Below, in pieces: positions 1 to 42,624 of a stretch of 42,624 bases of DNA. The notes beneath the pieces were generated by a model, which worked only from the letters and a program-made list of their open reading frames with translations, searched no databases and was not told the DNA's origin. The DNA comes from Alphaproteobacteria bacterium. GTDB taxonomy: Bacteria; Pseudomonadota; Alphaproteobacteria; Rs-D84. The translations under genes were made by a program, and so were the position numbers. The stretch covers positions 1 through 42,624 of the forward strand of contig JAFGMU010000020.1 of NCBI GenBank assembly GCA_016927395.1. The letters are read 5' to 3'. Position 1 is the first letter of the stretch, and each line of letters begins with the position of its first letter.

Positions 1-22
1 GAAAGCAGCACAATTGCGATAA
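1..22 (+). CDS. rpsC: Ribosomal protein S3, last codons only
   Basis: The first 22 bases read as six codons (K-A-A-Q-L-R) and a TAA stop at 20-22, thirteen bases before rplP. In the conserved S10 operon the gene directly upstream of rplP is rpsC, so this is most likely its 3' end. The call rests on gene order and one open frame of six codons; the rest of the gene lies outside the window. Confidence 0.55.
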
Positions 23-34
23 AAGGAAAATGTT

Positions 35-448
35 ATGTTAATGCCAAATAAAACAAAGTTTCGCAAACAGCACAAAGGTCGTATCCACGGCGTTGCCAAA
101 GGTGGCAGCGAATTGGCATTCGGATCTTACGGTTTGAAAGCGATGTCACCAGAACGTGTAACTGCACGTCAAATTGAAGCTGCACGTCGCGCGATTACCC
201 GTCATATGAAACGTATGGGTAAATTGTGGATTCGTATATTCCCAGACGTTCCTGTTACCAAAAAACCAGCCGAAGTTCGTATGGGTAAAGGTAAGGGTGC
301 AGTTGAATATTGGATTTGCCGCGTAAAACCAGGTCGTATAATGTTCGAATTGGATGGTGTTAAACCTGAAATTGCGATGGAAGCATTTGCATTAGCCGCA
401 GCAAAATTACCAGTTAAAACAAAAATAGTTGAACGTAAAGCGAACTAA
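35..448 (+). CDS. rplP: 50S ribosomal protein L16
   Basis: L16 is a large-subunit protein near the peptidyl transferase centre and the A-site tRNA. The 137-residue product has the usual family length and the characteristic basic N-terminus ([16 protein letters not shown]), followed by the conserved G-S-Y-G-L-K-A and R-Q-I-E-A-A-R-R-A segments at about residues 31-52. The start at 35 has an AAAAGGAAAA Shine-Dalgarno; an in-frame ATG two codons later is also possible. It is followed 16 bases on by rpmC, as expected in the S10 operon. Confidence 0.97.
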
Positions 449-464
449 GAAGAGAGTATCAAAA

Positions 465-668
465 ATGGCAGAAAAAAAAGCTAATAAAACATCTTCGACA
501 GAGACACTGACAAAGGAAGCTTTGCAGAGTCAATTGTCAGATTTGAAAAAAGAAGCGATGAATCAACGTTTCCAACATGCAGCTGGTCAGTTGCCAAAAA
601 CTCATGTTGTTCGTAAAACTCGTCGTGAAATTGCGCGCGTAAAAACAAAATTGAACGCTGCAAAATAA
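465..668 (+). CDS. rpmC: 50S ribosomal protein L29
   Basis: L29 lies beside the polypeptide exit tunnel and helps form the docking site for SRP and trigger factor. The product is 67 residues and basic, with the family core L-K-K-E-A-M-N-Q-R-F followed by a K-T-R-R-E-I-A-R-V-K-T segment at the C-terminus. The open frame extends upstream to 429, but that would overlap rplP. The ATG at 465 has an AAGAAGAGAG Shine-Dalgarno and gives normal length, so it is the start used here. It carries a Lys/Thr-rich N-terminal stretch of about 20 residues before the family core. Confidence 0.95.
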   Translation: MAEKKANKTSSTETLTKEALQSQLSDLKKEAMNQRFQHAAGQLPKTHVVRKTRREIARVKTKLNAAK

Positions 669-698
669 TAACAACAAAATAAACAAAGAGATTAAGTT

Positions 699-965
699 AT
701 GCCAAGACGAATACTGCAAGGAACCGTTACAAGTACAGCAAACGACAAAACTGTCGTTGTTGAAGTGGAACGCCGCTTTCGTCATCCGCTGTACGGCAAG
801 TTCGTAAAGCAGAACAAAAAGTACAAAGCACACGATGAAGCAAACGAATACAAAGTTGGTGAAATCGTTGCTATTGAAGAACATCGTCCGATTTCCAAGA
901 CAAAATCTTGGGTTGTAAAAGGTCGCGTCGGTGTCGCAAAAGACAGTGAAGTAGAAGTAGAATAA
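699..965 (+). CDS. rpsQ: 30S ribosomal protein S17
   Basis: S17 is an OB-fold primary-binding protein of the small-subunit body. The 88-residue product has the family pattern: a G-T-V-T-S start, D-K-T-V-V-V-E-V near residue 16, and the H-P-L-Y-G-K segment at about 29-34. The P-I-S-K-T-K-S-W motif follows near residue 63. It stands between rpmC and rplN, the expected order. The intergenic stretch after it (966-1048) is unusually long for this operon and strongly structured; see the rplN leader. Confidence 0.96.
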
Positions 966-970
966 CAACA

Positions 971-1033
971 AGGTTTTTTGAGGCCGCAAAACGGCAGTCG
1001 AAACCTGATAACAAAACCTGGGGATTGCCCAGG
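971..1033 (+). promoter_or_regulatory. Structured leader of rplN: two stem-loops before the Shine-Dalgarno
   Basis: The first element is an outer stem, 971-976 with 1001-1006 (AGGTTT/AAACCT), enclosing an inner GCCG/CGGC stem (983-986 with 992-995). The second is a perfect 6-bp hairpin, CCTGGG (1017-1022) with CCCAGG (1028-1033) and a five-base loop. The AAGGGA Shine-Dalgarno follows immediately. No U-run follows, so this is not a terminator. A role in translation control, mRNA processing or insulation is inference. Confidence 0.6.
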
Positions 1034-1048
1034 CAAGGGAAGAAAGTT

Positions 1049-1423
1049 ATGATTCAAAATGAAACAGTTATGACAGTTGCAGATAACAGTGGTGCACGTA
1101 AAGCTATGTGTATCAAAGTTTTGGGTGGTTCACATCGCCGCTATGCAACAGTTGGTGACAAAATAGTAGTTGCTATCAAAGAAGCAATTCCACGTGGTAA
1201 AGTTCAAAAGGGAACAGTACAACGCGCAATTATCGTTCGTACTAAATTTCCAGTAAAACGCGCCGATGGTTCAATTATCCGCTTTGATGATAATGCAGTT
1301 GTATTGATTAATAAAAACAATTTTGAACCAATTGGAACACGTATTTTTGGTCCAGTTGCTCGTGAAGTTCGTCGTAAATACGACGTTCAGAAAATTGTAT
1401 CTTTGGCACCAGAAGTTATATAA
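1049..1423 (+). CDS. rplN: 50S ribosomal protein L14
   Basis: L14 forms part of the intersubunit bridge near helix 44. The 124-residue product begins M-I-Q-N-E-T and shows the family hallmarks [15 protein letters not shown] and G-T-R-I-F-G-P-V. The open frame could start at a TTG at 1025, but that codon lies inside the loop of the leader hairpin and adds eight non-homologous residues. The ATG at 1049 has AAGGGA upstream and gives normal length. It is followed by rplX after 12 bases. Confidence 0.96.
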
Positions 1424-1435
1424 AGGAATAATAAA

Positions 1436-1738
1436 ATGAAAATTAAAAAAGGCGACGAAGTCGTAGTTATTTCAGGAAAGTATAAAGGCGTCAAAGGAAA
1501 AGTATTAGAAGCACGCCCAACTGAATCCCGTGTAGTTGTAGAAGGTGTAAACCGTCGTAAATGGCACATTAAACCAACACAGGAACAACCAGGTCGTATC
1601 GAAGATCGCGAAGCACCAATTCATGTTTCAAACGTTGCTTTGTTTGATTCAAAAACAAAAAAACCTTCTCGGATTGGTTACAAAGTAGAAGGTGATAAAA
1701 AAGTCCGCGTTTCAAAAAAGTCTGGAACACAGATATAA
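1436..1738 (+). CDS. rplX: 50S ribosomal protein L24
   Basis: L24 is an assembly initiator that binds the 5' part of 23S rRNA. The 100-residue product starts M-K-I-K-K-G-D-E-V and contains the KOW motif ([18 protein letters not shown], about residues 6-23), followed by V-E-G-V-N and the family's H-V-S-N-V-A-L segment. AAAGGAATA precedes the ATG. Its position between rplN and rplE is canonical. Confidence 0.96.
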
Positions 1739-1746
1739 ATTGAAAG

Positions 1747-1764
1747 TTCCCGCTGTTACGGGAA
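1747..1764 (+). promoter_or_regulatory. Leader hairpin of rplE (CCCG-type module)
   Basis: TTCCCG (1747-1752) pairs perfectly with CGGGAA (1759-1764) around the loop CTGTTA. The hairpin is followed by ATGTAAAAAA and then the AGGAAAAA Shine-Dalgarno of rplE. Nearly the same block, with the same loop and the same bases between hairpin and Shine-Dalgarno, precedes rplR at 3905-3922. Confidence 0.6.
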
Positions 1765-1784
1765 TGTAAAAAAAGGAAAAAGAA

Positions 1785-2330
1785 ATGCAAAGTAGATTGC
1801 GTGAAATTTATGAAAAAAAGATTGTACCTGAATTGGAAAAAGAATTCGGATACAAAAATAAATTTGCTGTACCACGTTTGGAAAAAATTGTTTTGAACAT
1901 GGGTGTTGGCTCGGCTGTTTCTGATAAAAAGAAATTGGAATCAGCAGTTGCAGATTTGACAGCTATTGCTGCACAGAAACCAGTAGTTACCAAGGCAAAA
2001 AAATCAATTGCAACATACCGTCTGCGTGCAGGTCAGGCAATCGGTACCAAGGTTACATTGCGTGGTAAAAGAATGTATGATTTCTTGGATAAATTGATTA
2101 CAGTTGCTTTGCCACGTGTAAAAGACTTTGCAGGATTGTCAAAATCAAAATTTGATGGTCGTGGAAATTATGCATTTGGAATCAAAGAACATTTGATATT
2201 CCCAGAAATTTCAATTGATAAAATTGATTCTATCATTGGAATGGATATTGTAATTGCAACAACTGCAAAAACCGATGACGAAGCACGCGCTTTGCTGACA
2301 AAAATCGGTTTGCCACTGGTATTGAAATAA
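1785..2330 (+). CDS. rplE: 50S ribosomal protein L5
   Basis: L5 binds 5S rRNA and forms the central-protuberance bridge to S13. The 181-residue product matches the family length of about 179. It has the N-terminal R-L-R-E-I-Y, the K-I-V-L-N-M-G-V-G segment near residue 34, the [11 protein letters not shown] block near 64 and the C-terminal [16 protein letters not shown] motif. The start follows the CCCG-type leader hairpin and an AAAAAGGAAAAAG Shine-Dalgarno. rpsN follows 18 bases later. Confidence 0.97.
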
Positions 2331-2348
2331 TAGTATAAGGAAAAAAAT

Positions 2349-2651
2349 ATGGCTAAACTAGCACTGATAAATAAACAGGCACGCCGCGAAAAAATGGTTG
2401 CACAAAATGCAAAAAAGCATGATGCAGTCAAAGCGAAAATGTCTGTAAATGCAACGCCGGATGAACGCATGGAAGCTATGAAAAAAATGGCTAAAATGCC
2501 ACGTAATGCGAATAAGACACGTTTGCATAATCGCTGTTCTGTAACTGGTCGTGCACGCGGTTTTTTCCGCATGTTCGGTCTGTGTCGTCAGCAAGTCCGC
2601 ACTTTGGCGTCCGAAGGTAAGTTGCCAGGTGTTCGCAAATCAAGTTGGTAA
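2349..2651 (+). CDS. rpsN: 30S ribosomal protein S14, zinc-independent form
   Basis: S14 sits in the small-subunit head. At 100 residues it belongs to the long form. The zinc-ribbon cysteines of the short form are missing: only the Cys in N-R-C-S-V-T-G-R occurs in that region, and the second Cys (G-L-C-R) does not form a CxxC pair. The C-terminal R-Q-Q-V-R-T-L-A-S-E-G-K-L-P-G block is the family signature. The start has TAAGGAAAAAA upstream. Confidence 0.96.
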   Translation: MAKLALINKQARREKMVAQNAKKHDAVKAKMSVNATPDERMEAMKKMAKMPRNANKTRLHNRCSVTGRARGFFRMFGLCRQQVRTLASEGKLPGVRKSSW

Positions 2652-2660
2652 AAAATAAAC

Positions 2661-2681
2661 TGCAAAGCCTGTCGCTTTGCA
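2661..2681 (+). promoter_or_regulatory. Leader hairpin of rpsH (GCAAAG-type module)
   Basis: TGCAAAGC (2661-2668) pairs perfectly with GCTTTGCA (2674-2681) around a five-base loop. AAGGAGCA begins five bases later and is the rpsH Shine-Dalgarno. The same arm sequence and the same AAGGAGCA recur before rplF and rpsE. There is no U-run, so termination is unlikely. Confidence 0.6.
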
Positions 2682-2697
2682 ATGTAAGGAGCAAATT

Positions 2698-3096
2698 ATG
2701 TCATTATCGCATCCAATTGGAGATATGTTGACCCGCATTCGCAATGGTCAGAATGCTGGTAAGGAAAGTGTAACACTTCCAAACAGCAAACTGCGTTCTG
2801 CTGTTCTGAGTGTTTTGAAAGATGAAGGTTTCATAACCGATTTTCGTTCAGTTCAAATTGATGAAAAACGCACGAATTTGGTTGTGGATTTGAAATACGT
2901 TGGTGGCGTAGGCGCGATACAGGATATTTCCGTTGTATCCAAGCCAGGTCGTCGCGTTTATTCTGGCAGTGTAAAAATGCCAAAAGTATTGAACGGTTTG
3001 GGTATTGCTATTGTATCCACACCGAACGGTGTTATGACAGACCACAAAGCGCGCTTGATGAACGTTGGTGGTGAAGTATTGTGTAGAGTTATTTAA
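2698..3096 (+). CDS. rpsH: 30S ribosomal protein S8
   Basis: S8 is a primary 16S-binding protein and, in Gammaproteobacteria, the autogenous repressor of the spc operon. The 132-residue product shows D-M-L-T-R-I-R-N at about residues 9-16 and the C-terminal G-V-M-T-D-H-K-A-R segment. The open frame reaches up to 2677, but that start lies inside the leader hairpin; the ATG at 2698 follows AAGGAG and gives the family length. Whether S8 represses this operon here is unknown. Confidence 0.96.
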   Translation: MSLSHPIGDMLTRIRNGQNAGKESVTLPNSKLRSAVLSVLKDEGFITDFRSVQIDEKRTNLVVDLKYVGGVGAIQDISVVSKPGRRVYSGSVKMPKVLNGLGIAIVSTPNGVMTDHKARLMNVGGEVLCRVI

Positions 3097-3102
3097 TGAA
3101 TT

Positions 3103-3122
3103 GCAAAGTTTGAAAGCTTTGC
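3103..3122 (+). promoter_or_regulatory. Leader hairpin of rplF (GCAAAG-type module)
   Basis: GCAAAG (3103-3108) pairs with CTTTGC (3117-3122) around an eight-base loop, followed by GACG and AAGGAGCA, the rplF Shine-Dalgarno. The loop differs from the rpsH and rpsE copies while the stem and downstream AAGGAGCA are the same. That suggests the stem is maintained. Confidence 0.55.
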
Positions 3123-3141
3123 GACGAAGGAGCAAACAGTT

Positions 3142-3693
3142 ATGTCTCGTGCAGGAAAATATCCAGTAGAAATCAAAAACGGCGTATCAATTGAAATCGT
3201 CGGTGGTGCCTTGGTGGTAAAAGGTCCAAAAGGTGAAATAAAATTACCTTTGGATACAAAAAATGCCGGCTTGGTAGAAATTAAAATTGAAAATAACGAA
3301 GTTGTCGTTACACCAAAAGATGCAGAAGATAAAGCATCACGCGCTATGTGGGGAACAATGACCCGCAATATCAAAGCGGCAGTTATTGGTGTTTCCGAAG
3401 GCTTTGTCAAAGAAATGTATATGAAAGGTGTTGGTTATAAAGCATCGGTTAAGGGTAAAGATTTGGTATTGGTTGCTGGTTATTCTCATGATGTTGTTTT
3501 GCCAGTTCCAACAGGTTTGTCTGTTGAAATGGGTGCAACACCAACTGAATTCATAATCAAGGGTATCGATAAAGTTTTGGTTGGACAGTTTGCTGACAAA
3601 GTTCATAAAGTTCGCAAAGCAGATCCATACAAAGGAAAAGGTATTTTCTATAAGGGTGAAAAGATCCGCCGCAAAGAAGGTAAAAAGAAATAA
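3142..3693 (+). CDS. rplF: 50S ribosomal protein L6
   Basis: L6 binds near the sarcin-ricin loop region of 23S rRNA. The 183-residue product has two related alpha/beta domains. Visible hallmarks are the N-terminal M-S-R-A-G-K-Y-P-V, the G-V-S-E-G-F-V-K-E and K-G-V-G-Y-K-A segments in the middle, and the C-terminal signature D-P-Y-K-G-K-G-I at about residues 161-168. The ATG follows the GCAAAG-type hairpin and AAGGAGC. Downstream, instead of rplR, comes a small unannotated membrane ORF. Confidence 0.96.
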   Translation: MSRAGKYPVEIKNGVSIEIVGGALVVKGPKGEIKLPLDTKNAGLVEIKIENNEVVVTPKDAEDKASRAMWGTMTRNIKAAVIGVSEGFVKEMYMKGVGYKASVKGKDLVLVAGYSHDVVLPVPTGLSVEMGATPTEFIIKGIDKVLVGQFADKVHKVRKADPYKGKGIFYKGEKIRRKEGKKK

Positions 3694-3728
3694 TAACCAA
3701 TTTCTTATTAGACCCAAAGGAGTATAAT

Positions 3729-3887
3729 ATGACAATTTTAGATACAAATAATATTGCGACTGTTGCACCAAAGGTTGTTGCTGGAGTTTTATTATCAATT
3801 GTTGTATTAACCGGTTTTGTATCAGCTTTGTATGGTAACAAAGATAAAAAATTGAATGATAAAATTAATCAAGGTAAACAAAGATAG
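3729..3887 (+). CDS. Small single-span membrane protein inserted between rplF and rplR
   Basis: I do not recognise a family. The 52-residue ORF starts with ATG at 3729, eight bases after a strong AAAGGAG Shine-Dalgarno, and ends with TAG at 3885-3887. Residues 1-14 are polar, residues about 15-36 form one hydrophobic helix (V-V-A-G-V-L-L-S-I-V-V-L-T-G-F-V), and the tail of about 16 residues is Lys-rich. This is a typical small inner-membrane protein with a cytoplasmic basic C-terminus. It lies 35 bases after rplF, and the CCCG-type hairpin of rplR follows it. Canonical spc operons have no gene here. Links to the ribosome or the Sec machinery are speculation; a chance ORF is unlikely given the Shine-Dalgarno and clean membrane-protein pattern. 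Confidence 0.72.
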   Translation: MTILDTNNIATVAPKVVAGVLLSIVVLTGFVSALYGNKDKKLNDKINQGKQR

Positions 3888-3904
3888 TTTTATTAACAAA
3901 ATAA

Positions 3905-3922
3905 TTCCCGCTGTTACGGGGA
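3905..3922 (+). promoter_or_regulatory. Leader hairpin of rplR (CCCG-type module)
   Basis: The stem is TTCCCG (3905-3910) with CGGGGA (3917-3922), containing one G-U pair, and the loop is CTGTTA. The loop, the following ATGTAAAAAA and the AGGAAAAA Shine-Dalgarno are almost identical to the rplE leader at 1747. The single stem difference (A to G) keeps pairing as G-U. Confidence 0.6.
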
Positions 3923-3940
3923 TGTAAAAAAGGAAAAAAA

Positions 3941-4297
3941 ATGTTAAAACATTTATCTACTGATGAAAGACGCAAGTTATCTAATCGTGGTGCGTTGAAA
4001 AGAAAAAATCCAGGTAAAATCCGTTTATCGGTTTTCCGTTCTGGTCGTCATATTGAAATTCAAGCAATTGATGATGTTGCAGGTCGTACAATTTGTGCAG
4101 CATCTTCTAAAGAAAAAGCTTTCAAGGGCAAAGGTTGGAATGTTGCTGGTGCCGAAATGGTTGGTAAATCTTTTGCTGAACGCGCAGTGAAAGCAAAAAT
4201 TGAAAAAAATTGTTATTTTGATCGTGGTGCATATCGCTATCATGGCCGTGTAAAGGCCTTGTGCGAAGCTATCCGCGCAGGTGGTATAAACATATAA
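3941..4297 (+). CDS. rplR: 50S ribosomal protein L18
   Basis: L18 binds 5S rRNA with L5. The 118-residue product is of usual length, with a basic N-terminus, R-L-S-V-F-R-S-G-R-H-I at about residues 28-38 and the C-terminal family block F-D-R-G-A-Y-R-Y-H-G-R-V-K-A-L near residues 94-108. The ATG follows an AAAAAGGAAAAAAA Shine-Dalgarno and the CCCG-type hairpin. rpsE follows after a 47-base structured gap. Confidence 0.96.
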   Translation: MLKHLSTDERRKLSNRGALKRKNPGKIRLSVFRSGRHIEIQAIDDVAGRTICAASSKEKAFKGKGWNVAGAEMVGKSFAERAVKAKIEKNCYFDRGAYRYHGRVKALCEAIRAGGINI

Positions 4298-4307
4298 GAT
4301 TTAATTT

Positions 4308-4325
4308 GCAAAGCAAATGCTTTGC
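4308..4325 (+). promoter_or_regulatory. Leader hairpin of rpsE (GCAAAG-type module)
   Basis: GCAAAGC (4308-4314) pairs perfectly with GCTTTGC (4319-4325) around AAAT. Then come GACTC and AAGGAGCA, the rpsE Shine-Dalgarno. It is the third copy of the module seen before rpsH and rplF. Confidence 0.6.
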
Positions 4326-4344
4326 GACTCAAGGAGCATAAGTA

Positions 4345-4899
4345 ATGGCACGTTTTGATGATAAAAAATTACAGACAGATAATTTGGTAGATAAATTAGT
4401 TTCTATCAATCGCGTTTCCAAAACCGTTAAAGGTGGACGTAATATGTCTTTTTCCGCGCTGGTTGTTGTTGGTGACAAAGCAGGTCGCGTAGGTTTTGGT
4501 AAAGGTAAAGCATTGGAAGTACAGTCTGCTGTACAAAAAGCAACCAAGGCAGCAAAAGCAAAAATGGTACGCGTTCCATTAAAAGAAGGTCGTACATTAC
4601 ATCATGATGTTGATGCAAAATATGGTGCCAGCAAATTGGTTGTACGCAGTGCAGTTCCTGGAACTGGAATTATTGCTGGTGGTGCTTTGCGCGCTGTTTT
4701 TGAATGCTTGGGCATTCAGGACGTTGTTGTAAAGTCTCAGGGAAGCAGTAATCCGAACAATATTATTCGTGCTGCATTTTTGGCTTTTGGCAAAATGAAT
4801 TCTCCGAAATCTGTCGCTGCTCGTCGCGGAAAGACTGTTTCAGAAATTATCGCCGGCCGTGATGGAAAAAAGCACGCTGAAGAAGTACAGGATCAATAA
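4345..4899 (+). CDS. rpsE: 30S ribosomal protein S5
   Basis: S5 contributes to decoding fidelity at the mRNA entry site. The 184-residue product has the double-stranded-RNA-binding-like N-terminal domain ([16 protein letters not shown] near residues 18-33), followed by A-L-V-V-V-G-D. The second domain carries [16 protein letters not shown] and G-S-S-N-P-N-N. Length matches alphaproteobacterial S5 proteins, which carry a short C-terminal tail. rpmD follows 20 bases downstream. Confidence 0.96.
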
Positions 4900-4919
4900 G
4901 ATTACAAAGGGTAATTGAC

Positions 4920-5096
4920 ATGTCAAAAATAACTGTAAAACAAATTAAAAGCATAATTGGACAACCAGAATCTCAGGTTAAAATTGTAAAATCTTTGGGT
5001 CTGGGTCGTATTGGTAAAACCAAGGAATTAGGTGACACAGCGTCTGTTCGTGGCATGATCGCAAAAGTTTCTCACTTGGTAGAAATCGTAAAATAA
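4920..5096 (+). CDS. rpmD: 50S ribosomal protein L30
   Basis: This 58-residue ORF follows rpsE after 20 bases, with an AAAGGG Shine-Dalgarno. It has the L30 pattern: an early V-K-Q-I-K-S-I-I-G segment, L-G-L-G-R-I-G-K-T near residues 26-34 and V-R-G-M-I-A-K-V-S-H-L-V near 43-54. L30 is a small large-subunit protein missing in many lineages but present in most Proteobacteria, where it sits exactly between rpsE and rplO. It is short enough to be missed by length-filtered gene callers. Confidence 0.94.
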   Translation: MSKITVKQIKSIIGQPESQVKIVKSLGLGRIGKTKELGDTASVRGMIAKVSHLVEIVK

Positions 5097-5123
5097 TTTG
5101 ACGCAAGAATAAGGAATAAAAAA

Positions 5124-5582
5124 ATGAAACTGAACGCACTGATGGATAATTTCGGAGCACGCAAAGGTATAAAACGCGTTGGACGTGGTATGGCTTCTGG
5201 TTATGGTAAAACCGCTGGTCGCGGAAATAAGGGTCAAAAAGCACGCGCAGGTTCACGTAAACAGGCAACTTTCCAGGGTGGTCAGATGCCAATTTTGCGT
5301 CGCTTTCCAAAATTTGGATTTAAGAATCCTTTTGCAAAATCATATGTAACGATTAACTTGGGCGATATTGAAAAATTTGTAAAAGCTGGAAAAATTGATG
5401 CTAAAAAAGAAATCACAATGGATTCTTTGTTGGTTGCTAAAATTATCAACCGTAAACTGTCTGGTTTAAAAATTTTGGCCAAAGGCGAAATTAAAACAGC
5501 CGTAAATATTATTGCTGACAAATGGTCGAAATCAGCAGAAGCAGCAGTTGTAAAAGCTGGTGGATCAGTAAAGGCAAAATAA
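5124..5582 (+). CDS. rplO: 50S ribosomal protein L15
   Basis: L15 is a late-assembly large-subunit protein whose N-terminal tail threads into 23S rRNA. The 152-residue product begins M-K-L-N-A-L, has the Gly/Arg-rich extension R-V-G-R-G-M-A-S-G-Y-G-K-T-A-G-R-G near residues 19-35, and then the P-I-L-R-R-F-P-K-F-G-F segment. AATAAGGAATAAA precedes the start. It precedes secY, separated by a 57-base gap with a strong hairpin. Confidence 0.96.
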   Translation: MKLNALMDNFGARKGIKRVGRGMASGYGKTAGRGNKGQKARAGSRKQATFQGGQMPILRRFPKFGFKNPFAKSYVTINLGDIEKFVKAGKIDAKKEITMDSLLVAKIINRKLSGLKILAKGEIKTAVNIIADKWSKSAEAAVVKAGGSVKAK

Positions 5583-5588
5583 ATACTT

Positions 5589-5620
5589 ATTTATGGTTTC
5601 TAGTTTTAGAAACCATAAAT
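5589..5620 (+). promoter_or_regulatory. Hairpin between rplO and secY
   Basis: A perfect 14-bp inverted repeat, 5589-5602 with 5607-5620, has a GTTT loop. It contains the arm TATGGTTTCTA and its complement. The bases after it are TCAAAACC, not a U-run, so rho-independent termination is unlikely. secY begins 20 bases later with only a weak Shine-Dalgarno. It could lower secY expression relative to ribosomal proteins or mark a processing point (inference). Confidence 0.55.
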
Positions 5621-5639
5621 TCAAAACCAGAAATAAATT

Positions 5640-6959
5640 ATGAAATTTATAACAAACTATTTTAAGAATTTATCAGATTTACAAAAACGCATCTTGTTTA
5701 CTTTGGGTGCGTTGATTGTTTATCGTATTGGTTCTTTTATCCCACTACCTGGTGTAAACGCTTCGGCTGTTTTGCATTTGTTTAATGGTGACGGAAACGG
5801 TATGATGGGAATGTTTGATATGTTCAGTGGTGGTTCGTTGTCACGTATGTCAGTTTTGGCATTGAATATTTTCCCTTATATCTCGGCTTCGATTGTTATT
5901 CAATTATTGTCTGCGACAAGCAAATCTATGTCTGAATTGCGCAAAGAAGGCGAAACAGGTCGTATAAAAATCAACCAGTATACACGCTATTTGGCAGTTT
6001 TGTTGGCAGTTGTACAAGGTTGGGCGATTGTTCGTGGTTTGGAATCAATGGCGCCAGTAAATGGTGCATATGCGGTTGTAAATCCTGGTTTTCTATTTGA
6101 ATTATCAGCTGTTATCGCGTTGGTTGGTGGAACGGTTTTTGTTATGTGGTTGGCAGAACAAATCACAGCACGTGGTCTGGGTCAGGGCGCTTCATTGTTG
6201 ATTTTTGCAGGAATTATTGCACATATACCAAGTGGTATCGCCAAGGTTTTATCTTTGGGTTCTGTTGGTCAGATGTCACCTGCCATGATTGGATTAATAT
6301 TAGCGTTTGTAATAGGTGTTGTTGCATTGATTGCTTTTATGGAACAGGCACAACGTCGTATACAAATTTTGTACCCACGCCAAGTTATGGCAAATGGTGT
6401 TACAAACACTAATGCATCATATTTACCAGTAAAGATAAATTTATCTGGTGTTATGGGACCTGTATTTGCATCCAGTATTATGATGTTACCGGCTTTTATT
6501 CAACGTTTTGCACAAAGTGAAAATTTGATAGTTCAAAATATTATTGGATTCCTAAGCTATGGTACTTGGTCTTATATTTTGATTTATACTTTGTTGATAG
6601 CGTTCTTTGCATACTTTCAAACAGCTGTTGTTTTCAACTCTGAAGAGACAAGTACAAATTTGAAAAATGCAGGCGGATATATTCCAGGTGTTCGTCCAGG
6701 CGAACAAACAACAAAATATTTAGATAATGTTGTTTCCAGAACCACAGCAATCGGTGTTGTGTACCTGGTAGTTGTTTGTGTGTTACCAATCATACTTAAT
6801 ACTCATTTGGGTATGCCTTTGGTGATTGGTGGTACAAGTGTATTGATTGTTGCTGGTGTTGTATTAGATACAATGAATCAGGTACAATCATATTTGGTTG
6901 CAAAACAATACACAAATGTTATTAAAACAACACAAAAAAAAGGACGTTTTCGCGTCTAA
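5640..6959 (+). CDS. secY: Protein translocase subunit SecY
   Basis: SecY is the channel-forming subunit of the SecYEG inner-membrane translocon, which exports the many signal-peptide proteins of this window. The 439-residue product is of normal length with about ten hydrophobic helices. It starts with R-I-L-F-T-L-G-A-L-I-V-Y-R-I-G near residue 18 and has the plug region F-S-G-G-S-L-S-R-M-S-V near 62-72. It also has the cytosolic-loop motif G-Q-G-A-S-L-L-I-F and the late N-A-G-G-Y-I-P-G-V-R-P-G segment. In most Alphaproteobacteria adk follows secY; here rpsM follows directly, behind its own promoter. Confidence 0.97.
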   Translation: MKFITNYFKNLSDLQKRILFTLGALIVYRIGSFIPLPGVNASAVLHLFNGDGNGMMGMFDMFSGGSLSRMSVLALNIFPYISASIVIQLLSATSKSMSELRKEGETGRIKINQYTRYLAVLLAVVQGWAIVRGLESMAPVNGAYAVVNPGFLFELSAVIALVGGTVFVMWLAEQITARGLGQGASLLIFAGIIAHIPSGIAKVLSLGSVGQMSPAMIGLILAFVIGVVALIAFMEQAQRRIQILYPRQVMANGVTNTNASYLPVKINLSGVMGPVFASSIMMLPAFIQRFAQSENLIVQNIIGFLSYGTWSYILIYTLLIAFFAYFQTAVVFNSEETSTNLKNAGGYIPGVRPGEQTTKYLDNVVSRTTAIGVVYLVVVCVLPIILNTHLGMPLVIGGTSVLIVAGVVLDTMNQVQSYLVAKQYTNVIKTTQKKGRFRV

Positions 6960-6972
6960 GGAAAAAACAAGT

Positions 6973-7000
6973 TTGACTTTTGCTGTATTTGATATAAAAT
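6973..7000 (+). promoter_or_regulatory. Sigma-70 type promoter for rpsM-rpsK
   Basis: TTGACT at 6973-6978 and TAAAAT at 6995-7000 are separated by 16 bases, 53 bases before the rpsM start. The whole element resembles the rpoA promoter at 8918: both read TTTGACTTT at the -35 end and TGATATA(A/G)AAT at the -10 end. It would separate the alpha-type genes from the secY end of the spc operon. Confidence 0.55.
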
Positions 7001-7053
7001 AATCCGGCAAAATGATAAAGATTGGTTAAGAAAAATAAAAAGGAAAACATAAG

Positions 7054-7431
7054 ATGGCACGTATAGCAGGTGTGAACATTCCGTCGGAAAAACGCGTTGA
7101 AATCGCGTTACGTTATATTTATGGTATTGGCCCAGCCAAATCAGCACAAATTTGCAAAGCTTTGAAAATCAAAGATAGTTTGCGTGCAAAAGATTTGACC
7201 GACACAGACGTTGTAAATATTTCCAACTACATCGAACAGAACTTCAAAGTAGAAGGTGATGTTCGTCGTGATGTTCAGATGAATATTAAACGTCTTCAGG
7301 ATTTGAAAACATATCGTGGAACAAGACATCGTATGCGTCTGCCAGTTCGTGGACAACGCACACAAACAAATGCACGTACCAGAAAAGGTAAACGCGTTGT
7401 TGTTGCAGGTTCTGCATCCAAGGGTAAATAA
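7054..7431 (+). CDS. rpsM: 30S ribosomal protein S13
   Basis: S13 sits in the small-subunit head and makes bridges to L5. The 125-residue product begins [10 protein letters not shown] and has Y-G-I-G-P-A-K-S near residues 23-30. The C-terminal basic block ([16 protein letters not shown] near residues 88-104) contacts tRNA. The usual length is about 118-125. It is first in the alpha-type block here, behind its own promoter; neither adk nor rpmJ precedes it. Confidence 0.97.
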
Positions 7432-7456
7432 AAATAACAAATAATAGGGTATCATA

Positions 7457-7840
7457 ATGGCAATTGCAAAAACTAAAAAGAAAGTTGTTAAAAAAGTATC
7501 GCATGGTATTGCCCATGTCGTTGCAACCAATAACAATACCAGAATTACTGTCACTGACCAGGCCGGCAGCGTATTGACTTGGGCTACAGCTGGTGCAAAT
7601 AATTTTAAAGGTGCAAAAAAATCAACACCATACGCAGCAACAATTGTTGCAGAAAGCATTGGTAAAAAAGTTGCTGAAATGGGTATGAAAACAGTTGATG
7701 TTTTGATGCGCGGTATCGGTCAGGGTCGTGAATCTGCAGTTCGTGGTTTGTCAAACGCAGGTTTGATTGTTCAATCAATCACAGATACAACACGCGTTCC
7801 GCACAACGGATGCAGACCGAAAAAGGTTCGTCGCGTCTAA
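7457..7840 (+). CDS. rpsK: 30S ribosomal protein S11
   Basis: S11 lies on the small-subunit platform near the mRNA exit. The 127-residue product has a Lys-rich N-terminus, the G-I-A-H-V-V-A-T-N-N-N-T segment near residues 20-31, and the C-terminal signature D-T-T-R-V-P-H-N-G-C-R-P-K-K-V-R-R-V. A rho-independent terminator follows within ten bases. This is odd, because rpoA normally follows directly in one transcript. Confidence 0.97.
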   Translation: MAIAKTKKKVVKKVSHGIAHVVATNNNTRITVTDQAGSVLTWATAGANNFKGAKKSTPYAATIVAESIGKKVAEMGMKTVDVLMRGIGQGRESAVRGLSNAGLIVQSITDTTRVPHNGCRPKKVRRV

Positions 7841-7847
7841 AAAATAT

Positions 7848-7877
7848 GGCACTGTTTTACGGTGCCTTTTTATTTTT
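7848..7877 (+). terminator. Terminator between rpsK and galE
   Basis: GGCACTG (7848-7854) pairs with CGGTGCC (7860-7866), including one G-U pair, around a five-base loop. TTTTTATTTTT follows. It starts eight bases after the rpsK stop and would cut the alpha operon before galE and rpoA, probably incompletely. Confidence 0.75.
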
Positions 7878-7896
7878 ATAAACAACAGGTTTTATT

Positions 7897-8862
7897 ATGA
7901 AAGTATTAGTTATTGGTGGGGCAGGTTATATTGGCAGTCATGTAACGCGTGAGCTTTTGGATAATGGTCATGATGTTACAGTATTTGATAATTTATCAAC
8001 GGGTACAAAAGAAAATTTATTTTCAGAATCAAATTTTATTCAGGGTGATATTTTGAATTATTCTGATTTGATTGACGCCATGAAAAATGGTTTTGACGCT
8101 GTCTTGCATTTTGCCGCTTTCAAGGCCGCAGGTGAATCCATGATAAAACCTGAAAAATATTCAACCAATAATATTTCTGGTACTATAAATATTTTGAATG
8201 CAATGTCAGAATCTGGGATTAAAAATATAATTTTTTCATCCAGTGCGGCTGTTTATGGCGAACCTGAATATGTTCCAATTGATGAAAAACATCCAAAAAA
8301 TCCAGAAAATTATTATGGTTTTACAAAATTGGAAATCGAAAGAATTTCGGGCTGGTACGAAAAATTAAAAGGATTTCGTTTTGCAGCATTGCGTTATTTT
8401 AATGCAGCTGGTTATGATACGCGCGGTCGAATTGGTGGACTGGAAAAAGGTACTGCAAATTTATTGCCATTGGTAATGGAAGTTGCAGCCGGAACCAGAC
8501 CAGAAATAACAGTTTTTGGTGATGATTATCCAACACCCGATGGAACGTGTATTCGCGATTATATCCACGTCAGCGATTTGGCAAATGGGCATTTATTGGC
8601 ATTAAATTACATAATTAAAAATGACAAAAGCTTGACGCTGAATTTGGGTACTGGAAATGGAACATCAGTAAAAGAAATAATAGATACAGCCAAAAGAATA
8701 ACCGGAAAAGAAATTAAAACTGTAATCGGTCCCAGAAGAGATGGCGACCCAGCAAAATTGACAGCATCTGCAAACATGGCATATGAAATTTTGGGTTGGA
8801 TACCAAAATATTCAGATATAGATACTTTGATAGAAAGCACCTGGGCAATGTACAATAAATAA
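7897..8862 (+). CDS. galE: UDP-glucose 4-epimerase, inside the alpha operon
   Basis: GalE interconverts UDP-glucose and UDP-galactose, feeding surface-polysaccharide synthesis; it is cytosolic and binds NAD. The 321-residue product is a short-chain dehydrogenase. The nucleotide-binding motif G-G-A-G-Y-I-G lies at residues 7-13 and D-N-L-S-T-G at 31-36. The catalytic Ser cluster S-S-S is at 114-116, with Tyr140 and Lys144 in Y-G-F-T-K. The R-Y-F-N-A-A-G segment and the C-terminal P-R-R-D-G-D-P motif fit GalE, though related UDP-sugar epimerases are possible. It lies between rpsK and rpoA, after a terminator and before the rpoA promoter, without a clear promoter of its own. It may depend on read-through. 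Confidence 0.88.
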   Translation: MKVLVIGGAGYIGSHVTRELLDNGHDVTVFDNLSTGTKENLFSESNFIQGDILNYSDLIDAMKNGFDAVLHFAAFKAAGESMIKPEKYSTNNISGTINILNAMSESGIKNIIFSSSAAVYGEPEYVPIDEKHPKNPENYYGFTKLEIERISGWYEKLKGFRFAALRYFNAAGYDTRGRIGGLEKGTANLLPLVMEVAAGTRPEITVFGDDYPTPDGTCIRDYIHVSDLANGHLLALNYIIKNDKSLTLNLGTGNGTSVKEIIDTAKRITGKEIKTVIGPRRDGDPAKLTASANMAYEILGWIPKYSDIDTLIESTWAMYNK

Positions 8863-8917
8863 GATTTATTATTGTATAATTTTTGCAAAAAGATTATGTA
8901 GAAATCCCATAATTCAT

Positions 8918-8946
8918 TTGACTTTCAGATATTTCTGATATAGAAT
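8918..8946 (+). promoter_or_regulatory. rpoA promoter with a GANTC site across the -10 box
   Basis: TTGACT (8918-8923) and TAGAAT (8941-8946) are separated by 17 bases. The rpoA ATG lies 52 bases downstream, with GGAGAAA before it. The -10 box overlaps GAATC at 8943-8947, the recognition pattern (GANTC) of CcrM, whose gene is at 31421-32536. Methylation control is inference from Caulobacter; see findings. Confidence 0.6.
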
Positions 8947-8998
8947 CAGCAAGCCTTTACGGTGAAAATAATAAACTAAGCCTAATGGAGAAACCTCT

Positions 8999-10027
8999 AT
9001 GATAGAAAAAAACTGGATGACTTTGATTAAGCCAAAAAAGCTGAATATCAAAATCGACGAAAATAACCCTAATATCGCTACACTGATTGCAGATCCACTT
9101 GAAAAAGGATTTGGTCGCACACTGGGCACTGCTTTGCGCCGTGTTTTGTTGTCTTCTTTGCAGGGATGCGCACCAATGTATGTAAAAATTGATGGTGTTC
9201 AACATGAATTTTCCAGCCTTGCTGGCGTTCGTGAAGATGTAACAGATATTATCTTGAATTTGAAGGGCGTTTATTTCAAAGCCCTGACCGAAGGTCAACA
9301 CAAAGCATACTTGAAAGTAAAAGGTCCAGCAGTTGTAACAGCTGCCATGATTGAAACCACTGGTAGCATTGAAGTTATGAACAAAGATGTAGAAATATGC
9401 AATTTGGACAAAGGTGCAAGTTTGGATATGGAAATAACATTGGGCACAGGTCGTGGATATGTTCCTTCTAATGCTCATGCAGAAAATCTGCCTTTGGGTG
9501 TTATTCCTATGGACTCTATCTTTTCACCAATTTTGAATGTTGCTTTTGATGTTTCTGAAACTCGTGTTGGTCAATCAACTGACTTTGATAAATTGGAAAT
9601 GGTTGTAAAAACAAACGGCAGTATAACACCAGAAGATGCAATTGCATTTGCTGCTCGGATTTTGACAGACCAATTGGTTGTGTTTATCAACTTTGAAGAT
9701 CCTGCACAAATCAACGCAGTAAAAGAAGAAGAAAAAGCAAAAGATGCTTTGCCATTTGATCCAAAATTATTGAAACATGTTGACGAATTGGAATTGTCTG
9801 TTCGTGCAAACAATTGTCTGAAAAACGATAAAATCAACTGGTTGGGCGAATTAGTTCAGAAAACCGAAGCTGATATGTTGAAAACACCAAACTTTGGCCG
9901 CAAATCTTTGAATGAAATCAAAGTTCAATTAGAAGCCATGGGATTGGGATTGGGTATGGATGTTCCAGGTTGGCCACCAGAAAATATTTCTGAGTTGTCC
10001 AAGAAATACGAAGACCCATACAAATAA
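8999..10027 (+). CDS. rpoA: RNA polymerase alpha subunit
   Basis: Alpha dimerises to nucleate RNA polymerase assembly and uses its C-terminal domain to contact UP elements and activators. The 342-residue product has the assembly domain (R-T-L-G-T-A-L-R-R-V-L-L-S-S at residues 40-53), an acidic linker (K-E-E-E-K-A-K-D) and the C-terminal domain. The DNA-binding segment there is V-R-A-N-N-C-L-K, followed by L-K-T-P-N-F-G-R-K-S. Length is normal. Unlike in most bacteria, it has its own promoter and is separated from rpsK by galE; rplQ follows after a 121-base structured leader. Confidence 0.97.
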   Translation: MIEKNWMTLIKPKKLNIKIDENNPNIATLIADPLEKGFGRTLGTALRRVLLSSLQGCAPMYVKIDGVQHEFSSLAGVREDVTDIILNLKGVYFKALTEGQHKAYLKVKGPAVVTAAMIETTGSIEVMNKDVEICNLDKGASLDMEITLGTGRGYVPSNAHAENLPLGVIPMDSIFSPILNVAFDVSETRVGQSTDFDKLEMVVKTNGSITPEDAIAFAARILTDQLVVFINFEDPAQINAVKEEEKAKDALPFDPKLLKHVDELELSVRANNCLKNDKINWLGELVQKTEADMLKTPNFGRKSLNEIKVQLEAMGLGLGMDVPGWPPENISELSKKYEDPYK

Positions 10028-10037
10028 TAAATAAACC

Positions 10038-10124
10038 GTGATAACCCAAAAAATGGGTTATCACAAAACTTCATAATTCTGATTTTTTCAGGTTATGAAA
10101 TTGTCTTATCCCGTTTATTACGGG
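10038..10124 (+). promoter_or_regulatory. Three consecutive stem-loops between rpoA and rplQ
   Basis: Stem 1 is a perfect 11-bp pairing, GTGATAACCCA (10038-10048) with TGGGTTATCAC (10054-10064). Stem 2 pairs TTCATAA (10070-10076) with TTATGAA (10093-10099) and encloses an inner CTGA/TCAG stem. Stem 3 is CCCG (10110-10113) with CGGG (10121-10124), close to the CCCG-type modules before rplE and rplR. AAAAAGGAG, the rplQ Shine-Dalgarno, follows. None of the stems has a U-run. An autogenous or differential-expression role is inference. Confidence 0.6.
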
Positions 10125-10148
10125 CTGCAACGAAAAAGGAGTAACAGC

Positions 10149-10694
10149 ATGAGACATCAAAAACAAGGACGTAAGTTTAATCGTCACGCAAACGCTCGCA
10201 AGGCTTTGTTTGTTGGATTGGTAAAAAACTTGGTTGAAAGAGAACAGATTAAAACAACTTTGCCAAAAGCAAAAGATTTGCGCAGTGTTGTCGAAAAGCT
10301 GATTACCAAGGCAAAAGTTGATAATGTTGCAAATCGTCGTTTGGTTGCAAGCGAGCTGGATAATTCCAGTGCAACAACTGTAAAAAAATTATTTACAGTT
10401 TTGGGTCCACGTTATGCAAAACGCCCAGGTGGTTACACTCGCGTTATGAAAGCTGGTTTCCGTTATGGTGATGCTGCACCAATGGCAATTATCGAATTGG
10501 TTGAACGTGATGAAAACGCTAAAAAATCAACACCAGTAAAAACAGAAGAAACAAAATCTGAAAAAGCAGTGGCTGATAAAAAAGAAAAAACTGTAAAAAC
10601 ACCAGCAACAAAAGTTGCACGTGATACAGGTGCTGCAAAGGCTACAACAGCCAAGAAAGAAGTTTCTGTTAAACGTCGTGCAACAGGAAAATAA
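10149..10694 (+). CDS. rplQ: 50S ribosomal protein L17 with a long basic tail
   Basis: L17 is a large-subunit protein near the exit tunnel. The core is clear: [12 protein letters not shown] at the N-terminus, [15 protein letters not shown] near residues 27-41 and R-P-G-G-Y-T-R-V near residue 96. The product is 181 residues, whereas the E. coli protein has 127. The extra C-terminal part, about 60 residues, is Lys/Thr/Ala/Glu-rich and probably disordered; Alphaproteobacteria often carry such tails. The frame is open from 10095, but that start falls inside the leader hairpins, so the ATG at 10149 after AAAAAGGAG is used. Confidence 0.95.
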
Positions 10695-10730
10695 AATTAA
10701 AAATGCTTTTGCATAATTTAATTAAAATAA

Positions 10731-10760
10731 AAATCCGCATTATTGCGGATTTTTTATTTT
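10731..10760. terminator. Terminator after rplQ, bidirectional
   Basis: AAATCCGCA (10731-10739) pairs with TGCGGATTT (10744-10752), followed by TTTATTTT. The A-rich left flank lets the same hairpin end the convergent minus-strand gene at 10802. Confidence 0.8.
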
Positions 10761-10801
10761 ATTTATAAGCATTTTTTATATTTATTGTTTTTTAAGTAAA
10801 T

Positions 10802-11230
10802 TTATCTAATATTTGGTGAATTTTTTTCAATCAATATACGTCTGGCATCTACTTCTTTTTTATAATCTTTTAAAGATGCTTCGTTTAACCGTTCGGTAAT
10901 ATCATCAACAACCGTTGCAGCAAGATTATTCGGAAATAACATTAAAATTTCTTCTAATGTTTCTTTATCTTTGTATGCAATAATTGTTTTAGCCAGTCTT
11001 TCACCAAGAATTTTTCGCATATTTTCGAAGTTTTTTAACATAAAACTTGCACCAGGATTTGGAAAAGCTGTAAAAACAGTTTTTTCTGGAATTATTTGTT
11101 GTAAAACCCCATTGATTGTTATTGTTGGGAAATATACACATTCATCAGATTCAAAAAAGTTAGAAACTTTTGTAATTTCAACATAATATGTATTTTTAAG
11201 AATAATGTTCGGGTTTATGTCTTTTGGCAT
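10802..11230 (-). CDS. Hypothetical cytosolic protein, 142 residues
   Basis: I do not recognise a family. The product has no signal peptide or membrane segment. It looks like a compact alpha/beta protein with an early beta-rich half (Y-Y-V-E-I-T, Y-F-P-T-I-T-I-N-G-V) and a helical, charged second half. The frame could start at 11278, but that would add 16 hydrophobic residues. The ATG at 11230 has AAAGGA eight bases upstream, and a good promoter lies 18 bases further up. It is convergent with rplQ and shares its terminator; divergent from the Cys-rich gene at 11404. Confidence 0.7.
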   Translation of the reverse strand: MPKDINPNIILKNTYYVEITKVSNFFESDECVYFPTITINGVLQQIIPEKTVFTAFPNPGASFMLKNFENMRKILGERLAKTIIAYKDKETLEEILMLFPNNLAATVVDDITERLNEASLKDYKKEVDARRILIEKNSPNIR

Positions 11231-11247
11231 AAAAAATCCTTTTGTAG

Positions 11248-11275
11248 ATAATATAACAAATATTGTATTTGTCAA
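11248..11275 (-). promoter_or_regulatory. Promoter of the 10802-11230 gene
   Basis: Read on the minus strand, TTGACA (11275-11270) and TATTAT (11253-11248) are separated by 16 bases. The start codon lies 17 bases past the -10 box. Confidence 0.6.
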
Positions 11276-11370
11276 CAAATTATTATAATAATTTCATATT
11301 CAAAAATTATACGACATATTGACAAAATAGGGGAATTTTTATCAAACTGCTTTTATTATACATGTTTTTC

Positions 11371-11379
11371 TGGTAAAAT
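11371..11379 (+). promoter_or_regulatory. Extended -10 promoter of the 11404 gene
   Basis: TGGTAAAAT (TGn followed by a -10 box) ends 24 bases before the ATG at 11404, and no good -35 box is visible. The identical nonamer precedes the genes at 24495 and, on the minus strand, ccrM. Confidence 0.45.
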
Positions 11380-11403
11380 TAAACAAATGTTGGAGATTTT
11401 ATA

Positions 11404-14154
11404 ATGAAAAAAATGGTCTTTTTTTCCATACTTACCTTTTGTTTAGTATTAAATGCACAGGCAGCTGTTCCTTCACAAAGAAGAAGTCAGACGGTTGTAT
11501 CATCTTCTGATACGGTTTCACAAACATCTGCACGTGCAGCCGCTATCAGAACTACTTCTGCTCGTTCTGCAACACCTTCTGTTTCAAACAGAACTACATC
11601 AGCCAGATCGGGTAGTGTACCAGTAACATCTCAAACTGTATCTGCACGTGCTGCAACAACACAAAAAGTGATAAATTCTGGAACAAAAATATCAGCAGCA
11701 AACAGAAATACAGTTGTTAACGAAGCATGTCAGCAAAAATATTTTGGCTGTATGGATTCTTTTTGCATGATTGAAAATACTAGTGGTGGTAGATGTTTAT
11801 GCAGTGATCGCAAAACCGAATTGGACAAGGTTTTGGCCCAAATTCAAAGCCTGGATGCACAAAGTTATAAAATGGCAACCGAAGGTGTTGAAAAAATAGA
11901 AATGGGTGCAAATGCTGATGCTGCTATCGCTGCTGCACAAAATTCTGAAAAAAGTATAACAGATGCTAATCAAAATACTCGTTCACGTACTTTGGACTTA
12001 AATTTATGGAATCAGACCGATGATAACAGCGAAGATATTTTTGCTGAAAAAGAAGTCAGCCCAATAGATGGAAAAACAGGTGATGATTTGTATAACTCGG
12101 TTAATCAAATCTGTATTTCGCAATTACCAGAATGCGCAAATGATATGTCTATGTTGCAGATGATGTATGCGCAAAATATAAAGTCAGATTGTGCTGCGTA
12201 TGAAAATGATTTAACAAAACAAAAAAATTCCAGTTCTACCAAATTGGCTGCTGCACAAAAAGCTTTGCGTGATGCGGCTTTGGATTCTTTGCGGACAGCG
12301 AATAAATATGACCTGGGACAATGTACAATAGAATTTAAAAAATGTATGGCAAATACTGCTGGTTGCAAAGATGATTTTACAGGTTGTGTTGGTATTGCTG
12401 CGGCTGAAAATGCAAAAAAATCCACCAGTTCAAAATCTTCTATGAAGATGGTTGATATCAAAGGATCAAGTACAAAAATTTCTGTTGCTGCATCGACTAT
12501 GGATGCGTTGGAATCAAAAAAGCCAATGTGCGACAATATTACAAATTCATGCGTTGCAGTCAAAGACCAGGTTTGGGATACATTCCTGCGCGAAGTTGCG
12601 CCAACTTTGAAAACAGCAGAATTATTGGCTGAATCTGATTTGCGTACAAATTGTATTTCAAATATTTCACAGTGCTTCCAAAAAGCGTGTAAAGATACAA
12701 TCGATCCAAATGATCCAGACGGTTCATATGATATGTGTTTATCACGTCCTGAAACTGTTCGTTCTTTGTGTAAAGTTCAAATTGATCCATGTGTATCAGC
12801 TGAACCTTTGATTATGGATTATGTTTATGCACGTTTATCTTCTATGCGCGTTGATTCATGTACAACCGAAGTAAAAGAATGTTTGCAAAGTGATGATAGA
12901 TGTGGATCTGATTATTCAAAATGTGTTGGTTTGGATACTGATACAATAATTCGTATGTGCCCATATGATAAATTAACAGGCTGTCAAAAAGTTTACAGCA
13001 GTACCAAAGTTGGCAATGATATTCGTGGTGAAGCAGTATATGAAGAATTATCCACAATGGTTCAAGGAATTATGTTAAATATAGATAATAGTTTCCAGTC
13101 TGTATGTCAAAAAGCATTAGATGAATCTATGATAAAAGTTTGTGGTAGTACAGATGATTGCAACGGGCTTACAGTGGATGATGGTCTGGGAAGTCGTTCA
13201 TTGGAATATAAAGTATGTCAGTACACAGGAAACATCAGCAATTTATCTATAAACTATAATTTGTGTCGTGCAGATGTATCACAAATAACAGATGGTGAAT
13301 TACGTTCAGATGTTCCATATGCTGGAATTTTGGATGGAAATATTTATTGGGAAAATATAGAAGTAAAAGACGATGGAACTTTGACAAATGTTGATGATTA
13401 TATAACTGCTTCTGATACAGAATTATCAGATACTGAAAAAAATAAAGTTGAAACAGAATTGTCAGCTTTGGAAAAAAATATTAATAGTGCAATAAAAACA
13501 GTTGAAGCCGACCCAACTGTTCAATATTGTATGACCGGACGTCAAGTTCAAGGTATGAATAATTTGAAAATTGGAAAGGAAGGGCAGGCACGTTTTCCAA
13601 AATTGACAGATCAAGTACGTTTAGTTATTGCAAATTCAGCTTTGAAAACAGTAAAAGCAAACTATTATAAAAAATATGATGAATTGTCCAAGAAAATTTT
13701 AGAAGATTACAAGGTAGTTGCTGATCGTGTCGATGCTTTGGAAAATCAGGACAAAAAAGATGCACATCGTGATGCAGCAAGAAAGGCATGTATAAGCATG
13801 GTTAATGTAAGTGTTATTTCTAATAATTCTTCGATTAATAATTCCAGAAGTTCACTAGAAAACACTCTTATAAGTTTGACAAACGGATGGGCAATGCCAT
13901 TCATGTCTGTAAACTCTACGAATGTAACATATGATGCTGATCAGATTTCAAAATTACAAATGGTAGGTTCAAAACAATACAGTTCTTTGAGAGAAAAACA
14001 AATGATAACATCTACATTTAATTGGGAAACATTGAATTGTCACAAATGCATACGTTCTCAAAGATGTACAAATGTTAAAAATCCATTATTTGGATCAAAA
14101 TATTGTAAGAGTTGGAGTGCCGAAACCGAGAGTTGTACAGATACACAATTCTAG
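11404..14154 (+). CDS. Secreted 916-residue protein with twin C-x6-C motifs
   Basis: I know no named family for this protein. A Sec signal peptide (about residues 1-20, ending A-Q-A-A) is followed by an Arg/Ser/Thr-rich stretch with repeated (T)-S-A-R units up to about residue 85. The Cys-rich body opens with C109, C116 and C121 (C-x6-C-x4-C). It holds two full quartets with spacing 6-6-6, C307/314/321/328 and C486/493/500/507, plus several isolated C-x6-C pairs. No transmembrane segment follows the signal peptide. The second half is Asp/Ser/Asn-rich and helical, and the C-terminus has another Cys cluster. The product at 39831-42581 is a distant paralogue of the same length: the N-terminal Cys block, the V-W-D-x-F-L-R-E segment and several Cys pairs align. 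The gene has its own promoter and terminator. An extracytoplasmic, disulfide-stabilised role is inference. Confidence 0.9.
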   Translation: MKKMVFFSILTFCLVLNAQAAVPSQRRSQTVVSSSDTVSQTSARAAAIRTTSARSATPSVSNRTTSARSGSVPVTSQTVSARAATTQKVINSGTKISAANRNTVVNEACQQKYFGCMDSFCMIENTSGGRCLCSDRKTELDKVLAQIQSLDAQSYKMATEGVEKIEMGANADAAIAAAQNSEKSITDANQNTRSRTLDLNLWNQTDDNSEDIFAEKEVSPIDGKTGDDLYNSVNQICISQLPECANDMSMLQMMYAQNIKSDCAAYENDLTKQKNSSSTKLAAAQKALRDAALDSLRTANKYDLGQCTIEFKKCMANTAGCKDDFTGCVGIAAAENAKKSTSSKSSMKMVDIKGSSTKISVAASTMDALESKKPMCDNITNSCVAVKDQVWDTFLREVAPTLKTAELLAESDLRTNCISNISQCFQKACKDTIDPNDPDGSYDMCLSRPETVRSLCKVQIDPCVSAEPLIMDYVYARLSSMRVDSCTTEVKECLQSDDRCGSDYSKCVGLDTDTIIRMCPYDKLTGCQKVYSSTKVGNDIRGEAVYEELSTMVQGIMLNIDNSFQSVCQKALDESMIKVCGSTDDCNGLTVDDGLGSRSLEYKVCQYTGNISNLSINYNLCRADVSQITDGELRSDVPYAGILDGNIYWENIEVKDDGTLTNVDDYITASDTELSDTEKNKVETELSALEKNINSAIKTVEADPTVQYCMTGRQVQGMNNLKIGKEGQARFPKLTDQVRLVIANSALKTVKANYYKKYDELSKKILEDYKVVADRVDALENQDKKDAHRDAARKACISMVNVSVISNNSSINNSRSSLENTLISLTNGWAMPFMSVNSTNVTYDADQISKLQMVGSKQYSSLREKQMITSTFNWETLNCHKCIRSQRCTNVKNPLFGSKYCKSWSAETESCTDTQF

Positions 14155-14158
14155 AAAT

Positions 14159-14185
14159 AAAAACGCGTCAAATAGACGCGTTTTT
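14159..14185 (+). terminator. Terminator of the 11404 gene
   Basis: AAAAACGCGTC (14159-14169) pairs perfectly with GACGCGTTTTT (14175-14185) around AAATA. It begins five bases after the stop codon. Confidence 0.85.
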
Positions 14186-14223
14186 AACTGAAGTTTTATT
14201 TTACAAAAAAATATAATAAAAAT

Positions 14224-14247
14224 TATTGTCTACTATAGTAGACAATA
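14224..14247. repeat. 20-bp palindrome, copy 1 (24 bp perfect here)
   Basis: TTGTCTACTATAGTAGACAA at 14226-14245 is a perfect palindrome, extended here to 24 bp by flanking TA/TA. It lies between the convergent genes ending at 14154 and 14370, so it is not in a promoter region of either. Two more exact 20-bp copies lie at 17560 and 17663. The rest of this 215-base gap is AT-rich sequence with no gene that I can see. Confidence 0.9.
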
Positions 14248-14369
14248 TAAACCGTATATATTTTAATCATTTTATTTTTTAGAATAATATTAAATTTTTT
14301 AATAAATTTCAAAATATAGTTTTTTTATTTTATACAATTACAAATAATTTATGATTTGTTATTATATAA

Positions 14370-15302
14370 TTAGATATCTGTCAGGTTATTAAATATTTTT
14401 ACTCCGCGCGATTCCCATTCTTCGATTCGGTTTTTCAAATCCATAATATTTTTTTCACCCAAATATATTGCAGGTAAAGCATTATGTTTTTCAGCCGCTT
14501 TTATTGCTTCGATAACAGGTGATATTTTTTGTTTACCAGATGCAAACCAACTTTCTTCATCTGCAATCCAAAAATCCGAATCAGTATGCTCGGCGATTGC
14601 CATGTTTTTTGCTATTACAATATTGCCGTCCATTACCGGTTCGTAATTTTTACCTTTCAGGTATTTTAATAATTCTGATTCGTGAAAGATATTTGTTTGT
14701 CCTGAAACATTATTATTAAATTCTGAAAAATTTATTTCTTTGAATACAGGAACAGAAGATTTATTTGTATCATCAAAGTTTTCCGTAGCCATAAAATCGA
14801 AACTGTCAGGTAACGGCAAACTAGGTTCTTGTGAATGTTGTAAATTCGGTTCGTCTTTTTTTATATTTATATCTTTTATATCAAAAGTCGATTCGGGTCT
14901 GAAATTTATTTTTTGTCGCACGCGTAAAAATGGGCCTTTTAATTCCGTTGGAATTCTGTCTGGCAGATCAACAATTTCTTCCTCTGGTTTTTTTTCTTCT
15001 TTCTCTTCTTTTTTTTCTACTTCTTTCTTCTTGAATAAATTTAATTCAAATAAAGGTTTCTTTGTTCTTATTATGATGGCAGTTGTCGCTAAGTACAAAG
15101 GCAGAGCAGAATACATTATCAAACCAAAAGTAAATCCAACAAATCCGTGTAACTTAGAATTTAATAATATTCGCCACTGATACAATGAAAATAAATCAAA
15201 ACCGAACAGAAAAATAAGAATGCAATAAAGTGCAGCTACGTAATAGATAGTCCAAATAACTGCAAGTTTGTTTGCTTTTAAGAATTCCAGAGTTTTTTTC
15301 AT
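14370..15302 (-). CDS. Two-span membrane protein with an unknown C-terminal domain
   Basis: I do not recognise the family. Two hydrophobic helices lie at about residues 14-36 and 52-77. A highly charged K/E stretch (about residues 88-110) and a long, probably disordered linker follow. The compact C-terminal domain (about residues 205-310) contains H-E-S-E-L-L-K-Y-L, D-F-W-I-A-D-E-E-S-W-F and A-I-Y-L-G-E-K-N. Topology suggests that the large C-terminal part is cytosolic. The start at 15302 lies only nine bases beyond a strong -10 box, and no Shine-Dalgarno is present, so the mRNA may be leaderless. It lies among genes for secreted Cys-rich proteins, divergent from the one at 15471; a link with them is only positional. 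Confidence 0.8.
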   Translation of the reverse strand: MKKTLEFLKANKLAVIWTIYYVAALYCILIFLFGFDLFSLYQWRILLNSKLHGFVGFTFGLIMYSALPLYLATTAIIIRTKKPLFELNLFKKKEVEKKEEKEEKKPEEEIVDLPDRIPTELKGPFLRVRQKINFRPESTFDIKDINIKKDEPNLQHSQEPSLPLPDSFDFMATENFDDTNKSSVPVFKEINFSEFNNNVSGQTNIFHESELLKYLKGKNYEPVMDGNIVIAKNMAIAEHTDSDFWIADEESWFASGKQKISPVIEAIKAAEKHNALPAIYLGEKNIMDLKNRIEEWESRGVKIFNNLTDI

Positions 15303-15311
15303 TACAAATAA

Positions 15312-15340
15312 ATTCTAGACGAAATAAAAATATTTGTCAA
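15312..15340 (-). promoter_or_regulatory. Strong promoter for the 14370-15302 gene
   Basis: On the minus strand, TTGACA (15340-15335) and TAGAAT (15317-15312) have the optimal 17-base spacing. Initiation about seven bases past the -10 box would leave only about 1-3 untranslated bases before the ATG at 15302. Confidence 0.7.
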
Positions 15341-15438
15341 ATTTTTATAATAATCGTATATTTAATTAATTGAATTAAAACCATATTATTTATCACTTAA
15401 CTTTTTGTATAAAAGTCCTTTTTTTATACTGTGTTTAA

Positions 15439-15447
15439 TGATATAAT
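15439..15447 (+). promoter_or_regulatory. Extended -10 promoter of the 15471 gene
   Basis: TGATATAAT (TGn plus consensus TATAAT) ends 23 bases before the ATG. AAAGGGAG is a strong Shine-Dalgarno in between. No clear -35 box is visible. Confidence 0.55.
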
Positions 15448-15470
15448 TAAAACGATTAAAGGGAGATATC

Positions 15471-17453
15471 ATGCGCAATTTATTCAAGTCTTTTGGGCTT
15501 TCACTAACAGGAATAGGGGTTGTGTTTATGTTCGGTGCTGCTTCTGCAGCCGATACTGGTCGTGCATCTTATAATGTTGCTTCGGCCAATCGCGCAACAT
15601 TTTCTGGTCAGCAACGTATGCCGACAATGTCGATTTTACCTACAAATGCAACTGGAAATGTTACAACAAATACAAATACTGCTAATGCGATTAAATGTCC
15701 AGATGGTGGTGTTCAGACATCTGATTATACAATCGAAAATTGTATGAACGATGTTTTGTCCTGTGTTAATAATGGTGCTTTGCCAGGTGGATTGAATGAT
15801 TTGTTTAATCAGGATTTACGTAATTCAATTCTTAATGGAATGAATTTGTGTTCAGTCCAGGTTGATAAATGTTTAAGTGATGTTCGTAAAAATTGCCAAA
15901 ACGTTTATCGTACAACATCTGATTTTTGGTTGGACTTTAACTCCCGTAAAATTCAACCGGAATATTATTCATTTGTTTTGCGCAAGACAGGTTTGACACC
16001 TAACCAGGCAGAAAACACTTGCTGGTTGTTGGATAAAAATGTTTACGGTTCTTCTTTTGACGCTGTTTCTAACACAGGTGCAGTTACATCTGAATATAAT
16101 AAACAAATTGGTGCTTATAACAGTCAGGGTGGGGGTTCTTTGATAAAAGACTCACCACAAGGTGTCAGAGTTAATACAAACGGCAGTGTTGATGGTCAAC
16201 GCGGTCATTATGCACGTTGGGATGCTGCAACTGGCGAATGCTTGGTTCGTGTTGCCGCATATAATAAAAATTCACAAATTAAAAACAGCTGGTTGTTTGG
16301 TGCCGCAGGAAATGATCAGCCAGCAGAAGTTTGGAAAAATGCTGGCAGCAGCTTTACCTGTGGTAAGGATATTTTTGGGTTTGGCTTGATGACAAACACA
16401 AAAACCACAGCCGTTGTTGGTGTTGGTGGTGGAACATTAGTTGGTGCCGGTGTTGGTGCATTGGCTGGTCATGGCGAACGCAGGTTTGATTGTGATAATG
16501 CAACAAGCAGAAAAGCATTGTCTGATGAACTGCGTGACAATAGAAATAGTTTAAATACATTAAATAAGTATTTGAATAATGAATTTGAAAGTTTTGCAAA
16601 TGATACAATGTCTGAAAGACAGTGTGAATCTATTGTTAAATTGTACAATAATTATGAAAAGTTAAAATCTTTAAACCCGTCCGAAAATGATACAACTATT
16701 GTTTTGACCAAGGAAAATTTTAAATCAGAAGGTAGCGACTTTAATTATGATATTTATTATGCCGATAACGAAAGCACAGGAAAACCGTTGACTGATGTTA
16801 TTAATTCTGAATTGAAAGATAACGAAAAAACGGATTTAAAAAATAATTTAAAAGTCACTAAAATACGTAAAGAAGCTATCAAATATACATCTTTAATAAA
16901 CCAGAATTATTATAATGGTGTTTATTGCGAAGGTGGAAATTCTGAAGAATGTGTATCTGGTGGGGAAATTAAAACACAGATAGGTGATTTGTCAAAAATA
17001 TTTAGTGGATTGGGATCATTAGATAATATTGAAAAATCCAATATGTTGGCATCAACAGCAATCGGTGCCGGTGCTGGTGCAGCAGCAGGTGGTTTGGCAA
17101 CAGCAATCACAGCATTTGTTGAAAAGAACAACATTAACTGCCGCGTTGGTGATGGTTTGCAAAAAGTTGATTACGGCAAGTCATACAGCATAGGCTCTCT
17201 GAAAGATTTCTATGTAAAATGGAATCTGCGCTTGCCTGATACAATTATGCCAACAGCAACAGCGACTGATTGTGCATCTTGGACAAAGGCCTGTGAAACA
17301 TTAAAAGATTTGAACCAGTGCACAATTGCTCAGGTTAACTATAAACCGGTGAATTCAATGAATACCACATTGGTTAATACAGCTTGCGCAGTATCGGGCA
17401 GCACTTGCACAGTTAACTATCCAGTTGCAGTGTCAAACAGTGCATGTCAATAA
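15471..17453 (+). CDS. Secreted Cys-rich protein with two glycine-zipper segments
   Basis: No named family recognised. The 660-residue product begins with a signal peptide (about residues 1-27, ending A-A-S-A-A). A Cys-rich region follows, including the C-x6-C pair C127/C134 followed by C142. At about residues 298-309 the pattern F-T-C-G-K-D-I-F-G-F leads into a glycine zipper (V-V-G-V-G-G-G-T-L-V-G-A-G-V-G). A second zipper lies near residues 527-548 (I-G-A-G-A-G-A-A-A-G-G). The block F-x-C-x-x-[DN]-x-F-G followed by a zipper also occurs in the minus-strand gene ending at 20253, so the two are homologous there. The C-terminal 60 residues carry more Cys. Membrane insertion or oligomerisation through the zippers is inference. 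It has its own promoter and terminator and is convergent with the four-gene operon. Confidence 0.9.
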   Translation: MRNLFKSFGLSLTGIGVVFMFGAASAADTGRASYNVASANRATFSGQQRMPTMSILPTNATGNVTTNTNTANAIKCPDGGVQTSDYTIENCMNDVLSCVNNGALPGGLNDLFNQDLRNSILNGMNLCSVQVDKCLSDVRKNCQNVYRTTSDFWLDFNSRKIQPEYYSFVLRKTGLTPNQAENTCWLLDKNVYGSSFDAVSNTGAVTSEYNKQIGAYNSQGGGSLIKDSPQGVRVNTNGSVDGQRGHYARWDAATGECLVRVAAYNKNSQIKNSWLFGAAGNDQPAEVWKNAGSSFTCGKDIFGFGLMTNTKTTAVVGVGGGTLVGAGVGALAGHGERRFDCDNATSRKALSDELRDNRNSLNTLNKYLNNEFESFANDTMSERQCESIVKLYNNYEKLKSLNPSENDTTIVLTKENFKSEGSDFNYDIYYADNESTGKPLTDVINSELKDNEKTDLKNNLKVTKIRKEAIKYTSLINQNYYNGVYCEGGNSEECVSGGEIKTQIGDLSKIFSGLGSLDNIEKSNMLASTAIGAGAGAAAGGLATAITAFVEKNNINCRVGDGLQKVDYGKSYSIGSLKDFYVKWNLRLPDTIMPTATATDCASWTKACETLKDLNQCTIAQVNYKPVNSMNTTLVNTACAVSGSTCTVNYPVAVSNSACQ

Positions 17454-17470
17454 GGTTTTAAATCGAATAT

Positions 17471-17496
17471 AAAAATCCGCCATTCGGCGGATTTTT
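17471..17496 (+). terminator. Terminator of the 15471 gene
   Basis: AAAAATCCGCC (17471-17481) pairs perfectly with GGCGGATTTTT (17486-17496) around ATTC. Confidence 0.85.
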
Positions 17497-17559
17497 ATAT
17501 TGTTAATTATAAATATTTCATACAAAAAAATATAAATTACATAATATAAATGTAAAAAC

Positions 17560-17579
17560 TTGTCTACTATAGTAGACAA
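17560..17579. repeat. 20-bp palindrome, copy 2
   Basis: An exact copy of TTGTCTACTATAGTAGACAA, followed by ATATAA as at copy 1. About 40 bases upstream both copies share TACAAAAAAATATAA, so similarity may reach beyond the palindrome. Confidence 0.9.
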
Positions 17580-17662
17580 TATAAGTACGATATATTTATT
17601 ATATTTGTACATTTATCTATCAATCTATTGTTTTCTTTGTAAATAAAATAATAATGAATTCG

Positions 17663-17682
17663 TTGTCTACTATAGTAGACAA
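17663..17682. repeat. 20-bp palindrome, copy 3
   Basis: A third exact copy of the palindrome, 103 bases from copy 2 (start to start). The flanking bases differ from copies 1 and 2 except for a following AATA-like stretch. Confidence 0.9.
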
Positions 17683-17954
17683 TAAAAAGGTAGATATTTT
17701 ATATTTTAATAAAAAGTTTTTTATTAAAATATATCAAATTTCCCAAAATGATAACGCACAGGATTTTGTTGTAGTTTTTGTGATTATTTGTATTAAGTAT
17801 ATTTTTACTCGGTCATCTAAGCTTTTTACAGAGGGTTATATTGGTGTTTTATATTAGCTTGGTATAAATTTTACATAGTGTGCCATAGTGTCATAATAAC
17901 AAATAAACTTTTACTTTGGTCAGAATAACACTATGAGTTATGTTCGTATTTTAA

Positions 17955-19667
17955 TTATCCCTGTGGGCAAGATCCAGTATTAATTTCAACGGTTACGTTG
18001 CGGCAAGATGAATTTGAAAGAGTTTTTGAATCGCACTTACTACTTCCATTACCAACGGTTTGTATATTTAATTCTGAAATTCCATTATTGGTCAGTATTT
18101 TCTTAACGCTTTCTGCACGTTTCAAACTCAATACATCGTTTGTTTCCTTGGAACCGGTTTTGTCAGTATTACCAGAAACTAAATAGCAAACATCTGTTGA
18201 ACTTATATCTTTGATTCTGTCATTTAAAATAGTTTTATAATCATCTTTTACTTCAAATTCATTCGGAGCAAAACTGTTGGAAGTTAGAGTTATTTTTTCA
18301 ATTTGTACAATGTTTGTTTCTGTTTCTGAAACTGTATTTTTGGATACAACAGATTTAAACATAGAATTCAAATTGTTATTATTTAATGAATCAAAATTAG
18401 TTTTTTTAGATTCTTTTACTTGGCAAAATACACCATCAATTTCTTTTGGCGGATTGCATACGCATTTATTATTTTCAACCAAATCAAATCCAAGTGAACA
18501 TAAACATTTGTTATCGGTTGTTGCATAAATATGTTCATCATTTCCGCAGTCAACTGTTGGTTTATCAACACAACCGTTTTCTGTATAATTTTTATTTTCA
18601 TCATTGCAAACGCAATTTTCCCCGACCAATTTTGCGTCGGTACCACAGTCTGGTTTTGTAACTTCTGATTTATTGTCGATTTCAGTTTGAATTTCCTTTG
18701 CGGCCGCAGCAATTTTTGCATATTTTGCGTTTATTTCATCGGAACTTTCCTGGGCAGAATTTTTATTTATCAACATATTTCCAGCAATTCCACCAACAAT
18801 TCCAGCACCTGCGACAAGTGCACCTGTTGTTACTTTTTTGGATGCCGCGGCTTTTTGGGCATACCAAGCATCGTCGTCACCAGCCGCACCAGTCAATGAT
18901 GCAGATACACTGGCAAATGCACCAGATTTTCTTTCTGCTTGGTCATATTCATATAGCCCAGTAGTTGATTTATCTAATATTGTTTCAGATTCAATTCCCG
19001 GCGCCATACCCAAAGCGGTTTTTGTATTTTTTAATTCATCTGCCAAGGTTTTGTATTCAGTATACATTGGCATTAAAACATTTCCGCCGGGCAGGGTAAT
19101 TGATTTTTCCCCGCCATTTATATTTTGACCCTGACCATAGTCACATTTGAAAGTTGCCAGATATGCCTTCATATCAGTTTCGGCATCTTTGTCAGATTTT
19201 TGTTCTGATAATCCTTGGGCCAATTGACTGCCCCCAATTCCGGTTGCACCAATAGATGCAGCCCCCAATAATTTATTTTCCGTAGAATTTTCTTTATCTC
19301 TCATCGCCTGGGCATTTGCCTCGAGCTCTGAAACTTTATCACTAGACACCGCATGTTCTTGTGAACTATTTGTTTTTTCGTTTATTTCTTGCTTTTGTTT
19401 TTCTTGATATTTTTGTTCCTCTTCTTTTTCTTGTGAACTTAACTGTTTGTTAAACTTCTTTTTAGCTGTTCTGATTGTTGATTTCTTATCATCATTTACT
19501 TGATTTGTTGCCAGTGTTACAAGATTTGTATTTTTTGTAATTTTACTATTCAATATATTTGTTGCATCTTTGATGTCAGATTCATATTTTGCCACAGCGT
19601 CTTCAAAAGAATCCGCAAAAGCAGTAACAGGAAGTAAAAATAAAAATACAAAAATCAGTTTCTTCAT
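17955..19667 (-). CDS. Secreted protein with Cys repeats and a C-terminal OmpA-like domain
   Basis: This is the last gene of the four-gene minus-strand operon. The 570-residue product has a signal peptide (M-K-K-L-I-F to about residue 18, ending A-F-A) and a K/E/Q-rich coiled-coil-like region (about residues 40-125). A glycine zipper (L-V-A-G-A-G-I-V-G-G-I-A-G) lies near residue 295. Three or four short EGF-like Cys repeats (C-x-C pairs) lie around residues 340-425. An OmpA-family domain ends the protein: the pattern T-D-K-T-G-S-x5-N-D-x-L-S-x-x-R-A is the peptidoglycan-binding core, with the conserved Arg present. The frame is open to a GTG at 19679, but the ATG at 19667 gives a normal signal peptide. 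It probably tethers the operon's products to the cell wall (inference). Confidence 0.85.
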   Translation of the reverse strand: MKKLIFVFLFLLPVTAFADSFEDAVAKYESDIKDATNILNSKITKNTNLVTLATNQVNDDKKSTIRTAKKKFNKQLSSQEKEEEQKYQEKQKQEINEKTNSSQEHAVSSDKVSELEANAQAMRDKENSTENKLLGAASIGATGIGGSQLAQGLSEQKSDKDAETDMKAYLATFKCDYGQGQNINGGEKSITLPGGNVLMPMYTEYKTLADELKNTKTALGMAPGIESETILDKSTTGLYEYDQAERKSGAFASVSASLTGAAGDDDAWYAQKAAASKKVTTGALVAGAGIVGGIAGNMLINKNSAQESSDEINAKYAKIAAAAKEIQTEIDNKSEVTKPDCGTDAKLVGENCVCNDENKNYTENGCVDKPTVDCGNDEHIYATTDNKCLCSLGFDLVENNKCVCNPPKEIDGVFCQVKESKKTNFDSLNNNNLNSMFKSVVSKNTVSETETNIVQIEKITLTSNSFAPNEFEVKDDYKTILNDRIKDISSTDVCYLVSGNTDKTGSKETNDVLSLKRAESVKKILTNNGISELNIQTVGNGSSKCDSKTLSNSSCRNVTVEINTGSCPQG

Positions 19668-19681
19668 TATTCTTGTCACTT

Positions 19682-20251
19682 TTAAATTCCAAGTTTTCTT
19701 TCAAATTCAGATTTTGCAATTTGAACAGATGTGTTAAATTCTTCTAATGCTTGCTTTTCTGAATCTGTTGCTTGTTGTGTTGCCTCTGCTAGTTTTTTCT
19801 TGTCAGATTTGAACATATTCTTAATACCGCTACCGAAGCTTTCTTTTGAATTACTATTTTTTTCAATAGTTGTTTCTTTGTCTTCTGTTTTTTTATCTAA
19901 TAATTCCGAAGATGTTGTTTTTTCAGTTTTATCAATAGAAATATTTTTTTTATCAATGGAATCAGGAATAGTTATTGAGACAGTTTTGTTTTCTTTTGTT
20001 TTATTTTCTTCTGCGATAAGTAAGCAATGATTTTTTAAGTCTGTCATCATTTCACTATTATTAATACCACTTTTAGTTATGCAACCTATTGAATTTTCGG
20101 TTGTTGAACATTTTATATTTGGACTTTCATCAATACAGTATTTCTCACCAATTCGAATAGCGTCATCAAAACTTTTACTAAATGCACCAGCGCCAGTTGA
20201 AATCATAAATACTGGTATAAAAATAATAAAGATCGTTAATATTTTTTTCAT
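19682..20251 (-). CDS. Secreted 189-residue protein, third gene of the operon
   Basis: No family recognised. A signal peptide (about residues 1-23, ending G-A-G-A) precedes a short Cys-containing region (C-x10-C-x8-C near residues 39-60). A long, charged, probably disordered or coiled Lys/Glu/Ser/Thr-rich tail follows to the C-terminus. The ATG at 20251 starts one base after the stop codon of the upstream gene, with GGAAAG as Shine-Dalgarno. An upstream ATG at 20263 would overlap that gene. The next gene begins 14 bases after this stop. Confidence 0.8.
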   Translation of the reverse strand: MKKILTIFIIFIPVFMISTGAGAFSKSFDDAIRIGEKYCIDESPNIKCSTTENSIGCITKSGINNSEMMTDLKNHCLLIAEENKTKENKTVSITIPDSIDKKNISIDKTEKTTSSELLDKKTEDKETTIEKNSNSKESFGSGIKNMFKSDKKKLAEATQQATDSEKQALEEFNTSVQIAKSEFERKLGI

Positions 20252-20252
20252 T

Positions 20253-21947
20253 TTACTTTCCACCTGATACCATCGAAGAGGTTATTCTAGTTGGAGCTTC
20301 TGGTTTTGGTACTGAAATACTAGTTACTTCAATCTGTTTCATTTCTTTTAAACCACTGCTAGCTTCTGTTGTTTTTTGTCTGGATGCATTCAGATTATTT
20401 TCAGCATTTTTTATATCCGTGCTATTACCACTTTTTAATGCTGAATTATAGTTATCCCTTGCACTTGCATACTCTTTTTCAGCACCTTCCATTTTTTCAA
20501 ATGCTTCGGCATTACCCTTGTTTATCTCAGAATTTTGCTTAAATACTTCATCTCTGTTTGTTTCAAGTTTAATTTCTGATGAATTATTTTTTTGCTCTTT
20601 GTTAACACTATTGTTTATTGTATCAGTTTTTCCTGTCGACGAAATATCAGATTCATTTGTTAAATCATTATCTTTGGCATCAGGATTTTTTTGACTCGTT
20701 GAACCTTCTTCCTTCTTTGCGGCGTCAACTGCTTTTTCTGCTTTTTGTGTATCCATTGCACGACTGATAGCACCAGATGAAATCGAACCTGCAGCAACAC
20801 CCAAACCAGCACCCAAAATCGCAGAAGATGCAGCAGTTTGTTCGCGTGTCAGTCGATACGCGTTTTCTTTGTATGTTGTCAAATCAACACCAAACCAATT
20901 TTGATCGCAATCAAAAGCATCACCAGCATATAATTTCTTTGACGCCATAGGATTTTTTGAATTATTTGCAAATAAATTTACTGTGAATACACAGTCTAAA
21001 CTGCGTTCATCAAACATTGCACCCAATGTTTTACATTGTTCTGCCATTTTTTCACGAAGCTCGTACAGACGTGCTTCGTCTTTGGTAACCTGGGCAGTTG
21101 CATTTGCACGTAATGTTCCAAATACCTGTTGAATTCTGCTGGTCATACCATTGTCAAAATTTTGGCAACCGCTAGCAACACTGGAGCAGGAGGCAATTGC
21201 AGCATCTGATACCGACTTTGAAATACATTGCGAAAAATTGGTTCCACATTTTTTTATTATACAACTGTTATAACTATTTCCACATTCGGTTGTTTTTGTA
21301 TAACCAGATATTTTCGAGTTATAATCACGGTCGGCCTTGATTTCTTTTGCAAACGCTGTAAATTCTTCGCCAGAACAATTTGTATCTGCACGGCATAAAT
21401 TTATTTTATTTCCCCAATCAGTATCACCGTCACCAGCACATTTTGAAAAATCGTTATCGCATTTTTGTCGCATGCAGTCGCGTAAATTTGTATCACATGA
21501 ATTTTTACCAGATGCCATCGCCGCGGCAGCGGTTTTTTTAGCAGTAGATATATTAGCAGCCGAATCCAGTGCAGCACGTTGATCCATTATCATCTGTTCG
21601 CGTGAATTGGCAACAGTGTCAGTTGAATTTGCAACTGTACCTGACAGCACAGCTTCGAATTGGGAAGATTTGTTATCAATTATATTACTGGTATCTTCTG
21701 TGACAGTTTCTTCTGGTGCTGGTTCTAAATCATTTGTTTGATTTTCATTTGAAACCACGGGCTGGGTTGCAGAAGAAATTCTGGCTGCATTGTTTGCACG
21801 TGGTGCCGCACGACTGGCCACAGCGCCCCTTTGAACAACCTGTGCTGCAAAAGATTCAGTAACTGCAGAAACAGCAAAGCAAGAAATCAAACAGATTCCA
21901 ATAATCCGATTTAATTTTAATGTAAAGATTGAATCATAAATCTTCAT
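20253..21947 (-). CDS. Secreted protein with two twin C-x6-C quartets and a glycine zipper
   Basis: No named family. The 564-residue product has a long signal peptide (about 34 residues, ending S-F-A-A) and a basic, Arg/Ala-rich mature N-terminus (V-V-Q-R-G-A-V-A-S-R-A-A-P-R). Two quartets with spacing 6-4-6 follow: C151/158/163/170 and C222/229/234/241, each with an aromatic three residues before the last Cys. Then comes F-D-C-D-Q-N-W-F-G-V, leading into a glycine zipper (I-L-G-A-G-L-G-V-A-A-G) near residue 375. The last third is charged and coiled-coil-like. The middle block matches the 15471 product. The start overlaps the upstream stop as ATGA, so translation is probably coupled. Confidence 0.88.
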   Translation of the reverse strand: MKIYDSIFTLKLNRIIGICLISCFAVSAVTESFAAQVVQRGAVASRAAPRANNAARISSATQPVVSNENQTNDLEPAPEETVTEDTSNIIDNKSSQFEAVLSGTVANSTDTVANSREQMIMDQRAALDSAANISTAKKTAAAAMASGKNSCDTNLRDCMRQKCDNDFSKCAGDGDTDWGNKINLCRADTNCSGEEFTAFAKEIKADRDYNSKISGYTKTTECGNSYNSCIIKKCGTNFSQCISKSVSDAAIASCSSVASGCQNFDNGMTSRIQQVFGTLRANATAQVTKDEARLYELREKMAEQCKTLGAMFDERSLDCVFTVNLFANNSKNPMASKKLYAGDAFDCDQNWFGVDLTTYKENAYRLTREQTAASSAILGAGLGVAAGSISSGAISRAMDTQKAEKAVDAAKKEEGSTSQKNPDAKDNDLTNESDISSTGKTDTINNSVNKEQKNNSSEIKLETNRDEVFKQNSEINKGNAEAFEKMEGAEKEYASARDNYNSALKSGNSTDIKNAENNLNASRQKTTEASSGLKEMKQIEVTSISVPKPEAPTRITSSMVSGGK

Positions 21948-22825
21948 TTTTGTTTATAATTTCCACAAGCTGTATCGTAAAAACCACATAACAAAGTAGC
22001 CATTGATTTTTCGGATTCATACCCGCTGGCGCATTTGTTTTTCATATTTATTTGGCAGACGGTTTTTATACAGGTTTCGCGTGCTTGGTTGTTTGTGCAT
22101 GCATCATTTACCATTTTTAAACCAGATTCGCGTTTTGATTTATAAGAATTAACAATTTTTGTAACCAAGGCTTTTTGATTAGCAATGGCAGAGTCACGTG
22201 ACTTCATCGACATTGAACGAACTTCGTTTATAGAGTTATCGCATCCACTGGCCTGAGCGGCGCATGCAGAAAAGAATTTATTAAAATCAGCATCGTCTTT
22301 GCACCCTGAAAAATCAGATCTACATGAATTTTCATCAGATAAGCATGTCATTATTTGTGCATTACAATCATCCGTACTTTTTGATTTTTTTAACGAAGAT
22401 GTCAAAGATTTTGTTTCAGCAGTTATTCCAGCGGCCTTGCAAGATTGTTCAATCAACTTATCATAAACTTTTGAAACGTCATCAGCGGTGCATCCCGAAA
22501 TCTTTTTAATACATTCACCAGTTGCCCACGCATAGCGCATACCTGGGTCTGTTGGCGCGGATTTTAAATCTGACTCTGATATGGTGTTTTTTGAAGATGT
22601 ACCAACGGATATGCTTTTCATACTTGTTATTTCAGCAGAACCAGCAGAAGATGTACCGCACAACTGACATCTACTGGCAGGATTTAATCCAATATTTAAG
22701 CTGCACGCAGAATCCAGGCATTTTGTAAGGTCATAATTAGAGCACGAAGCAACAGCGCCTGCTGCGAAAAAATCAGCAAGTATTAAATAGGTAGCAACTG
22801 AAAATAATTTGATAATGGACTTCAT
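21944..22825 (-). CDS. Secreted Cys-rich protein, first gene of the operon
   Basis: No named family. The 293-residue product has a signal peptide (about residues 1-27, ending G-A-V-A-S). It is dense in Cys: an N-terminal cluster, a C-x6-C pair (E-C-I-K-K-I-S-G-C), then the full quartet C154/161/168/175 with spacing 6-6-6. A further C-x6-C pair (A-A-Q-A-S-G between the two Cys) follows at once, and a C-terminal cluster ends the protein. It leads an operon of four secreted products with overlapping or nearly touching genes. The promoter upstream resembles that of the paralogous locus at 42581. Confidence 0.88.
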   Translation of the reverse strand: MKSIIKLFSVATYLILADFFAAGAVASCSNYDLTKCLDSACSLNIGLNPASRCQLCGTSSAGSAEITSMKSISVGTSSKNTISESDLKSAPTDPGMRYAWATGECIKKISGCTADDVSKVYDKLIEQSCKAAGITAETKSLTSSLKKSKSTDDCNAQIMTCLSDENSCRSDFSGCKDDADFNKFFSACAAQASGCDNSINEVRSMSMKSRDSAIANQKALVTKIVNSYKSKRESGLKMVNDACTNNQARETCIKTVCQINMKNKCASGYESEKSMATLLCGFYDTACGNYKQK

Positions 22826-22840
22826 TTCTCTCGTTATCTA

Positions 22841-22869
22841 ATTCTATCAAAAAATACAACTCAGAGCAA
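22841..22869 (-). promoter_or_regulatory. Promoter of the four-gene secreted operon
   Basis: On the minus strand, TTGCTC (22869-22864) and TAGAAT (22846-22841) are 17 bases apart, and TGA before the -10 box adds an extended element. The ATG lies 15 bases further, with GAGAG before it. The block TTGCTCTGA recurs at the 42581 promoter. Confidence 0.6.
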
Positions 22870-22989
22870 AGAGAAAAACAACACCTGTAAAAATATTTAC
22901 AAATAAATTATTAGATTAAAATCCAGTTAAACAATATGGAATTTTTCCCAAAAATATGATATTCTGTTTTTATCCTAGGAATATAATCA

Positions 22990-23454
22990 ATGTCAGGTGA
23001 AGATTTTTATAGAAAAGAAAACATGAAAAAAACCGAAATAAAACAGTCGGGTAGTCTATATGTAAATCAAATAAAAATCGAAAATGAAAAAGATAATAAT
23101 CTAAAAAAAGCAATAACTGTCTTTTTTATAGTTAGTTTTGCTATTTCTATAACTATTAATATTTGGCAATCATTTGCAAATGATGAAGCATATAAGATTA
23201 CAATGGATTCGTTGGAAAGATTAAAAAAAGAAACAGAAAAATCAAGATTAAAAGACCAACAATTGAAACGCCAGTCTGATAAAGAATTAGAACAGTACAA
23301 AAAAATAAATAATTTAGAAAAAATAATAGAATATAAAGATTCTTTGAATCTTATAACTATCAGAAAATTGCAAGAAACCATAAAAAAATTCAATTTTGAA
23401 AAAGCTAAATTAGAAGCGGATTTTAAAAAAGATTATGCCAGTTATACTAGATAA
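22990..23454 (+). CDS. Single-span membrane protein with a coiled-coil domain
   Basis: No family recognised. The 154-residue product has a polar N-terminus of about 38 residues. One hydrophobic helix lies at about residues 40-58 (A-I-T-V-F-F-I-V-S-F-A-I-S-I-T-I). A long Lys/Glu/Leu-rich coiled coil follows from about residue 75 to the end. Such bitopic coiled-coil proteins often act as scaffolds. It is divergent from the Cys-rich operon, 164 bases away, and its end overlaps the convergent antiporter gene by 13 bases. An upstream TGATATTCT might be an extended -10 box. Confidence 0.75.
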   Translation: MSGEDFYRKENMKKTEIKQSGSLYVNQIKIENEKDNNLKKAITVFFIVSFAISITINIWQSFANDEAYKITMDSLERLKKETEKSRLKDQQLKRQSDKELEQYKKINNLEKIIEYKDSLNLITIRKLQETIKKFNFEKAKLEADFKKDYASYTR

Positions 23455-24350
23455 AAATATAATCCCAGTAATGTAAGATAGAAAATTCCGGTAAATCTGG
23501 AAATTTTCTTTTCCAACGATAATTGAAAAAAGAATAGGGCAGTCACCCCAATCATTACCCAAATATCAAAAGAAATAATGTATTTAGAAACGGTCAATGG
23601 TGCAACAATAGCAGCGGTGCCAACCGCCAAGGATATGTTTATTATGTTTGCACCCAAAATATTCCCTAAAACTATACCAGTACGTTTTTTTAATGCGGCA
23701 ATTATTGTGACCAATAATTCTGGTATTGATGTTCCGGTTGCTACAATGAAAATTCCCATAATTCTTTCGTCTAGATTGTAAGTGAAAGCTATTGATTCCA
23801 GGGCATTCATAAAATATTTGCTACCAATATAAAGACCAACTATGCCGGCAATCAAAGGTATTATAATTTTATATGGGTGAATGTATTCTTTTTTTATTTT
23901 ATTTATTTCCTGGGATGATTTGATTTTCTTTGCGATTATATAGGCAATAAAAATAAATATCAAAACCATACCGTCAAATTTTGAAACTGTTCCATCAACT
24001 ATTGTCCACAGCATAATAACAGCGGATAGCAGTACAAAATACAATTCCAGTTTTCTTTTTTGAAAATCGACAACCACAGGATGTAACAAAACACCAATTC
24101 CAAAAATTCCCAAAATTCGTATTATGTTTGATCCGATTGCATTTCCAACCGCCAGTCCACCGTAACCCTTGGCACTGGATAGTATTGAAACCAATATTTC
24201 GGGTGCGGTTGTTCCCAAACCAATAATAATAACAGATACTATAAATTCAGAAACTCGTATTCTTTTTGCCATGCGCACACACCCGCGAATTAACCAATTG
24301 GCGCCAAAAATCATAACAATCAAACTGGAAAAAAGAATAATCCAAGGCAT
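23442..24350 (-). CDS. Sodium/calcium exchanger of the CaxA/YrbG family
   Basis: This protein is predicted to exchange Na+ (or H+) for Ca2+ across the inner membrane. The 302-residue product is of typical length for the bacterial K+-independent/dependent Na/Ca exchanger family, with about ten hydrophobic helices in two homologous halves. The two alpha-repeat motifs are visible: G-L-G-T-T-A-P-E-I-L-V-S near residues 44-55 and A-T-G-T-S-I-P-E-L-L-V-T in the second half, each with the ion-binding acidic residue. Each is followed by a G-N-A-I-G-S-N-I / G-N-I-L-G-A-N-I segment. The genome neighbours give no clue to its role. Ion specificity cannot be told from sequence. Confidence 0.9.
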   Translation of the reverse strand: MPWIILFSSLIVMIFGANWLIRGCVRMAKRIRVSEFIVSVIIIGLGTTAPEILVSILSSAKGYGGLAVGNAIGSNIIRILGIFGIGVLLHPVVVDFQKRKLELYFVLLSAVIMLWTIVDGTVSKFDGMVLIFIFIAYIIAKKIKSSQEINKIKKEYIHPYKIIIPLIAGIVGLYIGSKYFMNALESIAFTYNLDERIMGIFIVATGTSIPELLVTIIAALKKRTGIVLGNILGANIINISLAVGTAAIVAPLTVSKYIISFDIWVMIGVTALFFFQLSLEKKISRFTGIFYLTLLGLYFYLV

Positions 24351-24443
24351 AGGTTGATTGTATCAAATTTATAAAAATTTTCAATAATGATAGAATTCTT
24401 ATTAGTAAATGAAAAAAATGCAAACCAATAACTGTTTTTTGTC

Positions 24444-24473
24444 TGGACAGGCAAAAATGTTTTATGGTAAAAT
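24444..24473 (+). promoter_or_regulatory. Promoter of the 24495 gene
   Basis: TGGACA (24444-24449) and TAAAAT (24468-24473) are 18 bases apart, and TGG precedes the -10 box. The nonamer TGGTAAAAT is identical to those before 11404 and ccrM. CCAAGAGAG, a possible Shine-Dalgarno, lies downstream. Confidence 0.55.
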
Positions 24474-24494
24474 TCATACCAAGAGAGAATTGTA

Positions 24495-27400
24495 ATGAAA
24501 TTTATAAAAATATTTATATTTGCTTGTTTTTTTGCCCCCAGTGCTTTGTTTGCGGCCACTGATTTCGAAGTTGCATCACAATTGTTGGCAGCTGCAAAAA
24601 ATGCGGACATTCAACAGGTCCAGGCATTGGTCAATAATGGTGCAAATATAAATTATGTTGATAACACTGGTTTGTCAGTTGTTTGTACAGCGCTGATGAA
24701 TAATGACGTTCGTGCAGCACAAATATTACAAATGTATGGCGCTGATGCTTCAAAGTGTGACCAGCAGATTAAAAGATATAATCAAAAATTACCAAAAGAA
24801 TCATCTGGTGGATTATTCAGCGGGCTATCGTCTGCCCAAAGCATAGCATTAGCGGCGGCGGGGGCCGCCGTTGTTGTTGGCGGTCTTTTATTTTTAACAG
24901 ATGCGCTGGATGCTGGTAATACAAATACTTCTTCGACAAGTACTGGTACAGATCGTCCAGGAACGGATACTGGAAATACTACTACTGCGACTGCGGCGTT
25001 TACTTTGCCATACGGTCCGGCCATGCCAAACGCAACTTCTGAAACTGCGAATTATACAACAAATTTGAATTATTACAGCCCAACAACAGATGGTTTAATA
25101 AAAGATAATTTTGCTTTGCTGACAAATACATATGCTCAGAATTATTTGTTGATGATGCATGGGTATTCGCCGTTGGCACGTGGGTATTTGGGAATGCGTA
25201 CTTTGCGTGATACAACTACGCGTGCCCCAATAAGCTTGGCGGGAAATAATCTGGGTTCCGAATCAGTACTAGGGGCCAGACCAGTTAATGTTGCACTGAT
25301 AACTGCAAATGGTGTTAATGCACTTTCAAAACCCGCTGGTGATATTTCCGAAACAACATCATCTTTGGATGATAAATTATTATTATGGACCACAACCAAT
25401 GTTAATGGAACGGCCGCCAGTGGTGCCAGCAATGATATGATTTCCAGTAAATATTATAATAATAAAATAACACGTGGCGCTGATAATAATTCTGCAATTG
25501 ATGATTCAACATCCGAAGATGCAACTTCGTTGTCGTTGTTTGATTTGGGTGGATATGGAACAGTTGTAAACAATAATTTTTCATCAGATATTGATGATTT
25601 GCTGGCAAAAATTGTTGGTGGAAAAGATTCTGGTTATACATCTGCCGACTATATGGGATTTATGCCAAATGGTCAGATGACAATTTTCAGAACCGGCAGT
25701 GGGGTTGGTATGAAGACTGCATCTGGCGCTGTTTCTGGAAATTATACTGACGAAGGCGACGGTGTATGGGGAACGGGTGATACATTGACTTTATACGGTC
25801 ATACATTGACAATAACAGTTGATGCAACTGGTTTGGGTTTTGTTGCAACCGATGGTACAAACACGTATAACGGTTATCGCGGAACAGATGGTTTGTTGTA
25901 TGTTGACAGCGACAGCAGTGGTTCTGTTGACCAGGCATATAATATCGAAACTGGTGGTAATTTGACACTTTCCAAGGAAGCAGGTGCAACAGATTATTTA
26001 AATTACAAGGCACTTTATAATGCAGGTTTGCTGTGGGCTGCTGGTGATTTGGCAAACGGTCGTTCAAAACCAGATGTTATTGCAAATGCAGATATAATTG
26101 AACCATTGCATGCAGCAGATGCAAAAACAATTTCTGATATTTTATCAGTGTCAGCAACAAGCCGAGAAACATCTTTTATTAACCTGATAAATCAATACTA
26201 TAATGTTGATACAACTGATGGTACATCTGGTGGGGATTCTTTGCCGGGAACATCTGCAACAAACTTTTTCGGTGGTTTGGGTTCTTCATTTTCACCAATT
26301 GTAATTTTTTCAACCGGCGCTTCTGTGACGGACAGCAGTTATTCGGGCAGTACCAAGGAAGCAACTTTTGAAAACGCGGCACCTTTGATTTACAGCAGCA
26401 TAGAACATTTGTTTATGTCAGTTGTTGCTGTGGGATTAACTGGTACTGGAACAAATGGTACTACCAGTGTTTCAGGATACTCTCCGTCTGGAAAAATTGC
26501 ACTGAGTCAGTGGCATGATACAACAACAAATACTTATTATAAAGCACGCACATGTGGAATTGGCGGCAGTGGGGCAAATGGAATTGATCCATGGTGTTTC
26601 GCAGCGGCGGGGGTTACAGATGAATTGGCTGTTGCCAGTATGGCTGGTGCAGTTGGTGCTGTTAAATCTGCGTTTGATTATCTGAATAATAAACAATTGT
26701 TTGCTTTGTTGGCATTAACATCGGATGGTCCATATTTGGGAACAAATTCGTCTGGAACTGCGTTTACGGCGACTACTTTGGCATCTTATTTACAGGGTAT
26801 GTATCAAATGCCAGCCGAGTATGATTATAAATGGCAATACGGTGGTGAAAACTATTTGGACGTTTTCAAAGAAGTTTTTGGATATGGAATGATAAATTTG
26901 GAACGTGCAACAAAACCTGGTAGCAAAATTTATTATTATGATGGTACAAATATTGTTTCAACCAGCGGGGGTGCATATTGGCGTGCTGCTTCGAATACAA
27001 TATTCAGATCTTCGATTATATTCAATCCGCGCACGGCATATATCAGTGCACCTTTCTACGACGTTTTGGAAAGCGTGGATGGAACTTTATCTTTGCCACG
27101 TATTTGGGAAAATGAATTTACTTTAGGAATATCTGATGAACGTGCTTTATATATGGGTGATGTTCTGGGTGAATTCCAGGTCAGTACAGATAAAATCCCA
27201 GAATATAAAGTTGGAAATATGACTTTGCAAATGGCGGTTTCACAGAAATCATATGATGACAACATGGGTGGACTGGATAATATGCAATTCGGATACAGTG
27301 TTGGAAATATGGAATTTGCAGCCGGATACCAGGGACACTTTACAGATGGAATGTCCAGATTTGATTCAACATCTAATCCGATTTTATCTTTGGCTTCGAA

Positions 27401-28151
27401 TGCGGTATCAAGTGGTGCAAAATATAAATCTGGAAACTGGTATTTTGGTACACGTGCATTTTCAGGAAATATTACGGATGAATCATTGTTGCAAAATGAT
27501 CCGACTGTTTCAAATCAGTACCAACCTGCAACACTGGGATTAATTCAGGGCGCAGAGTCAATAGTAACATGGGGTAATGATAAATTTGCAATTTCTTCAT
27601 CAATCGGTACCGCCCATGAAAGCAATACTATACTGGGCGCACAAACTGGTGGATTATTGGATATGGGGCAGGGTGATACAGTTTATCTGGATAATGTTTT
27701 GTCATACTCACCAAAACAAGATGTAAAAATTTCTTTGCGTTCAACATTTGCAAATACAACTACAAAACCAACTGGTGAATATATTTTAGGAATGTCAGAC
27801 ATAAAATCGAATGCTTTTTCTGTTGATGCACAGATGGGAAGTTTTTCTTTTGCTGTTGCAATGCCTTTGGCAATAACATCAGGAAATATGAAATACGCAT
27901 ATGCCGATTATGAAAGTGTTGAAAATGCCGATGGTAATTTTGATTTGGTTGTAAAAGATACACACATCGAAGATTTGGCATTATCTCCAGAAAAACGTGA
28001 AGTTCGTTTGTCAGGTGCATATCGTGTTAAATTGGGTGCATTCACAGATGGTGCTTTTGGTATGATTTATCGTATTAACCCAAATAATATCAGCGAATTT
28101 GGAAATGAATCGATATTTATGATGAAATTCACGCATAAGTTGGGAATATAA
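24495..28151 (+). CDS. 1218-residue ankyrin / degenerate subtilase / beta-barrel surface protein
   Basis: A signal peptide (residues 1-20, ending L-F-A-A) is followed by two ankyrin-type repeats (about residues 25-86), with V-N-N-G-A-N-I-N-Y-V-D-N-T-G-L as the clearest. A second hydrophobic helix lies at 115-135. The region from about 260 to 830 has the layout of subtilisin-type (S8) autotransporter passengers. The usual V-A-V-I-D-T-G at the catalytic Asp reads V-A-L-I-T-A-N-G (residues 266-273), and no H-G-T-H is present. At the Ser site only V-A-S-M-A-G-A-V-G-A remains (Ser715). The G-Y-G-M-I-N-L-E-R-A segment that usually closes S8 passengers is retained. The last 340 residues or so have alternating beta strands like an outer-membrane barrel, ending K-L-G-I rather than in an aromatic residue. 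It is probably a non-proteolytic surface protein; the S8 relation is my reading of motifs only. Confidence 0.75.
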   Translation: MKFIKIFIFACFFAPSALFAATDFEVASQLLAAAKNADIQQVQALVNNGANINYVDNTGLSVVCTALMNNDVRAAQILQMYGADASKCDQQIKRYNQKLPKESSGGLFSGLSSAQSIALAAAGAAVVVGGLLFLTDALDAGNTNTSSTSTGTDRPGTDTGNTTTATAAFTLPYGPAMPNATSETANYTTNLNYYSPTTDGLIKDNFALLTNTYAQNYLLMMHGYSPLARGYLGMRTLRDTTTRAPISLAGNNLGSESVLGARPVNVALITANGVNALSKPAGDISETTSSLDDKLLLWTTTNVNGTAASGASNDMISSKYYNNKITRGADNNSAIDDSTSEDATSLSLFDLGGYGTVVNNNFSSDIDDLLAKIVGGKDSGYTSADYMGFMPNGQMTIFRTGSGVGMKTASGAVSGNYTDEGDGVWGTGDTLTLYGHTLTITVDATGLGFVATDGTNTYNGYRGTDGLLYVDSDSSGSVDQAYNIETGGNLTLSKEAGATDYLNYKALYNAGLLWAAGDLANGRSKPDVIANADIIEPLHAADAKTISDILSVSATSRETSFINLINQYYNVDTTDGTSGGDSLPGTSATNFFGGLGSSFSPIVIFSTGASVTDSSYSGSTKEATFENAAPLIYSSIEHLFMSVVAVGLTGTGTNGTTSVSGYSPSGKIALSQWHDTTTNTYYKARTCGIGGSGANGIDPWCFAAAGVTDELAVASMAGAVGAVKSAFDYLNNKQLFALLALTSDGPYLGTNSSGTAFTATTLASYLQGMYQMPAEYDYKWQYGGENYLDVFKEVFGYGMINLERATKPGSKIYYYDGTNIVSTSGGAYWRAASNTIFRSSIIFNPRTAYISAPFYDVLESVDGTLSLPRIWENEFTLGISDERALYMGDVLGEFQVSTDKIPEYKVGNMTLQMAVSQKSYDDNMGGLDNMQFGYSVGNMEFAAGYQGHFTDGMSRFDSTSNPILSLASNAVSSGAKYKSGNWYFGTRAFSGNITDESLLQNDPTVSNQYQPATLGLIQGAESIVTWGNDKFAISSSIGTAHESNTILGAQTGGLLDMGQGDTVYLDNVLSYSPKQDVKISLRSTFANTTTKPTGEYILGMSDIKSNAFSVDAQMGSFSFAVAMPLAITSGNMKYAYADYESVENADGNFDLVVKDTHIEDLALSPEKREVRLSGAYRVKLGAFTDGAFGMIYRINPNNISEFGNESIFMMKFTHKLGI

Positions 28152-28155
28152 AAAA

Positions 28156-28182
28156 CGCGCCATTTGGCGCGGTTTTTATTTT
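28156..28182. terminator. Terminator between 24495 gene and 28176 gene
   Basis: CGCGCC (28156-28161) pairs with GGCGCG (28166-28171) around ATTT, then GTTTTTATTTT. It lies five bases after the stop codon and overlaps the stop of the convergent gene, so it may serve both. Confidence 0.75.
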
Positions 28183-28571
28183 GAAAGTCTTGTTTTGATA
28201 TTATTTACTAAAGTTTTAATTTTTTGTGTTAGAATTTTAAAATTATCTTTTGGTAATCCTGCATACTCTTGTTTGAAACTTATTCTATATATCTCCCACC
28301 ATTTTTTTGCAAAATCAGAATTAACAGGGGATATTTTACCATTTTGATCAAATTGTTTTCCTGAAAAAACAGTTTTTTTACCATTTTTTCTGCTGCGTGT
28401 AAATATTGCTTTCCATTCATCTTCGGTATAAACACCATAACTTTCGTCATTACTTATTGGTGTTTTTTTCATTGCCAATCCAGCTTCGTGAACTATGGTT
28501 ATTATTGCCCCGGTGTCTGTTACGATTATTTTAGGAAATTTATTTTCAGATTCTTCGGTTTCATAAGTCAT
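28176..28571 (-). CDS. Hypothetical cytosolic protein, 131 residues
   Basis: No family recognised. No signal peptide or membrane helix is visible. The N-terminal 30 residues look like beta strands (K-I-I-V-T-D-T-G-A-I-I-T-I-V), the middle is Lys/Gly-rich and the C-terminus helical and basic (K-I-K-T-L-V-N-N-I-K-T-R-L-S-K). AAAAGGATAA is the Shine-Dalgarno. Upstream, TTGACA and TGTCAA (about 28605-28632) form a spaced inverted repeat that could be a -35 box with an operator. It stands alone between convergent and co-directional neighbours; whether it is co-transcribed with grpE upstream is unclear. Confidence 0.65.
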   Translation of the reverse strand: MTYETEESENKFPKIIVTDTGAIITIVHEAGLAMKKTPISNDESYGVYTEDEWKAIFTRSRKNGKKTVFSGKQFDQNGKISPVNSDFAKKWWEIYRISFKQEYAGLPKDNFKILTQKIKTLVNNIKTRLSK

Positions 28572-28655
28572 AACAAATTATCCTTTTTATTTGATTTGCA
28601 TTATCTTGACACCAAAAAATAAAGTTGTCAATAAAAAATGAGCTAAAATCAAAGA

Positions 28656-29180
28656 TTATTTGCTAACTACAACCATTGCAGGTCGTAAAACCATATCCCC
28701 AAACATGTATCCAGATTGCAATTCACCAACAATCATATTTGGAAATGTTTTTGCCCCGCATGGACAATCTTCTGGTGGAACATCAACAACCTGTAATGCA
28801 TTATGAAACTGTGGGTTTAATGGTTGGCAAATGGTTTCTATTTTTATTATACCAATTTTAGCCAATGTTGATTCCAATGTTTTTGCGATTGAAACAATCC
28901 CTTCATCATTTGGTTCGTGCGACAAAGCAGCACTGATTGCGTCCATCAGCGGTAAAAAATTTTGGGCAATTGACATAACCCGATTTCTGGTTGTTGATTC
29001 AGCATCCAAAGCAGCACGACGACGAGTGTTTTCTAACTCGGCCGCCATACGTAGATATTTATCATTTAACTCTGCGATTTTCGCATTTAAAGAATCAATC
29101 TCGGATGGATTTTCGTTAACTACGACAGCTTCTTCAACTGCATCTTGGGTTTCAATAACTTCTTTTTCTTCCATATTCAT
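28656..29180 (-). CDS. grpE: GrpE nucleotide exchange factor
   Basis: GrpE releases ADP from DnaK and works as a dimer in the cytosol. The 174-residue product has an acidic N-terminal tail and a long helix (I-A-E-L-N-D-K-Y-L-R-M-A-A-E-L-E-N-T-R-R-R near residues 33-53). The C-terminal beta domain shows the family pattern F-H-N-A-L-Q-V-V near residue 123 and G-Y-M-F-G-D-M-V-L-R-P-A-M-V-V-V-S at the end. The start could be M1 or M3. It follows tpiA by 24 bases, so the two are probably one transcript. dnaK and dnaJ are not nearby. Confidence 0.93.
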   Translation of the reverse strand: MNMEEKEVIETQDAVEEAVVVNENPSEIDSLNAKIAELNDKYLRMAAELENTRRRAALDAESTTRNRVMSIAQNFLPLMDAISAALSHEPNDEGIVSIAKTLESTLAKIGIIKIETICQPLNPQFHNALQVVDVPPEDCPCGAKTFPNMIVGELQSGYMFGDMVLRPAMVVVSK

Positions 29181-29204
29181 ACCATTTATATCATGTTAAT
29201 AAAA

Positions 29205-29885
29205 CTACACGCTTTTTATTATAGGTAAAAAATCGTCCGGTTTCAAGGATGCGCCACCAACTAAAACACCATCAACATTCAAAATAGACATAATTTCCCC
29301 TGAATTAGCGCCTTTGACTGATCCACCATACAATAAATTGGCTGATGTTAATTTACGAATGTATTCATGAACATCGGCAATTTCCTGGGTTGTGGCAGTT
29401 AAACCGGTACCGATTGCCCATACTGGTTCATATGCAAGAATGTAATTTTCTAATCCATTTGTTGATTCTGTGACCTGGTTTTCAATAACAGAAAATGTTT
29501 GACCAGCATTTTTCTGGTCCAAAGTTTCCCCAACACAAACAATAGGCATTAACCCAGATTCTAGAACCCTTAATGCTTTTTGATTTACAATATCGTTTGT
29601 TTCGTTGTGATATTGGCGACGTTCGCTGTGACCGACAATTACATATTTTGCACCTGATTCTGCAATCATTTTTGCGGATACTTCGCCTGTGTATGCCCCA
29701 TGTTCGTGTGTGCTGACATCCTGTGCGCCTATTGAAATTCTATCGGATTTTTTACAATTCAACATCGTAAAAGGGACGCAAATTATCAAGTTGTTTTCAG
29801 TGTCAATTTCATTTAAAACCGAAATCATACTATCTAATTCTGCAACTGAACCGTTAATTTTCCAATTTCCCGCGATTATCTTCAT
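29205..29885 (-). CDS. tpiA: Triosephosphate isomerase
   Basis: TPI interconverts dihydroxyacetone phosphate and glyceraldehyde 3-phosphate. The 226-residue product is shorter than the usual 250 or so but keeps all catalytic residues: Lys9 in A-G-N-W-K, His86 in V-G-H-S-E-R-R, and Glu153 in Y-E-P-V-W-A-I-G-T-G. The phosphate loops L-L-Y-G-G-S-V and V-D-G-V-L-V-G-G-A-S are also present. The shortening comes from tight loops rather than a missing end. It is divergent from the PpiD-like gene, as in many Alphaproteobacteria, and precedes grpE. Confidence 0.95.
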   Translation of the reverse strand: MKIIAGNWKINGSVAELDSMISVLNEIDTENNLIICVPFTMLNCKKSDRISIGAQDVSTHEHGAYTGEVSAKMIAESGAKYVIVGHSERRQYHNETNDIVNQKALRVLESGLMPIVCVGETLDQKNAGQTFSVIENQVTESTNGLENYILAYEPVWAIGTGLTATTQEIADVHEYIRKLTSANLLYGGSVKGANSGEIMSILNVDGVLVGGASLKPDDFLPIIKSV

Positions 29886-29904
29886 TTTTTACCCTTTTTT
29901 CCAT

Positions 29905-29934
29905 TTGATTTTTTATCCAAAGTTCTGCTATGTT
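29905..29934 (+). promoter_or_regulatory. Possible promoter of the PpiD-like gene
   Basis: TTGATT (29905-29910) and TATGTT (29929-29934) are 18 bases apart in the 67-base divergent gap, 18 bases before the ATG at 29953. AAAAGGA is the Shine-Dalgarno. The -10 box is a weak match. Confidence 0.35.
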
Positions 29935-29952
29935 ATCCCAAAAGGATTAAAA

Positions 29953-31368
29953 ATGCTAGAATATTTACGCGACATGTCGAACAAACCTATTGCCAAAGTA
30001 TTGATTGGAATCTTGATGTTTTCATTCGTTGGTTGGGGTGTTGCTGAATGGGTTTTGAGTAATGCAAGCCGTGAAAGTACAATGGTTCAAGTTGGTGATA
30101 TTAAAATAACGCCCGGTCAATTCAGCAGCGAAAAATCGCGCGAAATGGCCAGATTATCAAAGCCACAACAAAAACAGATTTACACAGATTCAGCTGTTGC
30201 AACCGCATTTTTGGATAAAGTAATGGCAGATTTAATCAGCAATGCGATGGTTGAAAATCGTGCCCAGGATTTGGGATTTATTGTAACTGATAAACGTATT
30301 GCAATGGAAATCCGTATGTTCCCAGAATTTCAAGAAAAAGGTGTGTTTTCACCAGAAAAATTCGAAAGACTGCTGAATAACGCTGGATTCACCGAAGAAC
30401 AATTTGCAGATTATTTACGTAATCAGATTTTACGTTCAATGGTTTTGGGTTCAATGTCAGTACCGGTAAAAGTTTCAAATTTTGAAGCTTTGGTTGCGTA
30501 TAATTCCCGTTATGGTGAAAGATTAATTGAATATACCCAGGTTAAATTCAGCGATTTCAAAGTTGGTGTACCAAATGATGAAAGTCTGCGTGAATTTTAT
30601 AAGAAAAATCCAAAAATGATTCCAGAAACCAGGGTTGTTTCCTATGTAATGATTCCTGCAAAAATGGATCAACCGGATAGCTATGATGCTGGTTATACAC
30701 GCGCTCAAAAAATGGAAGATGCGATTATTTCTGGTGAAACTATGTCAGCGGCCGCAAAAAGCGTCAAAGCAAAATTTGTCACACTGCAAGCATTTTCAAA
30801 AAATAAAAAACCAATTGATCAATTGCTGACAGATTCTGTCGTTGAAAAATTATTTTCAATGGACCAGGGTCTGGAAAGTGAAATTACAGAAACAAAACAA
30901 GGATTTGTAATTTTCCGTGTTGAAAAAATTAATCCTGAATATGCCGCAGATTTTAAATCAGTAAAAGACAGTCTGATTTCTGCATGGAAAACCGAAGAAC
31001 AGAAAAAACAGGCATACTTGCGTGCGAATAATTTGTTAATGGATTTGAATAAAACAAAAATATTAAAAGATAAGAAAACAGCAACGGTTTCGCGTGCAAA
31101 TGGTGCGCCAACAGATGTTTTGGTTGCAGCTTTTGGACAACCAGTGGGAAATAATTCAATAGTCCCAGGTCAGAACTCTTTTTATGTATTGAGTATTAAA
31201 AAAGAAATATCCCCAAAAGTTGATAATACAAAAATGGCAGCATTGAAAAAAGAACTGCAAAGCATGAAACAACGTGAAATTATGGAAGATTATAATTCAT
31301 TTTTGATGCGTGAATACCGGGTCAAAGTTAATCAAAAAGTTGTTAAAAGGTTATTTGGCGGAAAATAA
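29953..31368 (+). CDS. PpiD/SurA-like periplasmic folding factor
   Basis: This is a membrane-anchored peptidyl-prolyl isomerase-like chaperone for proteins leaving the Sec channel. The 471-residue product starts M-L-E-Y-L-R-D and has one N-terminal helix (about residues 15-35, I-A-K-V-L-I-G-I-L-M-F-S-F-V-G-W-G-V), typical of PpiD. A SurA_N-type helical region follows (to about 230), then a degenerate parvulin-like region. It is shorter than E. coli PpiD (623 residues). The frame is open from 29689, but that would run through tpiA on the other strand; the ATG at 29953 has AAAAGGA and starts the homologous part. It may help fold the secreted Cys-rich proteins (inference). Confidence 0.85.
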   Translation: MLEYLRDMSNKPIAKVLIGILMFSFVGWGVAEWVLSNASRESTMVQVGDIKITPGQFSSEKSREMARLSKPQQKQIYTDSAVATAFLDKVMADLISNAMVENRAQDLGFIVTDKRIAMEIRMFPEFQEKGVFSPEKFERLLNNAGFTEEQFADYLRNQILRSMVLGSMSVPVKVSNFEALVAYNSRYGERLIEYTQVKFSDFKVGVPNDESLREFYKKNPKMIPETRVVSYVMIPAKMDQPDSYDAGYTRAQKMEDAIISGETMSAAAKSVKAKFVTLQAFSKNKKPIDQLLTDSVVEKLFSMDQGLESEITETKQGFVIFRVEKINPEYAADFKSVKDSLISAWKTEEQKKQAYLRANNLLMDLNKTKILKDKKTATVSRANGAPTDVLVAAFGQPVGNNSIVPGQNSFYVLSIKKEISPKVDNTKMAALKKELQSMKQREIMEDYNSFLMREYRVKVNQKVVKRLFGGK

Positions 31369-31378
31369 TAAAAAATTT

Positions 31379-31403
31379 GCGGGCAAGTCCCGCATTTTTA
31401 TTT
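31379..31403. terminator. Terminator between the PpiD-like gene and ccrM
   Basis: GCGGG (31379-31383) pairs with CCCGC (31389-31393) around CAAGT, extended by T-A pairs, then ATTTTTATTT. Convergent genes flank it, and the A-rich left side allows it to work for both. Confidence 0.75.
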
Positions 31404-31420
31404 AAAATATTATGTTTTTA

Positions 31421-32536
31421 TTAAGCGGCTTTTTTGATGTCTTGTTTTATACTGCGGACATATTTGCGTAAATCATCAATTGGAACCAGTGAACCGTCAC
31501 GTTTTTGTGCACTCCAGTAATCCCAACCATTAAAGCTGGCACTTCGCTGCATTTTTGCAGCCATTATGTGAATTGATGCTTTGCCATGTAATGAATGTGT
31601 CAGTTGACCGTCGCGTGTTATCATTACTCGTTCTCCACGCGGACTGACCAGTGTTTGTCCCGAATATAATAATCCAGCTTCGATTAATTCATTGAATGCG
31701 ACTTTGATTTCATCACGTTTCGGTGTTGAAATTTCGATTTCTGACAAATCTATTGGTTTTACAGATTCCAGTCTGGCAATTGCTGCATTAACATAAGATT
31801 CATCTTGTTCAAAACCGATAAAGTTTCGACCTAATTCTTTGGCTGCTGCAGCTGTTGTTCCACTGCCAATAAACGGATCTAAAATTATGTCGCCAGGTTT
31901 CGTTGAAGATAGAATTACTCGTCGCAATAAATCCATAGGTTTTTGGGTATTGTGCAAACTTTTACCATTTTTATCTTTTATTCTTTCTTCACCCAGGCAA
32001 ATATTTATATCCCAATCAGAACGCATTTGTTTGCCACCGTTCAACTTTTTCATAGTTTCGTAATTAAAAGTATATTTTCCGGTTTTATGCGGTGTTGCCC
32101 AAATCATTGTTTCGTGGGCATTTGTAAATCTGGTGCCACGGAAATTTGGCATAGGATTATTTTTTACCCAAACAATATCGTTTAAAATCCAAAATCCCAG
32201 GTCTTGTAAAATGCTACCTACACGGAAAATATTGTGATAGCTGCCAATAACCCACATAGCCCCGTCTGGTTTTAATACACGTTTACATTCGGTCATCCAG
32301 GCACGGGTGAATTCATCGTACGCAGCATTTGATTCAAAAGAATCCCAAGAATCACGTACAGCACGTGCGGCCGTTTGATCTTCGGGTCGATAAAGCGTTT
32401 TTTCGCCCAGTTGCAGATTATAAGGAGAGTCAGCAAAAACCGCATCCACCGAGCCATCGGGTAATTCGCGCATACGTTCTATGCAATCACCGAGCAAAAT
32501 TTTGTTCAGATATTTTTTCATTCTCTCTTTTGGCAT
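31421..32536 (-). CDS. ccrM: CcrM-type DNA adenine methyltransferase (GANTC)
   Basis: CcrM methylates the adenine of GANTC and, in Alphaproteobacteria, times cell-cycle transcription. The 371-residue product is of CcrM length. It has the beta-class order: catalytic motif D-S-P-Y at residues 36-39, then the SAM-binding D-P-F-I-G-S-G-T-T at 220-228. The CcrM-specific blocks V-I-G-S-Y-H-N-I-F-R-V-G and F-W-I-L-N-D-I-V-W near residues 96-123 are present, as is the C-terminal domain with F-N-G-W-D-Y-W. Two normally conserved prolines are changed: D-P-P-Y to D-S-P-Y, and H-P-T-Q-K-P to H-N-T-Q-K-P. The start could be ATG 32536 (used here) or 32521; GAGAGA lies just before the second but very close to it. 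Confidence 0.93.
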   Translation of the reverse strand: MPKERMKKYLNKILLGDCIERMRELPDGSVDAVFADSPYNLQLGEKTLYRPEDQTAARAVRDSWDSFESNAAYDEFTRAWMTECKRVLKPDGAMWVIGSYHNIFRVGSILQDLGFWILNDIVWVKNNPMPNFRGTRFTNAHETMIWATPHKTGKYTFNYETMKKLNGGKQMRSDWDINICLGEERIKDKNGKSLHNTQKPMDLLRRVILSSTKPGDIILDPFIGSGTTAAAAKELGRNFIGFEQDESYVNAAIARLESVKPIDLSEIEISTPKRDEIKVAFNELIEAGLLYSGQTLVSPRGERVMITRDGQLTHSLHGKASIHIMAAKMQRSASFNGWDYWSAQKRDGSLVPIDDLRKYVRSIKQDIKKAA

Positions 32537-32557
32537 TTTTTACTGCCTATAATCTGT

Positions 32558-32566
32558 ATTTTACCA
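32558..32566 (-). promoter_or_regulatory. Extended -10 promoter of ccrM
   Basis: On the minus strand, TGGTAAAAT (32566-32558) lies 21 bases before the ATG at 32536. It is identical to the elements before the genes at 11404 and 24495. I see no CtrA-like or GANTC site in it. Confidence 0.45.
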
Positions 32567-32674
32567 TATTTTAGACCCATTAAAAAGCGCTGGACGCGGG
32601 ATATGGGTAAAATAAATAGCTTGATTTTTATAAAAACCTAAATTTTTTTTCATACTATGATTTTAATTTTGTTC

Positions 32675-32703
32675 TTTACACTTTGACCCAAGATTGCTAA
32701 TTT
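32675..32703 (+). promoter_or_regulatory. Possible promoter giving a near-leaderless nrdR mRNA
   Basis: TTTACA (32675-32680) and TAATTT (32698-32703) are 17 bases apart. A start of transcription near 32710 would fall between the two candidate ATGs (32707 and 32713). No Shine-Dalgarno precedes either. Confidence 0.35.
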
Positions 32704-32712
32704 ACAATGGTT

Positions 32713-33213
32713 ATGAGATGCCCCTATTGCAATTCTACAGACAGTCAGGTGAAAGATTCACGCCCTGATATTGAAGACGCGATTATTCGCCGTCGTCGTG
32801 TTTGCAATCAATGTGGTGCCAAATTTACAACCGTTGAACGTGTTCAAATGCGTGATTTAATGGTTCGTAAAAACAGTGGTAAAACCGAACCGTTTGATCG
32901 TGAAAAATTAAAACGCAGTATCAGAATTGCTTGTCGGAATCGCGATGTCAGCGACGAGCAAATAGAAAAAGTCGTAACATCAATTCATCGCAGATTGGAA
33001 ACCGAAACGACTGATGATTCAGTAAGCAGTGAAATGGTTGGAAAAATGGTATCTGATTCTTTATTGAATCTGGACCAGATAGCTTTTGTACGATTTGTAT
33101 CTGTTTACAGAAAATTTTCCAAAATTTCCGATTTTAAGAAAATTATCAGCCAAATACCCGAGGTAGATGAAGGCGCAGTTGTTTGTGAATTGCCCAAAAC
33201 ATCACTATTTTAA
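32713..33213 (+). CDS. nrdR: Transcriptional repressor NrdR
   Basis: NrdR represses ribonucleotide reductase genes in response to ATP/dATP. The 166-residue product has the zinc ribbon C3/C6/C31/C34 (M-R-C-P-Y-C, C-N-Q-C-G). R-R-R-R-V and F-T-T-V-E-R follow, then the ATP-cone domain (V-R-K-N-S-G-K-T-E-P-F-D-R-E-K-L near residues 51-66). The family's almost invariant start is M-R-C-P, so the ATG at 32713 is chosen over that at 32707. Only two bases separate its stop from the lytic transglycosylase gene, so they are probably co-transcribed. Confidence 0.95.
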   Translation: MRCPYCNSTDSQVKDSRPDIEDAIIRRRRVCNQCGAKFTTVERVQMRDLMVRKNSGKTEPFDREKLKRSIRIACRNRDVSDEQIEKVVTSIHRRLETETTDDSVSSEMVGKMVSDSLLNLDQIAFVRFVSVYRKFSKISDFKKIISQIPEVDEGAVVCELPKTSLF

Positions 33214-33215
33214 TT

Positions 33216-34937
33216 ATGAAGAAATTTTTATCTGTTTTAATAATGTTTTTTATCCCTGTGACATTACGCGCGGCAGATTTGCCGTCTATTTTGTCTAATC
33301 AGGATGCCGAAATTTATACAAATATTTTTGATTTGCAGTCACGTGAAAAAATCGACGCTGCTATTAAATTGGAAAAACAAATTTCTGACCCAATACTGAT
33401 GAGTGAGGTTTTGTATCAACGATACACATCAAAAACTTATCATACCAAGGGAAAAGAAGTCATAGCATGGATGGAAAAATACTATAATATGCCAGGTGCT
33501 GAACGTATGTATAATCTGGCTAAAATAAAAAAAGTAAGTGTTCGTTCGCCCAGATTACCATCTGTTATAAATGGAAAATCAATAGAAACAGCGCAGTCTG
33601 AAAATTGGACACAAAAAAGATATTATGGTGAAACAGATAAAAATATAACTAAATTTAAAAAATCAATTCGTACCGGCAGTACAAAAAATGCAAGATTATT
33701 GTTGGAAAATCCTTCTTTCAAAAAGAAATTAACCGAATCTGATTATGGTCGATTGGCTGGTCGATTGGCTTTTGTTTATTATACAAATGGTGAATTTGAA
33801 TTGGCAAAAAAATGGGGCTTTGTTTCATCGGATGCAAAATCCGAATATGGTTTATGGACAATGGGATTGTTGTATTATAAAGAAGAAAAATTTGAAGAAA
33901 GTGAAAAATATTTCAGTGAAATTTTAAAATTACAACAAATAAACGATGCCAGAAAAACCGAGGCAGCATTCTGGGCTGGCCGCGCAGCAGAGGCAAATGA
34001 TGACAGAAAAAGTGCAAAAACATATTGGAAAATCGCTTCTGCTCATCCAATGGCTTTTTACGGGGCTTTGTCCGCGACAATGTTGGATGATGTTCCCGAC
34101 TATGAATTTTTTGAACAAGATTTAAGTGATGATGATTTAGATGCATTGAAAGATTCTAAATATGGTAAATTAGCCCTGGCTTTGTTACAGGTAAAACAAA
34201 ACGAGAGAGCAGAGCAATATCTGAAATTATTAATAACTTCTAAGGCTGCTGATAAAACATTACATGCTGTTAATTCTGTTTCAACTGCTTACGCATTGCC
34301 GCGTGTTTCTATGCAGGTTGCAAACGTAGTAAGGGATCGTGGTATTTTGGAAATTGACCCTGGTATTATTTATTCTGCTCAATATCCTTTGCCAGATTGG
34401 GAACCACTGGGTGGTTGGTCAATTGACAGGGCCTTGTTATTTGCAATTACAAAACAAGAAAGTGGATTCAAAACTGGGGCAAAATCAACTGCCGGGGCCA
34501 AGGGATTAATGCAGTTAATGCCTGGAACTGCAAGAATTGTTGCACGTCAAAATAAAATGAAAATGTCTGATATTGATATGTCAAAACCTGAACATAATAT
34601 GTTTTTGGGTCAGCAGCATATTGTTGATTTGTTGGCACACCCCAATATTAACAATAATATTATAAAAATGTTGGCAGCATACAATGCGGGTATGGGTATG
34701 TTGGTTCGTTTTGACAGGAATTTTGATACTTCGGATCCTTTGCTTTATATCGAAAGTTTTCCAGCGTATGAAACTCGTAATTATATGAAACGTGTTATGT
34801 CAAATTTGTGGTTATACCGTGCACGTCTGGATCAGCCTTTGACATCTATGGAAGAATTGTCCGAAGGAAAGTGGCCACTTTACAGCAGCGAAGACGAATA
34901 TGTTCAAAAGCAAATTGCTGATAGAACATCGATATAA
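33216..34937 (+). CDS. slt: Soluble lytic murein transglycosylase
   Basis: This enzyme cleaves peptidoglycan between MurNAc and GlcNAc with 1,6-anhydro formation, in the periplasm. The 573-residue product has a signal peptide (about residues 1-20, ending L-R-A-A) and a long helical superhelix (to about 390). The Slt70-type catalytic domain follows: the catalytic Glu is E415 in K-Q-E-S-G-F, followed by S-T-A-G-A-K-G-L-M-Q-L-M-P-G-T-A and A-A-Y-N-A-G. Length is a little below E. coli Slt70 (645). It starts two bases after nrdR with no Shine-Dalgarno in the gap, so translation is probably coupled. Confidence 0.93.
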   Translation: MKKFLSVLIMFFIPVTLRAADLPSILSNQDAEIYTNIFDLQSREKIDAAIKLEKQISDPILMSEVLYQRYTSKTYHTKGKEVIAWMEKYYNMPGAERMYNLAKIKKVSVRSPRLPSVINGKSIETAQSENWTQKRYYGETDKNITKFKKSIRTGSTKNARLLLENPSFKKKLTESDYGRLAGRLAFVYYTNGEFELAKKWGFVSSDAKSEYGLWTMGLLYYKEEKFEESEKYFSEILKLQQINDARKTEAAFWAGRAAEANDDRKSAKTYWKIASAHPMAFYGALSATMLDDVPDYEFFEQDLSDDDLDALKDSKYGKLALALLQVKQNERAEQYLKLLITSKAADKTLHAVNSVSTAYALPRVSMQVANVVRDRGILEIDPGIIYSAQYPLPDWEPLGGWSIDRALLFAITKQESGFKTGAKSTAGAKGLMQLMPGTARIVARQNKMKMSDIDMSKPEHNMFLGQQHIVDLLAHPNINNNIIKMLAAYNAGMGMLVRFDRNFDTSDPLLYIESFPAYETRNYMKRVMSNLWLYRARLDQPLTSMEELSEGKWPLYSSEDEYVQKQIADRTSI

Positions 34938-34960
34938 ACCCAATTAAAATAAATAAAATT

Positions 34961-35575
34961 ATGGACACACCAAATTTTTCTTTTGAACAAGAAAGTGGTT
35001 TTGCATTTGTTGCAGGTTGTGACGAAGCAGGGCGTGGCCCATTATGTGGACCGGTTGTTGCTGCGGCTGTAATTTTTCCAGATAAAAATATTTCAATTCC
35101 GGTTTTAATAACTGATTCAAAACAAATGAATCATAAAAATCGTGCGATTGCATATGATTGGATTATAAAAAATACAATTTGGGCAATCGGCCAGTGCAGC
35201 GCTGCCGAAATTGATGAAATTAACATTTTACAGGCATCAATGCTGGCAATGCGGCGTGCAGTGGATTCTTTGGCAACCAAACCGGAATTTTGTTTAATTG
35301 ATGGAAACAGGGTACCAAAAGATTTAACAGGCAGGGCAATTGTCAAAGGCGATTCTAAATCAATATCGATTGCAGCCGCTTCAATAATTGCCAAAGAAAC
35401 ACGTGATAAAATTATGATTGAATTAGCAGCCCAGTTTCCACAATATGATTGGGATAAAAATGCGGGATATCCAACATCATCACATTTGCAAGCAATCCAA
35501 AAATATGGTATAAATCAGCATTACAGAAAAACATATAAATCAATCAGGGAATTATTGGAAAAAAAGGATAACTAA
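34961..35575 (+). CDS. rnhB: Ribonuclease HII
   Basis: RNase HII removes ribonucleotides misincorporated into DNA. The 204-residue product has the catalytic D21-E22 in G-C-D-E-A-G-R-G-P-L, D114 in C-L-I-D-G-N and D149 in K-E-T-R-D-K. The family's S-I-A-A-A-S-I-I-A-K and G-Y-P-T-S-S-H segments are also present. The TAA stop and the pgk ATG share one base (TAATG), so translation of pgk is likely coupled to this gene. It follows slt after 23 bases. Confidence 0.95.
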   Translation: MDTPNFSFEQESGFAFVAGCDEAGRGPLCGPVVAAAVIFPDKNISIPVLITDSKQMNHKNRAIAYDWIIKNTIWAIGQCSAAEIDEINILQASMLAMRRAVDSLATKPEFCLIDGNRVPKDLTGRAIVKGDSKSISIAAASIIAKETRDKIMIELAAQFPQYDWDKNAGYPTSSHLQAIQKYGINQHYRKTYKSIRELLEKKDN

Positions 35576-36741
35576 TGGTACTGCGTACGATTGAAAATTT
35601 AGATGTTAAAGGTAAATTTATTTTGCTGCGTGATGATTTTAATGTTCAAATTATTGATGGCAAAATTACAGATGGATTCAGAATTGATCAAAGTATGCCA
35701 ACTATTGATAAATTAAAAAGAGCTGGTGCAAAAATTGCAATTTGTGCACATTTGGGTCGACCAAAAGGTTTGCGTGATATGAAATTTACTCTAGCTCCTA
35801 TTGCCCAGTATATGAAAATTCCTTTGGTTACAGATTGTCTGGAAAAAGATTTTATGAAAGATATGAAAGATGGTGATGTTGTTCTGTTGGAAAATGTCCG
35901 ATTTTATCCAGGTGAAGAAGAAAATAATCCAGAATTTTCGTCAAGGTTAGCATCCGGATTTGATATTTTTGTAAATGATGCATTCGCAGTCAGCCATCGT
36001 GCACATGCAAGTACAGTTGGTGTTACAAAATTTTTACCATCTTATGCGGGTGAATTGTTGATGTCTGAAATTGAAAATTTGAATAATTTGATGGAAAATC
36101 CAAAACGTCCATTATTATCAATCGTGGCAGGCGGCAAACTTTCTACAAAAATTGGTGTTTTGAAATCTTTAATAAAACTGTCGGATAAATTGATTGTTGA
36201 TGGAATGATTGGTACAGCATTTGCGGTTTCTGGTGGTGCAAATGGTGGTGATTTCAAAGTTGACGCGGAAACTTTGCAGGCTGCGCGGGATTTAACTGAA
36301 TTTGCAAAGCAAAATGATTGTGAATTATTTATACCAATTGACAAAGGTGTCGGAAAAGAGTTTTCACGCGATGCCATTCGTGTAAACAAAACTTTTTCAG
36401 AAATACAAAGTGATGACGTGATTATGGATTCCGGAATTGAAACAACTAAACGCAACATACAGATAATTGAAAGTGTCAGAACGGTTTTGTGGAACGGGAC
36501 ATTGGGAATGGCCGAGTGGGGTGATGTATGGGGACAGTCCACATTTGAAATCGCGCACGCAATTGCAAAGCAAACCAGTAATGGTAGTTTAGAAAGTATA
36601 ATTGGTGGTGGTGATACGGTTACTGCATTGGAAGTTGCAGGGGTAAAAAATGATATGACATACGTATCTACTGGTGGCGGAGCATTTTTGGAATTTATCG
36701 AAGGAATCAGTCTGCCTGGTATAAAAGTTTTGGAATCATAA
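35575..36741 (+). CDS. pgk: Phosphoglycerate kinase
   Basis: PGK forms ATP from 1,3-bisphosphoglycerate in glycolysis. The 388-residue product is close to the usual 395. It has the substrate-binding segment L-L-R-D-D-F-N-V-Q at residues 17-25, where most PGKs read R-V-D-F-N-V-P. H-L-G-R-P-K-G, V-N-D-A-F and S-H-R-A-H-A-S follow. The C-terminal nucleotide loops W-N-G-T-L-G and G-G-G-D-T are present. It overlaps rnhB by one base and ends in a strong terminator. In the same window tpiA is the only other glycolytic gene. Confidence 0.96.
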   Translation: MVLRTIENLDVKGKFILLRDDFNVQIIDGKITDGFRIDQSMPTIDKLKRAGAKIAICAHLGRPKGLRDMKFTLAPIAQYMKIPLVTDCLEKDFMKDMKDGDVVLLENVRFYPGEEENNPEFSSRLASGFDIFVNDAFAVSHRAHASTVGVTKFLPSYAGELLMSEIENLNNLMENPKRPLLSIVAGGKLSTKIGVLKSLIKLSDKLIVDGMIGTAFAVSGGANGGDFKVDAETLQAARDLTEFAKQNDCELFIPIDKGVGKEFSRDAIRVNKTFSEIQSDDVIMDSGIETTKRNIQIIESVRTVLWNGTLGMAEWGDVWGQSTFEIAHAIAKQTSNGSLESIIGGGDTVTALEVAGVKNDMTYVSTGGGAFLEFIEGISLPGIKVLES

Positions 36742-36743
36742 AT

Positions 36744-36770
36744 AAAAAACCGCCAATATGGCGGTTTTTT
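36744..36770 (+). terminator. Terminator after pgk
   Basis: AAAAAACCGCC (36744-36754) pairs perfectly with GGCGGTTTTTT (36760-36770) around AATAT. Confidence 0.85.
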
Positions 36771-36998
36771 ATCGAATTTTTATCCTATAATAATTAAAAA
36801 TATTTTCTAAATAGAAATTGGGAATAAATACATTGTATTAATAATTGATAAAAATACATTTTTTGTCGCCGCCATGGTAAACAGATTAAGAAATTGCTCC
36901 ATTTTGTGTTTTTTTAATACCATATTATTTATTTGTCAATTTATATATAAATTAAAAGTAAAAATGGTATATAAATCATTACTAATTATATCACATCA

Positions 36999-37026
36999 CT
37001 TGTATTTTTTCAAAAAATACCCATAT
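36999..37026 (+). promoter_or_regulatory. Heat-shock (RpoH-type) promoter of clpP
   Basis: CTTGTA (36999-37004) and CCCATAT (37020-37026) are 15 bases apart. This matches the sigma-32 pattern of CTTG and a C-rich CCCAT -10. clpP is a classical heat-shock gene, which supports the reading. Confidence 0.55.
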
Positions 37027-37057
37027 ATATGATAAATTCGCGAATCGGATTTTTGTG

Positions 37058-37066
37058 TGATATTAT
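37058..37066 (+). promoter_or_regulatory. Extended -10 housekeeping promoter of clpP
   Basis: TGATATTAT (37058-37066) is TGn plus a near-consensus -10 box, 27 bases before the ATG. AAAGGA is the Shine-Dalgarno. A GANTC site (GAATC, 37042-37046) lies just upstream. Confidence 0.45.
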
Positions 37067-37093
37067 TTGCAATAAGTATAAAGGATTTAAAAA

Positions 37094-37675
37094 ATGGCTT
37101 TGATTCCAATGGTTATAGAAGAGTCTCCACGTGGTGAACGTTCGTTTGATATTTATTCCAGATTACTTCGTGATCGTATAATTATGTTGCAGGGCGAAAT
37201 TGAGCCAGGTATGGCAAATATAATCGTTGCACAATTATTATTATTGGAATCTGAAAACCCAAATGCTGATATTTCATTGTATATAAACAGTCCTGGTGGG
37301 GATGTTACAGCTGGATGGGCAATTATGGATACTATGAATCATATTAAATCGCCGGTTTCGACGATTGGTATGGGATTGGTTGCATCTATGGGTGCAGTAT
37401 TATTGGCCGCTGGTGAAAAGGGTAAAAGATTTTCTTTGCCAAATACAAATATTATGATACATCAACCATCTGCCGGAACACGTGGACAAGTGACAGATAT
37501 GGAAATTCATGTTAAACAGTTCCAAAAGAATAAAGTAGCATTAACAAAGCAAATGTCTGAATTTACAGGAAGAAAAGAAAAAGAAGTTTTTGATGCAATG
37601 GAACGTGATAATTTTATGACACCAGAAGAAGCAAAAGCATTCGGTTTAGTTGATGAAATTTTACAGAAAAAATAA
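37094..37675 (+). CDS. clpP: ATP-dependent Clp protease proteolytic subunit
   Basis: ClpP forms the tetradecameric chamber that degrades proteins unfolded by ClpX or ClpA. The 193-residue product is of normal length. The catalytic triad is visible: Ser98 in G-L-V-A-S-M-G-A, His123 in M-I-H-Q-P-S and Asp172 in E-R-D-N-F-M. A short N-terminal propeptide-like segment (M-A-L-I-P-M-V-I-E) is present, and I-N-S-P-G-G lies near residue 64. clpX follows 40 bases downstream in the same direction, the standard pair. Confidence 0.97.
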
Positions 37676-37715
37676 AATTAACTCTCTTTGTAATTTAATT
37701 TGATGAGGGATTAAA

Positions 37716-38990
37716 ATGAGCGACGAAAAAGATAAAAAAATACAAACCCAGAATGAACACGATCCGCAACAAGTTTGCAGCTTTTGCGGCAAGGCTGTGT
37801 ACGAGGTAAAAAAACTTGTTAGTGGCAAAAATGTTTGTATTTGCGATGAATGTATAAATTTATGTAATGACATTATGGCTGATGATATGCGTACCGAAAT
37901 CAGCAAAGATGTTTCTAAATTGCCAGTCCCCAGCAAGATTTATAAATTTTTGAATGAATATATAATTGGTCAAGATGAAGCAAAGCGTACTTTATCGGTT
38001 GCTGTGTATAATCATTATAAACGTCACAGTGCAGCGATTACTTCAAATGTTGAAATTCAAAAATCAAATGTTTTGATGATTGGACCAACTGGTACAGGTA
38101 AGACTTTGTTTGCCCAAACATTGGCAAAAATATTGGATGTACCATTTGCAATTGCTGACGCGACAACTTTGACCGAAGCGGGTTATGTTGGCGAAGACGT
38201 TGAAAGTGTTTTGATGCGTCTTTTGCAAAGTGCAAATTTCGACGTAGAACGCGCCCAAAAGGGAATAATTTATATTGATGAAATAGATAAAATTTCACGT
38301 AAGTCTGAAAACCCATCACTTACACGCGATGTAAGCGGCGAAGGTGTTCAACAAGCACTTTTGAAACTGGTAGAAGGCACAGTTGCGAATGTCCCAGCAG
38401 GTGGTGGTGGTCGTAAACATCCTGGTGAAACTATGGTTCAATTGGATACCAGCAAAATATTATTTATTTGCGGTGGTGCTTTTGACGGTTTGAATAAAAT
38501 AATCGGACACAGAACTTCTGACCGTGGCGGTATTGGTTTTGGTGCAAATGTGCAATCTAAAAAAGAACGTGAAGAAAAAAATAATTTATTCAGTGTTCAA
38601 CCAGAAGATTTAGTAAAATTTGGAATTATTCCAGAATTGGTTGGTCGTTTGCCTGTTATTACTGTGTTAGATAATTTGGATGAAAAATCATTAGTCAGAA
38701 TTTTAACTGAACCAAAAAATGCAATCGTAAAACAGTTCAAAGCGATATTGGAAATGGATGGTGTTAAACTGAACATAACCGATGATGGTTTGACTGAAAT
38801 TGCAAAATTGGCATCCGAAAGAAAAACTGGTGCACGCGGTTTGCGCAGCATTTTGGAAAAGATATTGTTGCAACCAATGTTTGACGCACCAGATAAAGAA
38901 GATTTAAAAGAGATAGTAATCGATGCAGAAGTAGTGCAGGGTAAAAAGCCACCAGTCGAAATACTGGAAGATGCGAAAAAAGCAGCGTAA
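37716..38990 (+). CDS. clpX: ClpX unfoldase
   Basis: ClpX is a hexameric AAA+ unfoldase that feeds ClpP. The 424-residue product has the N-terminal zinc domain (C21, C24, C43, C46), Walker A (G-P-T-G-T-G-K-T, residues 123-130) and the pore loop G-Y-V-G (156-159). Walker B (I-I-Y-I-D-E-I-D) lies near 183-190, followed by the R-K-H loop and the sensor-2 segment T-G-A-R-G-L-R. The ClpP-binding loop appears to be I-G-F-G-A-N. In Alphaproteobacteria ClpXP also degrades cell-cycle regulators such as CtrA, which would fit with ccrM nearby. A terminator follows. Confidence 0.97.
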
Positions 38991-39009
38991 AATAATTTAT
39001 TAAAAAAAT

Positions 39010-39038
39010 AAAACCGGAAATATTCCGGTTTTATTTTT
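39010..39038. terminator. Terminator between clpX and the 39051 gene
   Basis: AAAACCGGAA (39010-39019) pairs perfectly with TTCCGGTTTT (39023-39032) around ATA, then ATTTTT. The A-rich left flank makes it usable by the convergent minus-strand gene. Confidence 0.8.
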
Positions 39039-39050
39039 GAATTTTTATTT

Positions 39051-39797
39051 CTAGAAATGTTTTGATTTCTTAGCTGCGGATACACTTTGCATTTTATCAA
39101 ATAATGTCGCAGCAGCAGCAGTATCAGTCGGATAATCAACACTGGGGACTGTTCCGTTGCGGCCAATCACTTTGTCTGAACCGTTTAATACAACAATTCT
39201 TTTAGGAAGTAAATTATCACCTTCGCATTCAATATAATATTTACTTGGGTCAAAATATTTTCCGTAACAACGTTGATTTACAACGCCGACCCAACCATTT
39301 CTTGCTAAATCTTTGCAAGTTGGTTGTGTACCAGTTTGAATTTCACCGGTCTGAACAGTTTCTGTTGGATTATCCAGAATACCATTGCACCATACGTTAA
39401 CAAAATTACCGTCAACCGACGCCACGCTTCCGTTTGATGAAGTTTTTCTGGCACCAAAACAATCACCATTCAAAATATTTATATCAAAATCAGATTTTAT
39501 TCCCGTTCCATTTGCAATTTGACTTTTTCCCATTGCAACTGGTTCGGAATCGTTTGCAGTTGTAGCTTCTGAGCATATCATTTTCAATCCCCAGCAATTA
39601 CCATTTGCATCCCACATTCCAGTATCAAAACCTGCGCCCATACTGGTATAGCAGTTTGTTGGATTTGTTCTGCAAACTGTTGGCTGTTCCCACCATGGTA
39701 CAGAATTAACAGCAGGTGCAGAAAAAGCAAAACCAAACTCTGTACAAAAAATTCCAAATGTAAAAAATACAGTAAATAATTTTTTCATGGTGTTCAT
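39051..39797 (-). CDS. Secreted protein with three C-[WFY]-G repeats
   Basis: No family recognised. The 248-residue product has a signal peptide (M-N-T-M-K-K-L-F-T to about residue 26, ending A-F-S-A). The mature part has three short repeats around Cys, G-N-C-W-G-L-K, G-D-C-F-G-A-R-K and Q-R-C-Y-G-K-Y, each followed within 10-40 residues by another Cys. This suggests three small disulfide-bonded units. The frame is open to a TTG at 39821; the ATG at 39797 after AGAGAG is preferred, and an ATG at 39788 is possible. It lies 33 bases after the 916-residue Cys-rich gene, with its own promoter inside that gap. Confidence 0.82.
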   Translation of the reverse strand: MNTMKKLFTVFFTFGIFCTEFGFAFSAPAVNSVPWWEQPTVCRTNPTNCYTSMGAGFDTGMWDANGNCWGLKMICSEATTANDSEPVAMGKSQIANGTGIKSDFDINILNGDCFGARKTSSNGSVASVDGNFVNVWCNGILDNPTETVQTGEIQTGTQPTCKDLARNGWVGVVNQRCYGKYFDPSKYYIECEGDNLLPKRIVVLNGSDKVIGRNGTVPSVDYPTDTAAAATLFDKMQSVSAAKKSKHF

Positions 39798-39811
39798 TTT
39801 CTCTCTAGTTG

Positions 39812-39840
39812 ATTCTATCAAATTTTCAGATTAATCGCAA
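39812..39840 (-). promoter_or_regulatory. Promoter of the 39051-39797 gene with a GANTC site
   Basis: On the minus strand, TTGCGA (39840-39835) and TAGAAT (39817-39812) are 17 bases apart; the -35 box overlaps the stop codon of the upstream gene. TGATAGAAT is also an extended -10. GAATC (39815-39811) overlaps the -10 box, as at rpoA. Confidence 0.5.
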
Positions 39841-42581
39841 GTTTGTAAAACAGTGAAACTATTATCATTTGTGCAACTACTATAATAATTTGAAAAATTC
39901 GCAGCTGAACATGTGCCACCACTTACAGTTATCCAGGAAGAACATAATGTATTATATTTTCTACGGATTCTAAAACCAGCAGTACCAGTCCAGCTTGTTG
40001 TAAGAGGTGTTTGTGTAGTTGCTGTAAATATTGTTGTTTGTCCGTTACATTCCCCTTGGCATTGATAACTACCAGGCGTACATCCACCAGAACCATCTGT
40101 ACTTGTACCAGAAATACACCTGCAGTTTGTTGTTGCGCAACCGCTGGATACGCCAGTTGAATCAGATGATGCACAGCTGGAATCTGATGCAGAATAATTT
40201 GGGCATATTATAGATGGTTTGACAGAGCAATATCCCCACTTTTTATTTGCACTGGTTTCAGTATAAAATGACTTAAGTATTTTATCAGAAGATACATTAT
40301 TTCCAGGTGTTTCAACCCATATTCCACCAAATCGTTCACACTCTGTAGATAGTTCTTTATTCATAGAAGTTTTTATAGAATCCATGACCACATTAACATC
40401 TGCTAATATACTTGTGGGTATAATATTACTGGATTGAGAAGGTCTTATACATGTTTGTAATGCATACCGAACAACTTTTTGATACAGACTGCCGATATAA
40501 TCAGAACCACAAACCGAAGTTGCATCTGCATCGTTATCAACAATCTTGGCTGGGCTGGTTGTTCCACCAGAACATAAATATCCATCTGGACATGTCAAAC
40601 ATGTATTTCCAGCAACAGGTGTTCCATTATATATATATATACCACCTGAAATTGATGCCATGTAATATCCGTTGTTGCAACTTGTATACTTCATACGAAC
40701 AGGACATGTAAACCCTGGATTATCAGCTTTGTTTTCCCCACCTAATTCACCAGTAAAATTAGTGTCTTCGAAATCTGATGTCTGCGTGCTTGAAAATACA
40801 GCGTTGCATTGTTCAATAGAAGCATATTTTTGTTCGCCAGGTGCATAGGTTTTGCAACCAAATGGAAATCCGTGAACAATGTCATTTGTCGAAACCGAAC
40901 ATATGCTGGTTACATAATCCATAAGAGAACTTTTACAATCTTTTGCAATTTTTTGATCGGTTATATTTTGCATAGTTGTAACAAGTTCACTTAAACCATT
41001 TTCTCCGCCACCATATAAATTACTGCATGCATCCAGTTTTTCTTTGCACATTTCTTCTGATAATTCAAGTCTTGAACCCAGCAACAGTTGTTCTTTTACA
41101 TTACTAAAGTCTTTCAAAGATTTGCTTTGAGAGTCGTAACAACTGTTAACAACGTCAATACATTCATTTTTAACTTGGCGAATACGTTCTTGTTGTCCTT
41201 GATAAATTTCTGATACAGCCTGACGCAAGAATTCATCCCAAACCTCACTTGATAAATCGCTGCAAGTCGAAAGGCCACGTTCAGCAAAGTCTTTCTTTTT
41301 ATTTAATTCGCTTATTAACAATCTGTTTGTTTGATTTGATAAAACATCGCCATCTAATGATGTTTGTAATTCAAGTTGATAAAAATCAGAACTATAAATT
41401 GGTTCACCTGTATCGCTGTTTAAATATTTTCCTGTGATATCCAAACAGTGAACATAATTTTTTCCACAAGCAGAATCTGTTGTTATATCCTTTCTAACTT
41501 GGGCTATGCAATTATTGATAGAAGTGGAATTATGGGCATTATAATTATCTAATCTTGCTTTATTCATTTCGTATTCTGTTTCACGAATTGTTCCAGCAGC
41601 AGTTGTTGTCTGTTTTGATAAAGAATTTGCCAATGCATTGCAATCATTTTCTATGTACATTCCGTATGCAGAAACAACCATGTTCAAAGTTGCCTTGGAT
41701 TCACAACTGTTTGCTGCAAAAGCAACACATTGTGCATGTACAGCATTATAAAGTTTTTCACCAGTAAGATTACTGATATCAGCACCAGCAGCCAAATCAG
41801 TTGTTGACCATATAGAATTTATGTCGCCAGCAATATCCAATTTTCCCTGGGTTGATAATGATTTTGATTTTGTGTTACTTAAAACAGCGCTGATACCATT
41901 CAAAGCCTGTGCACTGCTGGAAGTATCTTTTGCAGAACCAGCAGTTGTTTCACCGGTTGTTGCTGTAAGCATAGATTTAACTTCGTTCCCAGTTTTAGAA
42001 ATCGCATCAATATTTAAATCTTTGAAATCTTGCAATTGTTGTTGAGTTTGTGACAAAACACGTTGTTTGTTTTTTATTTCATCTAATTTAGAAGAACAAA
42101 CACAACGTCTGTATGTTTCATCTTGTTTCGCACAAAATTGATCCATACACGTAAAGTATGAATCACGGCATGCATTATATCCAGTACCAAAAGTTTTGGA
42201 AGTTGATGCTGTATTAGAAGAAACTGCGCTTCTGGAAGTTTGAATTGTTTTTTTTAAAACCGCGCTTCTGTTTTTTGTTACAGGGGTTTTAGAAGATATA
42301 GATGATGTTGAAGCGCGTTTCGAAGATACGTTTCCTGGGGCAACTGATGATCTGGAAACAACATTATCCAAATTACGGTTTGAAACATCACGACTAGTAA
42401 CCGTTGTACCGCTTCTTGGGCTGGTTGTTCTTTCTGATGTCTTTGTAACGCTGGTTGTACTGCTGCGTTGCAAATTAGTGTTGCTTTGACGACTTACAGC
42501 ATTGTTGTCACGCGCAGTGATGGCACCGGCATAACCTGTACTAATAAGGCATAAAAAGATAAAAAATAAAATCTTTCTCAT
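39831..42581 (-). CDS. Secreted 916-residue Cys-rich protein, paralogue of the 11404 gene
   Basis: No named family. A signal peptide (residues 1-20, ending Y-A-G-A) is followed by an Arg/Ser/Thr-rich stretch to about residue 130. The Cys body opens with C138/C145/C150 (C-x6-C-x4-C, with Y-F-x-C-M-D-x-F-C as in the 11404 product). The quartet at 358-379 has the second Cys replaced by Asp (C358, D365, C372, C379). Isolated C-x6-C pairs (E-C-I-D-V-V-N-S-C, M-C-K-E-K-L-D-A-C) align with those of the paralogue, as does V-W-D-E-F-L-R-Q. The C-terminal third differs: it carries C-P-D-G-Y-L-C-S-G-G-type and other dense Cys clusters and a Thr/Ser/Asn-rich end. It heads a two-gene locus and ends 43 bases from the window edge. 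Confidence 0.9.
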   Translation of the reverse strand: MRKILFFIFLCLISTGYAGAITARDNNAVSRQSNTNLQRSSTTSVTKTSERTTSPRSGTTVTSRDVSNRNLDNVVSRSSVAPGNVSSKRASTSSISSKTPVTKNRSAVLKKTIQTSRSAVSSNTASTSKTFGTGYNACRDSYFTCMDQFCAKQDETYRRCVCSSKLDEIKNKQRVLSQTQQQLQDFKDLNIDAISKTGNEVKSMLTATTGETTAGSAKDTSSSAQALNGISAVLSNTKSKSLSTQGKLDIAGDINSIWSTTDLAAGADISNLTGEKLYNAVHAQCVAFAANSCESKATLNMVVSAYGMYIENDCNALANSLSKQTTTAAGTIRETEYEMNKARLDNYNAHNSTSINNCIAQVRKDITTDSACGKNYVHCLDITGKYLNSDTGEPIYSSDFYQLELQTSLDGDVLSNQTNRLLISELNKKKDFAERGLSTCSDLSSEVWDEFLRQAVSEIYQGQQERIRQVKNECIDVVNSCYDSQSKSLKDFSNVKEQLLLGSRLELSEEMCKEKLDACSNLYGGGENGLSELVTTMQNITDQKIAKDCKSSLMDYVTSICSVSTNDIVHGFPFGCKTYAPGEQKYASIEQCNAVFSSTQTSDFEDTNFTGELGGENKADNPGFTCPVRMKYTSCNNGYYMASISGGIYIYNGTPVAGNTCLTCPDGYLCSGGTTSPAKIVDNDADATSVCGSDYIGSLYQKVVRYALQTCIRPSQSSNIIPTSILADVNVVMDSIKTSMNKELSTECERFGGIWVETPGNNVSSDKILKSFYTETSANKKWGYCSVKPSIICPNYSASDSSCASSDSTGVSSGCATTNCRCISGTSTDGSGGCTPGSYQCQGECNGQTTIFTATTQTPLTTSWTGTAGFRIRRKYNTLCSSWITVSGGTCSAANFSNYYSSCTNDNSFTVLQTCD

Positions 42582-42591
42582 TCTCTGAGGA

Positions 42592-42621
42592 ATGTTAGCA
42601 AAAATATGAAAATCAGAGCAA
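42592..42621 (-). promoter_or_regulatory. Promoter of the 39831-42581 gene
   Basis: On the minus strand, TTGCTC (42621-42616) and TAACAT (42597-42592) are 18 bases apart. The block TTGCTCTGA is identical to that at the 22825 operon promoter. The ATG follows the -10 box after ten bases, so the mRNA would be nearly leaderless. CTCTGA and TCAGAG flank the -10 region as an inverted repeat. Confidence 0.5.
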
Positions 42622-42624
42622 GAA

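Follow-up and report, generated by a model that had tools for sequence, protein, structure and literature searches.

What do the tightly packed genes of this locus encode: one structure of the cell envelope, or a set of separate secreted proteins that happen to be neighbours? The window, a stretch of 42,624 nucleotides, is contig 27 of a genome of 779 kb that is 92% complete. An earlier note, made from the letters alone, had described four overlapping or nearly touching minus-strand genes here (A to D, Table 1), all with signal peptides, and had proposed that their products form an envelope complex tied to the cell wall, perhaps an appendage of the surface, an adhesin or a device for export. 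The comparison with relatives described below presents a conserved, family-restricted module of secreted proteins predicted to be rich in disulfides, together with a predicted OmpA anchor.

Table 1. Genes, domains and residues of the locus, numbered from the first nucleotide of the window.
Feature	Position	Strand	Description
Gene A	21944-22825	-	293 aa; secreted, all-helical, 20 conserved Cys
Gene B	20253-21947	-	564 aa; secreted; twin-CX6C repeats, small C-x-WFG domain, Gly-zipper helix, variable C-terminal tail
B residues 151-261	21165-21497	-	12 of the 15 conserved Cys; two C-x6-C-x4-C-x6-C units and further pairs
B Cys305	21033-21035	-	candidate unpaired or intermolecular Cys; conserved 23/23
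B Gly-zipper helix	20751-20846	-	about residues 368-399; Gly379 and Gly383 invariant in alignment
Gene C	19682-20263	-	193 aa; charged, secreted; lineage-specific insert separating B and D
Gene D	17955-19679	-	574 aa; secreted; two Gly-zippers flanking conserved core, EGF-like Cys-rich stretch, C-terminal OmpA
D Cys179	19143-19145	-	in LATFKCDYG; only conserved Cys of the D core
OmpA domain of D	18024-18272	-	residues 470-552; PF00691
Terminator-like hairpin	17579-17560	-	just 3' of D (6 such sites in region against 3.0 ± 1.6 expected)
Gene E	15471-17453	+	660 aa; Cys-rich, secreted, two Gly-zippers; conserved neighbour
Gene F	11404-14154	+	916 aa; secreted, 39 Cys; CX6C repeat type as in A and B
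Gene T	14370-15302	-	310 aa; predicted inner-membrane protein; within kept block
Gene U	22990-23454	+	154 aa; single N-terminal TM helix, charged rest; divergent from A

The DNA relatives of B that carry a name are bins from gut metagenomes, assigned to Alphaproteobacteria, Rickettsiales or Pseudomonadota, and relatives in the order sample have genomes of about 0.5-1.1 Mb. The genome appears to fit the uncultured gut order Rs-D84, in the family of Candidatus Enterousia. Rs-D84 and the candidate genus Enterousia are described as reduced, partner-dependent gut bacteria with genomes below about 1.1 Mb, which lack standard transporters for sugars, amino acids or peptides and miss most biosynthesis, and which are thought to feed off partner cells via unknown contacts (PMC12306168).

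The layout of the four genes is reproduced by the open reading frames. A and B overlap in an ATGA, with A ending at 21944 and B starting at 21947. If C and D begin at their MKK codons (20251 and 19667, respectively), B and C are separated by 1 base and C and D by 14 bases, as the earlier note had it; with the upstream GTG starts chosen by the gene-finding tool, B and C overlap by 11 bases and C and D lie 2 bases apart. By inspection, all four products (4/4) carry N-terminal signal peptides. They contain 20 (A), 17 (B, 15 of them beyond the signal peptide), 4 (C) and 15 (D) cysteines. The block also extends beyond D to a plus-strand gene that had been overlooked, the conserved, Cys-rich, glycine-zipper gene E.

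The idea of a complex had been made to depend on the genes staying together in related genomes and on their products not each belonging to an unrelated known family. Neither condition refutes the idea: in the relatives, A and B are found side by side, and matches to known families are limited to the OmpA and Ig-like domains. In 83 of 84 loci, the gene immediately downstream of A, on its strand, is B, with a median gap of 6.5 bases, and E lies near A in most loci. The position of D is looser. Among the 67 unmasked loci with more than 6 kb of downstream sequence, 45 have a D core or OmpA after B, three have OmpA joined to the C-terminus of B, and 19 have neither, rates that are biased by the many D-less loci from one purposely sampled Enterousia subclade. 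Most of the searched genomes without D beside B encode D-core paralogues elsewhere. C, in turn, has no counterpart in the loci of 24 relatives, which makes A-B(-D)-E the unit, and not the four genes as first drawn; its core is the A-B pair, and of the original grouping the linkage of A, B and often D is what stands.

The three fusions come from three genera. In these loci (L027, L036 and L040) no separate D stands beside B, and B itself carries a C-terminal PF00691 domain (E values of 2.5e-6, 3e-6 and 2.9e-9, respectively). Gene fusion of this kind is a usual sign of two products acting in one assembly. It thus suggests, short of proof, that the products of B and D do so.

The surroundings of the module are conserved to different degrees. 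E, F, T and the gene for a large surface protein, K (24495-28151), surround it in its own genus and in several Enterousia, while U is a slot that relatives keep without keeping its sequence. In Enterousia, a conserved Cys comes after the TM helix of the protein in this slot, and some genomes show a lipobox-like sequence. K, encoded on the plus strand, is a secreted protein of 1218 aa with N-terminal ankyrin repeats, a degenerate subtilase-like stretch seen by eye and an autotransporter-like C-terminus whose last residues are FTHKLGI; it stays near A-B in many relatives. At 8999-10694, rpoA and rplQ close the ribosomal protein operon and the island of surface proteins begins directly past them, an arrangement seen in L020 and in the genus of the window.

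The taxonomic spread of the module is narrow and, within its limits, dense. A has strong matches in 120 of the 124 genomes sampled from its own family, the four others including G043, where 72 kb are masked; E is found in 118 of the 124, and B in 56 of 60 genomes. Searched against 289 genomes of the class, the B profile matches family members only, and A gives two matches in 399 genomes of the phylum, both of them family members. In the sampled remainder of class and phylum, neither A nor B was found; G063, from a different family, is the single genome beyond the family with a clear match to A. The module is thus present in nearly every genome of one family and scarcely beyond it. Long masked stretches of N in G043:C5 (L137-L140) and G126:C3 (L103) imitate giant open frames and conceal A or B; a 24,626-aa frame containing E in G043 is such an artefact, and G043 and L103 (G126) were left out of the analysis for their masking.

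A repeat of cysteines is common to A, B and the neighbouring family F. C-x6-C is the commonest of the consecutive Cys intervals in A (29%), the B core (34%) and F (28%), and makes up 19% in E; in shuffled sequences its share is 3-5% overall (A 5%, B 3%, F 3%). Profile comparisons with hhalign link all three proteins (A-B, E 1.6e-6; A-F, E 1.4e-9; B-F, E 6.3e-8). Each of the 20 Cys columns of A is conserved in 21-24 of 24 relatives, while all 15 Cys columns of the B core are near-invariant and exactly 15 Cys occur in 68 of 83 sequences. Of 30 genomes of the order, 27, this one among them, encode a DsbA-like protein of the Thioredoxin_4 type. The large secreted CX6C proteins of the F and G family (11404-14154 and 39831-42581 in the window; L126 503-5182) have N-terminal linkers rich in Ser, Thr, Ala and Arg. 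Genes of this type stand in tandem copies on another contig of the genome, and three consecutive ones lie beside A-B in L039.

An odd number of cysteines leaves one without a partner. Cys319 and Cys347 of B align with the pair Cys257 and Cys297 of E, in a match that is weak (hhalign probability 27%), and Cys305 has no counterpart, which makes Cys305 the odd one. Of 47 sequences of the D core, 43 contain a single Cys, and the same holds for four more paralogues encoded elsewhere. An intermolecular disulfide between Cys305 of B and Cys179 of D is therefore possible, on the evidence of these alignments. Cys305 is also conserved in loci where B has no D next to it, which makes a bond between two B molecules or a free thiol equally possible.

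Beyond its cysteines, B combines a conserved core with a variable end. The tail that follows the glycine zipper ranges from 9 to 743 aa, at a median identity of about 28% against 55% for the core, and in some relatives carries EGF-like or other Cys-rich domains. This pattern fits surface exposure, and relaxed constraint would look alike; the tail is possibly exposed. In one subclade, the tail is formed by a Cys-rich domain, which occurs as stand-alone small secreted proteins too (L097 B 769-900 and 945-1075; L098, L099; L028 136-597; L081 2543-2974). B and E share a module of C-x-WFG plus zipper, with the weak profile match mentioned above (E 6.6e-4). An RMPTM-like motif soon after the signal peptide, near the mature N-terminus, is present in 45 of 92 B and 40 of 49 E sequences and in none of A.

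D provides the predicted peptidoglycan anchor. Its OmpA domain matches PF00691 with E 2.9e-14 and 53.6 bits, above the cut-off of 27.2, and the glycine zippers of B and D, noticed earlier together with OmpA and the Cys-rich stretch that precedes it, are conserved in the alignments. PF00691 is found in 10 of 11 D relatives, at E values up to 0.01. In the OmpA family, the Asp and Arg of the motif TD..G / LS..RA bind diaminopimelate; in D this motif is intact, with Asp in 9/10 and Arg in 10/10 D relatives. D shares this full OmpA domain, with both ligand-binding residues, with anchors of the Pal, YiaD and PA1041 types, and a YiaD-like zipper lies upstream of it. It differs from them in its one-Cys conserved core, which matched no Pfam family, in its signal peptide (MKKLIFVFLFLLPVTAFADS), in which inspection finds no lipobox of the kind that Pal carries, and in its scores, all of which fall far below the cut-offs: 43.4 of 125.35 bits for Pal (TIGR02802), 46.6 of 175 for the YiaD glycine-zipper/OmpA lipoprotein (NF053611) and 35.7 of 250 for the PA1041 equivalog. 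An N-terminal CarboxypepD_reg-like (Ig-like) domain is present in 7 of 11 D relatives and absent from the D of the window. Its best PDB matches are SusC homologues; the D relatives share this domain with SusC/TonB receptors, while no TonB receptor barrel was matched.

OmpA is the sole named domain in a Pfam/NCBIfam scan of A to D. No Pfam family scores above its cut-off for A, B or E, and none of the three matches a solved structure; PDB profile searches with alignments of A, B, E and F returned chance matches only, and Foldseek searches with models of A and B against PDB, and of A against BFVD, gave nothing below E 1. Homologues of B show Pfam matches to OmpA in three tails and a TNFR-like match in one. 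The AlphaFold2 model of A is helical (pLDDT 84.8), with a low pTM of 0.43; that of B has a pLDDT of 68.1, near 90 in the helices of 150-307, and a low pTM of 0.34. An analogy can be drawn to the twin-CX9C/CX3C proteins (CHCHD, small Tims), which have Cys pairs at a fixed spacing, helices such as those predicted for A and B and the hairpin locking expected of them. A and B differ in a modal spacing of six rather than nine, many repeats in each protein, bacterial origin and Sec export, and no sequence or fold match places them among the CHCH proteins. In a literature search, neither a twin CX6C motif nor an operon like this one came up. A and B probably represent a previously undescribed type of protein, one with no Pfam or PDB relative.

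Could these products simply be separate housekeeping or stress proteins of the periplasm and outer membrane, co-transcribed and forming no complex, with D as another OmpA-type wall linker? Glycine-zipper OmpA proteins are common stabilisers of the envelope, further OmpA-domain matches exist in the genome (G000:C10, G000:C2), and the loci where B has no D beside it agree with such a view. The near-invariable adjacency of A and B, the fusions of OmpA to B and the CX6C repeat common to A and B argue against it, and we consider it unlikely, though with a real chance of being right. The preferred reading, in which the Rs-D84 family builds one envelope complex from A, B and D, with E and perhaps F and U, has in our view about an even chance. 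It retains the peptidoglycan-tied complex of the earlier note for A, B and D, on the strength of their adjacency, the fusion and the Asp/Arg motif, and drops C. The loci without D beside B, the low pTM values and the weak B-E match speak against it, and glycine zippers and OmpA domains occur also in proteins that form no such complex.

Two further explanations place the function in a larger machine. Neither family scans nor inspection found an ATPase, secretin or pilin gene in the window, as first reported; for the whole genome that statement does not hold, as a secretin and an ATPase are encoded on other contigs. Across the order, a secretin and a PilB/VirB11-type ATPase are each found in 29 of 30 genomes and VirB10 in 28 of 30, and in this genome TcpQ adjoins the secretin and a weak PilO match adjoins the ATPase. 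The products might thus be accessory envelope parts of type IV pilus-like or VirB-type machinery encoded elsewhere. The R64/TCP-type type IVb pilus and VirB-type type IV secretion systems are envelope machines too, and the same genomes encode them. They are, however, order-wide, whereas A and B are almost limited to one family, and none of the eight secretin/ATPase loci with gene maps contains A, B, D or E, so A-B is not assigned to these machines, and a role of this kind is quite improbable. R64/TCP-like pilus genes and VirB10/VirB11 genes were seen at L113, L114, L117, L119 and L120 and on G000:C17, C44, C16 and C1; the published description of Rs-D84 mentions type IV pili solely for another lineage (PMC12306168). 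Still less probable, and very unlikely in our estimate, is that the module exports or displays K or the Cys-rich F family. In many loci, K and F do lie no more than about 10 kb from A-B, but this proximity is not universal, A to E contain no ATPase or beta-barrel gene, and on inspection the autotransporter-like end of K may insert its own barrel.

If A, B, D and E do form one complex, its assembly can be pictured as follows. Sec would export the proteins, and a DsbA-type oxidase would join the paired C-x6-C cysteines in A and B, which would lock their helical hairpins by disulfides. The two would bind each other as an obligate pair, and the glycine-zipper helices of B, D and E would pack together in a membrane, with the outer membrane as the likeliest. 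An OmpA domain, either that of D or that fused to B, would tie the assembly to peptidoglycan, while the variable tail of B, together with the EGF-like and Ig-like segments of D, would point outward and contact a partner surface.

The role of the module is perhaps attachment to partner cells. In its boldest form, which we regard as doubtful, this is a family-wide surface machine, in which a rigid CX6C pair of A and B at or through the outer membrane, linked by Cys305-Cys179 and held by OmpA, would grip partner cells with the fast-changing tail of B. The tail would then be the organ with which the metabolically deficient Rs-D84 bacteria grip the cells from which they feed. The module offers named targets (A, B, D and E), a testable Cys pair and an imaging marker. 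Kept in nearly all genomes of a family although these were strongly reduced, a surface module of this kind makes a good candidate for part of the contact with partner cells.
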